Shown: positions 1 to 52,847 of the stretch, piece by piece | Layout: each line of letters starts with the position of its first letter | How positions within the stretch are numbered: the first letter of the stretch is position 1 | IMG/VR virus record: IMGVR_UViG_3300042876_000259 | Coordinates: 1-52,847 of that record | Direction: 5' to 3' (one strand) | From: a virus | DNA: 52,847 bases | Program-made: the position numbers and the translations under genes | Notes under the pieces: generated by a model | Seen by the model: only the letters and a program-made list of their open reading frames with translations | What the model was told of the DNA's origin: nothing | The model's database searches: none

Positions 1-141
1 GACTTTGTAATCTGTCCGTTGCTGCCCCCCGTGACCGCCCGAAGAGCAAAGAGAACCCGCGCCCGGTACGCCTCGTCGGTTTCCTTCTCAGCGCCGGTGT
101 TGGTGAGGGCGGTAACCGTTGCGGTGGTGCTCGCGCCGGCT
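1..141. repeat. Terminal redundancy, left copy (assembly circularisation overlap)
   Basis: Bases 1-141 match 52706-52847 (142 bases) except for one C missing from the CCC run near position 16-17. The right copy keeps the baseplate reading frame open and the left copy breaks it, so the left copy probably carries a one-base error. The overlap means the contig closes into a circle or comes from a circularly permuted, terminally redundant phage genome. It is not evidence for a physical terminal repeat, because read coverage cannot be seen here. Confidence 0.9.
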
Positions 142-602
142 ATCGGACTTATGAGATTCAGTGTGTCCCCCACCTGCAGGTTGCCAGCCGTCCCGGTCTC
201 CTCGGCGGTCATGCTAAGGGTAACCACGCCTGCGACGCTGGTTGCTGCGGCGTCCAGGTAGTAGCGCATCCCATTCGCGGCCCCGATGAACCCGGTGGTG
301 GAGGGAATGATGGTCCCCGTTGTCGCCGGGAGGGCGGCGGACAGCGCGGCAGCCTCGGCGGGCTTACGTGTTACGCTGACACCCGCGCCGATAAGGTCCA
401 AGTCCTCACCCGTAGCGGTCATGGCCAGGTTCTGGCGGGCCCTTTCAGCGGCGTACTTGTAGAGCCCCGTGCCCAGCATGGCTTCCACGACGGCGAGCAC
501 CCGCAAGAATGCTTGCTCGGCTACGGGGGCGGTCTGCCCCATGGCCGCTTCCAGTCGCGCGAGGTTCTGGTCGGATAGTTCCTGCGTGGTTGGGATGATC
601 AT
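1..602 (-). CDS. Baseplate wedge protein, Mu gp47 / gpJ-like, N-terminal part (gene split by window ends)
   Basis: ATG at 602-600 follows the gp46-like gene directly. The frame runs through NLARLEAAMGQTAPVAEQ, AERARQNLAMTATGEDLDLI, SVTRKPAEAA and TDEAYRARVLFALRAVTGGS, the conserved core of the baseplate J family (Mu gp47, P2 gpJ), which forms wedges around the spike. The gene continues at 52847 and stops at 52154. Joined across the overlap with the correct C count it gives 384 residues, a normal size for the family. In the window the frame is broken near base 17 by the missing C. Gene order gp45-gp46-gp47-gp48 matches Mu. Confidence 0.9.
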   Translation of the reverse strand, partial: MIIPTTQELSDQNLARLEAAMGQTAPVAEQAFLRVLAVVEAMLGTGLYKYAAERARQNLAMTATGEDLDLIGAGVSVTRKPAEAAALSAALPATTGTIIPSTTGFIGAANGMRYYLDAAATSVAGVVTLSMTAEETGTAGNLQVGDTLNLISPIAGASTTATVTALTNTGAEKETDEAYRARVLFALRAVTGGSNGQITK

Positions 603-604
603 CG

Positions 605-994
605 TTACACCACCTTGAGGTACGCCGGGTCAGCGGCTTGATAGATCCAGTTGCCACTCTCACGGGTGAGGGTCAGCGCCCGGCCGTAAGGTACCGCCAC
701 CGTTACCCGCAGCGTGTTGCCGTTAGGGTTGGTGACGTCGACCGTAGCGCCCGGTATCGCCCGCTCGGCAGCGTTGCGGATGTCGTTGAGCGCCTTACGG
801 TTGAGTGGCTGGTTGCAGGCGGCCTCGAAGTCGCTACCCATGGGCGCCTTGAGCATCCCGTTGCCGCACCACCCGGTCGAGGTGAAGAGGGCGAGGAGCG
901 CAGCATTTTCCAGTCCGTTGTCCATGAGCGGCTGGCCGCCCTGGAACTGCAGGTAGGAGCCATTTACGGTGAGTATCAGTTTGGGGTCACTCAT
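605..994 (-). CDS. Baseplate wedge protein, Mu gp46-like (T4 gp25-like)
   Basis: 129 residues, the usual length for the GP46 family, which initiates wedge assembly and contacts the sheath. Typical features are the N-terminal strand region (LILTVNGSYLQFQGG), the STGWCGNGML segment and a C-terminal part with AERAIPGATVDVTNPNGNTL resembling the acidic-lysozyme-like fold of T4 gp25. Its start overlaps the stop of the gp45-like gene by ATGA, and the gp47-like gene starts three bases after its stop, so the three are translationally coupled. The assignment rests on order and motifs. Confidence 0.85.
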   Translation of the reverse strand: MSDPKLILTVNGSYLQFQGGQPLMDNGLENAALLALFTSTGWCGNGMLKAPMGSDFEAACNQPLNRKALNDIRNAAERAIPGATVDVTNPNGNTLRVTVAVPYGRALTLTRESGNWIYQAADPAYLKVV

Positions 995-1476
995 GGTACG
1001 GGAACTCCTGTGCTACCGGACCCCGGCGTTACACCGGAATGCGCGTGGGTCATCAGGCTCACGCCGTTTGCTACGACGTCCCCCGTGACCACCACCGCTC
1101 CGGTGAAGGTGAACACGCCTTCTGGGCTCATCGTGAAACTGGCCGCCATATTGCCGACCCGCACCGTGCCGTCCGGCTCGAGAAGGATCTGGGCGGCTAC
1201 CGCGCCGTCCGCCACCGAGTAGATGCGCTTCGCCCCCGGGGCCAGTTCGGGCGCTACGCCGTCGTTGGTCGCAACAGCCACCTTGGTCCCTTCCCCGAGA
1301 GCCAAGGCCACCACCAGCGAGCCATCCGGTGGGTTGGACTCCTCTCCGGCCTGTCCTATAAGCTGGACGGACTGGACATCCGGAAAATCCGTAAACTGGA
1401 CATGCAGGAGGGTGGCAGTCACCCCGCCCTCAACGACTGTCTCCCGCCCCGTTACTGTCCCTGCGCTGAGGTCCAT
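991..1476 (-). CDS. Baseplate central spike, Mu gp45 / P2 gpV-like, with HxH tip motif
   Basis: 161 residues. The middle (AAQILLEPDGTVRVGNMA, SFTMSPEGVFTFTGAVVV) is the repetitive beta-helical part of a trimeric membrane-piercing spike. The C terminus carries THAH (His144, His146) followed by SGVTPGSGSTGVPVP, the arrangement by which P2 gpV and phi92 gp138 trimers coordinate an iron ion at the needle tip. The ATG lies 25 bases inside the end of the gp27-like hub gene. Iron binding is inferred from the motif. Confidence 0.87.
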   Translation of the reverse strand: MDLSAGTVTGRETVVEGGVTATLLHVQFTDFPDVQSVQLIGQAGEESNPPDGSLVVALALGEGTKVAVATNDGVAPELAPGAKRIYSVADGAVAAQILLEPDGTVRVGNMAASFTMSPEGVFTFTGAVVVTGDVVANGVSLMTHAHSGVTPGSGSTGVPVP

Positions 1477-2756
1477 ACTTCGCCTATATCCTTTCCGGTG
1501 TACGCTTGGGGCGGCACCAAACTGAGCGTTGCTTCACGGCTGTCATCCCACCGAAATTCAACAGCGCGGATGAGGAAGTCAAAACCCTGTGGAACGCCCA
1601 GCGTCGGGCTGATCACGGTGACGATGGTATTGGGGCGCCAGAGCTTTCCGTCAGGCCCATACCAGTCGGATACCGGGAACTCCTGCGTGAGCGCTTGGAC
1701 GAATTGTCTATTTTTTTTCCACTTGGCAGCATTGCGTATGTCACCAGGCGTGGTATCATCAGCGTGAAAGGTGATCCACCTCGAGCGCGGCACCGTATCG
1801 TCGGGTTCGATGACCACTGCCCTGTTACGGGTTGTGCTTCCGTTGGCGGAGTACGCGGGGCTTTTCCAGTCTAAAACCTTCCCGGTCTTACTGCTGCTCT
1901 TGGTGATGCACCGGTACTGGTTGTACCGCAAACGGCCGTCATAGCGCGCTTTCCACCCCACCGCAAACCGCCCCCCTTCCTGCACGGTCCCGATGCTTTT
2001 GGAGTCCACCGCTGCCCGCAGAAAAAGCATATCGCCCTGCGGCGTGCAGCTCACCAGGATGCCCCTTTGAGAAGCCAGCTTGGAGAGGAAGGCAAAGATG
2101 CTTTCCGTCTCGTTGGCGGTTACCTTCCCGAATGCCGGGCCGGGATCGCATTCCCACACCGCCTTGATGCCCAGCGGGGGAAGGAGCGCATTGGCCAGCT
2201 GCTTGAGAGTCACCCCGTTGAACTCATACGGGGGTTGCACGGTGCTGTCGATGGCGTCAGCGGTGAAGCTGAACCCATGCAGCCCTTTGGTCATACCATC
2301 AGTGGTCATCTCGGGCTCGACGGTGTACAAGCAGCCGCCCACGACGAGCTCGTTGCCCAGGTAGACCGCCGCGCGTGGGTAGCCATACGGCCGGGTGGCG
2401 TGATCCAGTTTGGGGAACTGCCCCGGTGTCCACGCTATCCGGGCGCTCCACCCATCCGCCCCCGTATCTATGGTGCGGACCACCCGGGCGGACATGACCG
2501 GAACGTGTATCCCGTCGATTATGACGGTCAGGTCATCGCGCTCTTTGCCCGTGAGGGTATCCAGCGGGCGGGCACCTGGGATGATAAGCTGCTTGCCGGC
2601 CTTGATCTTCCCGCTGGTAGGTAGGCCGGGATTGGCGGACCAGAGAAGGCTACCCTTTGACGGATCGCCGTAGACCTCGGACGCAACCTGCTCGAGCTCG
2701 CCGTCCTCGCCCTTGCGGTAGGTCGTGGTGACGCGCTGTCCGCCCCCGCGCCCCAT
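1452..2756 (-). CDS. Baseplate hub, Mu gpP / T4 gp27-like, with N-terminal LysM-like domain
   Basis: 434 residues. Residues about 10-62 (YRKGEDGELEQVASEVYG ... GKIKAGKQLIIPG) read as a LysM-like peptidoglycan-binding fold. The rest matches the gp27/gpD hub type: an early beta domain (DLTVIIDGIHVPVMSARVVR), a middle HGFSFTADAID region, and a late domain ending LIRAVEFRWDDSREATLSLV. The hub trimer joins tube to spike. Its ATG overlaps the stop of the gpN-like gene (TAATG). A GTG at codon 9 could be the real start. Mu gpP is somewhat shorter, consistent with an added LysM. Confidence 0.85.
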   Translation of the reverse strand: MGRGGGQRVTTTYRKGEDGELEQVASEVYGDPSKGSLLWSANPGLPTSGKIKAGKQLIIPGARPLDTLTGKERDDLTVIIDGIHVPVMSARVVRTIDTGADGWSARIAWTPGQFPKLDHATRPYGYPRAAVYLGNELVVGGCLYTVEPEMTTDGMTKGLHGFSFTADAIDSTVQPPYEFNGVTLKQLANALLPPLGIKAVWECDPGPAFGKVTANETESIFAFLSKLASQRGILVSCTPQGDMLFLRAAVDSKSIGTVQEGGRFAVGWKARYDGRLRYNQYRCITKSSSKTGKVLDWKSPAYSANGSTTRNRAVVIEPDDTVPRSRWITFHADDTTPGDIRNAAKWKKNRQFVQALTQEFPVSDWYGPDGKLWRPNTIVTVISPTLGVPQGFDFLIRAVEFRWDDSREATLSLVPPQAYTGKDIGEVWTSAQGQ

Positions 2757-3955
2757 TACAGGTACACCACTACCTGCCGCCCAGCGGGGAGCAGGAGAAT
2801 GTCATAGCCTTTAAGCTGGTTCGACTGGATGAACGTGTCGAGGTCAACCCCCTCGGTGATGGCTATCTCGATCGGCGCGCGGTCGCGCTCGAGAGTAAAC
2901 CGCTTGGCCGCCGCCAGGTCAAAGGACCGGCGCAAGAGCAGGTTGACCGCACTGGAAACCATGACCGCCGTTGCGGCGTAGGACTGGGACTGGCTGAAAT
3001 ACCGCTGCGCGAGGGGGGCGTCCACGTACGCGGCTTGCCCGGCGTCGAGGCCTGCGGTTACCGCGGCCAGCATGTTCTGCAGTGCGGCAATGGCGGTGTA
3101 CGCCTGCTCGCGGTTGGTAAGCACGCTGTCGTTGACGGACTCGACCGCCGCTACCAGGCAGGACGTCGCCGCCACCTCAGTCACCGCGAGCTCATTGCGC
3201 GAGCCACCGGACGGGAATAGCTGGCCGATCAGCCCCGAGTAGTACGACAGCCGGCTGGTAAGATCCTGGTTGGAGAGCGCCGGTGTGGTGACAAGCGCCT
3301 GCATCTGCCCTGCGAGGGACATAACGTCGGTAGTCGCGGACCCAAGAGCTTCCATGATCCCCCGCAGTTCGCTGCCGTTCTGGGCGTTGACCTCAGCAAG
3401 CTGCTGGCTTAGGGGGGCGAGCGTGTCATGCACCAGATCGGCCACACGTTGAAAGACGGTCCGGTACTCGACGGGTTTGTTGAGATCGACGTTGGCCACG
3501 TGGGCAGCCTGCACCGCCGAGAGGGTCGGGTCTGCGTTGACGTGAAGGGGCGCGTAGGGAAGCGGCCCGGACTCCAATGCCTCGACCCAATCCGAGGTGA
3601 AGACGGTTATGTGCCCAGACTCCACGGGCTGAATCGCCTGCGTGATAGTCAGCGGCTGCAGCCGCAGCACGCCCTCAACCGGGTGCTGAACTATCCAGGC
3701 GCCCCGCTCCTTACAGGCCAGAAAGAACTGGCGAGAGGTGAGATCATGGTCTGGTCCCTCAAAATGGAACGTGAGGGGGTACTTGTCCCCCCGAGAACCG
3801 AGATCCTGCACAACCGAACCATCTACTTTGGGGTAGGAGAAATTCCCCACGCTTTTGTCCAGCGTACGGTCGTTGCCAGCCCATGCCGCGGTGAAGCTAC
3901 GTCCGCTGGGGCTGGTAAACTCGATTGTTTCCTGTAGGCGGTTGAACCACGTCAC
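2756..3955 (-). CDS. Tail/DNA circularisation protein, Mu gpN-like
   Basis: Chosen start is GTG at 3955-3953, overlapping the tape-measure stop (GTGA), giving 399 residues that begin VTWFNRLQETIEFTSPSGRS. An upstream in-frame ATG exists but would lie well inside the tape-measure gene. The N-terminal 90 residues (FTAAWAGNDRTLDKSVGNFSY, DLGSRGDKYPLTFHFEGPDHD, ACKERGAWIVQHPVEGVL) match the DNA_circ_N family found in Mu gpN and many myophages. The family sits between tape measure and hub and is thought to be a tube-initiator component; the name circularisation protein is historical. The remainder is helical. Confidence 0.85.
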   Translation of the reverse strand: MTWFNRLQETIEFTSPSGRSFTAAWAGNDRTLDKSVGNFSYPKVDGSVVQDLGSRGDKYPLTFHFEGPDHDLTSRQFFLACKERGAWIVQHPVEGVLRLQPLTITQAIQPVESGHITVFTSDWVEALESGPLPYAPLHVNADPTLSAVQAAHVANVDLNKPVEYRTVFQRVADLVHDTLAPLSQQLAEVNAQNGSELRGIMEALGSATTDVMSLAGQMQALVTTPALSNQDLTSRLSYYSGLIGQLFPSGGSRNELAVTEVAATSCLVAAVESVNDSVLTNREQAYTAIAALQNMLAAVTAGLDAGQAAYVDAPLAQRYFSQSQSYAATAVMVSSAVNLLLRRSFDLAAAKRFTLERDRAPIEIAITEGVDLDTFIQSNQLKGYDILLLPAGRQVVVYL

Positions 3956-5793
3956 GGGTTGACTCCCAAGAGGTGCATGCTGATACTCGGGGCGCCGGAA
4001 GACGAGCCACCGCTTACCGTGGAGCCCGCGGGGGCGCCTAAGATGTTGAGCTGGCCCTGCCAAGTGCCGTTGGCCCGGGCTTGCGCCTCGGTAGCGTTGG
4101 GGGCCTCTTCACGCCACCATGGGTACTGCTGGCTGTCGCTGGCGCGCCCCAGCACCTGGCCGTTCTCGTCGGTGCGGAGCTTGGGGACGATCCCCGCCCA
4201 CTGGGCCAGCATGCTGATCGCGTTGTCGCGCCCGGTGATCAGTGAATACCCCGCCGAGATGGTAGAGAAGGCAGCGGCCAGCGTGGCAATGACAGGGAGC
4301 ACAGTGGCCGAGATGATGGCGGTGCCACCGAGGATACCGTCCATGAAGACGGCAAACCCGGCTTCTGCCAGCCCGATGAGCGCGGTGGCTGTCTTGAAAG
4401 CAAAGCCGAGAACCCGCATCGCACCCTTCCACATGAGTGCGCCGGCAGCCAGGTACGGAATCCAGAACATGAGGGGCTGGATGACAGCGCCCAGCTTTTC
4501 CACCAGCCATACGGTGCTTTTCAGTCCGCTGATAATCGGGTCCACGTTGAAATTCTGGATCGAAGCGGTAAGGGTATCCACACCCGACTTGCCTTTGACC
4601 GCAAAGGCGTCGAGTATCTTAAAGCCCGCCTCGAGCGCTGCGTTACCGAGCTTTTGGAAACTGGCTTTCCACGACGTATTGGCCGCATCCGCCATACGCT
4701 GGGTGAGGCCGTCCGCGGAACGGATTTTGTCCTCGTATTCCCCGATCGCCTTGAGTTCGCGCATCATCTTTATCTGGCCGGCCATACCGTATACCCCAAA
4801 GATGTTACGCAGGATCAAGTTACGGCGCTGCGGTTGTAACTTATCGACAACCTTGGTAAACTGCTTAAGGACAGCGGTGTATTTTTGGGGGGCACCGGTC
4901 TTTGGGTCATAGGGGAAAATGCCATTAGCGTTAAGCTCTTTTTGCATCTGCCCGGTACTCATAAATAAATTGAGCCACCCACGCTTGATAGCCGTGGCCG
5001 CCTCCGTGCCCTTGATACCGGCGTTACTTAGCGCAATGGTCAACGCCAACACTTCCTCTTGGCTGGCTTTTATCTCACCAGAAATGGGTGCAACTACCTG
5101 GAGGGTTTCAAACAGGTCCTTCATATCCCCCGTAGCTAGCAACGCGGACTTGGTAAGCTGATCATTCAGTTTCATGTGGTTCTTATACTGAATAGCTACG
5201 TTATCGTTTTTGAGACCAAAACCACCTAGAATGTCCGAGGACATCTTTGTAGCGTCCGCCAGCTTTTCCTGCGCGGCGGTGGCAAAGGCGGTCAGGTTGG
5301 GGAGGATCTTCATCGCCGCAGCACTGTTGTACCCGGCCTTGGCCAGTTCGTTGAGCGACATAGCCCCGTCCACGGCCGAGGACCGGGTGCCCAAAATGGC
5401 TGTACGAACGCCCTTGCTCTGCGTCGTTATCGCCTGACCGAACGCCGCAGACTTGGTATTCACCTCGTCAAAACGCGCAACGGCACCGGTCATCACGTCG
5501 CCAAACTCAAGGTAGTCCGTTCCTACCTTGGTCAGGCCGCCCGCGATCTGCCCGATACCACTACGGATGATGTTGGCCGCCAGGATACCCTTAACTACGG
5601 TGCCGAACTGGTACCCCCGCTTGGTGGCGTTACGCATGGAGGAAGACGCGCGGTCAGACGCTCGGCTTGCTCGGCCAAACGCATCCTCGGCTTGGTTTGC
5701 GTAACGACCGGCCGCGCGGCCCATCGCCTCGTAAACCTGAGAGACTTTATCTCTCCCGAGAAAATCTGTCCAAACCGCGTAAGCATTACCCAC
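3952..5793 (-). CDS. Tail tape measure protein
   Basis: 613 residues from GTG 5793-5791, which has GGAAGG upstream and overlaps the end of the frameshifted chaperone. The frame is open further upstream (to 5835) but those codons overlap the chaperone extension. The core GAVARFDEVNTKSAAF ... MSLNELAKAGYNSAAAM ... LADATKMSSDILGGFGL is the TP901/PhageMin tape-measure domain. Hydrophobic segments occur around the second half (PYLAAGALMWKGAMRVLGFA, ATVLPVIATLAAAFSTISAG), typical of the part released into the host membrane. The protein sets tail length; 613 residues would suit a tail near 90 nm by the usual rule of about 1.5 angstrom per residue. Confidence 0.9.
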   Translation of the reverse strand: MGNAYAVWTDFLGRDKVSQVYEAMGRAAGRYANQAEDAFGRASRASDRASSSMRNATKRGYQFGTVVKGILAANIIRSGIGQIAGGLTKVGTDYLEFGDVMTGAVARFDEVNTKSAAFGQAITTQSKGVRTAILGTRSSAVDGAMSLNELAKAGYNSAAAMKILPNLTAFATAAQEKLADATKMSSDILGGFGLKNDNVAIQYKNHMKLNDQLTKSALLATGDMKDLFETLQVVAPISGEIKASQEEVLALTIALSNAGIKGTEAATAIKRGWLNLFMSTGQMQKELNANGIFPYDPKTGAPQKYTAVLKQFTKVVDKLQPQRRNLILRNIFGVYGMAGQIKMMRELKAIGEYEDKIRSADGLTQRMADAANTSWKASFQKLGNAALEAGFKILDAFAVKGKSGVDTLTASIQNFNVDPIISGLKSTVWLVEKLGAVIQPLMFWIPYLAAGALMWKGAMRVLGFAFKTATALIGLAEAGFAVFMDGILGGTAIISATVLPVIATLAAAFSTISAGYSLITGRDNAISMLAQWAGIVPKLRTDENGQVLGRASDSQQYPWWREEAPNATEAQARANGTWQGQLNILGAPAGSTVSGGSSSGAPSISMHLLGVNP

Positions 5794-6405
5794 TCTGTGC
5801 CCTTCCTCTAGCCGCCTCGGCTTCTGTCTTGGCAATCAACCGGGACCAGCCGGCGTAATACTGCAATTCCGCGTAGCCCATGAGGCGGGGGTCCATACCC
5901 CGGTAGAATACAGACCCCGCCCAGTTGTGGACGTTGTTGAGGACCGTCAGGCCGTCATGCGCTACGCATTCAGAAAAAGGACTCCCAGGCTCTCCACGAT
6001 GTCGCGGTCCTTAACGCCCAGCTTGCCGATGCCTGCGGTGCCCAGACCGCACAGACAGCCCATGAGCGCGTAGATCTTCGCGTACCGCGCCTCGGGCGGC
6101 GTCTTGTCGGTCGCCAGCTTGGCGTCGGCGTTGACCTCCTTGTAGACCAGCGGGTCGCTGCCATCCAGGTTGTGGATCACCTGCATGCGGTTTTTCTCGT
6201 CGCGTTTGAGTTCGAGCTTGCCGGTGCGGAAGTGGTCACGCAGCCCGTCGAGGTTGGTTTCCATGGCGGCCAGCTGCAACGGCTCCGTCACCCGGCCAGG
6301 GTCTATGTCGTAATACTCCAAGAGCTCGCAGACCATGCCCTCGGCGGTTTCCTCGGAGAGGATGAAGATCTTATCGTCTTTCGGTTTAAGCGCGTACCTG
6401 CTCAT
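5786..6405 (-). CDS. Tail assembly chaperone, -1 frameshift fusion product (gpG-T type)
   Basis: Reading through codon TTT at 5976-5974 and slipping back one base opens a second frame (SECVAHDGLTVLNNVHNWAG ... YAELQYYAGWSRLIAK) that ends at TAA 5788-5786. The fusion is 206 residues: 144 from frame 0 and 62 from frame -1. The downstream part has the Trp/Tyr-rich character usual for the T part of tail chaperones, and it ends exactly where the tape measure begins. Programmed frameshifting at this gene is a near-universal rule in long-tailed phages. The exact slip codon is inferred. Confidence 0.75.
5962..6405 (-). CDS. Tail assembly chaperone, frame-0 product (Mu gp41-like)
   Basis: 147 residues, located between tail tube and tape measure, the fixed position of the G-type chaperone. 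The sequence is acidic and helical (EETAEGMVCELLEYYDIDPG, ETNLDGLRDHFRTGKLELKR) and resembles the Mu-type gp41 family. It presumably binds the tape measure and prevents premature tube polymerisation. The end of the gene carries a T5 run that serves as the frameshift site. Confidence 0.75.
   Translation of the reverse strand: MSRYALKPKDDKIFILSEETAEGMVCELLEYYDIDPGRVTEPLQLAAMETNLDGLRDHFRTGKLELKRDEKNRMQVIHNLDGSDPLVYKEVNADAKLATDKTPPEARYAKIYALMGCLCGLGTAGIGKLGVKDRDIVESLGVLFLNA
5974..5980 (-). promoter_or_regulatory. Putative -1 ribosomal frameshift site (C CTT TTT)
   Basis: On the minus strand the last frame-0 codons are GTC CTT TTT CTG AAT GCG TAG. The five Ts let the tRNA at TTT re-pair perfectly one base back, entering the frame of the 62-codon extension. 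The P-site CTT re-pairs imperfectly, so it is not a textbook X XXY YYZ heptamer. Confidence 0.6.
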
Positions 6406-6499
6406 ACTTTGCTCCTTGTGGTGGGGTTATGGTGGTCGGCCCCCGCCATCGTCCACCCCACCACAGAGCGGACAACGACGAGGGCCTTTCAGTGCGGGG

Positions 6500-6880
6500 C
6501 TAGCCTAAGAATGCGCTCCACTGCTTGCGCGGGAACAGCTTCATGGACACCCTGTTTTCCTCAGTCTCGCGGTGCTCGAGGTTGATCCACCCCGTGGTGC
6601 GGTAGACGTCCCCGGATGCGGTTTCGTAGCTCATCGGGAAATCCTCGAGCCTTTCGCTCAAGGCCTTGAGCTGGTCGAACTCGGCGCCGTTGCAGATAAT
6701 GGTGACGTTCTCCCTGACGGCGGCCCTGCGGGTCACCTTGCGGGAATTACCGCCGCTATGTACCACGGTGTCGTTCTCAAAAAGCCCTTCAACCTCGTTG
6801 AAGTTGGCATCCCCGGCGACGTTGTAGGTCACGCCGTCGAGGGTCAGTTTGCGTACAGAACCGGAAAGATCCTTTGCCAT
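6500..6880 (-). CDS. Tail tube protein, Mu gpM-like
   Basis: 126 residues, typical of Mu-type tail tube monomers, which stack as hexameric rings inside the sheath. Recognisable segments are SVRKLTLDGVTYNVAGDANF near the start, RAAVRENVTIICNGAEFDQL in the middle, and TGWINLEHRETEENRVSMKL near the end. It directly follows the sheath gene with a 15-base gap. Confidence 0.9.
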   Translation of the reverse strand: MAKDLSGSVRKLTLDGVTYNVAGDANFNEVEGLFENDTVVHSGGNSRKVTRRAAVRENVTIICNGAEFDQLKALSERLEDFPMSYETASGDVYRTTGWINLEHRETEENRVSMKLFPRKQWSAFLG

Positions 6881-6895
6881 TGATGGCGTCCCCCT

Positions 6896-8458
6896 TTAGT
6901 TGAGCAGTACAGCGAGACTCGTGTCGAATGCAACCTCGGTGTCGATGATGCCGCCCTCGCCCGAGAAGATGACGGACAGGTTGCAGTTGAAGCCGAGGCC
7001 GTCCGGGCGGACAGTTACCGCACCGGCTTCCTTGAGCTTGTTGATCGTGAAAGCCGCGTTGTGGATCCAAGCCTTGCGCTCGAACGCGTAGGCCAGCGCC
7101 ACGCCGTCATCCTTCACGCTGTCGATGTCGCGGGCTTTCTCGCGGTCGGTGGAATCCGTGACCGCAGCCGTGTCCGCCACGATGCTGATCCCCTGCCATT
7201 TCTCCTGCTCGAAGTTCATGCGGATGTTGTACAGGAGATTCTGGATGATGGCGATGTTACGCATCGAGCGGTAACCGTTGGAGTTGACCGGCGCATCGTC
7301 CGGGCGGTAGAAGGTGACCAGTGCCTGCAGGTAGACGGTGCCGGCCTGTACGCGGGTCGGGCTTACGCCGGAACGCATGGCGAGGTCGCGGGTGTCGTAA
7401 TCGCTCGTCCAGCGGTCGGAACGATCACCGGGGTTGACGCCGGAAAGCGCGATGCCCAGGTAACTCTGCGCGGCGCGCTTCTGGTTGATACGCGCCGCCT
7501 GCCCCATCGCCAGCGCGGCGATCTCGGACGGGTGGCTGTACGACCCCGGGACTGACACCACGCCGTTGGCGCGGTCCAGCTTTCTGTTGTCGGAGATGGT
7601 GACCAGGGCGTTGAGGCCCGCGCTACCCGCTGCGGTATCGCCGGTCAAGGCCCGGAAGGGGCGGCTTACCGTTTCGGCATAGAGCCCGGTAGCCTCGTTG
7701 CCCTCACCCACGTACGCGCTGATCGCGTCCAGCGTGGAGACGTCAAGACCGTATCCGTGTACCATGTCGGTGAAGTACATCTCGTTCGCGTCATCCCCGA
7801 CCCCCAGCCCGTCGAGAGCTGCGGAGATGCCCGGGACGCCCGCGCCCGCGCTCATGGCGGTAACAGTTACCGCTACACCGGACGGAAGCACCTGGCCGGC
7901 GCCGAGGTTGAACGCCAGGGTGATCGCGTTGCCCCACGGCCCTGCGCTCTTGGCGGTCAGGTTTACCTGCCCGGTGATCACGCCGTCGACAAGCGCGGAG
8001 ACCGGTAGGGTCTTGTCCGCGTTGACCGCTGTTGCGGCAGCGGTTGCGATCTGGGCTGCCGTGGCGCCCGTTGCCAGGTTTACCCTGACGAGCTGGCCCG
8101 CGATGTAGAGATACGCGGTACCGGCCTTGACGTTGGCACTGGCGGTGAAGTCGAGGCTGCCCGCGGCCTTTACGGACCCGCCGGCCTCAGCCTGTGGGAG
8201 AGCGTAGACCGGAACACCCTGCGTGCCGGCAAACGCAAAGAGCGCCAGACGGTGCAGCATGGAGCCGAACCCGTAACGGTTCCCGGCGTCCTCGGGACTG
8301 AGGATCAGCTGGGTCTCGTTCGCCGCGATGCCTACCTTGGCCGAGTCATAAGTCCCCACCACAAGGAACTTGCGGGGAAGATTGGTTGCCTCGGACGTGA
8401 ACTGAACGTTCCGAACGGACGCCCCTACCGCCGGGGCGATAGACGTGGAATTGAGCAT
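6896..8458 (-). CDS. Contractile tail sheath protein, Mu gpL-like
   Basis: 520 residues, close to Mu gpL. The N terminus (SVRNVQFTSEATNLPRKFLV) and the C terminus (GEGGIIDTEVAFDTSLAVLL) are the strand-exchange arms of sheath subunits. The central part includes the sheath core RALTGDTAAGSAGLNALVTI, NGVVSVPGSYSHPSEIAALA and RSMRNIAIIQNLLYNIRMNF. It contracts to drive the tube through the envelope. Its presence fixes the phage as a myovirus. Confidence 0.92.
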   Translation of the reverse strand: MLNSTSIAPAVGASVRNVQFTSEATNLPRKFLVVGTYDSAKVGIAANETQLILSPEDAGNRYGFGSMLHRLALFAFAGTQGVPVYALPQAEAGGSVKAAGSLDFTASANVKAGTAYLYIAGQLVRVNLATGATAAQIATAAATAVNADKTLPVSALVDGVITGQVNLTAKSAGPWGNAITLAFNLGAGQVLPSGVAVTVTAMSAGAGVPGISAALDGLGVGDDANEMYFTDMVHGYGLDVSTLDAISAYVGEGNEATGLYAETVSRPFRALTGDTAAGSAGLNALVTISDNRKLDRANGVVSVPGSYSHPSEIAALAMGQAARINQKRAAQSYLGIALSGVNPGDRSDRWTSDYDTRDLAMRSGVSPTRVQAGTVYLQALVTFYRPDDAPVNSNGYRSMRNIAIIQNLLYNIRMNFEQEKWQGISIVADTAAVTDSTDREKARDIDSVKDDGVALAYAFERKAWIHNAAFTINKLKEAGAVTVRPDGLGFNCNLSVIFSGEGGIIDTEVAFDTSLAVLLN

Positions 8459-8534
8459 GCGCGGTGCCCTCCTTTTATTGCGCGGAATAGTACAGCAACA
8501 AGGCTGTAACGTGCAAAAAATTAATGTTTAAGCT

Positions 8535-8966
8535 CTACGGGCGTGTAAAGTTGCTGGCGGTGAGCGATGCCGTCCCGCCAGAGGACGTCATGTAGACCCT
8601 CAAGTTGTGGGCGCCTTTCGGGACTATCACGCCGATGGTTTGTGACACGCTTGATCCCGCAACGCAGTTCAAAGTGTTGGTCGAGCTGTCAACATAGAGC
8701 CTGACATACCCCGCCACCCCGGCTGAAGCGTTACATGACGCATAAATCGTGATCGTGCCCGCGTTGGAGCATGTGGACTGGGTGCCTGTATCAGCGGAAG
8801 CGTAGTTCCCAGCAGATAAGCTACTTTGTCCGTTGATGGTGAACGTGCCGGATGGTATCGTGCCCGAGCACGCATCACCCATCACCTGCATCATCCGCAT
8901 AGCTGCTGGCCCCGCCAAAGATGGCGAGGCGGTGAGCAGGATTAGAAGGAGGATTAGCGCTCTCAT
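8535..8966 (-). CDS. Small protein with signal peptide downstream of the tailspike
   Basis: Start ATG 8966-8964 overlaps the tailspike stop (ATGA), giving 143 residues. A longer in-frame reading exists but runs into the spike gene. Residues 1-18 (MRALILLLILLTASPSLA) form a clear Sec signal peptide with an A-x-A-like cleavage site. The mature part is Ser/Thr/Gly-rich with three Cys (DACSGTIPSG, TQSTCSNAGT, YASCNASAGVAG, LNCVAG), suggesting a beta-sandwich. It may be a fibre accessory or adhesin component; its function is unknown. Confidence 0.75.
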   Translation of the reverse strand: MRALILLLILLTASPSLAGPAAMRMMQVMGDACSGTIPSGTFTINGQSSLSAGNYASADTGTQSTCSNAGTITIYASCNASAGVAGYVRLYVDSSTNTLNCVAGSSVSQTIGVIVPKGAHNLRVYMTSSGGTASLTASNFTRP

Positions 8967-11900
8967 CGCACGTCCACCATACCGTTGCAGGAGAGCGTCG
9001 TGCCATCGTCGGAGTAGCAGGACAGCACGTCGTACTTTGTGGCGCTTGCTGACCATGCGGGCGCGGTACCTGCGGGCCATTTGTACACGCTGGTAAACGT
9101 CGGCGCGGTCGTAGAGGATTGCGTCAGTTTCAGCGTAAACGACTGCCCCGCAGCAAGGTTGGTGACGCCTATCGCGCAGGCACCGGAGAGCGTGAGCGTC
9201 TGGATGCCACCAAGCGTCGGGTCGATGTTGATGCTGGTTGAGCAGGTGCCGTTCGCTTTGACGGTTTCGAGGAATGAGGTTGCCTTTGCCGCCCCCACCA
9301 CGTCGAGCTTCTGGCTGGGGGAGGTGGTGCCGATGCCGACATTGCCACCGTTGTCCACAAACAGCCGCTCGTAGTAAACCCCTCCCGTTTTGGTTCTAAA
9401 TATCAGCTTGCCGGTGTCGTTTGTTGCTGCGGTTATGTGGAGAGAATCGCGCCATGATGCCGTTGTATGGTTGGACCCGAACGCGGCCATGCTGCCCTTG
9501 AAGGTAGTGCCCTCAAAGAAGTCAAGCGCGGTAGCTACGGTGTTATCGGTAGACCTGAGCGCGACATCAAGCCCACCTTCCCCGGCCCCTTTCTTTATGT
9601 CGAGCAGATAGGAGGGGGCGGTGTTGTTGAGGCCAAGCCTGCTGTTTGCGGCATCCCATGTCAAAAGTGTCGCTGCACCGAAACTACCAGCGTTGTTGTA
9701 CTGCAACTGACCGGAAGCACCTGCAGGGTTTCCGCCACCACCGGATGGCGTAAAGCAGCCTTCTGCATTCCCGCTGGCATCCACCCCGGCAGCGGCTTGT
9801 CCCGTGGTGCAATTAGTGCCGTTTGCTGCAAGTGCGGATGCAGTAGGCACCGAACCACTTACGGCTAGAGTAAGGGTTTCGTTTGCCCCGGCGTTGTTCC
9901 TTGTTATGGATATGTTGGACCCTGCGGCTAGTTTGTCGTACAGATACCCGTTGGTCGTGTCCGCCGCAGTTACCTTGACTTTGGGGCGCGGCCACGCTTG
10001 CTGGTCTGTGGTTCCGTGCCAAAAGTTATCCTCGATGACGGCATTGCCGGTACCTTGGGACACGTTCAAGAACTGCATGGCGGGGAGAGTGGCGTTGTCT
10101 AACTGCCCGCTATTATCCCGTATCACGATGTTATTCAACGTAATAGGCGTGTCGGATTCAAGGCTTATCAGGTAGTTTTGGTCGTTGTTACCGAAACGGA
10201 AAAAGTTGTTATTGGTTATAAGTATCGGCTGGTCATGCGTACCGTTGTCAAGAACCCCGCCATGAAGACGGAGCGATGCCACCGTGCAATCACCAAACCA
10301 GTTGTTTAGGATCGTCAGTCGGGTCGAGGTAAAAGAGGCTCTACCCACATCAAGCCCATACCGAACGTTCACCGGGAGCGTGGACCGTCCCGCGTCGGCC
10401 CACAAATGGTTCCCCCTGAAATTGATGTTGCCCGTCCTTGCGCTTACCTGGGTGTCGAAGCCGTTAATACCGTTATCGAAAACGTTGTCATCGGTTGTTC
10501 CTAGATCTAGCCCGATACTGTCGGCAACCTTGTAAGTTTCAAGCAGGTTACTTTCAATTATTGCCTGATACCCAGTCTTGGGGTCCTGCAAACTGGTTTC
10601 CACCGCCTTCTTCACGCGGTAGACCTTGTTGTGCCTAAATACCAACTGGTTAGACTGAGCGTTTGTCCCGCTCCGCGTCATGTAGACATAGGTACTCGTC
10701 GTGGGCGAATAATCGTGAACCATGCCATCCGCGCTAGTGCCTTCAAACACTATGCGCTTGCATCCGGTGAAGGCGAATGCTTTGATTTCGCTAAAAGAAA
10801 TCAGCCCTTTGCCCGTGAAGGTAATGTCATCCTTGTAAGATGCGGTTACGCCCGTCCCGATAAGAAAGTGTTTTCCAGAAGGAAAAACAACCACCACCTC
10901 TTTATGAGTCGCGCCAAGGTTGGTATTGGCCGGGAAGACGTAGCGTTGCGTCGCATAGGTGTCGATTATTGACTGGACCGCAGCGCTATCGTCGGTTCCT
11001 AGCTTATACTCGGATGCCGTTACGGTTGTCCCGGCTGCGGCTGAAAGAGCCAAGGTAGTCGAGTTGACATAGGACACAGTACCCTGGTACATCTTTCCGC
11101 CAGCACCCGCACCGTAGATAAGTATTGTTTTCCCGGTGTCCGCTGAAGTGAAAGCCGCACTGGGAGAAGAGAAAGTAGTACTGGCCGTAGTCACAGTTCC
11201 GTCAAAAGCAGTTACGGTGTCTCCCTTTGCTCCATACTCCATCACGTTGAAATCGGACCTTTGCGCCTTGCTTGCCGCCAAATCATAAGTCGCCTTCACC
11301 GCCGCCGAGTTCGCCGCCGTGGTCGTGCTGGTGCTGTTAGTGGCGCTGCTTAACTCCGACTCCTTGATGATGGTGGCGTCGGCCGGTTCCTTAGCGGCCA
11401 ACGCAGCATCCAGCCCCGTGATCGCGCTCGTTGGGTGCGCGTCAGGCACAGTTCGGCCAACCAGCTGGTTGTGCTCCGTGTTGGCACCCCCCAGAGAGGT
11501 ATGGGAGAGCGCTAGGTAGTCAATAAAAACGTGATGCACGGTGGAACCCGCCGTTGAATGATAAAATCGAATTAGTACGGTGTTGGAACCGTTGCGATAT
11601 GCGGAGTCGACAGGAACCCCGAGCGTTACCCACGCATAGTCCGACGTGCCGTGCAACGCATTAACGTTAAGGCTGTCCCACGTCAACGTTCCGTAATTGT
11701 AAGCCTGGATGTAAACGTCGTGCGTTGCGGACCCGTCGTACCAGAAGCGCGCCGATACCTGGTTAAAATGCGGCACGGCGTTAAAGGTGAACCGAACGTC
11801 CCACCCCGGCGCCCCGGACGCCTCGTTAACCTGCAGCACTGCATTGTCATACGCGTTATGCGTCGACGCCGCTGTGCCTGACGCGATCGTACCTGTAGCA

Positions 11901-12832
11901 GCGGTCACGCTGGCTCCGGAGTAATTGGTGAACTGCAGATCCGCTTTTGTGGCAAAGGGGTTGTCCGCCGAGGGCGCTTGCGCGTAGGTCATCCCCGCCT
12001 TCTCGTTGGTGGTCGGGAAGCGCGCATCGGAGCTGGCTGCAAAGCCGGTATGCCCGCTACTTGCGTAATCCAGATGAGTCAGAGCTGCGTGGTCCGTAGT
12101 GCCGCCGGTGCCGCCCGCAGGAGTAAAGCAGCCCTCAGCATTGCCCGCGGCGTCCACACCTTTTGCGGCTTCCCCCTCGCCGCAATTGAAACCGTTAGCT
12201 GCAAGAGCCGCAGCGGTCCCCGTGGTGTTTTGGTTCAGCGTCGGGAAGCCGGTTAGACCGGACGCGCTGCCGGTGGGCGTGAGGTAGTCCACCCCCGCGG
12301 TGAGCGCCGCCTGCTTTGCATTCCAGGCCGCTTTCTCAGTGTCGGTGGCAAAGCGGTGGGCGGTATCCTCGGTGACAGTCGTGGCGGCCTGAGTGTGCGC
12401 GAGGGGCGCGCGGGCATCGGAGAGTCGCATGTCCGCGTTGGTGACAAAAGCGTTGCCTACCCCGGGCGCCCCGCTGGTGCCGACCATGGCACCCTTCTCG
12501 GCGGTGGTCGGGATATTCGCATGGTTGTAGGTCGAGGTGTGGACCGACACCGAGCCCGCTGGGTCCGCCCCGACTTCCGCAGCGGTCAGAACCACCGCGC
12601 CAGCCTTGCCCTGGACACTGGTTACGGCTACTGAGGCGGAAGAGATCTGGGACTGCACATACGACTTGATTTGCCCTACGGTGGCGGAATACGCGTTGGG
12701 GCTGCCATCGCGCGCTACAGGCACCTTATCGGTGCTGCGGAGAGGCGACGGCACTACCGGAACCGAGGTTATGGAGGCCGCACCAGCAACAGCCGCGACA
12801 AAGAGCAAACTCAACAGCAAGAACTTCCGCAT
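8963..12832 (-). CDS. Tailspike / long tail fibre with pectate-lyase-type beta-helix and N-terminal signal-like sequence
   Basis: 1289 residues. Residues 1-19 (MRKFLLLSLLFVAAVAGAA) look like a Sec signal peptide, unusual for a virion protein. Residues 35-60 (DKVPVARDG ... QIKSYV) are shared with the repetitive fibre at 48830-51385 and may be the attachment module. Next come collagen-like/phage fibre repeats (TAAEVGADPAGS, TDHAALTHLDY). Near the middle, FNVMEYGAKGDTVTAFDGTV starts a pectate-lyase-3-type beta-helix with repeating N/I ladders (ITNNNFFRFGNNDQNYLISL). A trimeric LGLNNTAPSYLLDIKKG / GNVGIGTTSPSQKLDVVGAA region and a beta-rich C-terminal domain follow. It is probably the receptor-binding depolymerase. 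Confidence 0.8.
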   Translation of the reverse strand: MRKFLLLSLLFVAAVAGAASITSVPVVPSPLRSTDKVPVARDGSPNAYSATVGQIKSYVQSQISSASVAVTSVQGKAGAVVLTAAEVGADPAGSVSVHTSTYNHANIPTTAEKGAMVGTSGAPGVGNAFVTNADMRLSDARAPLAHTQAATTVTEDTAHRFATDTEKAAWNAKQAALTAGVDYLTPTGSASGLTGFPTLNQNTTGTAAALAANGFNCGEGEAAKGVDAAGNAEGCFTPAGGTGGTTDHAALTHLDYASSGHTGFAASSDARFPTTNEKAGMTYAQAPSADNPFATKADLQFTNYSGASVTAATGTIASGTAASTHNAYDNAVLQVNEASGAPGWDVRFTFNAVPHFNQVSARFWYDGSATHDVYIQAYNYGTLTWDSLNVNALHGTSDYAWVTLGVPVDSAYRNGSNTVLIRFYHSTAGSTVHHVFIDYLALSHTSLGGANTEHNQLVGRTVPDAHPTSAITGLDAALAAKEPADATIIKESELSSATNSTSTTTAANSAAVKATYDLAASKAQRSDFNVMEYGAKGDTVTAFDGTVTTASTTFSSPSAAFTSADTGKTILIYGAGAGGKMYQGTVSYVNSTTLALSAAAGTTVTASEYKLGTDDSAAVQSIIDTYATQRYVFPANTNLGATHKEVVVVFPSGKHFLIGTGVTASYKDDITFTGKGLISFSEIKAFAFTGCKRIVFEGTSADGMVHDYSPTTSTYVYMTRSGTNAQSNQLVFRHNKVYRVKKAVETSLQDPKTGYQAIIESNLLETYKVADSIGLDLGTTDDNVFDNGINGFDTQVSARTGNINFRGNHLWADAGRSTLPVNVRYGLDVGRASFTSTRLTILNNWFGDCTVASLRLHGGVLDNGTHDQPILITNNNFFRFGNNDQNYLISLESDTPITLNNIVIRDNSGQLDNATLPAMQFLNVSQGTGNAVIEDNFWHGTTDQQAWPRPKVKVTAADTTNGYLYDKLAAGSNISITRNNAGANETLTLAVSGSVPTASALAANGTNCTTGQAAAGVDASGNAEGCFTPSGGGGNPAGASGQLQYNNAGSFGAATLLTWDAANSRLGLNNTAPSYLLDIKKGAGEGGLDVALRSTDNTVATALDFFEGTTFKGSMAAFGSNHTTASWRDSLHITAATNDTGKLIFRTKTGGVYYERLFVDNGGNVGIGTTSPSQKLDVVGAAKATSFLETVKANGTCSTSINIDPTLGGIQTLTLSGACAIGVTNLAAGQSFTLKLTQSSTTAPTFTSVYKWPAGTAPAWSASATKYDVLSCYSDDGTTLSCNGMVDVR

Positions 12833-12846
12833 ATAGTAGATCCTCC

Positions 12847-13530
12847 CTAACCCGGCTCCACAAAGTCGCCGTTTTCAAATTGTAAGAGTTCCCCGCCTGG
12901 CCAGGTGAAGGGCGTATCGGGGAATGCCGTGACAACCGTTGCGCCCGTATACAACCCGGACAGGTTGACGGTCACGCCGCCAACCGCTGCTACGCCCGCC
13001 TCGCCAAGCACGGCTTCCGAGGTCCGGCAGGTAAACAGGACCTCGCCCGTGAGTGTCACCAGCTCACCGCTGGGGAGCGGGCTGTCTTTCTGCAACGATC
13101 CGACCCACCGGTTCGCTACGATGCCCTTGGCCAACCCAAGGTCAACATTGCGGGCGTCCATAAGCACCTGGTAAACAATGTCAAACAGCTCGTCCATGAG
13201 CTCGTCCGCCACATACGCGGCGTCTTGCATAGCTTCCATGGCGATGGCTACCTGGGCGGCGGTAGAAGCGGGGGCGTTGATGACCGCGAGGTTGCACCGG
13301 GAAGGGGCGTTGACTGTGAGGCCGATCCCGAAAGTCATGTCGTGCTGGTTCGGCCCCCGCATGCTGCCGCTGGACTTGGAAAACTCGCCCTCTTTAAAAA
13401 AGGACTGCACCATCCGGCGAGACTCACCCGCGGCCTTAGCCTGGCGCTGGTACCCGACCATCTTGTACCGCCCCATGGCCGCGTTCCCGAGGAGGTCTAT
13501 TATCGCTTTATTTACGACCCTAAAATTCAC
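12847..13530 (-). CDS. Neck or tail-completion protein, unassigned
   Basis: 227 residues between the spike gene and the head-tail joining candidate at 13527-13928, which it overlaps by ATGA. The segment AAQVAIAMEAMQDAAYVADELMDELF is a strong helix. The N terminus is basic and the C terminus is beta-rich (GGVTVNLSGLYTGATVVTAF). In lambda- and Mu-like gene orders this position, after capsid genes and before the sheath, belongs to head completion or tail terminator proteins. I do not recognise the family, so the role is from position only. Confidence 0.55.
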   Translation of the reverse strand: MNFRVVNKAIIDLLGNAAMGRYKMVGYQRQAKAAGESRRMVQSFFKEGEFSKSSGSMRGPNQHDMTFGIGLTVNAPSRCNLAVINAPASTAAQVAIAMEAMQDAAYVADELMDELFDIVYQVLMDARNVDLGLAKGIVANRWVGSLQKDSPLPSGELVTLTGEVLFTCRTSEAVLGEAGVAAVGGVTVNLSGLYTGATVVTAFPDTPFTWPGGELLQFENGDFVEPG

Positions 13531-13928
13531 TCGGCGGGCTCCTGTTCGACCAGCTGCAGGTAGAGACGCACAAAGCCCGATGACTCACCGCCCTCGGGCG
13601 GACGCGCGGGGCTCAAGGAGTACTGACCGGTGGGGGCACCAACCGTGGGGGCGACCGGCATCTCAATGATCCAGTTCTCCCCCCACGTCGGCACTCTTTC
13701 CAGGCTGGACCTGCGCAGCGAAAGGATCGGGCAGTTACTCACGATGCGCTCCCCCGTCTCCGGGTTGAGGCGTACGGTGTTGTAAAGCACCTGGCCACGC
13801 AGGGGGCGACCATCACGGGCGGTGCTCACACGTTCGCCGTCCGGTCGGATCAGCGTAACGTCGGACCCCCAGTCGCCTTCCAGCGTGATGGCCAAATCCT
13901 TTTCTGCGAGAGCGCGCAGGTTCAGCAC
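13527..13928 (-). CDS. Head closure / head-tail joining protein candidate
   Basis: 133 residues, beginning MLNLRALAEKDLAITLEGDW and containing VTLIRPDGERVSTARDGRPL and ETGERIVSNCPILSLRRSSL. Small beta-rich phage proteins of this type (a head closure or stopper) are found just downstream of the capsid genes. It is translationally coupled to the next gene at 13530 and sits two bases after the 53-residue gene at 13929. Confidence 0.55.
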   Translation of the reverse strand: MLNLRALAEKDLAITLEGDWGSDVTLIRPDGERVSTARDGRPLRGQVLYNTVRLNPETGERIVSNCPILSLRRSSLERVPTWGENWIIEMPVAPTVGAPTGQYSLSPARPPEGGESSGFVRLYLQLVEQEPAE

Positions 13929-14090
13929 TTATTGCTCCTCGGTGGTTGTGGTAAGCTCCTCAACGGGCGCCACCTGTCGGGCCTTACGGGCCGGTGCCAC
14001 GACGGGCGCGGGGCAGTGTTCGGCGGGGGCTTCCCCCCGCCATTTTGTCCCGCCGACGTAAACTGTTACGTTGTCGGGTAGCCGTCTCAT
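13929..14090 (-). CDS. Small hypothetical protein, 53 residues
   Basis: ATG 14090-14088 overlaps the stop of the coiled-coil gene (ATGA) and the frame ends at TAA 13931-13929, immediately before the next gene. The product starts MRRLPDNVTVYVGGTKWRGE and has a Pro/Ala-rich centre and a TTTTEEQ tail. Tight coupling on both sides argues it is real. No family is recognised. Confidence 0.65.
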   Translation of the reverse strand: MRRLPDNVTVYVGGTKWRGEAPAEHCPAPVVAPARKARQVAPVEELTTTTEEQ

Positions 14091-14569
14091 TTTTTCGGAC
14101 CCGCACCGGACGGTGCCTTGGGTGCTTCTGCCGCGGGGGCCTCGGGCGCCGGTGCTGCCGGTGCCGCGCCGGTGAGCTGGGCGGTAAGCTGCTCGATGGT
14201 TACGCGGTTGGCTTCCAACTGCGCCCGCAGATCCGCGATAAGCTCCTCGCGCTCGGTGCTGGTCTTTTCCAGCTCCGCAATGCGCGCGCCGCGCTTTTCG
14301 ATCTCTTCGCAGTTGCGGGTAGCCGCCGCGGTCACCTCGGAGAGCTTACTTTCCAGCTCGGTCACCCTCTTGTCAGCCGCCGCCACTGCTACAACGCCTC
14401 CCATCGGGCGGGTGGTGCTAGCCTTGCCCTTTTTGAGCAGCGCCTCAAGAGTTTCCTTGGGCAGATCGGCGGGAAGCTCTTTGCCCGTACGGTAGTCCGC
14501 GCCTCGATGACTGACTACACCTTTACCGGTGAAGAAAACGCCCGACCCTTTGAACTCTTTCTTATCCAT
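14087..14569 (-). CDS. Coiled-coil protein with Ala/Pro-rich tail, head module
   Basis: 160 residues. The middle (about 65-130) is a heptad-patterned coiled coil (KRVTELESKLSEVTAAATRN, RIAELEKTSTEREELIADLR), followed by a tail of alternating A, P and E residues. The first 45 residues (GVFFTGKGVVSHRGADYRTG) look like a small beta domain. It lies after the capsid gene and a terminator-like hairpin. Roles such as head fibre, scaffold helper or neck spacer are possible; none is shown by motif. Confidence 0.6.
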   Translation of the reverse strand: MDKKEFKGSGVFFTGKGVVSHRGADYRTGKELPADLPKETLEALLKKGKASTTRPMGGVVAVAAADKRVTELESKLSEVTAAATRNCEEIEKRGARIAELEKTSTEREELIADLRAQLEANRVTIEQLTAQLTGAAPAAPAPEAPAAEAPKAPSGAGPKK

Positions 14570-14602
14570 ATCATCCTCCGTAAATTAACTGACCGGCCTT
14601 AC

Positions 14603-14637
14603 ACCCGAAAAGCCCCCTAGCTTTGGACTAGGGGGCT
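14603..14637 (-). terminator. Hairpin downstream of the major capsid gene (attenuating terminator)
   Basis: On the minus strand a perfect 10-bp stem (AGCCCCCTAG with CTAGGGGGCT, arms 14628-14637 and 14611-14620) with a 7-base loop is followed by TTTTCGGG. It sits between the capsid stop (14661) and the next start (14569). It may reduce transcription after the abundant capsid mRNA while letting some read through. Confidence 0.7.
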
Positions 14638-14660
14638 ACGTTCGGTGGTCTTGCCGACCG

Positions 14661-15917
14661 CTAGGGGGTAGTGTCGATGGTGACAAAACCGTCCGTTGCG
14701 GTGGTGGCGAAGATCGGTGCGTTCTGCATACGGATGGACAGGCGCTTCCAGTCGCTCGAGACGTACGCGTCGTGGTAGCAGGTATCCGGGCGGAGAACGC
14801 CGTCCGCCGCCTTGAAGTTCGGCGGTGCCGGGGGCGCCAGGGGATCGAAGCCGAAGAACTCCCTGTACAGCTGCTCCCTCATCGGGATCATGGGAAGGTT
14901 TTCCGGCGGCCCGAAATAGCGGTCACACCTTGCCTGGCTCGAGAAGACGAGAACCTTATCCTCGGGCATGTACTGGGTCCAGGCGTCCGCGTTGGTCGGG
15001 TCATTATACCCGTCGTAGTAGGTGAAGATGACGAGCTCGAAGCCCTCCGGGGTGATGAGGATACCGCGGGCCATGAAGCCACCGGCGATAAAACGGGACC
15101 AGCGGGCTTCCACACCGGACTTGCGGAAGAGGTCGTCCCCCACGCCGGCGCCGTTGTTACCGCCCCCGAACTGGATGAACTCGAAACGGCGGTTATCCGC
15201 CAGCGAGCGCGCCGCCGTGTTGGCGATAAAGTTTTTCATCGCGGTGGTGCCCATGAGGATACCGTCCGCGCGCATCTTGCCATTGATGCGGATGCGCTTG
15301 CACGCGGTCTCGATGTCCCCGATGGCGTCTGCCGCGGCGTTCGACCACGCGGTGCCGGCGGTGATGAAGTGGTCGCTGTTGCGGCGGAAGTCGTACATGA
15401 GGTCCGCGTTGGTAGTACCCAGCATCGCCGGCATGGTGCCGGTAAGGATGGAGGACGCCGCCAGGACTTCCTGAGTCCTGACCGTACGGCGCTGCGACTC
15501 CTGGGTGATCTTGATCGCCTGCATGCGCAGACGGGTGATACGGGTCTGACGCTGGTACGGGGTCTCACCGGCCACGCGGTTGAGCAGCGTGGAGCTATCG
15601 ATGTCGCCCTCTTCCTCGATCAGCGGGAATTTACGGCTGATCTCGGTGAAGCGCTCGGGGCGGATGTTCTTCTGGGCGGTACCGATCGAGCGGCTGACAG
15701 TGCCGCGGGGGACCAGCGCGGCGATCTTCTCGGTGCCACGGATGATGTCGATGTCAACCTGGTTGGCGTCCGGGCTGAAATGGGTTTCCGCGCCGGTCTC
15801 CGGGCGACCAAAGAAAGACAGGAAGCCGGTCGACACGGTGATGATTTTCTTCTCGTCGTAGGTGCCGACGAGGAAGCGGCTCAGAAGGTCCTGGCCTACG
15901 GGGGTTCCGTTACTCAT
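14661..15917 (-). CDS. Major capsid protein, lambda gpE family
   Basis: 418 residues. It carries the gpE-family signature: DANQVDIDIIRGTEKIAALV near the start, GETPYQRQTRITRLRMQAIK and TGTMPAMLGTTNADLMYDFR in the helical spine region, and a C-terminal ELVIFTYYDGYND ... YMPEDKVLVFSSQARCDRYF. It forms the HK97-fold icosahedral shell. It is preceded by the decoration protein and protease/scaffold genes in lambda order (B, C/Nu3, D, E), and has a good Shine-Dalgarno (AAGGAGG) just upstream. Confidence 0.92.
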   Translation of the reverse strand: MSNGTPVGQDLLSRFLVGTYDEKKIITVSTGFLSFFGRPETGAETHFSPDANQVDIDIIRGTEKIAALVPRGTVSRSIGTAQKNIRPERFTEISRKFPLIEEEGDIDSSTLLNRVAGETPYQRQTRITRLRMQAIKITQESQRRTVRTQEVLAASSILTGTMPAMLGTTNADLMYDFRRNSDHFITAGTAWSNAAADAIGDIETACKRIRINGKMRADGILMGTTAMKNFIANTAARSLADNRRFEFIQFGGGNNGAGVGDDLFRKSGVEARWSRFIAGGFMARGILITPEGFELVIFTYYDGYNDPTNADAWTQYMPEDKVLVFSSQARCDRYFGPPENLPMIPMREQLYREFFGFDPLAPPAPPNFKAADGVLRPDTCYHDAYVSSDWKRLSIRMQNAPIFATTATDGFVTIDTTP

Positions 15918-15946
15918 TTTGAGTTCACCTCCTTACGGTGATTGTT

Positions 15947-16426
15947 CTAGTCTGCGTTCTCGAAGTTCTCGATGTCGACGGCCGACTCAGCGTACAGACC
16001 GATGCGGGCCAGATCGTCGGAAATGCGGCGTACATTGACCGCCCCGTTGTCGGCGCCAGCCGGATCGTCGCTGCATACCGAGGCGAGAGTGAGGCTGTTC
16101 TCGAGGACGAGCTGGGCGCCGTCAAAGGTCGAGAGGTCGCCGCCTACAACGATCGGGCATGCGGTCACGTCGCCGGCGACCAGCGCTGCGGCCGAGATGT
16201 CGTCCCCCACGTAGATGCCACGGGCGGTGTTGGAGCCGTCCAGGGCGGCCACGTCGGTCAGCGGTACCCATTTACCCGTGGCCGCGACTTGGGCCATGAG
16301 GGTGTAGCGCTTGAGCGGGGTAGTCCTGCCGGCGTCCTGCTTGACGGTCTCGTTGTCGCGGTGGATGAGACGACCGGAGAGGAAGAACGGGTAATTAGTG
16401 AGGTCAAGACGGGATTCAACGGCCAT
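15947..16426 (-). CDS. Head decoration protein, lambda gpD-like position
   Basis: 159 residues. The segment KRYTLMAQVAATGKWVPLTD and the later GDVTACPIVVGGDL, ARGIYVGDDISAAALVAGDV resemble the HDPD/gpD-type trimeric decoration proteins that cement the expanded shell. It is placed between protease/scaffold and capsid as in lambda. Longer than lambda gpD (110), similar to other phage members of the superfamily. Confidence 0.8.
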   Translation of the reverse strand: MAVESRLDLTNYPFFLSGRLIHRDNETVKQDAGRTTPLKRYTLMAQVAATGKWVPLTDVAALDGSNTARGIYVGDDISAAALVAGDVTACPIVVGGDLSTFDGAQLVLENSLTLASVCSDDPAGADNGAVNVRRISDDLARIGLYAESAVDIENFENAD

Positions 16427-16429
16427 GGC

Positions 16430-16831
16430 TTAGTTACCCCCTTCCGATTTGAACTGCGCGATCGCCGCGCCCAGATCCATCTCGGACGAGACATCGGTTG
16501 CGTTTGCGACCGGGGCCGCGTTGCCACCCTGGCCCGGGGTGTCGGGGAGAGTGGCGGAAGCCGCAGCTGCCTGACCCCCCGCCTGCATCTCTTTCATCAT
16601 GTCGGCGGTCGCCACGATTGCGTCCAGGTTCGCCTTGGGCTGCGCCCCGCTCAGTACCTGCAACGCCATGGTGCCCACCTGTGCCGGGTAGTCCTTGTTG
16701 TTGAGGTACTTGCTGACCGCCGTTACGGTCGTCTGCATCTCCTCTTTCCCCTTCCCCTCAGCCGCGGTGATCGCCTGATCATACTCGGCCCTTGCCTCGG
16801 GGTTGGCGGCCAACAGTTCAGCTAGTTTCAT
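16430..16831 (-). CDS. Nested scaffolding protein from an internal in-frame start (lambda Nu3-like)
   Basis: Codon 244 of the protease gene is ATG 16831-16829, preceded at 9 bases by a strong Shine-Dalgarno GGAGGAG (16847-16841). The product is 133 residues beginning MKLAELLAANPEARAEYDQA, a helical scaffold-like domain with a Gly/Ala-rich end. Lambda and relatives make scaffold this way in excess over protease. The nested start is inferred from the ribosome site and not proved. Confidence 0.7.
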   Translation of the reverse strand: MKLAELLAANPEARAEYDQAITAAEGKGKEEMQTTVTAVSKYLNNKDYPAQVGTMALQVLSGAQPKANLDAIVATADMMKEMQAGGQAAAASATLPDTPGQGGNAAPVANATDVSSEMDLGAAIAQFKSEGGN

Positions 16832-17560
16832 CTGCTTGCCCTCCTCCGTTGAATTACCCGCGGCCGGTGCAGCGGGGGTTGAAAAACTCTGTGTGGGCGC
16901 GCCTTCCCCAAAGGGTCGTGCGTCGCCGTAAATCTGCATGGCGAGTTGCAAGTCGGCCTTCACACGGTCCGGGTTGGCCGTCAGCATGGCCATCGCTTCG
17001 TTGAATGTCGCCTGCGCAGTCGCCAGCGCGGTTTCCTTATCGGAATCGTCGCCGGTGTCGAGAATCCCATCGACAAAACCCTCGGTAACCATCTCCTCAC
17101 CAAAGAGGAACGTCTCAGCGTCCATCATGGCGGTGATATCCGCCAGGCTCTTGGCCTTGCCGCGTTTCGCAGTCTGCTTCACGAACTCGCGCGCCGAGAT
17201 ACCAGAGAGTCCCTTGAGGTAGTTGCCGTATTTCAGCACCTCGTTGTGGTCGCCGCCGGTCCACCCCCGCGCGTTGTGGATCATGTACACGGCGTTATCC
17301 TTGGCCATGACCTTGCCGCATGCCTGGGGAATGTACGACGCCATGCTCATCGCGTAACCCGCGAGGACCGCAGTGGTCTCGCCCGGGTAGTCGCGGATGA
17401 GGTTGTACATTTTCAGCCCGGCGCCCACCAAGCCGCCCGGGGAATTGAAGTGGAGCTCTACGGCGTCGCCGTTGGCTGCCCTCAACTCCGCGGCAAGATA
17501 CTCGGGGGTCGCCTGGTCATGCCAGCCAATTACCCCCTCGATTTCGATCCTTTTTACCAT
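16430..17560 (-). CDS. Head maturation protease (ClpP/S49 type) fused to scaffold region
   Basis: 376 residues. Residues 1-170 are a ClpP-fold protease: HFNSPGG (about 37-43), nucleophile Ser72 in GYAMSMASY, and His95 in YMIHN; an acidic third residue probably lies near MMDAETFLFGEEM. A disordered linker follows (PFGEGAPTQSFSTPAAPAAG), then a helical scaffold-like domain from residue 244. The arrangement parallels lambda C with Nu3. The protease is expected to cut the scaffold and itself inside the prohead. A nested start with its own ribosome site is described separately. Confidence 0.88.
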   Translation of the reverse strand: MVKRIEIEGVIGWHDQATPEYLAAELRAANGDAVELHFNSPGGLVGAGLKMYNLIRDYPGETTAVLAGYAMSMASYIPQACGKVMAKDNAVYMIHNARGWTGGDHNEVLKYGNYLKGLSGISAREFVKQTAKRGKAKSLADITAMMDAETFLFGEEMVTEGFVDGILDTGDDSDKETALATAQATFNEAMAMLTANPDRVKADLQLAMQIYGDARPFGEGAPTQSFSTPAAPAAGNSTEEGKQMKLAELLAANPEARAEYDQAITAAEGKGKEEMQTTVTAVSKYLNNKDYPAQVGTMALQVLSGAQPKANLDAIVATADMMKEMQAGGQAAAASATLPDTPGQGGNAAPVANATDVSSEMDLGAAIAQFKSEGGN

Positions 17561-17572
17561 CGTCGTACTCCT

Positions 17573-18040
17573 TTAGATCATCTGGCCGAGGAACACCGGC
17601 AGGCCGGTCAATGCTACCTGGTCAAGCTTCGCCTGCAGATCGTCCAGATGGTCCTCCTCGTCCGCGAGGTTGTCCTCGAGCAGTTTTCTGGTACCATCAT
17701 CTTTAAGCTCCACCGCCAGCACGATCGCCTGGTTGTAAGTCTGAATCGCCGTGGTCTCACTCGCCGCGTCCGCCGAGAAAGTCCCGGGGATGTCATACGC
17801 GATGTTCACGGGGTCCAACCGGCCCGCAACGGGCGTCCCTCTCAGGTAGAAGATTCGATCGAGGACAGCGTTGTAGTGCTTCACCTCGTCCGCGATGCGC
17901 TCGTCTATGTACTCGACCAGTTCGTTGAACTGCAGGTTCTTGTACCGCGCGCGGTTGACGTGGTACTGGTTGATGGCCGTCAGTTCCTGTACCAGGATCT
18001 GATTCAGCGCGATGATCAGCCGGGGGTCCGCTTTCGGCAT
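17573..18040 (-). CDS. bfr: Bacterioferritin-like diiron protein inside the head operon
   Basis: 155 residues from ATG 18040, chosen because AGGAG lies 8 bases upstream; an ATG two codons earlier (18046) is only 2 bases from it. The sequence aligns along its full length with bacterioferritin: NQILVQELTAINQYHVNRAR, ERIADEVKHYNAVLDRIFYL, DNLADEEDHLDDLQAKL. All six E. coli Bfr ferroxidase ligands are matched: Glu19, Glu52, His55, Glu95, Glu128, His131 (E. coli 18, 51, 54, 94, 127, 130); Tyr26 matches Tyr25. The haem-ligand Met52 position is Val53. Bfr stores or oxidises iron as a 24-mer in the cytoplasm. It sits 12 bases upstream of the protease and 12 bases downstream of the lysozyme gene. Late co-expression is implied. 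Confidence 0.92.
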   Translation of the reverse strand: MPKADPRLIIALNQILVQELTAINQYHVNRARYKNLQFNELVEYIDERIADEVKHYNAVLDRIFYLRGTPVAGRLDPVNIAYDIPGTFSADAASETTAIQTYNQAIVLAVELKDDGTRKLLEDNLADEEDHLDDLQAKLDQVALTGLPVFLGQMI

Positions 18041-18052
18041 GCTCATATCTCC

Positions 18053-18712
18053 TTAGCGAGGCAGCGCGTAGCCGCTGGTGGCGGCATGGCCCCGCAGGGT
18101 TTCGTACTCATGGACGTCCCGCTGCACATTGTTTTTGACCCGGTACGCCCAGGTGTCCAGAAATGGCATCTTACGTGGGTTCGCGTCCACAATCTGAATG
18201 TACCTAGCGTGGGTCAACCCGATCAGGTGTACGTAGAGCTGTACCTGATCAATCTCGTTGAGCCGCTGGATGGTGCTCGGCCCAACCCGCCCGTCAACAG
18301 CGATCGGTGCGCGAGGCCAGCCGGTAAGGTTGATAGCGCGTTGGAGTATACGGGCCGAGGTTCCGGTCCCCATGTTCACAGCACAATCGAAGACCTGGTT
18401 GGCGATGATCTGGTTCCGTACCCGGTTAAGCCGCAGTGCATTCCAGAAATCGCGCTCATACAGGAACGCCGCACGGTCCAGCGTCAGCCCCTTGATGTCC
18501 TCGCGAGGGTAGCTTGCCGCTGCGATCCCGAATTTGGTCCCTTTGAGGGCCCCAACCCCAACCTTGCCGCCCGTCCAGTTGCCGGAGTCGCCCCTCATGG
18601 CCTGGTACCCGCCCTCATGGCCAAAGGTGTACTCAAGCGCGGGCTTGATGCTGGCCCCGTGAGCCGAAACCGCCAGGAGTACCGCCGCTATGACCGCAAG
18701 CAACCTACCCAT
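18053..18712 (-). CDS. GH108-type lysozyme (endolysin) with N-terminal signal/SAR-like segment
   Basis: 219 residues. Residues 5-19 are hydrophobic (LAVIAAVLLAVSAHG), consistent with a Sec signal or signal-arrest-release segment. HEGGY at 32-36 carries the catalytic Glu33 of GH108 muramidases (the phage N4 gp61 type). The C-terminal part (APIAVDGRVGPSTIQRLNEI) is the associated peptidoglycan-binding module. It would cleave peptidoglycan after export. It overlaps the portal stop by 8 bases and lies far from the holin-like cassette at 46-47 kb. Confidence 0.87.
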   Translation of the reverse strand: MGRLLAVIAAVLLAVSAHGASIKPALEYTFGHEGGYQAMRGDSGNWTGGKVGVGALKGTKFGIAAASYPREDIKGLTLDRAAFLYERDFWNALRLNRVRNQIIANQVFDCAVNMGTGTSARILQRAINLTGWPRAPIAVDGRVGPSTIQRLNEIDQVQLYVHLIGLTHARYIQIVDANPRKMPFLDTWAYRVKNNVQRDVHEYETLRGHAATSGYALPR

Positions 18713-20441
18713 TCAAAGCCTCCTCGAGCATGTCCTGTATGTCCGCGAGCTGCCGAGCCAGCTGCTTTACTACCGCGGGCTTGGCCGGCTGCGGACTACC
18801 CGGGGGTGCGTTGCCCGGTTCGTTCCACGGGAGCGCCTTGTACGGCGCGTACAGTTTGTTGTTCGCCGCAATATTGTCCGCCGCGCTGGACCCGTTGTGG
18901 TCACGCGCTTCACGGTCGGCGTTGGTGATACCCAGTTCGATCGCGTCCCTGCGGGCCTTGACGCTCTTGGCCGGGTCGATGTCCGGCGGACCGCCGCCGA
19001 CCCAGGTGCAATTAAGCCAGGCCGCGCGCATGCGGGGGTCGGACCAGCCCGGGCACTGGATGCGGCCGGCGGCGATCTCACCGGCGAGCCACATCTCGAC
19101 AACGGGGTTGAGGAACTGGGCCGCCATGTAAATGCGCTCCTGCCGCACGACGTCCCAGAACAGCAACAGCGTCGCCCTGGACGCGCTGTAGTTCTGTCCG
19201 AACTTCATCAGCACTACTTCCAGCGGGATGTTGAGGCTGGCCGCGATGTAACCCGCAAAGTCGCCCACAAAGTCGCCGTAGCTGTCGCCGGGGGCCGTGT
19301 TGGCCGGGAAGGTGATCTTACTGCCTTTTGTCAGGCTGGCGACGAACATGCTTCCGGGGGTGTCAAACGTCGCCTCGGGCACTTGGTAGCAGGTATCGAT
19401 CCCCGCCGCCAGTTCGGTGCTGGGGTTAGCCGTGGAGACCGCCCCCGAAGCCAGCGCGGAGTTACTGGAAAAGAGGCTTTGCGCGGGGCCGGCGCCCTGG
19501 TTGGTAAGCACGCCTTCAAAGGGGTTTACCGCGTCCTCCTCTTTGCTGGGTTCTATGAACCCGACGATGCAGGACTGGTTGATCGCCTTCTTGATCACCG
19601 CGGCCGAGAAGTCGGTAATGTTCTCGAACTCTTGGATGGCGTGCGCGAGACGGGTGTACCCCCGGCCCTGCCCGGCGTACTCGCCCTCGAACCCGTGGAT
19701 CATGCCGCGACGGCCGCCGGGGTACGTCGCCGGAACTCGCGTGCTGCCATACGTGCCGTCCGGGTTACGAGTCCACACTTTGTAGGCGTTTTCGCGCCCC
19801 CGGTCATCGCGCTCGATGCCGTCAAACAGGAGATACTGGAAACCGTTGGTCGTGGTGGCTACGTTGAAACCGTACAGGTTGGTGAAAGCGTCCCCACGGA
19901 TCTGGTCTGCGTCGATAAACTCGAACTGCAGGGGGTTTTGGAGACGGGAATCGTCCTCTGTGTAGTAGAGCCGGACAAACTGGTCGTTGTCCCTCTGGCG
20001 GAAGAACGCCCAGTGGCCCTGGGCACGGTAGAAATTGAACTGCTCGGCGCGGTGAGCCTTCACGTCGCTGGCGTAAAGGTGGAAACGCATGCTGATATCG
20101 CGCCCCTTCTCAGTCGCCTCTTCCTTGCTGATCCCGAGGATGTCGGCGTTCGGGCAGAGTTCGAGACGCAGGCCGCCATCCGCCACGGTATCGGCGGTCC
20201 GCGTGACAACCGAACGCGCCTGCACACTGTCCTGCATCGCGGTGCGCGCGTTCCGGCGGGTGAGCGTGTGGTGGATCACCGCACCCGTACCGGATGCCGA
20301 AAGTCCGTTCGGCCATTTCTCGCCGGTGGTGACGCGGCCGGAATACCGGTACGGGCCCGGACCTGCGAGGTACTGGCGGGGCTGGTTGTCCATCACATCG
20401 ACCAGGCCCTCGGCCAGCTTGTCAAACGCGCCGGTACTCAC
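18705..20441 (-). CDS. Portal protein, lambda gpB family
   Basis: 578 residues beginning at a GTG that overlaps the upstream stop. Family signatures include NARTAMQDSVQARSVVTRTA, YYTEDDSRLQNPLQFEFIDA, the stem/crown region ITFPANTAPGDSYGDFVGDF, and FGQNYSASRATLLLFWDVV near the end. It forms the dodecameric DNA gate at one capsid vertex and binds terminase and neck. A Pro-rich C terminus with a final helix (LARQLADIQDMLEEAL) follows. Confidence 0.9.
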   Translation of the reverse strand: MSTGAFDKLAEGLVDVMDNQPRQYLAGPGPYRYSGRVTTGEKWPNGLSASGTGAVIHHTLTRRNARTAMQDSVQARSVVTRTADTVADGGLRLELCPNADILGISKEEATEKGRDISMRFHLYASDVKAHRAEQFNFYRAQGHWAFFRQRDNDQFVRLYYTEDDSRLQNPLQFEFIDADQIRGDAFTNLYGFNVATTTNGFQYLLFDGIERDDRGRENAYKVWTRNPDGTYGSTRVPATYPGGRRGMIHGFEGEYAGQGRGYTRLAHAIQEFENITDFSAAVIKKAINQSCIVGFIEPSKEEDAVNPFEGVLTNQGAGPAQSLFSSNSALASGAVSTANPSTELAAGIDTCYQVPEATFDTPGSMFVASLTKGSKITFPANTAPGDSYGDFVGDFAGYIAASLNIPLEVVLMKFGQNYSASRATLLLFWDVVRQERIYMAAQFLNPVVEMWLAGEIAAGRIQCPGWSDPRMRAAWLNCTWVGGGPPDIDPAKSVKARRDAIELGITNADREARDHNGSSAADNIAANNKLYAPYKALPWNEPGNAPPGSPQPAKPAVVKQLARQLADIQDMLEEALNG

Positions 20442-20656
20442 CTGCCCGCCCCCGAACGTAGTTTAGCCACGGCTTCCCCCAGCTCGCTGGCGAGGTCTTT
20501 AGCCCAGGCTTCTTTATGCTCGCGCTCAAAACGCTCCGCGAAGTCCTGGTACAGCTTTTCGGTATCGATCTCGGGCGGCGGGGGCGCGTCTACGCTCTGC
20601 TTCCACGAGAAAATGGTTATCCCGAAGATCTTGAAGGTGTACGTCGTACTCTTCAC
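20438..20656 (-). CDS. Small hypothetical protein, portal-adjacent
   Basis: 72 residues, starting MKSTTYTFKIFGITIFSWKQ, then a Pro-rich turn and a long amphipathic helix (DTEKLYQDFAERFEREHKEA). It overlaps the portal gene by 4 bases and the upstream gene by 4 bases. No family recognised. The tight packing between connector genes suggests a small head or connector role. Confidence 0.6.
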   Translation of the reverse strand: MKSTTYTFKIFGITIFSWKQSVDAPPPPEIDTEKLYQDFAERFEREHKEAWAKDLASELGEAVAKLRSGAGR

Positions 20657-20940
20657 CTACGCCTCCGCAGATTCAAGTTGACGATGCCCGCCCCGGTAAG
20701 CCGGTTGACATCGCGTTGGATTTGGTTTTCAAGCTGGGTGATAAGGCTCTGGATCTCTTCCGGCTTCCTGTTGGACGCATACTGCGCGCCCTCGCCGGAA
20801 TCAAACTTGTACGACTGGATGACCGCACGGGCTGGGTCGAGGGCAGCATCAAGCGCGGTGTAGGCGAGTTCTAACTGCGCCTGCTTCCTGGCAATCCGGG
20901 CCCGAATGACACCTTGCGACGTGGGGTCTAGGTAGCTCAT
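20653..20940 (-). CDS. Small head-tail connector-like protein with YKFDSGEG motif
   Basis: 95 residues: a helix (GVIRARIARKQAQLELAYTA), the motif YKFDSGEGAQ, a second helix (EEIQSLITQLENQIQRDVNR) and a basic tail (NLNLRRRR). Small proteins with an F-D-x-G-E-G turn and two helices are common between terminase and portal in lambda-type heads, in the place of gpW. The gpW-like role is inferred from size and position. Confidence 0.55.
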   Translation of the reverse strand: MSYLDPTSQGVIRARIARKQAQLELAYTALDAALDPARAVIQSYKFDSGEGAQYASNRKPEEIQSLITQLENQIQRDVNRLTGAGIVNLNLRRRR

Positions 20941-20990
20941 GGGGTGGGATGATACGGTGGGTCAATCCGAATAGTCAAATTTTTAATAAA

Positions 20991-21149
20991 TTACCGAATA
21001 CGCTTGCGAATCGAGACAAACTTACGACCTCTTTCCTCCCACGGGTCGCCGACCACTTCCCAGTCCGGGTACAGTCTGGCGTCTGTCAGTGCTACGGTAA
21101 GCTGTGCAAACTCCTTAATTTCTTCGCTTTCTCTGCCTTCACGGCTCAT
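20991..21149 (-). CDS. Small hypothetical protein, 52 residues
   Basis: ATG 21149-21147 follows a clear GGAGGAG (about 8 bases upstream) and overlaps the end of the ribbon-helix-helix gene in another frame. The product starts MSREGRESEEIKEFAQLTVA and includes DARLYPDWEVVGDPWEERGR, ending in a basic tail. It ends at 20991. No family recognised; the ribosome site supports it. Confidence 0.6.
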   Translation of the reverse strand: MSREGRESEEIKEFAQLTVALTDARLYPDWEVVGDPWEERGRKFVSIRKRIR

Positions 21150-21321
21150 TTGTGACTCCTCCTGTACCCGAGAGGGTCATCACCAGTATATACTCGCTGA
21201 CTGACATTTTACGCGCCGCCGCACGCCGTTCCAGTTCCTGCTTTTCGCGTGGATGCAGGCGGACGTACACCCTCTGCGTTCTACTGTCCCTTTTTATCGT
21301 ACCCGCCGGCCGCCCGCGCAT
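21139..21321 (-). CDS. Ribbon-helix-helix DNA-binding protein
   Basis: 60 residues. A basic start (MRGRPAGTIKRDSRTQRVYV) gives the DNA-contact strand, followed by two helices (HPREKQELERRAAARKMSVS, EYILVMTLSG). This fits the MetJ/Arc-type fold used by small phage and plasmid regulators. It lies between the terminase and connector genes. Targets are unknown; autoregulation or regulation of the late operon is possible. Confidence 0.65.
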   Translation of the reverse strand: MRGRPAGTIKRDSRTQRVYVRLHPREKQELERRAAARKMSVSEYILVMTLSGTGGVTNEP

Positions 21322-21337
21322 TTATTTGTCCCCCTCT

Positions 21338-23413
21338 TTAATTGATTTTGCGCGCGGTTTGCTGAGTCAGCCAATCCAGCACCCATTGGTGGTTGATCTT
21401 TTGGAGCTCGTAATCCGTGGGCTCCGTTCCCCACGGTGTCCGACCCACCGATTTGGCCGCCGCACGGAATGCCTGGATCTTGGCGGCGAGGAAGTAGTCC
21501 CCCGCAGCCAGGTTGTAAACCCGGAGATCCAACGCCTCGTTACGCCGGCCCCCGTCATGAAAACTCCCATCGCGTCGCTTTTCCTCAGCGGTGAGCGCGA
21601 GGAAATACTTTTCACTCCGATCAGCGGGGAACGCGCAGAAACCGGGTGCTTGTAAATGGCCCGGCTTCCGGGCGATCTTGAGGTTGTTGTAGGTCATCGT
21701 CTTGTAGAAGTTGGTGGATACCTCGATGAACTGAACACCGCCCTGCCTCTGCGACATCGCTGCGCGCCACCTGATAAAGTTGCTGGGGCCGGCTTCATCA
21801 CCGATGCTTTTGCCTTTTTCCTCGTTGCGCCGGATACGCAGCGCGTTGACGCCCTTGGACGCAAAAGTGTTTTCCCACCGTTGGGCAAACGCGTACACGA
21901 TGTCGACCCAGTTACCATCCCCCGAGTCGATGAACACGGTTTGAACTGCGAAAGGCATCCCATCGGCCTGCCTCGTTATGACCATGCCCCCGTTCGCCGC
22001 CCAGTCGTTCAGCTTTTCCCATGCACCGGAAAAGGCGTCCGTGGTGGTGTCGCCCAGGATGACCTTATGAAGCAACGACCAGGTTTTATGCCTCGCCCCG
22101 TGGCCGAGGATTTCCAGTTCGAGACGCGCGGGGTTGTTGGGGTCCGTGACGCTGCCGGACTGTACGTCAACGCTCATCGTGGTGAAGAGCACTCCATCCG
22201 GCACGTCGCGGCCGTCCAGGTACTCTAGCCGGTTCTCGATGACGTTCTCGACCTTGGGGCGGGAGCCGCGCTCCTGGTACGGCACCCCGAGGTACAGGTT
22301 GACCCACGACCTCATGCCGTCCGGCGTGTTCTTCGCCTCGAGGTACTTGTCGTACATTTTCAGCCAGGTCATCATCCCCACGGGGGAGTACATCGAGCTG
22401 ATATAGTAGCTTCGCTGGTTTTTCTTCCGGGGCTTGCATGTCGGTTGCCAGTACGCCCCATTACGCGGGTCCAGCATGACCCTCTTGTGGTGGTTGTAGA
22501 TCGGTTCGTGGCAGTGCTCGCACTCGTACCAGACCTTGGACAGCTGGCCGTCACTATTGTACTCGGGGCGCAGCTGCCGAAATTTAAGCCATTCCATGAT
22601 CCCGCAGTGCGGGCAAGGCACCATATAAACGCGCTGGTCCCCCTGCTCGAACTTCTTGCGCATCATGGAGGTGTCCCATAACCCGGGTGTCGAGTACCGC
22701 AGCTTTTTGGCCCGGGCGCCCCAGGCATTGGTACGGGCGTCCACCACGTCGAGGAAGTTACCCTCGCCGGTCTTGAGCTGCGCCGGGGCGCCGTCGACCT
22801 CATCCACGATGACGATACGCTTGGAGTCGGAACGCAGGGACGCAGCGGACTGGGAGCTCACGATGTTGAGAGTCCCGCCCGCGTACTCCTTGCTAAGAAC
22901 CTTATCCCCTGAGCGGCGACTTTTGGTCTTCGTGGGGTCGATCTGGGCAGACACTCGGCCACGCATCCCGATGCTGTCGATGAGTGGGTCAAGGCGTTTG
23001 GTCGACCAGATTTCCGCCAGGTCATCCGTCGCCGTTGCGTACAAGATCTCGGTGGGGCACGCGCTCATGTAGTAGCCGACCACGTTCTCGGCCCAAGCGG
23101 TCAAACCGAGCTGGGCGCCTTTCAGCACATCCGTCTCCTCAACGGGGCTGTACGGGCTCATGTTGTCGACAATCTCGATTCCGTACGGGGTCTTGTAGTT
23201 GTCCCAATAGCCGGGGAAAGGCGTGTTGACGGGTAGGACGCGGAACCCATGCACCCACTCGGATATGAGCGCGGGGGGTGGGTCGACAGGTTTCTTTTCA
23301 TTCTCCGCAAGCAGGAAACCCAGATCGCCGGTGGACTCCGCTACGGCCCGGCGCCGTTCATCGTGCCGGCGGTAATACCGGCCGCGCTTCTTGGGTTGGG
23401 GTGTGCCGCTCAT
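21338..23413 (-). CDS. Terminase large subunit, lambda gpA (GpA) family
   Basis: 691 residues, normal for GpA. The ATPase region includes VLKGAQLGLTAWAENVVGYY (Walker-A-like segment of the family), IVSSQSAASLRSDSKRIVIV and the Walker B VDEVDG. The Cys-rich patch PCPHCGIMEWLKF ... YECEHC is typical of GpA. A C-terminal nuclease part carries TVFIDSGDGNWVDIVYAFAQ. It translocates DNA into proheads and cuts it. GpA-type enzymes usually package from cos sites. It overlaps TerS by 4 bases. Confidence 0.92.
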   Translation of the reverse strand: MSGTPQPKKRGRYYRRHDERRRAVAESTGDLGFLLAENEKKPVDPPPALISEWVHGFRVLPVNTPFPGYWDNYKTPYGIEIVDNMSPYSPVEETDVLKGAQLGLTAWAENVVGYYMSACPTEILYATATDDLAEIWSTKRLDPLIDSIGMRGRVSAQIDPTKTKSRRSGDKVLSKEYAGGTLNIVSSQSAASLRSDSKRIVIVDEVDGAPAQLKTGEGNFLDVVDARTNAWGARAKKLRYSTPGLWDTSMMRKKFEQGDQRVYMVPCPHCGIMEWLKFRQLRPEYNSDGQLSKVWYECEHCHEPIYNHHKRVMLDPRNGAYWQPTCKPRKKNQRSYYISSMYSPVGMMTWLKMYDKYLEAKNTPDGMRSWVNLYLGVPYQERGSRPKVENVIENRLEYLDGRDVPDGVLFTTMSVDVQSGSVTDPNNPARLELEILGHGARHKTWSLLHKVILGDTTTDAFSGAWEKLNDWAANGGMVITRQADGMPFAVQTVFIDSGDGNWVDIVYAFAQRWENTFASKGVNALRIRRNEEKGKSIGDEAGPSNFIRWRAAMSQRQGGVQFIEVSTNFYKTMTYNNLKIARKPGHLQAPGFCAFPADRSEKYFLALTAEEKRRDGSFHDGGRRNEALDLRVYNLAAGDYFLAAKIQAFRAAAKSVGRTPWGTEPTDYELQKINHQWVLDWLTQQTARKIN

Positions 23414-24306
23414 AGCATCGCCTCCAGTAGCCCGATGCGTACAGCAAGGGCGTCCTTGGCGTGCGCGGGTACGGCGGGGTCCAACACCATGCCACGCATC
23501 ATGTTGGCGGTGTCCTCGAGAATCTGGTCGATGCAGACGGCCTCACGCTCGTCTACCTCATCGGCGCCCACACCGGCCAGGAACTCGTTCATGATCTGCT
23601 TGGTGTGCTTGAGTATACGGTTCGTCTCCTCGTCCACCATCTGCTCCACCTTCAACAGGCTTTCGCCGTCCTCCATTCCAAACAGCGCGGCGAGATCGGC
23701 GGCGAGCTTCTTGCCTAGCGGCTTAATCTGATCGCTGTCCACCTGGTAGAGCTTGTTGAGCACCGTGGAGACTAGGCGGCGATCGATAAGCTGCCCGCGC
23801 TTCTCTTCCCGCTGCACGCGGGTGCGCGCGGCGGTCTCGAGCTTGGCGATCTTGTCGATATCCGCTTTACGGAAGACGGAAAGGTCGGACTTGGCTATCG
23901 CGTCGAGGATGATTTCCAGATCCAGGGACAAGACGTCGGCGTCGGGGGTCTCCTCGTTCTGGTGAACTTTGCGGGGCGGTATATCCCCCCACTCGGGCGC
24001 CGGGCGTGGTGGGGGTGGCGGGGGCTTGGGCCCGACTATGGGGGGCCGCCCGGGGGAGGTTTTAGGGGGCTCGTGCCCCTCGCGGGCTATCAGCCATGCC
24101 TTATTCTCGGGGTGATTGGTGGAAAACTTGTTGTCCTTGCTGCAGACGATGACCTCTTTGTCTCGCAGGGCGTACACACGTTGGACGCTGATAGGCGGCT
24201 CGAGCCATTTGCACAGCTGGCTGAACGTGAGCGTAAGCTCGGGGTAACCGGTCTTGAGCCATTGGCTGTACGTGATCTCTGGTAGTGGGGCTGCGGGTCT
24301 GGCCAT
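23410..24306 (-). CDS. Terminase small subunit candidate
   Basis: 298 residues, directly before and overlapping TerL. The first 60 residues (YSQWLKTGYPELTLTFSQLC ... SVQRVYALRDKEVIVC) read as a helix-turn-helix-like DNA-recognition domain. A Pro-rich linker (GPKPPPPPPRPAPEWG) and long helical oligomerisation region follow (SDLSVFRKADIDKIAKLETA). This three-part layout and the position fit a Nu1-type packaging-initiation protein. Longer than lambda Nu1 (181). Confidence 0.7.
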   Translation of the reverse strand: MARPAAPLPEITYSQWLKTGYPELTLTFSQLCKWLEPPISVQRVYALRDKEVIVCSKDNKFSTNHPENKAWLIAREGHEPPKTSPGRPPIVGPKPPPPPPRPAPEWGDIPPRKVHQNEETPDADVLSLDLEIILDAIAKSDLSVFRKADIDKIAKLETAARTRVQREEKRGQLIDRRLVSTVLNKLYQVDSDQIKPLGKKLAADLAALFGMEDGESLLKVEQMVDEETNRILKHTKQIMNEFLAGVGADEVDEREAVCIDQILEDTANMMRGMVLDPAVPAHAKDALAVRIGLLEAML

Positions 24307-24353
24307 GGCGCGGGATTCTACCCGCTGTTGAATTAAACTGTCAAGAGTTTAAT

Positions 24354-25088
24354 TTAAACCCGCTTAGAGGGTGGGGTGGTCAGGCGGCTGATCGTCTTGG
24401 CCCAGAGAGCGTTGAGATCAGTCTGCTTGAAGTACGCACCGCGGGCCTGCTGCAGCCAGCGGAGACGCTTGGGCTGCTTGTGCTTGGTCTGCTGCATGAG
24501 TTCCAGGGAGCGGAACAGTGCCTTGCCGTTCTGCGTCGGGCCCGCGAGCTGGTTGAGGTTGCGCGGCAGTTTGAAAAAGCCCTTGCCGATGTGGACCAGG
24601 CGGCGCTCTTTCCGGCGGAACAGCATGGCAACAAACCCGCCGTAGTTCGAGGTACCCCCCAGCGGCGTGTAACCGTCCTCGCCAGGCTTCACGACTTCCG
24701 TGCTTCGTTTCAGCCTGGCGGACGGCATCATCTGGCGCCGGAAGTCCCCGCTGCGGGACGCGGTGGTGCTGATCCTCTTGCGGTCGGTCTGCTTTCCGAG
24801 CTCCTGCTCGACCCACCCGCTGAAACGCGGCCCGGCCACCGAGCCCGCGCGAGACCGCTGCTGTGAAATCGGAACGCTCAAGCTGGTCTTGTCGTACCGC
24901 ACCTTGCCGGAAACGAACCGGGCGTTACGCACCACCATCTTTCGGTCGATCTCGGCCAGAGCGAGCTGGCGTGTACCGTACGCAAAGGCGTTCAGCATCA
25001 TGCCGCTGGCTTTCTGTACCAGCTTGGGCTGTTTTCGGCACCAAACACCGAGCGCCCGGACCTGTGAGACGTCCACTTGCCATTCCAT
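24354..25088 (-). CDS. Hypothetical basic protein, first gene of the late operon
   Basis: 244 residues from ATG 25088; the frame extends upstream to a TTG at 25124, but no good ribosome site distinguishes them. It begins MEWQVDVSQVRALGVWCRKQ and is rich in Arg/Lys (KTSLSVPISQQRSRAG, KHKQPKRLRWLQQA), so it probably binds nucleic acid or is a structural minor protein. The fragment KASGMMLNAFAYGTRQLALA is reminiscent of phage minor tail or virion morphogenesis proteins. No firm family. Confidence 0.55.
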   Translation of the reverse strand: MEWQVDVSQVRALGVWCRKQPKLVQKASGMMLNAFAYGTRQLALAEIDRKMVVRNARFVSGKVRYDKTSLSVPISQQRSRAGSVAGPRFSGWVEQELGKQTDRKRISTTASRSGDFRRQMMPSARLKRSTEVVKPGEDGYTPLGGTSNYGGFVAMLFRRKERRLVHIGKGFFKLPRNLNQLAGPTQNGKALFRSLELMQQTKHKQPKRLRWLQQARGAYFKQTDLNALWAKTISRLTTPPSKRV

Positions 25089-25138
25089 GCGCGGGACGTT
25101 ATCACACCTTGGTCGGCGCCGCAACCATTAAAATATCT

Positions 25139-25306
25139 TACTGGCCCAGTGGTAGTGTTTCCCTACCTACAGCCACCAGACAGATCTGTAATTATAGTAA
25201 GTAAGTTAGCCTGTATATGCATATACTATATATTACCTTACTTACTTACTATAATTACTCTTTACTCTCTCTAGGGGGAATAGGAAACACTACCACTGGG
25301 CCAGTA
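25139..25306. repeat. Concentric perfect inverted repeats (24-bp outer, 19-bp inner, 14-bp central palindrome)
   Basis: Outer arms 25139-25162 and 25283-25306 are perfect 24-base inverted copies (TACTGGCCCAGTGG...). Inner arms 25188-25206 and 25240-25258 are perfect 19-base copies (GTAATTATAGTAAGTAAGT). In the loop, GTATATGCATATAC at 25213-25226 is a perfect 14-base palindrome. The centres lie within about 4 bases of each other (25222.5, 25223, 25219.5), so the whole 168-base block could extrude as one nested hairpin or cruciform. Function unknown; origin, regulator site or packaging signal are candidates. Confidence 0.92.
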
Positions 25307-25328
25307 GAAACTTTTAATTTTAGGGTTG

Positions 25329-25357
25329 TTGACGTATAAAATATAGTAAGGTATAAG
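25329..25357 (+). promoter_or_regulatory. Early promoter, sigma-70 type
   Basis: TTGACG at 25329-25334, 17-base spacer, TATAAG at 25352-25357. Transcription should start near 25364, just before the ribosome site AAAGGAGG of the first early gene. It reads away from the inverted repeats into the plus-strand early genes. Confidence 0.75.
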
Positions 25358-25379
25358 TATGCGTAAAGGAGGTTACACC

Positions 25380-26054
25380 ATGCGACTTTTTACGAGTATC
25401 AACCCCGAGACCGGGGCAGAAATCCGGTGGGAATACCCGCAAACACGGGAACTGGCTATTCAGCATGGGCTGGCAAAATACTGGCCCGGCACCCGTTGCG
25501 AGATCCACAATACGCAGGCGTACGTCTTCGTAAAGAGCGGCCGGTACAACTGCTGCGTTAACGAGGCGGGTTGCGAGGAATATACCGCGGCGGTTGTGCA
25601 TCGCGGTGAGCCGTGCAGTGCCGAGGAGGCACAGCTGCGCGGGATAGATTTCTACTGGTCCCCGCAGGCATTTATAAAATGCGGCCACCCCGGTAAGACC
25701 ACGCTGCGGGGAACGTGTTACGAGTGCGCCCACGCTCGCGCCAACTCACCACGCCAGCTCGCGCTCAAGGCCGGCGAAGCGTGGTACACGCCCGCCGCGG
25801 ATGACCCATGCCCGAATGGCCACGTCGCGCCAAGGCGCGTGATCAATGGCTCCTGCCAGGCGTGTGAGCGGGATGCGCGCCCCGCCGGCCCAGAACCGTT
25901 CTACAGACAGCACCCCGAAATGGTACTTAGCTTCGAGGCCGCCAAGTCCATGGGGCTAAACGTGTACCGCACGGGTGAGCCGTGCAAGTACGGGCATCGC
26001 GGATGGCGCTACGTGTCCACACGGGGCTGCCTTGTCTGCGCGGGGAGGGATTAA
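25380..26054 (+). CDS. Early protein with repeated Cys/His zinc-binding motifs
   Basis: 224 residues from ATG 25380, 7 bases after AAAGGAGG; an upstream in-frame ATG at 25359 lies in the -10/transcription start region. Three related Cys/His units occur: CGHPGKTTLRGTCYEC, CPNGHVAPRRVINGSCQAC and CKYGHRGWRYVSTRGCLVC, the last two with C-x3-H-x8/9-G-C-x2-C spacing. Such knuckles suggest zinc-stabilised nucleic-acid or protein binding, perhaps related to zinc modules in phage HNH enzymes, but no catalytic motif is seen. First gene of the early operon, so a host-takeover role is possible. Confidence 0.7.
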   Translation: MRLFTSINPETGAEIRWEYPQTRELAIQHGLAKYWPGTRCEIHNTQAYVFVKSGRYNCCVNEAGCEEYTAAVVHRGEPCSAEEAQLRGIDFYWSPQAFIKCGHPGKTTLRGTCYECAHARANSPRQLALKAGEAWYTPAADDPCPNGHVAPRRVINGSCQACERDARPAGPEPFYRQHPEMVLSFEAAKSMGLNVYRTGEPCKYGHRGWRYVSTRGCLVCAGRD

Positions 26055-26056
26055 GT

Positions 26057-26353
26057 ATGGCCCTTCCAAGAGATAAAGAGGCTTTTGAGCAGCTAAACGA
26101 AGCGTTCGCCCGTATGGCCCGCGCCGGCGGGTTTGCCGCCTCCAGCTTTGGTGCGTTTGCCAAATTTTACGCAGACTCTATATCCGGGGCGTACGAGGTG
26201 GATCTGACCGATGAGGCTTGGGGGCCAAACGCCAAGCAACTCGCCGCCGTTTCACGCGTGCAGAACGAGACACGCCAGGTGTTCGATTGTGAGGAGTGTA
26301 CCAACCTCGCCCGGACGGTCTGGGTACCACGCCTTTGCGCGAGGAGGGGTTAG
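26057..26353 (+). CDS. Hypothetical early protein
   Basis: 98 residues from ATG 26057 behind GGGAGGGA; an earlier in-frame start would overlap the previous gene. It begins MALPRDKEAFEQLNEAFARM and is helical, with a late DCEEC pair and CARRG end that could join a metal site. It is 2 bases after the upstream stop and 1 base before the next gene, so it is co-transcribed. No family recognised. Confidence 0.65.
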   Translation: MALPRDKEAFEQLNEAFARMARAGGFAASSFGAFAKFYADSISGAYEVDLTDEAWGPNAKQLAAVSRVQNETRQVFDCEECTNLARTVWVPRLCARRG

Positions 26354-26354
26354 T

Positions 26355-26555
26355 ATGAGGCTTATATCTTGCGGGCGTTGCGGAGTGGTTATCGACCAGG
26401 ATAGGATACCAGAACCCAGCGTGTACCGGCACGACGAGGGCACAGTGATCCACGAGAACGCATGCTGGGATGGGGATGAATATGTACCGGTGATCGAGTG
26501 CCCGGCTTGTAGCGGAGAGATCTTTTATAGTTCGGGGAATAGCACCTATCGTTAG
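26355..26555 (+). CDS. Small zinc-ribbon protein
   Basis: 66 residues from ATG 26355 behind GAGGAGGGG. Two C-x2-C knuckles, CGRC at 6-9 and CPAC near residue 50, form a standard zinc ribbon; His and acidic residues lie between. Small zinc ribbons in phage early regions often bind RNA polymerase or nucleic acid. The specific role is unknown. Confidence 0.65.
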   Translation: MRLISCGRCGVVIDQDRIPEPSVYRHDEGTVIHENACWDGDEYVPVIECPACSGEIFYSSGNSTYR

Positions 26556-26564
26556 CGGACTATC

Positions 26565-26595
26565 GCCCGTAAGTCTACACGATTACGGGCTTTTT
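26565..26595 (+). terminator. Rho-independent terminator of the first early unit
   Basis: Perfect 8-bp stem GCCCGTAA (26565-26572) and TTACGGGC (26583-26590), 10-base loop, then TTTTT (26591-26595), ten bases after the stop at 26555. Confidence 0.88.
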
Positions 26596-26877
26596 AGCGC
26601 CCAAACACATGCACATTTTTGAATATATATAAATTCAAATATATTAAATAATACAAAAAATAGCCGCAGCCGCGGAAAGGCGCGGTCGCGAACAGTACCC
26701 CCGACGCACCCCCCATCCATATAGTACAGTACCTTTATATATACATATACGAATACATACAGGGCTACCAGGCACGCATGCGTCGCGGCTGTCACGCATA
26801 CACACGTGCACGCATACGCGCCCCCAGCTCGATGCGCACCAGGTAGAAGCACGCCTCGTGCCTGATACACATAATGC

Positions 26878-26887
26878 TATCATGATA
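26878..26887. promoter_or_regulatory. Operator-like palindrome 1 (TATCATGATA)
   Basis: Perfect 10-base palindrome, flanked as GCTATCATGATAAA, located just upstream of the -35 box of the promoter at 26899. A related site lies 26 bases downstream, centre to centre. Confidence 0.5.
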
Positions 26888-26898
26888 AAAATAATTGC

Positions 26899-26927
26899 TT
26901 GACTATCATGGTAGCGTTTGGTATATG
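26899..26927 (+). promoter_or_regulatory. Early promoter 2, sigma-70 type, overlapped by an operator-like site
   Basis: TTGACT at 26899-26904, 17-base spacer, TATATG at 26922-26927. A near-palindrome CTATCATGGTAG (26903-26914) covers the end of the -35 and the spacer, so a bound repressor would block it. It drives the small genes from 26960 on. Confidence 0.7.
26903..26914. promoter_or_regulatory. Operator-like palindrome 2 (CTATCATGGTAG)
   Basis: Shares the core CTATCATG with the palindrome at 26878 and lies between -35 and -10 of promoter 2. The two sites together look like a two-site operator; the ribbon-helix-helix or TetR-like proteins of this genome are candidate ligands. Confidence 0.45.
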
Positions 26928-26959
26928 TATATCAACGACGCAACGCAAGGGGGGACAAC

Positions 26960-27037
26960 ATGACCGCATACGCATACACCATACCGGCAGTGATACTGAT
27001 AGGCACGCTGTACAACATCTACAGACTGATCAAGTAA
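26960..27037 (+). CDS. Membrane micropeptide, 25 residues
   Basis: ATG 26960 follows AAGGGGGGACAAC. The product MTAYAYTIPAVILIGTLYNI... has one hydrophobic helix (about 7-20) and ends YRLIK. First gene after promoter 2. Probably an inner-membrane peptide; function unknown. Confidence 0.55.
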   Translation: MTAYAYTIPAVILIGTLYNIYRLIK

Positions 27038-27047
27038 GGGGGATATC

Positions 27048-27155
27048 ATGCACCGGATCGAAATTAACGGCCGCCGCTACACGGTAAACAACCAAGAGCT
27101 GCAGCATATCAGGGCACGCGGTATCCGCGTAACATTCGTAATTGAGGGGGTGTAA
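27048..27155 (+). CDS. Small hypothetical protein, 35 residues
   Basis: ATG 27048 follows AAGGGGGATATC, 10 bases after the upstream stop. Starts MHRIEINGRRYTVNNQELQH and ends VTFVIEGV. Tight spacing and the repeated GGGGG-type ribosome site support it. No family recognised. Confidence 0.55.
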   Translation: MHRIEINGRRYTVNNQELQHIRARGIRVTFVIEGV

Positions 27156-27157
27156 CC

Positions 27158-27358
27158 ATGGCACGCAAGACGGAGAGAGCGGCGGAATTGATACGGCAAG
27201 AATGGAACGGCTCAGACGGGCAGGCGCTTATGATTGACGTTGTATTCGAGACGCTGGCGATACTCACGACGGCATGCACGGACCCGGCGCTGTACGACCT
27301 CAAAGAGCGTGCGCGTTTGTTGTCCGAGGGCGAAATACAGCCGGGAAGGGGGTACTAG
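27158..27358 (+). CDS. Small hypothetical early protein
   Basis: 66 residues, ATG 27158 two bases after the previous stop, ribosome site GAGGGGGTG. Helical and acidic (MARKTERAAELIRQEWNGSD, VFETLAILTTACTDPALYDL). No motif recognised. Confidence 0.6.
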   Translation: MARKTERAAELIRQEWNGSDGQALMIDVVFETLAILTTACTDPALYDLKERARLLSEGEIQPGRGY

Positions 27359-27362
27359 CATA

Positions 27363-27728
27363 ATGGACGTACAGCACAGAGTACAACTCGACGCCATGGT
27401 CGCAAAGTATGGCGCAGCCACCGTGATAGCCGCCATAGCCCGTAAGACCTGCAGCAACTGCGGCCACACCTGGACGCCGCGCATCACCACGGAGCCCAAA
27501 GAATGTCCTCGTTGCAAGTCACGCAAATGGAACGTGGTAGCGCGCACCGTCACCATGCGCACCATGCAAGTACGGCACCACGGGTGGATTTACGACACAT
27601 ACAACGGCGCGCCTACAAGCTTAAAGCAGATAGCTGCGGAACTGCAGGTTAACGGTTATTTGGTGGTGCCTGTACAGGACGGGCTCGATGTTTTCCATGG
27701 TGCTGAGTGCATCGCAATTATTAAGTGA
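27363..27728 (+). CDS. Zinc-ribbon early protein
   Basis: 121 residues from ATG 27363 (GGAAGGGGG upstream). Residues 30-52 hold a C4 zinc ribbon, CSNCGHTWTPRITTEPKECP with a second C-x2-C (CPRC). The N-terminal 25 residues resemble a helical regulatory module (HRVQLDAMVAKYGAATVIAA). The C-terminal half contains HHGWIYDTYNGAPTSLKQIA and LQVNGYLVVPVQ. Likely a nucleic-acid-binding protein; specific target unknown. Confidence 0.65.
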   Translation: MDVQHRVQLDAMVAKYGAATVIAAIARKTCSNCGHTWTPRITTEPKECPRCKSRKWNVVARTVTMRTMQVRHHGWIYDTYNGAPTSLKQIAAELQVNGYLVVPVQDGLDVFHGAECIAIIK

Positions 27729-27739
27729 GGGGGCGAGTC

Positions 27740-27991
27740 ATGGCAAAGTATAACGGGCACGACAGCTACAACGCCTGGGATGTATCACTCTGGATTAACA
27801 ACGACGAGGGCCTTTATAATGAGGCGCGCCGCTGGATACGCCGCAGCGCGAACAGAGAAGAGGCTGCGGAGGATTTTCTGGAGTCGTTGAACTACATGGG
27901 TGTAACGCATACCCCTGACGGGGTGAAATACACCAAAACCAACATCCGCAAAGCAATGGCGGGGCATGGCATACAAGCGCAAGACGGATAG
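27740..27991 (+). CDS. Conserved small phage-type protein with NAWDVSLWINNDEG motif
   Basis: 83 residues from ATG 27740 with GAGGGGGCGAG upstream. The N-terminal pattern YNGHDSYNAWDVSLWINNDE matches a widespread phage/plasmid family of unknown function built on a YNGxxxYxxWxVxLWIxNDE signature. The remainder is helical (NREEAAEDFLESLNYMG). I cannot give a function. Confidence 0.65.
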   Translation: MAKYNGHDSYNAWDVSLWINNDEGLYNEARRWIRRSANREEAAEDFLESLNYMGVTHTPDGVKYTKTNIRKAMAGHGIQAQDG

Positions 27992-28064
27992 CGCACCCAT
28001 AGGCGGCGCATAACACCGGGCGCCGCTCATTGGCTGTACAATCCACGACATGGGGAGGTAGAGT

Positions 28065-28424
28065 ATGGCAAAGCAATTTAGCGAGGTATCGAGCAAGTAT
28101 GGAGCGCCGATGGGGCGCGCGGAGTACGGGACGCCGCAAGACGGGGAGAAATACCGCCTTTTCCGTGTCCGCTTAGACAATGGTGGGTACGATGACGGAG
28201 GGGCATACTGGGGCACCGGCGCCCCGCTTTACTGTGCGACGGACGACGCGGGCGGTTATCAGCAGTTCGTGCGCGCATCGTCACGGCTGGACGCGGCTAT
28301 CAAGTTGGGGATCGTCGGTCACTTGGCGCGCCCCGTAGCGGGTGCGGCGCCCTCAACGTCGACGGACTACAGAACATCTTACGAGCTTAAAGCTGCGTTG
28401 CTTAAGAGGGGGTCGCTGGTATGA
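28065..28424 (+). CDS. Hypothetical early protein with GGYDDGGAYWG motif
   Basis: 119 residues, ATG 28065 behind GGGGAGGTAGAGT. The centre RLFRVRLDNGGYDDGGAYWG followed by QQFVRASSRLDAAIKLGI resembles small phage proteins that carry the same turn-rich block, function unknown. Its stop overlaps the next ATG (ATGA). Confidence 0.6.
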   Translation: MAKQFSEVSSKYGAPMGRAEYGTPQDGEKYRLFRVRLDNGGYDDGGAYWGTGAPLYCATDDAGGYQQFVRASSRLDAAIKLGIVGHLARPVAGAAPSTSTDYRTSYELKAALLKRGSLV

Positions 28425-28522
28425 TCATCGAGACCATCACCGACATCGTGTTAACCATCGCCGCCGCGTGCATTGCCCTTGGGATTTTTTGGGCTTTCGG
28501 CATGCTATTTTTCGTACTGTAG
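28421..28522 (+). CDS. Membrane micropeptide, 33 residues
   Basis: ATG 28421 overlaps the previous stop. Starts MIIETITDIVLTIAAACIAL and is hydrophobic to its end (FGMLFFVL): one membrane helix. AAGAGGGGG lies upstream. Function unknown. Confidence 0.6.
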   Translation: MIIETITDIVLTIAAACIALGIFWAFGMLFFVL

Positions 28523-28533
28523 GGGGGGACGCA

Positions 28534-28731
28534 ATGGAAGGCGCAGATTTGGCAAAAGTATTATTAAACGGCGGCGAATCTTTGATAATGGTTCTCGAAC
28601 GTTTGGGGTACACGCTGCACGGGTGCCCCAACGGCAGAAAGCACATTTTGAAAGACGGTTGCCCCGTTCTCATCAACGCGACAGCGCATGAAACGTGGCA
28701 GTGGTTGCAACGTACCGGACAAACCAAATAG
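28534..28731 (+). CDS. Small hypothetical early protein
   Basis: 65 residues, ATG 28534 after AGGGGGGGACGCA. Contains MEGADLAKVLLNGGESLIMV and GCPNGRKHILKDGCPVLINA. The residue pattern suggests a compact alpha/beta fold. No family recognised. Confidence 0.55.
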   Translation: MEGADLAKVLLNGGESLIMVLERLGYTLHGCPNGRKHILKDGCPVLINATAHETWQWLQRTGQTK

Positions 28732-28743
28732 GGGGATATCACC

Positions 28744-28974
28744 ATGAGCCAAGAACACGTTATGAGACTGAGTGAAGCGCGCCATTACACCGGGCGCAAC
28801 GGGACTTTTAAAGCGGAGGAGCTGATAATCCGCGCAGCGGGCCAGACATTGCAAATCATCCCGCTTAACGCACGCGGCAACGAGGCGCGCTGCTCAATCG
28901 CCGTACCCAACACGCGGGACGATATCGCCGAACTTATTCAGATATTGTCCGAACTGCTTGAGGAGGTGGTATAG
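28744..28974 (+). CDS. Small hypothetical early protein
   Basis: 76 residues, ATG 28744 after AGGGGGATATCACC. Beta-rich centre (LIIRAAGQTLQIIPLN, RCSIAVPNTRDD) and acidic helical end (IAELIQILSELLEEVV). No family recognised; operon position supports it. Confidence 0.6.
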   Translation: MSQEHVMRLSEARHYTGRNGTFKAEELIIRAAGQTLQIIPLNARGNEARCSIAVPNTRDDIAELIQILSELLEEVV

Positions 28975-28976
28975 CT

Positions 28977-29066
28977 ATGCCCCGCGCGTACATGACAGCA
29001 ATTCGCCGCCGAGTCCACCGGCTTAACACGGAGTGGTTCAAAGCATACAGGAGGGCGCGCGCATGA
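28977..29066 (+). CDS. Basic micropeptide, 29 residues
   Basis: ATG 28977 after GAGGAGGTGGTATAGCT, stop overlapping the next ATG. Highly basic: MPRAYMTAIRRRVHRLNTEW followed by FKAYRRARA. Coupling to the next tiny gene supports translation. Possibly nucleic-acid or membrane binding. Confidence 0.5.
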   Translation: MPRAYMTAIRRRVHRLNTEWFKAYRRARA

Positions 29067-29134
29067 TGCTAATGCTAGAGCTGGCGGCCGTATGGATCAC
29101 CATTATGACAATCTGGACGATGATTAACCAATAA
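29063..29134 (+). CDS. Membrane micropeptide, 23 residues
   Basis: ATG 29063 lies inside the previous stop overlap and has AGGAGGGCG upstream. Entirely hydrophobic except near the start: MMLMLELAAVWITIMTIWTM and INQ. A single membrane helix is likely. Confidence 0.5.
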   Translation: MMLMLELAAVWITIMTIWTMINQ

Positions 29135-29182
29135 GAGAAGAGGGGCGCCGCACAAGGCGCAACAAATAAGGAGACAAAGCAC

Positions 29183-29683
29183 ATGATCACCATCACCGAC
29201 AAACTGGAAATCGAAAGGGTTCTTTACGTTACCGCCGCAGTATCCACCGACAAGGGCGCCAACCCTGCTTTAAAAACGCTTTGCATCGAGCCGGAAGGCG
29301 AAGTGTCGAGGGTAGCAGGCACCGACGGGCACCGCGCCCACTGGGCGGAGCTCTTCAACGTCTACGCGCCTGGGTGCTATGAGTTCGTAAAGAAGAGCAA
29401 GACCAAGATCATACTCCGCAAGGTCGACGCTCAGTTCCCTGACTACCGGTGCTGCATCCCGGCAGGCGCCGGCGAGGAGATCCAGGTTGAGCCGGGCGCG
29501 GCGGCGTTCAGGGCATATACGCGGCTTGTCAGGGCGATGAGCGAGGACATGACACTTGACTACAAATACTTCAGCGAGGCGGTGCTGTTCGCAGATACGA
29601 TTACCATAATGCCCGACAAGATGCACCCGTTGAAGTTTGCGGGAAACGGCACGGGCGCGATTGTTATGCCCCACCGTGTGTAA
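29183..29683 (+). CDS. Sliding-clamp-like (DnaN-type) protein, short form
   Basis: 166 residues from ATG 29183 behind AAGGAGACAAAGC. It carries clamp signatures: VAGTDGHRAHW (45-54, cf. the ATDGHRL block of bacterial beta clamps) and QFPDYRCCIP (84-93, cf. the FPDYxxVIP block). Beta clamps have three domains in about 370 residues; this is less than half. It may be an early regulator that mimics the host clamp or a subunit that oligomerises. A second clamp-like gene is at 42312. The assignment is from two motifs in the correct order. Confidence 0.6.
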   Translation: MITITDKLEIERVLYVTAAVSTDKGANPALKTLCIEPEGEVSRVAGTDGHRAHWAELFNVYAPGCYEFVKKSKTKIILRKVDAQFPDYRCCIPAGAGEEIQVEPGAAAFRAYTRLVRAMSEDMTLDYKYFSEAVLFADTITIMPDKMHPLKFAGNGTGAIVMPHRV

Positions 29684-29711
29684 ACATACCGGGCACGCAC
29701 GAGAAAAAGAG

Positions 29712-29740
29712 GGGCGCCACACACGGCGCCCTTTCTTTTT
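29712..29740 (+). terminator. Terminator of the early operon, first of two
   Basis: GGGCGCC (29712-29718) and GGCGCCC (29725-29731), 6-base loop, then TTTCTTTTT. Confidence 0.85.
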
Positions 29741-29747
29741 GTCCGTC

Positions 29748-29773
29748 GCCCGCCTCGCTACAGGCGGGCTTTT
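29748..29773 (+). terminator. Terminator of the early operon, second of two
   Basis: GCCCGCC (29748-29754) and GGCGGGC (29763-29769), 8-base loop, then TTTT. Tandem to the first, which suggests strict insulation from the converging replication operon. Confidence 0.75.
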
Positions 29774-30045
29774 GCCATTGCGCTTCCACCCGCCATCGCC
29801 CTCGCGCGCCGCGTGCGCCACTTGAGCGCCTGGAGCCATACCACCGTATAGCCCGCCGGGTTCGCCCATTCTAGGGGTATTGGCGGCGGCGAGAGAGGCA
29901 TTTCTGAAAAGTGTAGTAAAATCAGCCACTTAGAATACATTCAGGCATCTAGATATATAGATACTGCATGGTCTCATGCCTCGTAAGCTGCCGGTTACTA
30001 TGGGTTTTTCCAAAAATAAGCGGGCCCGCGCAGGAAAAAGGGAAA
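29774..30045. other. Intergenic region between converging operons
   Basis: No convincing gene. A 60-codon minus-strand frame (29758-29940) lacks a ribosome site. The stretch contains the first of two 29-base direct repeats (29997-30025) and a near-palindrome ATCTAGATATATAGAT around 29947-29962. Confidence 0.5.
29997..30025. repeat. Imperfect 29-bp direct repeat, copy 1
   Basis: Begins ACTATGGGTTTTT; 26 of 29 bases match 30115-30143. On the minus strand both copies read as a gene end: YFWKNP-stop here and YFCKNP-stop in copy 2. This looks like a duplicated 3-prime end of a gene. Confidence 0.75.
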
Positions 30046-30073
30046 GCCGCCCAGTGATAAACGCATGGGCGGC
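30046..30073 (-). terminator. Terminator of the minus-strand replication operon
   Basis: On the minus strand GCCGCCCA (from 30073-30066) pairs with TGGGCGGC (30053-30046), 12-base loop, followed by TTTCCCTTTTTCC. It lies between the two direct repeats and 40 bases after the last minus-strand stop. Confidence 0.7.
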
Positions 30074-30114
30074 CTGGTGATACGTGGTGGGGTGGGCGGT
30101 AGGGCCCGGGGTTA

Positions 30115-30143
30115 ACTATGGGTTTTTACAAAAGTAACCGGGC
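30115..30143. repeat. Imperfect 29-bp direct repeat, copy 2
   Basis: Partner of 29997-30025, overlapping the end of the small membrane-protein gene at 30116. Confidence 0.75.
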
Positions 30144-30319
30144 TCTGAGCGGGTTACGGGCACGGACCCAGTGGCGGGCACCGCGTGAGCACTGCGCGCC
30201 GCACCGGGCGCCTTGGTGTAGTTGACTGGGCAGTACGAGGCCACCGGCATAAACAGAGCGGCTTCAATCAGTAACCACGCCACCAATAAAGCAAGTAGAC
30301 GTGCGGTATGGCGTCGCAT
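30116..30319 (-). CDS. Small membrane or secreted protein, last gene of the replication operon
   Basis: 67 residues if ATG 30319 is used. MRRHTARLLALLVAWLLIEA provides a basic start and hydrophobic segment typical of a membrane anchor or signal sequence; the rest is AAPV-rich and ends PGYFCKNP. The frame is open upstream to 30514 and another ATG exists at 30379; no clear ribosome site decides the start. Function unknown. Confidence 0.45.
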   Translation of the reverse strand: MRRHTARLLALLVAWLLIEAALFMPVASYCPVNYTKAPGAARSAHAVPATGSVPVTRSEPGYFCKNP

Positions 30320-30365
30320 TGGCTCAGAAAACTCGGCATGATTTCCCAGGGAAGCGGGGTGGATG

Positions 30366-30548
30366 TTAGGATCCGGTGGCATCAGTCGCCCCGCTAGCCG
30401 CAGGCGCCACAGCAAAAAGCTGCGTGCGAATGTATTGCCCAACCCGATGCCTGCCGCCCGCCTTTGTGATAGCGAGCTCGAGTTCATCGTCGGACAGTCT
30501 GAACGATACCACATTGTCGCGTTTCTGCTTACTCTTAGGCCATGGCAT
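30366..30548 (-). CDS. MobC/ribbon-helix-helix-like DNA-binding protein
   Basis: 60 residues from ATG 30548, with GAAGGGGGA upstream; a longer in-frame reading starts at 30572. The sequence KRDNVVSFRLSDDELELAIT and GRHRVGQYIRTQLFAV matches the pattern of plasmid MobC-type RHH proteins (strand with VxFRLSxxE, then two helices). A role in DNA binding or autoregulation is inferred. Confidence 0.6.
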   Translation of the reverse strand: MPWPKSKQKRDNVVSFRLSDDELELAITKAGGRHRVGQYIRTQLFAVAPAASGATDATGS

Positions 30549-30774
30549 GCTGGGTCCCCCTTCTAAGCGCAAAGTCCACGAGCTCCTGGTCGGTACGCCC
30601 CACCCCGATGCCCAGGCCCTGGGACGCGCCGTAGCACCGCCAGTCTTTCGAGATGAACCCAGCCCCGGTCACCACATCCGTCAGCGCCTTGCGGGTCCGC
30701 CGGAACATATCACCGTGGTCGATGTGTGGCATGAAAACGATCAGCTCCAAGTCCCCAATAACAATGTATTTCAC
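30535..30774 (-). CDS. Hypothetical protein with IGVGRTDQELVDFA motif
   Basis: 79 residues. Starts MKYIVIGDLELIVFMPHIDH and contains GFISKDWRCYGASQGLGIGV. It overlaps the next gene by 14 bases. Similar small phage proteins with the GASxGLxIGxRxxDxxLV block exist but have no assigned role that I can state. Confidence 0.55.
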   Translation of the reverse strand: MKYIVIGDLELIVFMPHIDHGDMFRRTRKALTDVVTGAGFISKDWRCYGASQGLGIGVGRTDQELVDFALRRGTQHAMA

Positions 30775-30806
30775 TAGCTTTGCACCCCCTCAAATTTAAA
30801 TTGTAG

Positions 30807-31712
30807 TTACTCATGGGGGACGCCCATGAAGTTGAGAACTTTGTCGATCCCAAAAGCGGGGAGCGCGTAATGCAAATTCGGGTGTGTGTGTTTCATGGTA
30901 ATGAATCGATTGGTGCCGGTCTTACGCATTTCTTCTTGAACCCCAAACATACACAACGAGCAGCCTGTGCAGTCGTAATGCTGATATATGGGCGAATGCG
31001 GGATCATTGATTTCATAGCCATGATGTCTTCATCGGTCCAAAATGAGAGCGGACGGGACTGGATCAGGCCCTCGAAAGAGTTACACCCATGCTGTATGTA
31101 ACTCAGCTTGCGCGGCCTACTATCGCCCGCCATGGTTCCAACAAAGGGTTTCAGCCCCGTTTTTTTCTCAAAGTCTTTAAGAGGTTTCTTTTTAAGGTAG
31201 TAACAACACTTTTCAGAAATTTTAAAAGGGGCGTCAAGAAGATAATGGTACTTAGCGGGGATGACCCCCGTACTTTGAAGACGGTTAGTATTGGGATTGA
31301 GGCCCCCGTGTAATCGTAATTCTTTTTGAACGGGGCTTTTAGTGTTCCGGTACCTGTCTATCGCCATACTTACGTCTTTGCTTACCACCGGGTACCCATA
31401 AACGTCGCATACAGATTTAAAGTTGTGCCTAGGACGTAGCCGTATTACGTTTTCTATGGTACGAACAAAGGCCCGAACCTCGGGGAACTCAAGACCCGTA
31501 TCTACAAATACGGCCGGTACTTGGGGGTAGAGCGCGCGTATAAAAAACAGCATAACGGTGCTATCTACCCCGCCGGAAAAAGCCGCGTAGACCTGGCCGT
31601 CCCAGAATTCATACCACTGACGGATACGGCGCAAGGTCATTTCTATCTTGACGTTGAGTGGTAGGCCTTGACGTTGGGCCAGAAAAATGCCCCGCAGTTG
31701 GTTTTCGTTCAT
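30807..31712 (-). CDS. PAPS-reductase / DndC-like PP-loop protein
   Basis: 301 residues from ATG 31712, which overlaps the upstream stop (ATGA); a longer reading exists but runs through the upstream gene. YAAFSGGVDSTVMLFFIRAL (about 42-61) is the PP-loop that binds ATP, and AVFVDTGLEFPEVRAFV is the next conserved block. Four Cys lie in the second half: CCYYLKKKPL and CTGCSLCMFG, a likely iron-sulfur site as in DndC. The family includes PAPS reductases and DndC of DNA phosphorothioation. In phage the substrate is unproven. No dndB, D, E or cysteine desulfurase gene is seen. Confidence 0.82.
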   Translation of the reverse strand: MNENQLRGIFLAQRQGLPLNVKIEMTLRRIRQWYEFWDGQVYAAFSGGVDSTVMLFFIRALYPQVPAVFVDTGLEFPEVRAFVRTIENVIRLRPRHNFKSVCDVYGYPVVSKDVSMAIDRYRNTKSPVQKELRLHGGLNPNTNRLQSTGVIPAKYHYLLDAPFKISEKCCYYLKKKPLKDFEKKTGLKPFVGTMAGDSRPRKLSYIQHGCNSFEGLIQSRPLSFWTDEDIMAMKSMIPHSPIYQHYDCTGCSLCMFGVQEEMRKTGTNRFITMKHTHPNLHYALPAFGIDKVLNFMGVPHE

Positions 31713-32050
31713 TTCCGGCCACCAAGCGTTACAGTTTTGTCGGGCATAACCAGCGAAACCCGTTGCTGACCGCATTCGGTCTTTAAAAGCGCGGCCAACG
31801 CAAAAAGCCGATCTTCTAGGTCGCTTGCCGACATCGGGAAACGGGGGTACTGGATCATCCCGACGATAGCGCCCGGTTCTTCCCCGTCGACATAGAAAAA
31901 CTCGGTAGCTGTTACCGTCACGCACAGCTTGTGAGCGTTCACGAAGTAACGGCAAACATCTTTGACTACAGAAATGGGCAGAACTTCGTCGGTGTACCCC
32001 ACGCGCAGCCCAACATAAATCTGTCCGGCCCAGGTCTTTACTGGTTTCAT
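31709..32050 (-). CDS. Hypothetical protein upstream of the PP-loop gene
   Basis: 113 residues from ATG 32050 (ATGA overlap with the upstream gene). Begins MKPVKTWAGQIYVGLRVGYT; contains FFYVDGEEPGAIVGMIQYPR and ends VSLVMPDKTVTLGGRK. Looks like a compact alpha/beta protein. Coupled to the PP-loop gene on one side and to the C-x2-C protein on the other, so a joint function is possible. Confidence 0.6.
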   Translation of the reverse strand: MKPVKTWAGQIYVGLRVGYTDEVLPISVVKDVCRYFVNAHKLCVTVTATEFFYVDGEEPGAIVGMIQYPRFPMSASDLEDRLFALAALLKTECGQQRVSLVMPDKTVTLGGRK

Positions 32051-32262
32051 ATCGCACCCCACTTAAAAGCTAGTTGCCTCTCACGTCTGCGCGGTTTCAG
32101 CTTTACGCTCGTGGTGAATGACTGACAGCGCGCCGCCTTTACTTCCATGAAAGCCAACCCGTCTTGAAAGGTTACCCGGCGCAACACTATCTTGAGCGCC
32201 ATCTCCATCGCCGGGTGGTAGTGGTCTACAAAGCTGCAATGGATGCAGGAGCGGGCGGTCAC
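32047..32262 (-). CDS. Small CxxC/His protein
   Basis: 71 residues from GTG 32262, overlapping the primase stop (GTGA). The N terminus MTARSCIHCSFVDHYHPAME combines C-x2-C with H residues, a possible metal site; the C terminus is basic (KLKPRRRERQLAFKWGAI). Function unknown. Confidence 0.55.
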   Translation of the reverse strand: MTARSCIHCSFVDHYHPAMEMALKIVLRRVTFQDGLAFMEVKAARCQSFTTSVKLKPRRRERQLAFKWGAI

Positions 32263-34721
32263 GCCACACCCCCCGCCACCAGCCCAAATGCCTCAGCCGC
32301 AGGCGTGCTCCCCGATTGCGCCGCCAGGTAGTGCTTGATGACTTCCGCCTCAGTGCGGAGCGCCATGAGAACGTGGCCGCGCTTGAGGTACAGCCGGGGC
32401 TTGCCGGGCGCCGCAGGGCATGCGACCATCGAGGCGACCCGTCCATCACGTAAAGCCGGGTGCCAGTCATACCCAAGCGCCCACACCAGATCCTTACGAT
32501 TGCAGCGCGGCACCTTGGCAGCCATGCGCTTGTTCTCGAGGAGCTGGTCGAGAGCAAGGGAACTGATCCAGCCCCCCGAGAAGCCGGGGCGGCACTCCTC
32601 GATGGCTTCCATTACCTCCTGCTCGACTTGTCCGCGGCTCACCCGGATGGCTTCCGGCGTGGCACTCGTCACCGGCGCCCGGTGGCAGAGTGTCGCCGGG
32701 TTGAGCTCGTCGGGGATCTGGTAGCGGCGCAGGTAGTCATTCATGACGGCGTAACCGTCCGCCTCAAGCCATGCGATGAGGTCAGGGAAGTAGCGGCCCC
32801 CCATGCCATCGCGGTTGATGTCCTCGGCGGACTGCTGGGCGGTGAAGAACACGGCAAAGCGGCGCTCATCGTCATCTATACGTACGGCGTTTTTGAAGTT
32901 GCTGTTAAGGAACAGGTTGGCCCTGTTGTCCCCCGTGTACTGGTCCTGACCCTTCCCCTGTAAGGCGATGCGCTTACCGGTGATGATCCTCTTGAGGCAG
33001 GTTTCCATGTCCCTGCGGTCGGCTACGTACGCCTCGTCCACGATCACAAGAGCCGCGCCACGCAGCCACGCATTGAACTTATTGTTGATGTCCTCGGGGT
33101 CTGGGCGGGCGGTCCAGCGGTTGCCGACAGCGTACGACAGGATGTCCCCCAGCATGCTTTTGCCGTTGCCCTTGGTACCCTGGATGAGCGGAGCCCACTG
33201 GAATTTCTTGCCGGGGTGCTGCACGACCGCTGCCATGTAGGCCAGCAAAATGGCGCGGTCGCTCGGGTCGGGAAGCATCTTGGCAAGGTGGTTGAGGAGC
33301 GGGGACGGATCGCCAGCCACCCGGCGGGTCTCGACCGGGACAAAGGTGTTGACGAGCACCCAGCCCTCTTCCTCGATGCGCTCGCCGGGGGCATGCTCGG
33401 GGCGGAAACAGGTGGAATGGGCGCGCGGGAAGGTATAACCCTGCGACTGCGTGAACACCTCCCACGCATTCTTGCTGGTTTTCTCCCCGCAGTTGTCGAG
33501 CGCGAAGATATACCCGCCGTATGTGTTTTGAAACCTGGAGCTGTCGAGAAGGGAGCCATCGGGGCAGAAAATCACGTTGAGATCCCGTACGTAGCAGCAC
33601 CCGTGGAAATGCGTCTGCTGGCTGGTAACCCCGAGGTACTGAAAGCCACTTCTCAAACCTTCCGGGTCCAGCGCCATGACGGGGGACGGTGCGACCGATT
33701 CGGGCTCCGGGGCCTGCTCGGACGTACGTGTCGGGCCTGTACCGGCGTTGGAGCCCAGCACGCTGTTGCAAAAAGCGACGCCTTTACGGATGGTGTCCTG
33801 CGCGTAGCCGGGACGGTCCGCCCACTTATCGCGCATCAGCCCCGAGCGTTCAAACAGCCGCTTTATCCGCTCGCAATTCTTGCCGGTCCAAAAAGCCAGG
33901 TGGGTACAAAGCGCGGCGTCGGCGTGCGAGTGGTCAAACGGGTAGGAACTCGACGCATCGGGCGGCCACACCTTCCCGAGTACGTCCTCGTTGGCTTCCC
34001 AAAGGTCCTGCACCGTGGCCCGCAGACCAAAAGCAGCGGCGGCTGAGGGGCGGCTTGACAGCATGCGCTGAATCAGTTCGTCATCATCTTCCGGGCCTGA
34101 CCACTCGGGCACCGGCTCGTCAGTCCAGCCGTCCATCTCAACCTTTGCGCCCGCGGGAAAGTAACCTGAGACCAGCCAGTCAAAGGCCGCCTGCGCATTG
34201 GTGAGAGCATTGCCAGCCGAGTGGAACCCGGTCAGCGCGCAGAAGCGCAGGCGGGTGTAGAGCTCGAGGCCCAGAGCTACATTCTTATGCCCGTGATTGC
34301 CGTCTGTCCGCGCGCTGCCGATGATGTGCATCCCGGTGCCGGACTGGGAGACTTCAAAGTAGCAACCGTGGAACGCCTGATACATCTGGGTGGCGAGGGT
34401 GGACCATTGGCCGTCCTGCGCCGCGCCGTCGATGTCAAAGAAAAAGAAAGGGTCCTGCTCGGTAAAGACAAACCCGACGCCCTTAGTGGTCTGGGCGGGG
34501 CGCTCGATGCCCTTTACCACCCTGGCGCCCTGCAGCACCAGCGCGTCGGCCGCAGCCTGCGCTTCCGCAAAGCTCATCCAGTTGGACGGGTCCACGGCGC
34601 TGACTTCAAAGCCTCTTGAGTTTACGGCGTACTTCTTGGTTTTGCCGGGCTTTGCCGGTTCTGGCTCGGCGGCCCAGACTATGAATTGGCGATAGTTCGC
34701 CATGCCCTCTGGTAATTGCAT
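32259..34721 (-). CDS. Primase-polymerase / SF3 (D5-type) helicase fusion
   Basis: 820 residues from ATG 34721, preceded by GGGGTG; an ATG five codons earlier is also possible. The N-terminal third carries a prim-pol-type catalytic block with FFFFDIDGAAQDG and EVSQSGTGMHIIG. The helicase domain has Walker A IQGTKGNGKSMLGDIL, Walker B AALVIVDEAYVAD and an FLNSNFKNAVRIDDDERRFA block, as in D5/phage P4-type SF3 helicases (GTKGNGKS replacing GxxGxGKS). A C-terminal basic region follows. This is the replicative primase-helicase. Confidence 0.87.
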   Translation of the reverse strand: MQLPEGMANYRQFIVWAAEPEPAKPGKTKKYAVNSRGFEVSAVDPSNWMSFAEAQAAADALVLQGARVVKGIERPAQTTKGVGFVFTEQDPFFFFDIDGAAQDGQWSTLATQMYQAFHGCYFEVSQSGTGMHIIGSARTDGNHGHKNVALGLELYTRLRFCALTGFHSAGNALTNAQAAFDWLVSGYFPAGAKVEMDGWTDEPVPEWSGPEDDDELIQRMLSSRPSAAAAFGLRATVQDLWEANEDVLGKVWPPDASSSYPFDHSHADAALCTHLAFWTGKNCERIKRLFERSGLMRDKWADRPGYAQDTIRKGVAFCNSVLGSNAGTGPTRTSEQAPEPESVAPSPVMALDPEGLRSGFQYLGVTSQQTHFHGCCYVRDLNVIFCPDGSLLDSSRFQNTYGGYIFALDNCGEKTSKNAWEVFTQSQGYTFPRAHSTCFRPEHAPGERIEEEGWVLVNTFVPVETRRVAGDPSPLLNHLAKMLPDPSDRAILLAYMAAVVQHPGKKFQWAPLIQGTKGNGKSMLGDILSYAVGNRWTARPDPEDINNKFNAWLRGAALVIVDEAYVADRRDMETCLKRIITGKRIALQGKGQDQYTGDNRANLFLNSNFKNAVRIDDDERRFAVFFTAQQSAEDINRDGMGGRYFPDLIAWLEADGYAVMNDYLRRYQIPDELNPATLCHRAPVTSATPEAIRVSRGQVEQEVMEAIEECRPGFSGGWISSLALDQLLENKRMAAKVPRCNRKDLVWALGYDWHPALRDGRVASMVACPAAPGKPRLYLKRGHVLMALRTEAEVIKHYLAAQSGSTPAAEAFGLVAGGVA

Positions 34722-34745
34722 TACAGCACCCCGCATTCTGGATTT

Positions 34746-35072
34746 TTAAGCTAGTGAAGCAACCGCCTCCGCGCGTAATTCCGCCGGTGCTTCCATGGCT
34801 ACGGGGTGCTGCGCCGCCAGGCCCTGGGCGATAAGACCGAGCATCCGCCGGGTCACCGCCGCGTCGAGAATTACCCGGCGGATAGAGTCCATGTCACCGA
34901 GGTAGAGACTCACCAGGGGCGGGGAGACTTTGGCCTCGAGCGCGATGTCGAGGCGGGTGACGTGGTGAAAGCCCACGCGGCTGGCAGCGGTGACCGCAGC
35001 GTCCAGAATATGCTGGTACTTGAGGTGGCGGACCTTCTGTTTGAGGTCAGGGGTACAGTTGCAGGTGCTCAT
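34746..35072 (-). CDS. Short TetR-like helix-turn-helix protein
   Basis: 108 residues from ATG 35072 with GGAGGAA upstream. Residues 15-70 match the TetR DNA-binding domain: YQHILDAAVTAASRVGFHHV, TRLDIALEAKVSPPLVSLYL, GDMDSIRRVILDA (pattern ILxAAxxxxxxxGFxxVTRxDIAxxxxVS). The usual ligand-binding domain is absent; only about 35 residues follow. Its N terminus is Cys-containing (STCNCTPD). It could regulate this operon or the operator-like sites at 26.9 kb. Unusual in phages. Confidence 0.7.
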   Translation of the reverse strand: MSTCNCTPDLKQKVRHLKYQHILDAAVTAASRVGFHHVTRLDIALEAKVSPPLVSLYLGDMDSIRRVILDAAVTRRMLGLIAQGLAAQHPVAMEAPAELRAEAVASLA

Positions 35073-35073
35073 C

Positions 35074-35559
35074 TTAAAATTCCTCCGGGTTGCTGACAAA
35101 CCGGGCGATACCGCCACGGCTGACAATGAAGTTGATGAATGCGAGCTGGGCGACGGCGCGCTCGTCGGTGTCACGGTATTTCCAACCAGGCGCCTTGCAC
35201 TCGGCTGCAGTAAACACGCCTACCGTTGAGCCCAGCATTGGAGGTGTGACAACCAAGGGCGTTATGCCGATGAGGTCCGAGGACTTGAATACGCGGTTGA
35301 TATTGGCGGTCTGGTTGGCGAGCCCGTAGCGGATCATGCGACCGGTCCTGTCCTCGCAACAGCCCACGTTGTTCCTCCAGAGCCGAGCGCCCCGAGCAGC
35401 CGCGCGCAACTGGACTTGCTGCTGTACGGCCGCCTCGCTCTTGAACGGCCCGGCTACAGGCGTTTCATCGGGTGCGCTGGCTCCGAGTATGGCGCGGAGC
35501 TCGTCGACGGCCTGCGGGTGGAGCCCCCAGCGGAGAGCCCATTGCATTACGGGGGTCAC
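35074..35559 (-). CDS. VRR-NUC domain nuclease
   Basis: 161 residues from GTG 35559 (GTGA overlap); an ATG at codon 5 is an alternative. After a short leader, the domain runs SEAAVQQQVQLRAAARGARL, WRNNVGCCEDRTG, IRYGLANQT, SSDLIGITP, GVFTAAECKAPGWKYRDTDE, AVAQLAFINFIVSRGGIARF. The D of SDLIG and E-x-K of AAECK are the PD-(D/E)xK catalytic residues. VRR-NUC phage proteins are stand-alone structure-specific nucleases next to helicases and primases. Confidence 0.85.
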   Translation of the reverse strand: MTPVMQWALRWGLHPQAVDELRAILGASAPDETPVAGPFKSEAAVQQQVQLRAAARGARLWRNNVGCCEDRTGRMIRYGLANQTANINRVFKSSDLIGITPLVVTPPMLGSTVGVFTAAECKAPGWKYRDTDERAVAQLAFINFIVSRGGIARFVSNPEEF

Positions 35560-35819
35560 GCGGCACCTCCGAGCATCATTTCGGCGCCCATCTTGGCGGT
35601 AAGCATGCGGCCCTCAAGAAGCTGCAGGTCGGCGGGGGTGGACGGGGTGGCAACGTGCGCCATGAGGATCAGCCCGCAAGGCAGCGCGGCGGTAACCTTG
35701 ATGCTCTTGCCCTCGGAAACCCAAAGGTGAAGGGGCTTCTTGGTGTAGGACACGCCGACTGTTGTGCCCTCGAGCGCTTCGTCGTATTTCTGCCATCCGG
35801 CTTGTTCGTAAATGGTCAT
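35556..35819 (-). CDS. Hypothetical protein between helicase and nuclease
   Basis: 87 residues, overlapping both neighbours by 4 bases. Starts MTIYEQAGWQKYDEALEGTT; contains KKPLHLWVSEGKSIKVTAAL and a helical end. No family recognised. Confidence 0.55.
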   Translation of the reverse strand: MTIYEQAGWQKYDEALEGTTVGVSYTKKPLHLWVSEGKSIKVTAALPCGLILMAHVATPSTPADLQLLEGRMLTAKMGAEMMLGGAA

Positions 35820-38578
35820 TGCGCGGCTCCTCGTTGAATGTCTGCATAGATTCTCTGGGTCAGCGCCTCGGCCTCAGCGCGTTTAAGCGTCTGAGCGGTG
35901 AGTACGTCGATCCCAAACTTGTAGAAAAATTCCCTGTAGCTCTTGGCGTCGGGCTGCCCTGCCGCCCTTCTGAAACCCGCCCACCAAGCGATCTGATCGC
36001 GCAGCGCTGCCAGGCTGTTAAGCCTTTCAGCATGCAGGTTGGCGACGTGCTTAGCATTCATAAATGGCTGCCCAGCATTTTGAAGGCGTGACCGCACTGC
36101 GTCCGGGTGCTCGTTGGCGCGTTCGATCTCGTCGTACATCGCCCGCAGTACCTCACCGTCCAGTTCATAGGGATCACCGTCGATAAATTCCACGGCGCTA
36201 CGCTCTGCCGGGACCGGAACCCAACCGCAGTACGGACAGCAAGGCTCGGTGCGCTCATACGGCGCCATGCACTCAGGGTTAAGGCAGTTACGCCAGGGGA
36301 CGGTGCCATCGTCCTCGGTCTTGGCCTTACGTTCCCGGCGGTCCATCGACCATACACGCGGGCGGTCAGGCGGCCCCCCGTGGCGGATGACGTTACCCAC
36401 ATGGTCGATGATGATGGCTTTGAGCTTGCCCTCGAGCAACCGCAAGGCCCTGCCGAACTGCTGTGCGTAGAGCGCGTACGACTGCGTGGCTCGGGCCATG
36501 CTGACCACCTCGATCGCGGGGAGGTCAAACCCCTCGCCAAACAGGTCCACGTTGACGAGTTGCAGGATCTCACGACGGCGGAACCGACGCAGGACATCGC
36601 GCCGTACGTTGCTTGGAGTCTTGGCGCTCAACACTTCCGCCGGTACGCCCGCTTGCTGGAACCTTACCGCCAGCTCGCTCGCTGTCTCGACGTCAGGGGC
36701 GAAGGTTACCCCCAGCTTGCCGCGCGCAAACCGCAGGTAGCCGTCGATGACGTCGCCCATAACAGACGAGTCACGGGTCTGCGTGGCGAGCTGCTTACGG
36801 ATGTAGTCCCCGTCTGCGCCGGTTGCTACTGAATCAATTTTGAAGTCTTTGGATTGATAGACGATAACGCGGTAATCGGTGAGGTAGCGGGTTCTGTTGC
36901 CGTTCCAGTCGGGGAGTCCGTCGATGAGGTCACGCATGCTCGGCCCCGTGACCATCGTGTCAAACACTCCGTCATGGTGGCGGCCCAACCCGCGACCATC
37001 CGCACGCTCCGGGGTGGCAGTCACGCCCAGACCAACAGCGTTGGGGAACAACTGGATAGCCTTGCCCCATTTGTTGGCGTCCAACAGGTGATGCGCCTCG
37101 TCCTGGACCCACTTACGTACGCGAGGAGCCCAGCCCATCAGTTCATGGTAGTGCGGGCTATCGGGCCTTGCCCACGAGACAAGCGTATCTACCCCGGCGG
37201 CTGCGCATTGCGCATTCGGGTGGTAGTAGCTGCGCCCCAGTTCTTCCATTTCTGTTTGAACTATGTCACGGATCACATTCTGGGGGCCGATGACTCTGAA
37301 TCTCACCTCGTCCCTACTTAACGCAAGGGCCATCTGGCCTACCAATTCTTGACGGTGCGCAATAGCAACGCTGGCGCCCTCCGTATCTCGTAATTCATCG
37401 CTGAATATAACCGTGTTGTGGGTTACCGTGAAGTCACCAAGGAGAAACCGTCTATCGTTCCCCGCGAGCTCAAAGCCGTAGTAATCCCCCCGCCCAATCG
37501 GTTCTACCTTTATACCGACCATTAGCACATCTTTTTTCTGTTCGCGAGGACCGGCTTTACGCCTCGGTACTCTGCACGGGACCTGATCAAGATGTCCGCT
37601 AATGGAGACGCGGAAATAAGATCCCACGGCCCCGGTATTCGCGCAAGTCTTTTGGCATGGCGCAACATAGGATGCAAGTCCAAGAGATCTGGCAATAAAG
37701 GCGACGTCAAAGGCTAATGCCTCCTGCTTGAAAACCAGATCGTAGACACCGTTGTTGAAGAACCCATCCGTGTCAATAACGCCGGCGAGTAATTCTAAGC
37801 GTTCGCTACGGGGCGCGACCTTAAAGGCATGCGGGATGTGTTTGTTGAGGAGAAGATCAAGCCGCCTGAGTTCGTTAAAAACAGAATTACGATGATGCCC
37901 GCGCCCAAGTGACAGTTCGTCAGGCCCGGAGATACGATAAACTGCGATGCGCTCGGGGCTGGTGCTGACACGCATCACATGGCCGATGCTTTCCGCATAG
38001 CGCGACCATTCGCTTATAACCTCAGCGTCTACGTTGGCTATTTCGGGGGATCGACTTGAACCGTCACCGAGCCAGACGCCCAGGATGTAAGGCGTAAGGA
38101 TAGACTGGGCGGGGGGATAAGAGAAGTCCACGCCTGCCCGGTACCCTTTCGCAACGTGTTTAAACGTCTTGTTGGAGTCCAAGTACGCGCCTATCGTTAC
38201 GTCCGCGATATCCCCCGCATAAAACTTATCCCCTCCGCATTGCACCGAGTGCTTGCAGTTTGTGATGCGAAGCGAAAGGATATGGTCGGAATTCACGACG
38301 TAAGCATCGCCGCGGGTCGGCGTAACTCGGTACAGTTCATCTACGCCATGACAAATTGAAGTAACGAGCCGGGGCGTACTATCTGGGCCCATAAGAAAAT
38401 CGCCTATAACTATCTGTTCTACGGGCTTACAGTTCCCATCGAACAAAAGTATAGGTGTTCCTTTTCCTAAACACTTGCCGCTGCCCGTGGGACTGACTGC
38501 AAGGACGTTACGATGCCCCTGAGCCCATGCGGCGCGTATATCTTGTTTCAGCTGGTATTGGTATGGACGAAGATTCAT
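35816..38578 (-). CDS. SF2 DEAD/DEAH-type helicase interrupted by an intein
   Basis: 920 residues as translated; the spliced helicase would be 567. Exteins: RPYQYQLKQDIRAAWAQG, Walker A VSPTGSGK (28-35) continuing TVIFSDEL after the intein, motif II WVQDEAHHL, motif III LGVTATPER, the SF2 C-lobe GVTFAPDVETASELAVRFQQ, DVLRRFRRREILQLVNVDLF, GFDLPAIEVVSMARATQSYA (motif V/VI region) and QQFGRALR. A C4 zinc site (CLNPEC ... CCPYCG) lies near the end. Phage replication or recombination helicase. Splicing is required because the P-loop is split. Confidence 0.88.
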   Translation of the reverse strand: MNLRPYQYQLKQDIRAAWAQGHRNVLAVSPTGSGKCLGKGTPILLFDGNCKPVEQIVIGDFLMGPDSTPRLVTSICHGVDELYRVTPTRGDAYVVNSDHILSLRITNCKHSVQCGGDKFYAGDIADVTIGAYLDSNKTFKHVAKGYRAGVDFSYPPAQSILTPYILGVWLGDGSSRSPEIANVDAEVISEWSRYAESIGHVMRVSTSPERIAVYRISGPDELSLGRGHHRNSVFNELRRLDLLLNKHIPHAFKVAPRSERLELLAGVIDTDGFFNNGVYDLVFKQEALAFDVAFIARSLGLASYVAPCQKTCANTGAVGSYFRVSISGHLDQVPCRVPRRKAGPREQKKDVLMVGIKVEPIGRGDYYGFELAGNDRRFLLGDFTVTHNTVIFSDELRDTEGASVAIAHRQELVGQMALALSRDEVRFRVIGPQNVIRDIVQTEMEELGRSYYHPNAQCAAAGVDTLVSWARPDSPHYHELMGWAPRVRKWVQDEAHHLLDANKWGKAIQLFPNAVGLGVTATPERADGRGLGRHHDGVFDTMVTGPSMRDLIDGLPDWNGNRTRYLTDYRVIVYQSKDFKIDSVATGADGDYIRKQLATQTRDSSVMGDVIDGYLRFARGKLGVTFAPDVETASELAVRFQQAGVPAEVLSAKTPSNVRRDVLRRFRRREILQLVNVDLFGEGFDLPAIEVVSMARATQSYALYAQQFGRALRLLEGKLKAIIIDHVGNVIRHGGPPDRPRVWSMDRRERKAKTEDDGTVPWRNCLNPECMAPYERTEPCCPYCGWVPVPAERSAVEFIDGDPYELDGEVLRAMYDEIERANEHPDAVRSRLQNAGQPFMNAKHVANLHAERLNSLAALRDQIAWWAGFRRAAGQPDAKSYREFFYKFGIDVLTAQTLKRAEAEALTQRIYADIQRGAAQ
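37415..38473 (-). mobile_element. Intein with LAGLIDADG homing endonuclease, in the helicase P-loop
   Basis: 353 residues (36-388 of the precursor), from Cys36 directly after GSGK to Asn388 in VTHN, with Thr389 as the +1 residue. Splicing blocks are complete: block A CLGKGTPILLFDGN, block B NSDHILSL, and C-terminal FELAGNDRRFLLGDF and VTHN. Two LAGLIDADG motifs, PYILGVWLGDGSS (128-140 of the intein) and LLAGVIDTDGFF (228-239), identify a homing nuclease. Insertion between Lys and Thr of the P-loop is a favoured intein site. Confidence 0.93.
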
Positions 38579-38735
38579 GGCGGTCAGAAGTACAGGATAC
38601 TTGAGAGGCTGTCAATATAATTTGCATTAAAAATATTTAATCGAAAAATATATTGACTCGTAAAAAAATATATGAGATTGTCGCCCCCGCTGAACCAACC
38701 ACCCCACCACAAGGTACCCAAAGGAGGAAGGAACG
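38579..38735. promoter_or_regulatory. AT-rich divergent promoter region of the two replication operons
   Basis: About 157 bases between the helicase start (minus) and 38736 (plus). It includes an AT-rich core (38615-38672) with a TTGACA on the minus strand at 38608-38613 and a TTGACT on the plus strand at 38653-38658. The spacing to good -10 boxes is not clear for either, so individual promoters are not called. GGAGGAAGGAACG precedes the 38736 start. Confidence 0.45.
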
Positions 38736-39581
38736 ATGTGTAATAACCCGAGCAGGAACTTGTCTGTAACTGTCGATACTAGCGACGTTGTTGCGTTGCT
38801 TGAGGTTGGCAGGATGTTTGCCTCGATCGCTGACGCTCGCGTCGATGCGCGGGCCGCAGTGGCAGCGGCGATGGTAGCCCCGTATGGTAGGGAGCTGACG
38901 GAAGCCGAGGCCACCACCGTGATGGCCGAGCGCGTAAACCCCGCCGCTGACGCCTTCAAGGAGGTGGAAGACGGCGCCCGCGTAGACCCCGGCGCAGCGT
39001 TTGCCCACACGTCGACACCCGCAGGCCCCGCAGCTACCCTAGCGGCGATTTCCGCACCGCAGGCTCCCAGCACCCCGCCCGCCCCCGCCGCACCGGCAGC
39101 ACAGCCCGGTGCCGAGCTGGACAAGAACGGTCTCCCGTGGGACGCCCGGATCAACACCAGCAACAAGGCTCAGACCAAGCAGGGCGTATGGAAACGCGCT
39201 CCGGGCCTGACTGACGAACTGTACAACCAGGTGATCGCGGAACTCAAAGGCGTGATGAACGGCGCGCCGAGTCAGCCCGCGTCCACACTGCCGCAGGCTC
39301 CCAGCACCCCGCCCAACCCCGCCACGCCTGCTGCACCGGCAGCACCGGTAACACCAGAGGAAGAGGCGGTACCGACTGATCTGCCGGGCATCCTCACCGC
39401 GGTAAGCAAGAGGACCATGAGCAACCCGCCGAAGCTCACCCAGCCGGAAATCCAGACCGCCCTGCAGGTTGTCGGCGCGATGAACGGCTGCACTCTCAAC
39501 AGCCTCGCGGACCTCAACGCCCGCGCCGACCTCATCCCGGCCGTCTACAACCAGCTGGCCGCCGCGTGGGCGGGGAGGTAG
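38736..39581 (+). CDS. Hypothetical protein of the replication operon with PT/PA-rich linkers
   Basis: 281 residues, ATG 38736 after AGGAGGAAGGAACG. Three folded parts are joined by two near-identical Pro/Ala-rich linkers (QAPSTPPAPAAPAA; QAPSTPPNPATPAA). The middle part, GLPWDARINTSNKAQTKQGV then WKRAPGLTDELYNQVIAELK, is a known small phage block seen beside ssDNA-binding and exonuclease genes. The last 70 residues form a helical domain. Role unknown; an accessory recombination or replication protein is plausible from position. Confidence 0.65.
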   Translation: MCNNPSRNLSVTVDTSDVVALLEVGRMFASIADARVDARAAVAAAMVAPYGRELTEAEATTVMAERVNPAADAFKEVEDGARVDPGAAFAHTSTPAGPAATLAAISAPQAPSTPPAPAAPAAQPGAELDKNGLPWDARINTSNKAQTKQGVWKRAPGLTDELYNQVIAELKGVMNGAPSQPASTLPQAPSTPPNPATPAAPAAPVTPEEEAVPTDLPGILTAVSKRTMSNPPKLTQPEIQTALQVVGAMNGCTLNSLADLNARADLIPAVYNQLAAAWAGR

Positions 39582-39584
39582 ACC

Positions 39585-40736
39585 GTGGCTGCCCACGCTC
39601 GCCTAGCGCCGTCCTCGGCCAGTCGTTGGGTCCACTGCCCCGGCTCCGTAGCACTCGAAAAGCACTTTGAAGAGCTTGACGAGGACCACGGAGCCGAGGG
39701 CACCGCGGCGCACTACGCGGCGGCTTGCGCGTTGCGGGGGCAGATCATGCCCTGCGTCGGGTCGATAGCGGACAACGGTGTAGTGCTTGACGAAACCATG
39801 GTAAAAAGCGCCGCGGTCTACGTGGATGCTGTACGCGCGGCGTCCCAGGGCGCCCCGCTCGCCGTCGAGCAACAGCTCACCATCACCGACGTACACCCCG
39901 AATGCTGGGGGACTACTGACACGATGTACTACTTGGACTTGGGCGCGACAGGGGAGCTCCATATCTGGGATCTCAAGTACGGGTGGATAGTAGTCGAGGC
40001 GGTCAACAACTGGCAGTTGATGTGCTACGCCATCGGGGGCCTCGCCTTCATGGCAAACCACTGGGGCCGAACGGTTGCCGAGATCGCGCAACGTATAACC
40101 GTAGTACTCCACATCGGACAACCCCGACCATATCACGTCGAGGGGCCTATAAGATCCTGGCGCGTACCTGCGTCGGAACTCTTGGCCAAGTATCTTCCGA
40201 CCCTGCAGGACTCGGCGTGTAAAGCTCTCGGCCCTACCCCGGAATGTGTGACAGGCCCGCACTGCAAAAACTGCCTTGGACGTCACGCCTGCGTAGCCGC
40301 CCAGCGTCTCGGGCAGTACGCCATCGAGATTTCCAGCCACTCGGTTCCTTGCGAACTCAGCCCCGAGGCGCTATCACTCGAGTACACCGCGCTGCTCCGG
40401 GCGCAGGAAGCTCTCAAGCTACGCATCACCGGCTTGGAAACGCAGGCTCTAGCGATTATTGGCAAAGGGGGGCACGTTCCAGGCTACACGACGGAGAATG
40501 GTGCGGGCCGCAGAACGTGGGACCGCCCGGCTTTGGAGATCATCGAGATCGGACGCCTGCTGGGCCACGACCTCGCCAAGGCTCCCGACGCACTCACACC
40601 GGCGCAGGCCCGCGATAGGAAGATACCCGACAGCGTGATCAAAGGACTGAGCAGCATAACCTCGACGGGCAAGAAGCTTGTACCGTCTACAAAAACCCTT
40701 GCCGGTCGGGTCTTTGGGCCCAACGGCGTATTTTAG
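39585..40736 (+). CDS. DUF2800-type PD-(D/E)xK exonuclease (Cas4/RecB-like)
   Basis: 383 residues from GTG 39585 behind GGGGAGG. It begins SSASRWVHCPGSVALEKHFE and carries the nuclease core EGTAAHYAAA, EQQLTITDVHPECWGTTDTM (E and D) and LHIWDLKYGW (D-x-K). A four-Cys patch CVTGPHCKNCLGRHACVAAQ indicates the iron-sulfur type cluster of the RecB/Cas4 group. The family works as phage recombination exonuclease, and the next gene is a ssDNA-binding-like protein, a usual pairing. Confidence 0.82.
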   Translation: MAAHARLAPSSASRWVHCPGSVALEKHFEELDEDHGAEGTAAHYAAACALRGQIMPCVGSIADNGVVLDETMVKSAAVYVDAVRAASQGAPLAVEQQLTITDVHPECWGTTDTMYYLDLGATGELHIWDLKYGWIVVEAVNNWQLMCYAIGGLAFMANHWGRTVAEIAQRITVVLHIGQPRPYHVEGPIRSWRVPASELLAKYLPTLQDSACKALGPTPECVTGPHCKNCLGRHACVAAQRLGQYAIEISSHSVPCELSPEALSLEYTALLRAQEALKLRITGLETQALAIIGKGGHVPGYTTENGAGRRTWDRPALEIIEIGRLLGHDLAKAPDALTPAQARDRKIPDSVIKGLSSITSTGKKLVPSTKTLAGRVFGPNGVF

Positions 40737-40746
40737 GAGGCAGTAC

Positions 40747-41805
40747 ATGAAATTCGGTGATAATAGCGTAATGGCCCTCGGCGTAGTGCTCTGGGACGGT
40801 GTAACCCGCCCGGAAGATGCCAAGGATGACAAGGGCGAGAGCTATAAGAAGTACAGCTTGTCGGTGGCGATCCTCAAGACCGACCCCGCCGTGCAGGAAC
40901 TCGACGCCATAGCTAAGGCCGAGCTGGCTAACGGCCAGTTCAAGGGCCAGTGGAAGAACGGGATGAACTGGCCGATCAACGAGATCGCGCCGACCGACTA
41001 CGAGGGGCGTCTCCCCTCCCACATGAAGATCAACACGATCAGCTACCGTCCGGTGCAGGTATTCGACCAGAACAAGCAGGAACTCAACTTCATGCAGTAC
41101 CAGAACATGCTGTACCCCGGCTCCACGGTGTGGGTGCTGGTCAGCCCGCGTTCTTACGACGCCAAGGGCAACAAGGGTATTGGGTTCTGGCTGTCCGGCG
41201 TGATGATCGCGGACGCTACCACACCGCGCCTGCCGGTCGGTGGCATCGACGCCAGCAAGGCTTTCGGCGCTCTGCCCGGTGGCGCGCCCGGTATGCCCGG
41301 CCCGGGTAGCCCCGCAGCTGCTGGCCCGCCTGCCATGGGCGCACCTGCCGCACCGGCAATGCCCGGTCCTGGTGCCCCGATGGCTCCGCCTGCTGCAGCC
41401 GCACCGCCCGCGGGTCCGGTCTACACCATGCTTCCGGCTGCGGGCGCCTACACCCGTGAGCAGTACCTGGCGTCAGGGTGGACCGACGAGAAGCTGGTAC
41501 AGAGCGGGTACATGACCGTCACACAGCCCGCCGCACCGGCAATGCCCGGTCCTGGCGCTCCCGCCATGGGCGCCCCCGGCGCCCCGGTGGCCCCCGCGCA
41601 TGACTTCTTGAACGGTCCCGGCGCTCCGGGGGCGGGTTACGCGCCGCTTGCTGGTCCCTCGGGTGGCGCTCCGATGGCGCCGATGGCACCCGCCGCACCC
41701 GCTGGCCCGCAGATGACCGCCAAGGCGGGCGCCTACACCTACGAGCAGTTCATCCAGTCCGGGTGGACCGACGAGAAGCTAAGGGCGGAAGGCTACATGC
41801 TGTAA
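40747..41805 (+). CDS. ssDNA-binding-like protein (DUF2815/T7 gp2.5-type) with repetitive C-terminal region
   Basis: 352 residues from ATG 40747 behind AGGAGG. The first 170 residues (SVMALGVVLWDGVTRPEDAK, YSLSVAILKTDPAVQELDAI, NWPINEIAPTDYEGRL, WVLVSPRSYDAKGNKGIG) are the OB-fold type DUF2815 domain. The rest is Pro/Gly/Ala/Met low-complexity sequence with two copies of a motif: GAYTREQYLASGWTDEKLVQ and GAYTYEQFIQSGWTDEKLRA, each ending GYM. The tail may recruit replication partners. The combination is unusual. Confidence 0.75.
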   Translation: MKFGDNSVMALGVVLWDGVTRPEDAKDDKGESYKKYSLSVAILKTDPAVQELDAIAKAELANGQFKGQWKNGMNWPINEIAPTDYEGRLPSHMKINTISYRPVQVFDQNKQELNFMQYQNMLYPGSTVWVLVSPRSYDAKGNKGIGFWLSGVMIADATTPRLPVGGIDASKAFGALPGGAPGMPGPGSPAAAGPPAMGAPAAPAMPGPGAPMAPPAAAAPPAGPVYTMLPAAGAYTREQYLASGWTDEKLVQSGYMTVTQPAAPAMPGPGAPAMGAPGAPVAPAHDFLNGPGAPGAGYAPLAGPSGGAPMAPMAPAAPAGPQMTAKAGAYTYEQFIQSGWTDEKLRAEGYML

Positions 41806-41904
41806 CACGGCGGGGGGGGTGTCCGTACCGTAAACCATCGGCCATGAGCGGCGCAGAAGGGCCGAGCCCCCCCCCCCTCTTCTACCCCACCACGGAGGTT
41901 TGTT
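41806..41904. other. Intergenic G8/C11 element
   Basis: G8 at 41812-41819 and C11 at 41867-41877 can pair across about 47 bases, followed by TCTTCT. It may be a weak terminator or an assembly-prone homopolymer pair. No gene. Confidence 0.45.
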
Positions 41905-42315
41905 ATGTGCTTAGAAGCTGCAATGGGTAAGGTATACGACACCACCCCCCTATCCAGAAGCGATCACGAGGGCTTTATCATAGAATCCGCGCTCCACCAT
42001 GGGTTTACCATTGTAGACGATGATGCTACCGTCTTTCAGTGTACCGAGCAGGCTCTCATCGATCTGGTCAATGCCTACATGCAGCGGTCCCCCGGCGAAC
42101 CATGCTTGTCGAAAGCGTGGGTAGCCTTGGAAAATTACTTGATTGAATACCGGAACGCCCGAAAATTGCGATCCGCTCTCGCGAGCCTTGTTGGTGAGGA
42201 TGATGTTGAAACGCTTAAACAGATGCTCGAGTACACCGAAGAGCGCGCCCCCGCGGGTACCGACAAGACGGCGATGCTTATCGCTCTCAGGGCCCTGATT
42301 GAGGTGCGCTCATGA
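41905..42315 (+). CDS. Hypothetical protein of the replication operon
   Basis: 136 residues from ATG 41905 behind CGGAGG. Starts MCLEAAMGKVYDTTPLSRSD; helical from residue 40 onwards (SKAWVALENYLIEYRNARKL, SLVGEDDVETLKQMLEYTEE). Overlaps the clamp-like gene by 4 bases. No family recognised. Confidence 0.6.
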   Translation: MCLEAAMGKVYDTTPLSRSDHEGFIIESALHHGFTIVDDDATVFQCTEQALIDLVNAYMQRSPGEPCLSKAWVALENYLIEYRNARKLRSALASLVGEDDVETLKQMLEYTEERAPAGTDKTAMLIALRALIEVRS

Positions 42316-42950
42316 TCACACCCCACGACTTCCTCGCCGCGCTCCATTGCGTTCTGGTCTTCGCCAACCGCTACGATAGCCCGCGCGACGATCTGCAGGG
42401 CGTCCTGTTTGACTTCATCCACCCCACCGCGCTCAACCTGGTGGGCACCAACGGTCAGCGCATCGCGGTGGTAAAACTGTCCGCGGCTCACGGTTTCCCG
42501 GCGGGATCATTCTTTATGTCGTGCGACTGGTGCAGCCATCTGATCATGTGGCTGGTGGAGAACGAGCCCATACGGTTTTTCCCAATGGGTGATCAGCTTA
42601 TGGTCATGCAGGGCGACCGGGTGCTGACCGTCCCCGCCGCGCCGCACGAGCCTTTCCGCTACGCCAGCATTTTCTTCACCCCCGGCGCCGCCACTCAGCC
42701 CGGCAAGACTTTCCACACGCCGTACATTACCGACGCGCTTGAGGCCCTGCAGGATCTCGCGGGCGATCAGATCTTCATCGACATACACAACCAGCCGCAC
42801 ATGGTGATGAAGCCTACCGTACGCCCCGAGTACCCCGCGGTAGCCGAGGTGCAAGTTGCTATCGCTGCGAGCTCCATGTACTACGGGGCAGGCGATGCGA
42901 TAGGCGCCTGGATGCCGTTCGACATGCTGGCGCAGGGTGGTGAGCCGTGA
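42312..42950 (+). CDS. Sliding-clamp-like (DnaN-type) protein, second form
   Basis: 212 residues, ATG overlapping the upstream stop. ALHCVLVFANRYDSPRDDLQ, GVLFDFIHPTALNLVGTNGQ, RIAVVKLS corresponds to the second domain of bacterial beta clamps (RxxLxGVxxE ... VATDGHRLA), with TDGH changed to TNGQ. A further segment (ITDALEALQDLAGDQIFIDI) may represent another clamp domain. Encoded directly before the DNA polymerase, so a processivity role is attractive. Only two of three domains are visible. Confidence 0.65.
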   Translation: MITPHDFLAALHCVLVFANRYDSPRDDLQGVLFDFIHPTALNLVGTNGQRIAVVKLSAAHGFPAGSFFMSCDWCSHLIMWLVENEPIRFFPMGDQLMVMQGDRVLTVPAAPHEPFRYASIFFTPGAATQPGKTFHTPYITDALEALQDLAGDQIFIDIHNQPHMVMKPTVRPEYPAVAEVQVAIAASSMYYGAGDAIGAWMPFDMLAQGGEP

Positions 42951-45349
42951 TGCTTCCGCCCCCACCACCCCCCGCACTCCGCGCCTACCAGACCGTACCC
43001 GCCGGGTGCAGCGTGTCCACCGTCCTCCCCGACTTTGACTTTGAGGCGTATTCCGAGGCGGGCTATTACTGGGACGGCCCCACGCACCGCTGGCGGGGTA
43101 TCAGCGGGGGCAAGAGCAATCGGGGCGGCATCGGTGAGGTCGGCGCAGCCGTCTACGCGGAGCACCCCAGCACGGAAATAATCTCACTAGCCTACGACCT
43201 CAAGGATGGCCACGGTGACAGGCTCTGGACCCCCGCCAGCCCTATGCCGCCGTACGATCTGTTTGATCACATCGCGCGCGGTGGGCTGCTCGAGGCGTGG
43301 AACAGCTTTTTCGAGTTCTACCTCTGGCTGCGCGTCTGCCACGAGCGTATGGGCTGGCCAATGCTCCCCCACACCCAGCTGAGGTGCGCGATGAGTAAGG
43401 CACGGGCGTTCAGTCTCCCCGGCAAGCTGGGTACCGCAGCCAAGGCGCTGGGGGCGCATGAGCTCAAGGATGAAGCGGGGTCCGCCTTGATTCGTAAGCT
43501 CTGCGTACCACGCAACCCAAGTAAAAAGCAGATCAACCACGCTGTCGAGGTGACCCGCGCGGCGTCCAGCGTGTACGAAATGCAGCGGCTGATTGACTCC
43601 GAGCTTATGTACGTCAACCGAGCCACGCCGGTCAACGCGGCTGTCGACTTCCAAAACTTCTACGCCTACAACCGTCAAGACATCAAGTCTGAGGCCGCGG
43701 TGTCGATACTGTGCCCGGATCTCAGTCCGCGAGAGTTGGACCTCTGGCTGGTCGACCAAGCTATCAACATCCGCGGTATCCACATCGACCAGAAGGCGCT
43801 ACAGGACTGCATTTCGATCGTCAACCAGGCCACCGAGAAGTACACCACAGAGCTTCAAACCATCACCGGCGGCGCGATCCAGACCGCAAGTGAACGGGAC
43901 AAGATCCTCGACTTCCTAAGCAGCCGGGGGGTCCACATGGGAACACTGGACGCAGATGCAGTTGAGGAAGCGCTCCATAGCCCTGACAACCGCCGGATGC
44001 CGGACGTAGCCCGCCGCGTGCTGGAAATCCGTGACGCCCTCGCCGGTGCCTCGGTCAAGAAGCTATTTGCGATCGAGCGTACCCTCTGCCGCGACTCCCG
44101 ACTGCGTGACCTTTTTGCTTTCTGCGGGGCGGATCGTACCGGTCGTTGGGCGGGGCGGGGCGCACAGCCCCAGAACATGCCGAGCTCCGGGCCCAAAGTA
44201 GCCCGCTGTACATGCGGTCATACCTCTTGGGCCAAGCTGATAGCGTGCCCCAAATGCTCCCGGCTGCGCGGTCCCTCGGATGGCTGCGACTGGGGTGCGG
44301 AGGCGATGGAAACAGCGCTGGCTGACATCGCCAGCCGGTCCCTTGAGTACGTCGAGCAGCAATGGGGTGACGCCATAGCGGCAGTGTCTGGGTGCTTGCG
44401 CGGTCTCTTCACCGCGGCGCCCGGCCATGACTTACTCTGCTCCGACTACTCAGCCATTGAGGCGGTGGTGCTCGCGGAAATTGCGGGGGAAGAGTGGCGC
44501 CAGGAGGTTTTTAGGACCCATGGCAAGATATACGAGATGTCCGCCAGCAAGATCACCGGCACCCCGCTGCAGGAATACCTTGACCACAAGAAACGTACCG
44601 GGATGCACCACTCAGACCGCAAGAAATTCGGTAAGATCCCGGAGCTCGCTTCCGGCTACGGCGGGGGTAAAGGCGCCTGGATCGCTTTTGGCGCCGATGA
44701 GTTCATGACCGAGAGCGAGATGCAGGAAGCCATATGGGCCTGGCGCGATGCCAGCCCAGCCATCGCAGGACGCTCCGAGGGTGCAGCGAGGCGTAACGGT
44801 AAGCCGGTGGTCAAAGGCTTCTGGTACGGCCTGCAGGACGCCGCGCACATGGCGGTCAGCAACCCGGGAACCTGCTACAGCTACCAAGCGCCCCCAACCC
44901 GCTACGGCCAGCCGCCCGCAATCACCTACGGCATGAAAGGAAGCGTGCTGTACTGCCGGTTGCCTTCCGGTCGGTTGTTGGCCTACCACGGCGCCCGTCT
45001 TGAGCAAGTCGTTGGGTACAACGGACGGACGGAACTGCAGCTCACCTACATGGGCCTTGAGGCGACCACCAAGCAGTGGGTCCGGCTCAGCACATGGGGC
45101 GGAAAATTGTGTGAGAATGTCACCCAGGCCGTAGCGCGCGACCTTCTAGGCTTTGCGCTCCCCAACCTAGAACGGGCGGGTTACCCGGTGGTCCTCCATG
45201 TGCATGACGAGGTGGCCGCCGAGGTACCTGTTGGGCAAGGCGACATAGTGGAGTTCGAGCGTATTATGGCCGCGGTGCCCGACTGGGCAACAGGATGGCC
45301 CGTAAAGGCCGCCGGCGGGTGGCGTGGCCGCAGATACAGAAAGGAGTAG
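42950..45349 (+). CDS. Family A DNA polymerase with a zinc-ribbon-like insertion
   Basis: 799 residues from ATG 42950 (a GTG at 42947 precedes it). Near the N terminus DFDFEAYSEAGYYWDG suggests a DnaQ-like 3-prime exonuclease, with YNRQDIKSEAAVSILC as the later exonuclease block. Polymerase motifs: A LLCSDYSAIEAVVLAEIAG (Asp near 499), B RKKFGKIPELASGYGGG, C VVLHVHDEVAAEV (about 748-760). Between RTGRWAGRGAQPQNMPSSGP and motif A sits CTCGHTSWAKLIACPKC, a C-x-C-G-H ... C-x2-C metal site. It replicates the phage genome. No 5-prime nuclease domain is present. Confidence 0.92.
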   Translation: MLPPPPPPALRAYQTVPAGCSVSTVLPDFDFEAYSEAGYYWDGPTHRWRGISGGKSNRGGIGEVGAAVYAEHPSTEIISLAYDLKDGHGDRLWTPASPMPPYDLFDHIARGGLLEAWNSFFEFYLWLRVCHERMGWPMLPHTQLRCAMSKARAFSLPGKLGTAAKALGAHELKDEAGSALIRKLCVPRNPSKKQINHAVEVTRAASSVYEMQRLIDSELMYVNRATPVNAAVDFQNFYAYNRQDIKSEAAVSILCPDLSPRELDLWLVDQAINIRGIHIDQKALQDCISIVNQATEKYTTELQTITGGAIQTASERDKILDFLSSRGVHMGTLDADAVEEALHSPDNRRMPDVARRVLEIRDALAGASVKKLFAIERTLCRDSRLRDLFAFCGADRTGRWAGRGAQPQNMPSSGPKVARCTCGHTSWAKLIACPKCSRLRGPSDGCDWGAEAMETALADIASRSLEYVEQQWGDAIAAVSGCLRGLFTAAPGHDLLCSDYSAIEAVVLAEIAGEEWRQEVFRTHGKIYEMSASKITGTPLQEYLDHKKRTGMHHSDRKKFGKIPELASGYGGGKGAWIAFGADEFMTESEMQEAIWAWRDASPAIAGRSEGAARRNGKPVVKGFWYGLQDAAHMAVSNPGTCYSYQAPPTRYGQPPAITYGMKGSVLYCRLPSGRLLAYHGARLEQVVGYNGRTELQLTYMGLEATTKQWVRLSTWGGKLCENVTQAVARDLLGFALPNLERAGYPVVLHVHDEVAAEVPVGQGDIVEFERIMAAVPDWATGWPVKAAGGWRGRRYRKE

Positions 45350-45352
45350 CCC

Positions 45353-45769
45353 ATGCGCGCGAAGGACATACGTATAGGGGTGGTCTACACCAATGCTCGC
45401 CATTCCGAGCGCAGAATAGTAACGCGGGTGCAGGACGGCCGGGTGTACTTCATACGGCTGGGGATCGGCGGCGGTAACTGTTTGGCCCGGTCATTTCGGT
45501 GCTGGGTTTTATTAAACACTCAGGAGGGAGGAGAGCATGAAAAGGATTATCTGGGTGGTCGTGTTGTTGCTGGTGTCAGTGAGCAATTCCCCGGTGCTGA
45601 TATGGGGGCCGCGATGAGTGATAGCTCACAGCCATATGGCTGCGCGGTCCCCGGTTGCAAGTCGGGTGTGCGCGTCGGGCAGAAAGTGTGTGACTGCTGC
45701 CGCAAGAAGTTTATCAAAAACCCGGCGTTTCGCATGACGCTGGTACGCAAAAACATCATTCCGGATTAA
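45353..45769 (+). CDS. Hypothetical protein, possibly two genes read in one frame
   Basis: 138 codons from ATG 45353. Residues 1-60 (RIGVVYTNARHSERRIVTRV, QDGRVYFIRLG) look like a small family of phage proteins with a beta-barrel-like pattern. Residues 88-138 (MSDSSQPYGCAVPGCKSGVR, VCDCCRKKFIK) are a zinc-binding module. The joining segment overlaps a micropeptide gene in another frame with its own strong ribosome site. It may be one fused protein or a gene that lost its stop. Confidence 0.5.
   Translation: MRAKDIRIGVVYTNARHSERRIVTRVQDGRVYFIRLGIGGGNCLARSFRCWVLLNTQEGGEHEKDYLGGRVVAGVSEQFPGADMGAAMSDSSQPYGCAVPGCKSGVRVGQKVCDCCRKKFIKNPAFRMTLVRKNIIPD
45537..45617 (+). CDS. Nested membrane micropeptide, 26 residues
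   Basis: ATG 45537 behind AGGAGGGAGGAGAGC, one of the best ribosome sites in the window. MKRIIWVVVLLLVSVSNSPV and LIWGPR: a single membrane helix or signal-like segment. It lies in another frame inside the 138-codon ORF, and its stop overlaps ATG 45614. Confidence 0.55.
   Translation: MKRIIWVVVLLLVSVSNSPVLIWGPR
45614..45769 (+). CDS. Small zinc-binding protein, alternative start
   Basis: 51 residues if translation restarts at ATG 45614 (ATGA overlap with the micropeptide). YGCAVPGCKSGVRVGQKVCD plus CC gives four to five Cys, a C4 zinc site, and a basic end (KKFIKNPAFRMTLVRKN). Same frame as the 138-codon ORF, so this could equally be its C-terminal domain. Confidence 0.5.
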   Translation: MSDSSQPYGCAVPGCKSGVRVGQKVCDCCRKKFIKNPAFRMTLVRKNIIPD

Positions 45770-45779
45770 GGAGACAAGG

Positions 45780-46115
45780 ATGAGCAAGGAAGGACTCAAG
45801 TACGACGAAGGAAAGACTCTCTGGTACCGGATGCCGCTAACGGTGCTCAAGCCGCTGGCCGACGTGTACAACAACCCCGCCGCCGGTGGAAAGTACCCCG
45901 CCTTTAACTGCCTCCTGCCTTTCGAGGATGGTGATCGGAGATTCTACGACGGCTTGATGCGCCACCTCGAGGCCAGCCAGTTGGATCCGCTGGCAGTCAA
46001 CGAAGAGGATGGCGGGGTGTACCACCTGGCGCAGGTAGCCTTTAACGCGCTCCACCGATTGCACAACGCGCTCCAGGCTCGGGAAGCGGAACTGGCGAGA
46101 CGTACTACCCCCTAG
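45780..46115 (+). CDS. DUF5664-like protein (dATP/dGTP diphosphohydrolase-associated)
   Basis: 111 residues from ATG 45780 behind AAGGAGACAAGG. The pattern GLKYDEGKTLWYRMPLTVLK, PLADVYNNPAAGGKYPAFN, RRFYDGLMRHLEASQLDP, EDGGVYHLAQVAFNALHRLH is that of DUF5664, a helical domain often called dATP/dGTP pyrophosphohydrolase. It may sanitise or adjust dNTP pools during replication. Last gene of the operon, immediately before a bidirectional terminator. Confidence 0.8.
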   Translation: MSKEGLKYDEGKTLWYRMPLTVLKPLADVYNNPAAGGKYPAFNCLLPFEDGDRRFYDGLMRHLEASQLDPLAVNEEDGGVYHLAQVAFNALHRLHNALQAREAELARRTTP

Positions 46116-46116
46116 C

Positions 46117-46150
46117 AAAAAAAAAGCCCCCTATCGCTAGGGGGCTTTCT
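46117..46150. terminator. Bidirectional terminator between convergent operons
   Basis: A9 (46117-46125), stem AGCCCCCTA (46125-46133) with TAGGGGGCT (46138-46146), 4-base loop, then TTCTT. It serves the plus operon ending at 46115 and the minus cassette ending at 46173. Nearly the same stem is used in the capsid terminator at 14611-14637. Confidence 0.88.
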
Positions 46151-46172
46151 TGTTCACCCAACCAGCGCGAAG

Positions 46173-46556
46173 CTATGGACTCACGGGTGAACCACTCTTA
46201 CTTTCCAGGGCGCTCGCCACGGCGCCTGCGATGTCCGCGATCTTCTGCTCCTTGGCCTTCTGGCCTTCCGACTCGATGGTTGCCTGCACCAGGTCAGCGA
46301 TCTGTACGCCGCCCACCGCCATGGTGGTCACATCGGTAACGGCTTTTGCCGCCGGCGCAGCGTCCTTAGCCGCGATGTTCCCGACCCCGCCAGCTACCAG
46401 GCCCCCCGCCAGCGCGATCGTCTCGCTGGTTACCGGTACCTTGCCCGTTGCCATGCCCGCCGCCAGCGCAGCGCCCCCGGCGAACTGCGCCAACCCCGCA
46501 ACCGTGGTTTTGGGGTGGGAAAAGCAGCCCTTGAGCCAACTCCAAGGTTTGTTCAT
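46173..46556 (-). CDS. Holin-like membrane protein
   Basis: 127 residues; ATG overlaps the lipase stop and is preceded by GAGGAGA. After MNKPWSWLKGCFSHPKTTVA two Gly/Ala-rich hydrophobic segments (AGLAQFAGGAALAAGMATG, ETIALAGGLVAGGVGNIAA) could be membrane helices, followed by a helical Ala/Glu-rich soluble part. Position in the lysis-like cassette suggests a holin or accessory lysis protein; this is not proved. Confidence 0.5.
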   Translation of the reverse strand: MNKPWSWLKGCFSHPKTTVAGLAQFAGGAALAAGMATGKVPVTSETIALAGGLVAGGVGNIAAKDAAPAAKAVTDVTTMAVGGVQIADLVQATIESEGQKAKEQKIADIAGAVASALESKSGSPVSP

Positions 46557-47116
46557 AATAGTCTCCTCAGCCTTTCAATGTACACCTCTATTGGGTGGTC
46601 CTTCACTGTAGCCAGCTGGTTGTCGCTGTCCTTGAGGACGAACGCCGCCGAGCTGTGCCGGAACATCACCCGCGGGATCATGGTGACCAGATCGTCATCG
46701 CAGGCGTAACGGTAATGCGGCACCGAGCGCGGGACGCTGAGGTAGAAGTCGGGGCGCGGGCAACCAAAGGTGTGAAGCGGGACGTTGAGCGCACGGGCTA
46801 TGTCAAGCGCCACGGCCGCGCCAAAACTGTGGCCACTCGCCCAACGTATCTCCGCTTTCTCCGTAGGCGTCAAGGCTTCCCAAACCACCCGCGCTCCGCT
46901 GGCAAACCCAAAAGGCATCAAGCTGCCGGTCAGTGAGCGCCAGGGCACCGCGGCAAGATCGCGGAATACGTTACGAGCGTTGGCGGTCCCCCGGATGACA
47001 AGCGTTTGGTCGATCACACCGTACCGTAGATCCTCGACGGTCTTAAACCGCACGTCCTGGGGGTCATACGACGCCGCGCACAGTTCGGCCATGCGGAGAG
47101 CCCGTTCGGTTATCAT
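46553..47116 (-). CDS. Class-3 lipase-like serine hydrolase
   Basis: 187 residues from ATG 47116 (ATGA overlap with the lipoprotein gene); an ATG five codons earlier would overlap that gene. The sequence follows the lipase-3 pattern: TLVIRGTANARNVFRDL, nucleophile Ser97 in SGHSFGAAVALDIA (GxSxG), TFGCPRPDF, Asp142 in DDDLVTMIP and His174 in VKDHPIEVYIERL. The complete triad order Ser-Asp-His suggests activity on lipid or ester substrates. No signal peptide is visible, so it would act in the cytoplasm, after lysis-driven release, or by another export route. Confidence 0.85.
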   Translation of the reverse strand: MITERALRMAELCAASYDPQDVRFKTVEDLRYGVIDQTLVIRGTANARNVFRDLAAVPWRSLTGSLMPFGFASGARVVWEALTPTEKAEIRWASGHSFGAAVALDIARALNVPLHTFGCPRPDFYLSVPRSVPHYRYACDDDLVTMIPRVMFRHSSAAFVLKDSDNQLATVKDHPIEVYIERLRRLL

Positions 47117-47289
47117 TTCCGCAGCCTCCACGTCGCTTCGCCGGCTACGGTGTTGATGCGGGATGGCGTCTCGCCTATCTCATGACGTACCGCGGTACCC
47201 GCTTTGATGGTGACCGTTTCGGGAACTGCCGGGTGGTTGCTGGCGCACCCGGGGGCGAGTACCAGAGCGGCTAGCAGATAGCGCCTCAT
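47113..47289 (-). CDS. Small lipoprotein, o-spanin-like candidate
   Basis: 58 residues from ATG 47289 (overlapping the holin-like stop). MRRYLLAALVLAPGCASNHP has a lipobox LAPGC, so Cys15 should be lipidated. The mature part is short and beta-prone (VTIKAGTAVRHEIGETPSRI). In lysis cassettes such proteins are often outer-membrane spanins (Rz1 type), but the Pro-rich composition of Rz1 is weak here and no i-spanin partner is identified. Confidence 0.6.
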   Translation of the reverse strand: MRRYLLAALVLAPGCASNHPAVPETVTIKAGTAVRHEIGETPSRINTVAGEATWRLRK

Positions 47290-47510
47290 TTTTTGCAGAC
47301 CAGGGTGCATGCCTTGTACGTCCAGAAGCACCGGACGCAGCCGAGGAGCTTGGGGCACGATCGGAGTATCTGAATAACCGTGTAAACAAGGGTCGCTATA
47401 AGAACCCACCTATCAAGTGTGAGCTGGGTGAGCCCGGCCAGCTTATTGACGGCCACGGCTGCCCAGGGCGGAAGTGTAGGGATGAGTTCTTTAACGGTCT
47501 CTCTGGTCAT
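47286..47510 (-). CDS. Holin candidate with one strong transmembrane segment
   Basis: 74 residues. ELIPTLPPWAAVAVNKLAGL, then TLDRWVLIATLVYTVIQILR as a transmembrane helix, then a Cys-rich basic end (CPKLLGCVRCFWTYKACTLV). Small phage holins with a PPWA/DxWV pattern of this type are common. It starts the cassette just after the collar-type fibre gene. Confidence 0.6.
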   Translation of the reverse strand: MTRETVKELIPTLPPWAAVAVNKLAGLTQLTLDRWVLIATLVYTVIQILRSCPKLLGCVRCFWTYKACTLVCKK

Positions 47511-47537
47511 TCAGTAGCGCCCTCCATCAAATAAAAA

Positions 47538-48287
47538 TTAAACGCCAGCGTAGATGCAGACAAGCATTGCGATGTTCGCCGGGTGCGTTTCTACATCGTC
47601 CATCTGGAAGCGGATGCTGACATCGTTGCCATCAGTGGACCGCCCCGTATCTTTCGGTGTCGACCAGCTACCGTCCTCGGGGATCGTAGCCGAGCCCACG
47701 GTGTGGGTGCTGTCTGCTGCAGTCTCAAAGCGGTTGATGTGTTTGCTCTGATCCTCTTGGATGCTACCAAACGTGCGGCCGGGGTCCACGCCGGCGCCGT
47801 TATCCCACGAGCGGATGAAGTAGCCTCGCGGCGGTAAGTCGAAAGTGGTGGTGCCATTGCCTGGTCCCCAGGTGGTACCTATCTTGGCGAACAGGGCGGC
47901 GTAGGTGGTACGGCTGACGGCCTGGCCGAGTTCGAGCCATTTGGGTGGTACGGCCTGGAAAGCAAACTCGCGGACCTCCCCTATGATGAGCGCCTCGCCG
48001 GGCTGCAGAGCCGTGTCCGCCAATGCGCCCTGCGCGGCGCTGGCAAAGAGCGCCTGCATGGCGGTGAGGTAATCGCTGGCGACCGCGGTGTCGGGATTGC
48101 CGGACGGCACGATGCCTGCGCCGTGGAGGAGTGCTTGGAGGAAACCGTAGATATCGTTGGGCCACGCCTTCTCGAGCGGGGTGCCGTTACGACTGGTGGG
48201 GGTATCGGAGTTTTTAAAGCTGCCCTGGGGATATGCTGCGTCGGGCGGGTTTGCGTTGGTGTATTCCGTCGAAATGACGAGCGCCAT
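47538..48287 (-). CDS. Tail fibre with phage collar domain
   Basis: 249 residues from ATG 48287, chosen for AAGGAGAGA upstream; a longer in-frame reading reaches 48359. N-terminal part AYPQGSFKNSDTPTSRNGTP then LEKAWPNDIYGFLQALL is a fibre-attachment type seen in Mu-like tails. Residues 100-190 (REFAFQAVPPKWLELGQAVS, FAKIGTTWGPGNGTTTFDLP) form the collar domain, followed by a C-terminal region that binds receptor. No signal peptide, in contrast to the other two fibres. Confidence 0.8.
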   Translation of the reverse strand: MALVISTEYTNANPPDAAYPQGSFKNSDTPTSRNGTPLEKAWPNDIYGFLQALLHGAGIVPSGNPDTAVASDYLTAMQALFASAAQGALADTALQPGEALIIGEVREFAFQAVPPKWLELGQAVSRTTYAALFAKIGTTWGPGNGTTTFDLPPRGYFIRSWDNGAGVDPGRTFGSIQEDQSKHINRFETAADSTHTVGSATIPEDGSWSTPKDTGRSTDGNDVSIRFQMDDVETHPANIAMLVCIYAGV

Positions 48288-48352
48288 GCTGGTCTCTCCT
48301 TTTTCGGTTGGGTCTTTATGCCATACTTGGTGGAAAATTAAAAGTGAAACAT

Positions 48353-48380
48353 TTGACAAAAAGCATCTTACTGGTACACT
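48353..48380 (+). promoter_or_regulatory. Stand-alone promoter of the plus-strand insertion gene
   Basis: TTGACA (48353-48358), 16-base spacer, TACACT (48375-48380), perfect -35. It drives only the gene at 48413, against the direction of the surrounding late operon. AGGAG lies at 48400-48404. Confidence 0.75.
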
Positions 48381-48412
48381 TGTGGCTCATTTTAATTTTA
48401 GGAGCCTATTTT

Positions 48413-48829
48413 ATGAAATGCTTTATTGCTTGCGTCGTGCTGCTTGCCCTCTCCGCGCCGGTATCTGCTGCTGACACTCGCTGGACAACCCACGACACCG
48501 CCTTACAAGTCCTCACCACCGCTTTACTAGAGGTGGACCGCCAGCAAACCAACTGGGCGTCCGATCACTACGTCCGAGACGCCAGCGGTGTCCAGCATGT
48601 TGTCAACGAGGCTAACCCGATTTTGGGTAACCAGGCCAGCGAGGGCCAGATCAACACCTACTTTGCCACCGTTGCCGCGGGGCACGCGGCGATCTCATAC
48701 GCGTTGAGGAAGTCAGGCTGGGAGCTTTTTGGCGTCCCAGCCGTATCCCTCTGGCAATCGTTGGCAATCGGTCTGGAAACCAGCGTGATCGCCAACAACT
48801 ACCGTCTTGGTATCCGCATGGAGTTCTAG
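48413..48829 (+). CDS. Moron-like secreted/membrane protein with QT...NPILG motif
   Basis: 138 residues from ATG 48413 behind AGGAG. MKCFIACVVLLALSAPVSAA is a signal peptide with a clear V-S-A cleavage site. The mature part contains EVDRQQTNWASDHY and NEANPILGNQASEGQINTYF, a pattern shared by small bacterial and phage membrane proteins of unknown function. Hydrophobic stretches (TVAAGHAAISYAL, AVSLWQSLAIGLETSV) suggest membrane association. Its own promoter and opposite strand inside late genes fit a moron, possibly superinfection exclusion or host modulation. Confidence 0.7.
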   Translation: MKCFIACVVLLALSAPVSAADTRWTTHDTALQVLTTALLEVDRQQTNWASDHYVRDASGVQHVVNEANPILGNQASEGQINTYFATVAAGHAAISYALRKSGWELFGVPAVSLWQSLAIGLETSVIANNYRLGIRMEF

Positions 48830-51385
48830 CTACTTTTTCATCTCAATCAGCGCGAGGGTACGGTACTGTACCGTCATGTTGGTGCCCTTAAGCGCGTAAG
48901 TGTGGGTACCCGCCGGCGGGGTGTCGATAATGGCCATGCTGACAAACCCGGGGTGCGTACCGTCCTGTGTGTTAGGGCCCAGCAACGTGGTGGTGACTCC
49001 CGATGTGGTGCGGGTGAGCCTCAGCTGGCCCGAGCTCCCACCTAGCTGTTGAAACCCCGCAGTGATAAGGATCGGCTTACCGGTCGATGTTATTGAAGCC
49101 GTTTGGATATCCGCCTCGGTGGTGATACTCACGAACGACGGGGTGTATGCGGACGCCGTGGTGGTCACGGCGTTGTCTTGAATGTTGCCTGCCGCTACGA
49201 TATCCCCCGTCAGACTGAGGTTTGCACCGTCCCACTTTAAACTCCTGGTCGAGTCCCCGATGTTGAATTTGGGGGTGCCGCTGTCCAGGCCGAGGTAGTA
49301 ACCGCTCGTCGTGCTCGAATACGCGGTCTTTCCCGAGTACACGCCTGACGCTGATACCGTGCCCGCGGCTATCTTGTCCCCCGTAATCGTACCAGCCGCG
49401 ATTTCCGTAGCCGTTACCGCGCCCGCCGCGATCTTCCCGGCAGTGACGGCCCCCGCGGCTATGGTGTCAGCCTGGACCGCACCGGCCGAGATCTTAGCAG
49501 CCGTAACCGCCCCCGCAGCTATGGTCGCACTCGTCACCGCGTCCGCAGCTATGTCACCGGCCACTACGGACCCGGCGGCGAGCTGCGCGGCCCCCACTGA
49601 GTTGGCGGCGAGCTGCGCGGCGGTGATGGTGCTGGCGGCTATGTCACCCGCCACGATGGCCCCTGCGGCTATCTTGCCAGCCGTGACTGCCCCCGCAGCC
49701 AGGTTAGCCCCGGTGATGGTGGTGCCCGCGATCTTATCACCCGTGATCGTCCCGGCAGCGATGTCGGTGGCCTGGATAGCCCCGGCCGCAATCTTGCCCG
49801 CCACCACGGAGCCTGTTGCGAGCTCCGAGCTCGTGATGGCCCCCGCCGCTATCTGCCCCGCGGTGATGGTGTCGGTAACTAGGTTGGAACCCGTGATAGT
49901 CCCCGCCGCGATCTTGGCGCCGGTGATGGTGCTGGCGGCTATGTCGCCCGCCACAATGGTACTGGCTGCGATCTTCCCGGCCACTACCGCCCCAGTCGCT
50001 AGTTCCGAGCTGGTGATGGCTCCTGCGGCGATATTACCGGCGGTGATGGTGTCGGTGGCGATGTTACCGGCAGTGACCGTCCCGGCAGCGATGTTGGCGC
50101 CAGTTATGGTCCCCGCCGCGATATCTCCCGCGACGATAGTACCGGCGGCTATCTTGCCCGCCACCACCGCGCCCGTTGCGAGCTCGGAACTCGTAATGGC
50201 CCCCGCAGCGATGTTGGCGGCCGTAATGGTGTCAGATGCGATGTCGCCCGCGGTGATGGTGCCGGCGGTAATCTTCCCGGCGGTCACGGCTCCCGCAGCG
50301 AGTTCAGAGCTGGTGACGGCGTTGGCGGCGATATTGTCAGCCGTGATGGTGTCCGCCGCTATTTTGGCACCCGTGATGGACGCAGCGGCCAGTTTGCTGG
50401 TGGTTACCGCCAGGTCGGTGATCTGAGTGCTGGTGATGGACCCGGTGATCTTAGCGGCAGAGATGGCCGCGAGCTGGGTGTCGGAGAGCGTGCCGGTCAC
50501 CTTGGCTGCTGCGACGGCTGCGATTTGGGCGTCCGTTAGGGTGCCCGTCACCTTGCTGGCCGCCATGCCTGCTATTTTGGCATCCGTTACAGCTGAGTTG
50601 GCGATCTGGGCGGTGGCCAGCTGGCCCGTAATCTTCGCTGCGGCTACCGCGGCAATTTGAGCGTCCGTCAGGGTACCCGTCACCTTGGCAGCTGCGACGG
50701 CTGCGATCTGCGCGTCGGTGAGCGTACCGGTGATCTTAGCGGCAGAGATGGCCGCTAGCTGAGTATCGGAAAGCGTACCGGTCACCTTGCTGGCTGCCAT
50801 GCCGGCTACCTTGGCATCGGTGACAGCCCCGTCTGCAATCTGCGTGGTGGCAAGCTGCCCGGTTACCTTGGCGGCTGAGATGTCCGCAAGCTGTGCGTCA
50901 GTGAGCTGCCCGGATACCTTAGCCGCGGAGATAGCCTCAAGCTTGGCGTCGGAGAGTTGGCCGGTGATCTTACTCGCCGCCACCCCTGCGATCTGGGCGT
51001 CCAGCACGGTGCCGGTAATGTCGGCCGCAGCCACCGTGGCGTCCCACGCGGAGCCCGACCATTTGTACAGCTTTGAGTCGGTGGTCAGGTAGACCGTGCG
51101 CCCCGCGAAGTTACCGGACGTCGGCAGCGTGCCCATGATCTCGATGGCGGTCACGCCTGCGGCAAGGTTGCTGTTGTTGATCAGGAGTCCGGTAGGGTCA
51201 CTCAGTACATAGCTCCTGATCTGCGACATGCTGCCGGTGTATGCGACGTTACTGCCGGGCCGCGAGATAGGCACCTTGTCGTTACCCAGGAGCGACCCGG
51301 AAACCTGCGGTGTCGACGCGATGGTGCCGGCACCCGCAGCGGTTGCCAGAGCCAGTAAAAGGTACAGCCAAAACCATCTTCTCAC
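48830..51385 (-). CDS. Repetitive tail fibre with signal-like N terminus and AGxI repeat shaft
   Basis: 851 residues. Residues 1-18 (MRRWFWLYLLLALATAAG) are signal-peptide-like. Residues 36-60 (DKVPISRPG ... QIRSYV) match the tailspike at 8963. From about 110 to 640 the shaft is made of short degenerate repeats such as SELATGAVVAGKIAAGTIVA and ADITGTVLDAQIAGVAASKI, period about 13-15 residues with Ile/Val in fixed positions, suggesting a triple beta-helix or stacked beta structure. The C terminus is a globular beta domain (SITSTGKPILITAGFQQLGG, GPNTQDGTHPGFVSMA). Probably the long tail fibre. Confidence 0.8.
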   Translation of the reverse strand: MRRWFWLYLLLALATAAGAGTIASTPQVSGSLLGNDKVPISRPGSNVAYTGSMSQIRSYVLSDPTGLLINNSNLAAGVTAIEIMGTLPTSGNFAGRTVYLTTDSKLYKWSGSAWDATVAAADITGTVLDAQIAGVAASKITGQLSDAKLEAISAAKVSGQLTDAQLADISAAKVTGQLATTQIADGAVTDAKVAGMAASKVTGTLSDTQLAAISAAKITGTLTDAQIAAVAAAKVTGTLTDAQIAAVAAAKITGQLATAQIANSAVTDAKIAGMAASKVTGTLTDAQIAAVAAAKVTGTLSDTQLAAISAAKITGSITSTQITDLAVTTSKLAAASITGAKIAADTITADNIAANAVTSSELAAGAVTAGKITAGTITAGDIASDTITAANIAAGAITSSELATGAVVAGKIAAGTIVAGDIAAGTITGANIAAGTVTAGNIATDTITAGNIAAGAITSSELATGAVVAGKIAASTIVAGDIAASTITGAKIAAGTITGSNLVTDTITAGQIAAGAITSSELATGSVVAGKIAAGAIQATDIAAGTITGDKIAGTTITGANLAAGAVTAGKIAAGAIVAGDIAASTITAAQLAANSVGAAQLAAGSVVAGDIAADAVTSATIAAGAVTAAKISAGAVQADTIAAGAVTAGKIAAGAVTATEIAAGTITGDKIAAGTVSASGVYSGKTAYSSTTSGYYLGLDSGTPKFNIGDSTRSLKWDGANLSLTGDIVAAGNIQDNAVTTTASAYTPSFVSITTEADIQTASITSTGKPILITAGFQQLGGSSGQLRLTRTTSGVTTTLLGPNTQDGTHPGFVSMAIIDTPPAGTHTYALKGTNMTVQYRTLALIEMKK

Positions 51386-52161
51386 AGTGCCACCCCCTGG
51401 ACCGTCGACCCGTCATCAAAAAGCACGGTGTTGAGGTCATCGAATAAATAAGCGCCCTCAGTGTCCAAGCGCACCCGCAGCACGCACCATGCGTGCATTG
51501 GCTTGTACTTGTTGATCAGCGCTATGAGTTCTGCGTAACGGGCAACGGGGGGCGACGCTTCCTCTATCGAGAGGAGTTCTCCACCGGCCCAACGTGTAGC
51601 CGTACCACCAACAAAGAAGACGAGCGGCCAGTACCCGGGATCGGTAGGCGCCCCGTACTTGATGAGCTTTTGCTCGAAGGACGCTTGGTCCCCGCACATG
51701 GCGTCCACATCTCCGCATACCGCGTCCACGCTGCCCGCCGTCGTAGCCCCGTAGTAGCTGTGCTCGTATGTGTCGCCGTTGACCACCATCTCGCCAGAGA
51801 ACAGCGCGGGGTCCACCGGCGGGTCGTTGACATGCACGTACAGATCAAAGCCCGCCGACCGCAGCACCGACTCAAGCGTAACCGCCGAGCCATCGCTATT
51901 GGTCATGTTGGCCACTGTGTTCAGCCTGGCACGCCGCGTGGCCTCATCCAGCAACGGGTCCGGCAGTACCCCGTACTCGCGCTCGAGGTCCGCCAGCATG
52001 GTGGTCAGGAGCGGGTTGCGGAGAACCGCCAGCGCGGAGAGTTCCTGACGCACCGCCTCGGAGTTGGCGGCCACGCCTTCCAGGAGCTGGTCAAGTCCCC
52101 CGCCATCCATCGGGGACCAGATGCTGCCCTGCGGCAGAAGCGCGTCAAGAACCCTACGCAT
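51382..52161 (-). CDS. Baseplate protein, Mu gp48 / YmfQ-like (DUF2313)
   Basis: 259 residues, ATG overlapping the gp47-like end. N terminus MRRVLDALLPQGSIWSP and NPLLTTMLADLEREYGVLPD, TRRARLNTVANMTNSDGSAV are signatures of the gp48 family, which links baseplate wedges to tail fibres (P2 gpI analogue). C-terminal INKYKPMHAWCVLRV is also typical. It is followed at once by the fibre gene. Slightly longer than Mu gp48. Confidence 0.85.
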   Translation of the reverse strand: MRRVLDALLPQGSIWSPMDGGGLDQLLEGVAANSEAVRQELSALAVLRNPLLTTMLADLEREYGVLPDPLLDEATRRARLNTVANMTNSDGSAVTLESVLRSAGFDLYVHVNDPPVDPALFSGEMVVNGDTYEHSYYGATTAGSVDAVCGDVDAMCGDQASFEQKLIKYGAPTDPGYWPLVFFVGGTATRWAGGELLSIEEASPPVARYAELIALINKYKPMHAWCVLRVRLDTEGAYLFDDLNTVLFDDGSTVQGVAL

Positions 52162-52847
52162 AGACCACCCCGGCCAGCTTTATGAGTTCCCCAGGCTCTA
52201 TCCGGTAGTTGCTGAGATACGGGGTGGTCGACAGCTTGAACCGTACCCGTGTCGCGCTGGCGCCCACGTTGTCCAGGATCTCCTGCACCACCCCGGCTAC
52301 GGTCAGGTCGGTGATCAGATCGTTCCTGTTTTGCGGAAGATCGATCCCGCTGAGGTACGGGCTGAGACCGGCAAAGTAGACAGATAAAGCCGTTTCGATC
52401 GAATCCTTTACCGCGGTGGTGATACCGTCCGGGGTTACCAGGTTGGTGATCTCCACCGTGGCGGCGGAACGCGTAATGCTTTCCACCCAGAGATTCGCAT
52501 TGGTCAGGCCCAGCGCGTGCGGGGAGTTGTCGAGAACGGTGCGCACCTCATCGAGGAGCCCGACCGGCGCGATACCGTCGGGGTCGATGCTGGCGTCCGC
52601 TTCAATGTACACGGTTCTGTCGCCGGGGAAGCTGATCAGCCCCAGCGTATGCGGCTTCCCACCATACGGGAACGCTCTAAGAACCCCCGCAACCGACTCG
52701 GACCAGACTTTGTAATCTGTCCCGTTGCTGCCCCCCGTGACCGCCCGAAGAGCAAAGAGAACCCGCGCCCGGTACGCCTCGTCGGTTTCCTTCTCAGCGC
52801 CGGTGTTGGTGAGGGCGGTAACCGTTGCGGTGGTGCTCGCGCCGGCT
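52154..52847 (-). CDS. Baseplate wedge protein, Mu gp47 / gpJ-like, C-terminal part
   Basis: Continuation of the gene that starts at 602. Here the CCC run is complete, so the frame stays open: GGSNGTDYKVWSESVAGVLR, AFPYGGKPHTLGLISFPGDR, YIEADASIDPDGIAP and the end PGELIKLAGVVYA. The conserved block around VYIEADAS matches baseplate J proteins. The stop overlaps the start of the gp48-like gene. Confidence 0.9.
   Translation of the reverse strand, partial: AGASTTATVTALTNTGAEKETDEAYRARVLFALRAVTGGSNGTDYKVWSESVAGVLRAFPYGGKPHTLGLISFPGDRTVYIEADASIDPDGIAPVGLLDEVRTVLDNSPHALGLTNANLWVESITRSAATVEITNLVTPDGITTAVKDSIETALSVYFAGLSPYLSGIDLPQNRNDLITDLTVAGVVQEILDNVGASATRVRFKLSTTPYLSNYRIEPGELIKLAGVVYA
52706..52847. 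repeat. Terminal redundancy, right copy
   Basis: Partner of 1-141 with one additional C. This copy preserves the baseplate reading frame. Confidence 0.9.

Follow-up and report, generated by a model that had tools for sequence, protein, structure and literature searches.

The window analysed here, a 52,847-base IMG/VR record, belongs to a contractile-tailed phage with identifiable genes for the sheath, a baseplate wedge/gpI-type protein, tape measure, portal, protease and terminase. The window and a second contig, IMGVR_UViG_3300044673_000053, have identical sequence across most of the tail region, and the contig bridges both ends of the window, indicating that the window map is circularly permuted. 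The scan of the large window ORFs turned up no integrase, and lysogenic conversion is therefore unlikely here. Four further genes, all on the minus strand, may be recorded in passing. A helicase gene (35816-38578) is interrupted by an apparent intein running from CLGKGTPILLFDG to FTVTHNT, with the main helicase match beginning past it at residue 370, and 30807-32057 encodes a homologue of phosphoadenosine phosphosulfate reductase. A GH108 muramidase with a peptidoglycan-binding domain (18053-18712) lies between the portal and head protease genes, apart from the other lysis-region genes, and a lipase/esterase-like gene (46553-47131; phrog_21992, weak Lipase_3 match) adjoins the lysis-region genes.

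Signal-bearing genes in the window

The complete tailspike gene (8963..12832, minus strand) encodes a protein of 1289 amino acids with 10 Cys residues. It lies between a conserved upstream gene (12847..13530, minus strand), assigned by position to head-tail joining or tail completion and having no family match, and the conserved tail sheath gene downstream (6896..8458, minus strand). The tailspike N-terminus, MRKFLLLSLLFVAAVAGAASITS, opens with a Sec-type signal peptide at residues 1-18 (12779..12832, minus strand), with cleavage predicted between MRKFLLLSLLFVAAVAGA and the following AS. A basic n-region (RK) precedes an uncharged h-region, whose mean Kyte-Doolittle value is 2.6 across 15 residues, and a c-region that reads AGA up to the predicted cut and A after it. 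The initial annotation had described residues 1-19 as Sec-like, with a basic start, a hydrophobic core and an AGAA end; this description was borne out at these positions, and the N-terminus passes a signal rule built from n-, h- and c-region criteria. We also looked for a downstream start that would remove the hydrophobic segment and found no credible one. The ATG at 12832, directly past the stop of the preceding gene, has a strong Shine-Dalgarno sequence, AGGGAGGA (12841..12848, minus strand), 8 nt 5' of it, and none was found at GTG codons 27, 37 and 59, the in-frame starts that come next.

Immediately after the signal, residues 19-62 (12647..12778, minus strand) form a module, originally noted as shared with another fibre, that sequence comparison confirms is common to the fibre encoded at 48830-51385. 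Further along are two copies of a Cys-pair module carrying the LAANGxNC motif, one with Cys217 and Cys235 (12110..12226, minus strand) and one with Cys1008 and Cys1026 (9737..9853, minus strand); the full pattern is LAANGxNC..GVDAxGNAEGCF (LAANGxNC-x17-C). The tailspike-type body (9923..11248, minus strand) matches the pectin-lyase family phrog_32881 at its start (residues 529-629, E 3.6e-14) and is expected from this family to be a beta-helix; alignment-free structure prediction of residues 520-990 gave a pLDDT of 31, too poor to use. A distal fibre module, GNVGIGTTSPSQKLDVVG (residues 1137-1207; 9212..9424, minus strand), is similar to the solved tips of Bdellovibrio MAT fibres. Tail-fibre and pectin-lyase domain matches comprise PHROGs 32881, 381 and 9017 and Pfam Phage_fiber_2. 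Homology of the post-signal module to the signal-less N-terminal modules of three other fibres (L123, L143 and L047) was plausible by eye and was rejected on an HMM test (E 17).

Two further genes carry predicted signals. The second fibre (48830..51385, minus strand; 851 amino acids, zero Cys) occupies the tail-fibre slot after gpI, where its GTG start overlaps the gpI stop; its N-terminus is MRRWFWLYLLLALATAAGAGTIAS, and its signal peptide, MRRWFWLYLLLALATAAGA followed by G, spans 51329..51385 (minus strand). A gene for a 143-residue protein (8535..8966, minus strand), with the N-terminus MRALILLLILLTASPSLAG, the signal peptide MRALILLLILLTASPSLA and 4 Cys residues, overlaps the tailspike stop with its start (ATGA). 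The start codons of the signal-bearing genes in the window are correctly assigned, and in all three proteins the n- and h-regions and the small residues at -3 and -1 are those of Sec substrates of signal peptidase I. None of the three has a lipobox Cys at +1 or near the site, so that a type II lipoprotein signal is not indicated. A Collar-domain fibre without a signal (47538..48287, minus strand) is of the kind that relatives keep directly 3' of gpI. An opposite-strand gene between the two fibres (48308-48829, plus strand), without a family match, has the signal-like start MKCFIACVVLLALSAPVSA.

Signal peptides and Cys-pair modules in other phages

The rule recovers all 9 textbook signals tried, including OmpA, PhoA and DsbA. 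Shuffled N-termini reached the observed score in 0.5% of trials for the spike, 0.6% for the second fibre and 1.9% for the small gene, and internal Met-started segments passed in 4 of 260 cases. Applied to 79 late proteins from P2, lambda and Mu, the rule flags lysis proteins, Lom and Bor only, with no fibre or tail protein among them, and no export signal was found on any of the 17 control fibres identified through other spike modules. Convincing signals are likewise rare among fibres with the second fibre's repeats, occurring in three (L096, L128 and L143) of 70 intact examples, and we therefore rejected the proposal that signals are universal in this type of fibre; the other sequences that pass the rule have hydrophobic J-type N-termini or pass it only weakly. 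Six of the tail proteins with these repeats (L084, L109, L132, L146, L111 and L116) have a long hydrophobic Ala/Gly-rich stretch at or near the N-terminus that passes the simple rule and is not cleavable-looking.

A scan of IMG/VR viral contigs for the Cys-pair module yielded 19 further loci. Two of these, L045 and L046, are duplicates, which leaves 18 distinct ORFs in whose alignment both Cys residues are invariant. Sixteen of these ORFs have a Sec signal by the rule, and the remaining two (L035 and L045) have one that is clear by eye. Set against 0/17 for fibres found via other spike modules, 16/18 gives a Fisher p of 4e-8, to be read as an order of magnitude only because some rows are related. 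The neighbours of the module ORFs are also enriched for signals: 27 of 90 same-strand genes within three positions are signal-positive vs 8 of 104 elsewhere, a clustering that points to cassettes of exported products. Where gene pairs can be compared, identity is lower in the signal than in the mature part (47% vs 68% for L041/L043; 37% vs 70% for L050/L075), and the signal codons of L030/L031 differ by 6 synonymous and 2 non-synonymous changes. Signals diverge more quickly than the mature proteins, yet keep their signal character.

The phage context of these genes is varied. The tail terminator and a minor tail gene of L028 flank four signal-bearing genes, near the slot equivalent to that in the window. 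In L035 they come after both the tape measure and a signal-less fibre gene, in L031 they follow the J protein, and the L029 contig contains a major head protein. Geobacteraceae assemblies contain two of the loci, L060 and L062, as prophages adjoining pnp/rpsO and pheT/pheS (pnp identified by Pfam, the others read by eye). The module is present in only 3 of 141 genomes of the order to which the Geobacteraceae belong, namely these two prophages and L058, a close relative of L060. The Cys-module proteins in Elusimicrobia and others are signal-bearing too, and are apparently cellular rather than phage. Among cultured phages, tblastn with the spike N-terminus, the Cys module and the signal-bearing fibres of other phages found no relevant relatives, and the module has zero matches in about 50,000 cultured-phage records. 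Fibres with predicted export signals thus appear to recur in the tail operons of many unrelated uncultured phages. The original observation on the spike is confirmed at the sequence level and extends further than the initial annotation had it, since the second fibre, the downstream gene and genes of these phages are also predicted to be signal-bearing.

Cassettes and split fibres

Comparison with relatives indicates that both signal-bearing cassettes are insertions and would be accessory. In L020 and L021, whose sheaths are about 60% identical to that of the window, a single small gene, and no spike, separates the equivalent of 12847-13530 from the sheath downstream. Likewise, the gpI relatives L025 (43%) and L026 (33%) have a signal-less fibre directly 3' of gpI.

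In at least three phages a fibre N-terminal domain without a signal has a gene of its own, which is immediately 5' of a signal-bearing gene and overlaps it by 4 bp (L060, 6970-7707; L044, 5082-5786; L029, 6192-6500). The L060 and L044 stubs, of 234-245 amino acids, match only the first ~130 residues of tail fibres and spikes of 650-1000 amino acids, and the L029 stub is a lone Mtd_N domain. This anatomy suggests that in some phages the apparent virion-anchoring head of the fibre is a separate signal-less protein while the rest bears an export signal. The window has no stand-alone stub, and instead has the 45-residue post-signal module common to both fibres.

Candidate roles of the signal-bearing fibres

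The sequence itself shows recurring signals, Cys pairs and inserted cassettes, from which we infer export, cleavage, disulfide formation and an extracellular role. According to the model that we favour, the spike, the second fibre and the small gene product would be synthesized late, alongside the virion proteins, with genuine cleavable Sec signals that direct them across the inner membrane, where signal peptidase I would trim them. Folding would take place in the periplasm, with the Cys-pair modules oxidised to disulfides; the invariance of the Cys pair fits an oxidising compartment, while the lack of Cys in the second fibre counts against this scheme. Release would most likely occur at lysis, yielding free fibres, adhesive or polysaccharide-degrading, by which the surfaces near the progeny are cleared or coated, while the conserved signal-less Collar fibre would serve the virion. 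Export of the signal-bearing fibres, taken by itself, is highly probable. For the whole chain, in which late, Sec-exported and disulfide-bonded accessory fibres or depolymerases act outside the cytoplasm and the Collar fibre is left to the virion, we see about an even chance. The gene anatomy, with its insertions, signal-less Collar fibre and stubs beside signal-bearing bodies, leans towards accessory exported fibres. Of the three readings initially offered for the hydrophobic segment (a membrane anchor, cleavage with periplasmic assembly of the spike, and an exported decoy or enzyme), those involving export with cleavage draw good support from the sequence features, from recurrence in three genes and in unrelated phages, and from co-segregation with the Cys pair. 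The anchor is the least supported, the segment being short and Leu/Ala-rich, with an AxA end, no lipobox and no second anchor. Between a free enzyme or decoy and a periplasm-assembled virion spike the evidence does not separate.

The latter, the main rival of the favoured model, would require fibres that cross the inner membrane, lose their signals and form trimers in the periplasm before docking on tails at lysis, via stubs or baseplate proteins. Its best support is positional: the second fibre occupies the post-gpI fibre slot, as does the signal-bearing fibre of L143, and this placement sits uneasily with a role off the virion. Fibres that dock on the virion of a single phage often have a common N-terminal module, and the two window fibres share one directly after their signals; moreover, the signal-less stubs of L060, L044 and L029 overlap signal-bearing genes, and P22 heads can receive tailspikes in vitro. 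Against this, relatives carry a complete signal-less fibre set, and we found no tailed phage with such assembly in the open-access literature. We regard docking at lysis as a tentative and rather unlikely account of these genes, and the general proposition that there are tailed phages whose fibres or spikes mature in the host periplasm and join the tail or a neighbouring stub only at lysis as improbable; were it true, it would be a more surprising outcome than free accessory fibres.

It is also conceivable that, once exported, the fibres remain attached to the cell, whether infected or lysogenic, and act there as adhesins or block superinfection, in the manner of MAT or Lom. The spike's distal module resembles MAT tips, which belong to fibres with just such a surface biology (PMC10769870), lambda lom is signal-bearing and directly follows J, the apparently cellular Elusimicrobia Cys-module proteins bear signals, and L096, with its signal-bearing fibre, is a prophage carrying an integrase. 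Display nevertheless seems quite unlikely here, given that the large ORFs scanned include no integrase, no outer-membrane anchor was seen, and the genes lie in a late tail operon. That the hydrophobic N-terminus is left uncleaved as a virion or membrane anchor has a precedent of sorts in the long hydrophobic N-termini of some J-type tail proteins. Those stretches, however, are longer, Ala/Gly-rich and without the single n-h-AxA layout, whereas the layout, length and AxA site of the window segments, the drift with kept properties and the like signal of the small gene all fit a signal peptide, making an anchor very improbable. A wrong start codon or an assembly error can hardly be credited in view of the strong Shine-Dalgarno sequence, the lack of an alternative start and recurrence in unrelated contigs. 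IMGVR_UViG_3300044673_000053 is, in addition, identical for the C-terminal part of the spike, the downstream gene and the N-terminus of the second fibre, the spike's own signal falling beyond the end of that contig.

Known tailspikes and textbook tailed-phage fibres are made, folded and assembled in the cytoplasm. The accessory fibres favoured here would combine known parts (Sec signals, chimeric fibres, MAT fibres and lambda Lom) in a new way, and in the open-access literature we found no description of tail fibres bearing signal peptides. Like lambda Lom, they are signal-bearing products encoded inside a tail operon; Lom, however, is annotated as an outer-membrane protein, whereas the window proteins have fibre and spike domains and do not match a Lom-type moron. 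Soluble depolymerases released at lysis are known, and the window spike resembles reviewed tailspikes and depolymerases in its pectin-lyase-type match and fibre repeats (PMC5380687), differing in its predicted export signal, which was not found on the control fibres. Host Sec export of a phage product with a cleavable signal is known for the secreted endolysin Lys44 of Oenococcus phage fOg44 (PMC6116005), although this is a lysin, not a fibre. Recurrent signal-bearing fibres with Cys pairs would represent either a second assembly route or phage-made extracellular adhesins or depolymerases, and in both cases receptor-binding proteins would have to be annotated and expressed differently, in the periplasm, under oxidising conditions and minus the first ~19 residues. 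A signal peptide plus a Cys-pair module provides a simple search rule for the trait.

The findings also connect phage fibres with fibre proteins that predatory and environmental bacteria export. The mosaic adhesive trimers (MATs) of Bdellovibrio bacteriovorus are chromosomal, phage-like chimeric fibres that bear signals and are located on the predator's surface (PMC10769870). The window spike shares with them the N-terminal signal and a distal segment, GNVGIGTTSPSQKLDV, that matches the solved tips PDB 8ojn, 8oml and 8ond (E 9e-5 to 5e-3). MATs differ in having a ~130-residue beta-rich domain after the signal (PMC10769870), whereas the window proteins have the 45-residue module and are phage genes in a tail operon. 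No S74 domain was found in the window proteins in the Pfam scan; the NS74 subgroup is possible. We make no claim that the window proteins are MATs. In apparently cellular relatives the signal is followed by an NYQGRL-type motif, which none of the viral loci tested contains; this motif is only a candidate for the MAT domain. In Elusimicrobia assemblies (L048-L051, L054, L067, L071, L075 and L076), a family of large signal-bearing proteins contains the Cys module and, following the signal, a conserved NYQGRLERDNAPITG-type domain.

Follow-up and report, generated by a model that had tools for sequence, protein, structure and literature searches.

In the window, a 52,847-base virus record from an uncultured tailed phage, the genes for terminase, portal, ClpP-like protease, decoration, and major head proteins follow the lambda order, and the tail genes are of the Mu/P2 type (Table 1). 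The phage lineage is one with a lambda-like head and a Mu/P2-like contractile tail. A gene for a bacterioferritin (Bfr)-type ferritin is found on the same strand, with the endolysin gene 6 bp upstream and the ClpP-like protease gene 12 bp downstream. The initial annotation assigned it to the head operon, and the gene does lie among the head genes where it is placed for co-expression, but the location is more exactly a lysis/cargo slot inside that operon. A tRNA-Gln call at 24898-24991 was set aside because it falls inside an ORF.

Table 1. Features of the window discussed in the text
Feature	Position	Strand	Basis or remark
Contractile-tail spike, GpV Apex motif	991..1476	minus	HAH near the C-terminus
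Major head protein	14661..15917	minus	PHROG 29
Head decoration protein	15947..16426	minus	PHROG 49
ClpP-like head maturation protease	16430..17560	minus	PHROG 94, 1.1e-44
Bfr-type ferritin gene	17573..18040	minus	155 aa; Pfam, TIGR00754, and PDB matches, ligand alignment
Shine-Dalgarno AAGGAG of the Bfr gene	18048..18054 (approximate to 1-2 nt)	minus	Overlaps the endolysin stop codon
Endolysin	18053..18712	minus	GH108 and PG_binding_3; N-terminal signal-like hydrophobic segment (read from the sequence)
Portal protein	18705..20441	minus	PHROG 21, 8.4e-52
Small head-completion (gpW-like) protein	20653..20940	minus	Position; homologues between TerL and portal in relatives
Terminase large subunit	21338..23413	minus	PHROG 15, 1.2e-139

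The longest ORF at the Bfr locus spans 17573-18046 on the minus strand and encodes 157 aa. In the stretch ...CTAAGGAGATATGAGCATG, the motif AAGGAG stands 2 nt ahead of Met1 and 8 nt ahead of Met3, and the start at 18040, which yields 155 aa, is therefore preferred. The initial annotation had named no strand; the plus strand of the same interval is read in another frame.

Spacing, strand, codon usage, and flanking genes revealed no sign of a bacterial insert and no bacterial neighbour gene around Bfr. Its GC3 is 0.816 compared with 0.67-0.85 in the neighbours, and its codon usage has a z of 1.45; the gene is embedded among same-strand phage genes and has phage codon usage. That bacterial DNA was joined into the contig by an assembly error would fit the fact that this is the single known contig with the gene, and that Bfr itself, used as the query against viral and genome contigs, returned no close relative of the protein. 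Such a chimera is nevertheless most improbable, given the distances of 6 and 12 bp to phage genes of the same strand and matching codon usage, the overlap between endolysin stop codon and Bfr Shine-Dalgarno site, the absence of a bacterial neighbour gene, and the comparable placement of ferritin genes in independent phages described below.

The protein matches Pfam PF00210 (Ferritin; E=1e-25, score 90.8, cut-off 24.5 bits), and its matches among PDB sequences are bacterioferritins (E down to 1.7e-20). TIGR00754 (bfr) scores it at 93.5 bits, under the equivalog cut-off of 125.55, and its identity to the compared sequences is only 28-39%. Sequence comparison places it beyond reasonable doubt in the ferritin superfamily, and the original reading of a phage-encoded bacterioferritin of 155 aa is upheld by the Pfam and PDB matches and by the Shine-Dalgarno site. 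Glu19, Glu52, His55, Glu95, Glu128, and His131 align with residues 18, 51, 54, 94, 127, and 130 of E. coli Bfr, so that all six diiron ligands are matched, as had been claimed. Tyr25 and Asp50 are also common to the window Bfr, E. coli Bfr, and P. aeruginosa BfrB, and the accessory iron residue His46 of E. coli Bfr is replaced by Glu. An AlphaFold2 monomer model built from eight sequences, a check that the initial annotation had proposed, has a mean pLDDT of 92.4 and contains four long helices (8-37, 41-67, 86-113, and 117-147) and a short fifth helix (149-156) as in Bfr; its top Foldseek matches among solved structures are Bfr/BfrB (TM 0.94, rmsd ~1 Å). Assignment to the Dps class failed, as the ligands are intra-subunit and Bfr was the best match in every search. 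Together, the alignment and the model show a predicted Bfr subunit fold with a complete diiron ferroxidase centre.

Unlike E. coli Bfr and P. aeruginosa BfrB, the window Bfr lacks the haem methionine. The alignment confirms the reported replacement of the haem-axial Met52 (E. coli numbering) by Val53, and Met is present in all 26 other aligned rows, among which the loss appears unusual. As Met52 occurs even in rows beyond the Bfr clade, Met alone is no proof of haem binding. Phe26, which is situated at the haem site of Bfr (PMC10301331), corresponds to His27, and haem might thus be bound via another ligand. Bfr no longer binds haem once Met52 is lost, and the haem-free ferroxidase subunits of hetero-bacterioferritins perform oxidation but without reduction; M52L or loss of haem lowers iron release, E. 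coli Bfr without haem stores more iron, and in SoBfr2 the M52L exchange also made the oxidation rate drop (PMC6529640, PMC12120770).

Bacterioferritins that lack Met52 but keep an intact ferroxidase site are accordingly a known protein type. The haem-free subunits M. gryphiswaldense Bfr1 and S. oneidensis SoBfr1 have the Bfr fold, intact ferroxidase ligands, and a residue other than Met at position 52, as does the window Bfr (PMC6529640, PMC12120770). These subunits are bacterial and have a haem-binding partner gene, whereas the phage gene stands alone, and the likeness was drawn outside our 27-row tree, which left out the Bfr1 sequences. What is new is the occurrence of a Met-less Bfr with an intact site in a phage and its location in a lysis slot inside the head operon.

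The portal-protease interval was assessed in relatives gathered by terminase and portal. It was complete in 62 loci, a few of which are overlapping or near-identical contigs; eight had no insert (-58 to 82 bp) and the remaining 54 carry 167 to 6,682 bp. Annotated cargo includes lysis genes and other small genes, small membrane proteins among them; the lysis-type cargo includes a phage lysozyme (L042), a GH108 homologue of the window endolysin (L043, 4.8e-41), a GH19-like match slightly below the cut-off (L044), and a peptidase M15 (L052). The interval is thus a variable cargo/lysis site. No ferritin was found near the slot in any of the 62 loci, nor anywhere in 40 whole relative contigs with a search that recovers ferritin in 10/10 positive phage records; a weak ferritin-profile match in one relative (L103) is a coiled coil and was rejected. 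This indicates that Bfr is cargo gained by one phage line rather than a conserved head gene. The search of phages for a Bfr in this slot, as suggested in the initial annotation, was negative among relatives.

Motif scans of IMG/VR identified ferritin genes in phages unrelated to the window phage. L132 (9736-10209) and L135 (2560-3033) encode a complete Bfr in the gene order portal, glycosyltransferase, 69-aa protein, Bfr, putative scaffold, and major head protein. In L140 the terminase follows three genes after Bfr, in L143 a Bfr-like gene (854-1336) lies in the tail operon between virion/tail genes and the sheath and tube genes, a short way ahead of a virion protein gene, and in L129 Bfr is located among unnamed genes on a 250-kb contig. 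All six ligands and Met52 are retained in each of these, and in three of the four lineages the gene adjoins head, terminase, or tail genes. FtnA-like proteins of ~195-205 aa were found in eleven further loci (L145, L146, L148, L151, L153, L158, L160, L161, L163, L165, and L166), and in the four contexts that were read (L145, L148, L151, and L165) the gene lies within a virion gene block. That Bfr/Ftn genes recur next to the structural genes of unrelated phages is new; no earlier report of it was found in the open-licence papers that were searched. The L151 protein matches PHROG 16594, a family of unknown function that could be renamed ferritin. In BFVD, three uncultured-phage entries named prohead protease (A0A6J7XDU5, A0A6J7WPK9, and A0A6J7WIS1) match the Bfr model over a ferritin-like region and are possible protease-ferritin fusions.

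The 27-row tree puts the window Bfr in a 7-row clade of cellular and phage Bfr (support 98/97), on a long end branch of 2.18 that could reflect weaker constraint or a change of function. L132 and L143 are placed elsewhere, so independent acquisitions look likely, and the same is suggested by the fact that L132/L135, L140, L129, and L143 belong to phage lineages other than that of the window and partly to other Bfr branches.

Several candidates were rejected. Salmonella contigs have ribosomal operon neighbours, the Bfr of Acinetobacter "phage MD-2021a" is next to rpoZ, spoT, and bfd, that of Pseudomonas "phage Y5" is next to argG-, pyrC-, and ahpC-like genes (read from the sequence), and that of MT835709 has Bfd-like and other chromosome-like neighbours. 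Within IMG/VR, host bfr next to a prophage edge seems to explain L020/L021 and L134, and L130 is a chance motif within a 2255-aa protein. The records OQ572407.1, MT835709.1, and CAKLQH020000003.1 are labelled phage, yet bacterial chromosome surrounds bfr; the host-DNA verdict covers the phage-database Bfr records that were checked, a set to which MT840072 does not belong.

Late iron handling by phages has been discussed mostly via tail iron (the Ferrojan Horse idea) and Dps. A lake-sediment virus with a putative Bathyarchaeia host has been reported to carry bfr as an auxiliary metabolic gene (PMC10904782). That gene differs in its archaeal host and Thermoproteota derivation, and the likeness covers the presence of a bacterioferritin in a virus, not the haem Met or the place in an operon. 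Dps and Mn-catalase have been described in "Gratiaviridae" and other gut phages and proposed to ease oxidative stress (PMC8008677). Phage Dps, in "Gratiaviridae" and Lactobacillus phages, is like the window Bfr a phage-encoded member of the diiron ferritin superfamily, but Dps is a 12-mer with an inter-subunit site, whereas the window protein is a Bfr-type subunit with an intra-subunit site. In samples of Vi01-like phages, a ferritin-like protein, gp217, was detected by mass spectrometry, and an iron-uptake entry route proposed for these phages proved dispensable in the host that was tested (PMC10892097).

We give about an even chance to the reading in which the gene is expressed late and its product is an iron oxidase that lacks haem. 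While the cell is dying, this protein, by itself or together with host Bfr, would be a one-way sink for Fe(II). A cellular bacterioferritin gene would have entered, as cargo, the lysis slot that separates the portal and head protease genes, where the 6-12 bp spacing, the Shine-Dalgarno sites, and the common strand point to a late transcript shared with the endolysin and capsid genes. Judging by its intact ferroxidase site, the product would oxidise and store Fe(II). Haem is the route for iron release in Bfr, and a protein without the Met would probably release iron poorly. Late in infection it may thus act as a one-way sink, either in a 24-mer of its own or as part of host Bfr cages, and could lower free Fe(II) and Fenton damage during genome packaging. 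Only one protein of the window matches PF00210, so no haem-binding partner gene is present there, and the host could supply such a subunit. A motif search of the window for a Bfd-like CxC..CxxC protein gave no credible candidate, which fits a sink without a release partner of its own; the two motif matches lie in unlikely arginine- or proline-rich frames and were rejected. Against a sink, the oxidation drop of SoBfr2 M52L implies that the lack of haem does not simply improve a cage as a sink, and the Glu at the His46 position, the long branch, and the His27 in the haem pocket weigh on the same side. The presence of ferritins in unrelated phages suggests that late iron handling benefits phages.

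The same placement beside virion genes could also mean that the ferritin, as a cage or a dimer, accompanies the head or aids its assembly and is passed on to the next cell. The ferritin genes that lie within or beside virion genes of L132/L135, L140, L143, and the FtnA-type L145, L148, L151, and L165 argue for such a virion or prohead component, as do the ferritin-like regions in the BFVD prohead protease entries and the detection of gp217 in Vi01-like samples (PMC10892097). We consider this rather unlikely for the window phage, as the slot of its relatives is empty or filled with lysis or other cargo, which makes Bfr dispensable for heads, and no packaging signal was identified in the window Bfr. 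Moreover, CsCl-purified AXL1 virions contained one host Bfr, represented by two peptides, which suggests that Bfr cages can co-purify (PMC9206674). In its general form, the proposal is that ferritin-family proteins were recurrently and independently recruited to the late or virion blocks of at least four unrelated phage lineages and either travel in or on the virion or assist in building the head. This we regard as unlikely; if true, some phages would be iron-oxidising or iron-carrying particles.

A rather unlikely variant holds that the subunit mainly replaces haem-binding subunits in host bacterioferritin cages and so locks host iron. Met-less ferroxidase subunits naturally co-assemble with haem subunits in M. 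gryphiswaldense Bfr1/2 and S. oneidensis Bfr1/2, and hetero-Bfr cages also accept a homo-Bfr subunit that is added to them (PMC6529640, PMC12120770); the low identity of the window Bfr to the compared sequences (28-39%) speaks against such entry. A role in supplying or buffering iron for one of the phage's own iron proteins, such as the contractile-tail spike with its iron-holding apex, is in our view very unlikely. The window does encode a spike with the GpV Apex motif, which holds iron in P2/Mu-type spikes, but P2/Mu-like phages without ferritin commonly have such spikes, and a haem-free Bfr is a poor iron releaser. Compared with these alternatives, the one-way sink remains our preferred reading. 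A predicted ferroxidase-competent, haem-free Bfr encoded with capsid and lysis genes, together with the ferritins of other phages, provides a concrete gene set for tests of whether phages lock iron to protect DNA during packaging, starve competitors, or export iron in virions.

Elsewhere in the window, a helicase ORF (35819-38578, minus strand) has an N-terminal match to a Hom_end-associated Hint domain and is a possible intein carrier, and a PAPS reductase-domain protein is encoded at 30810-32057 (minus strand). Near the family A DNA polymerase, an ORF at 45780-46112 (plus strand) matches the N-terminal domain of dATP/dGTP diphosphohydrolase, for which base-modified DNA or control of the nucleotide pool is possible.
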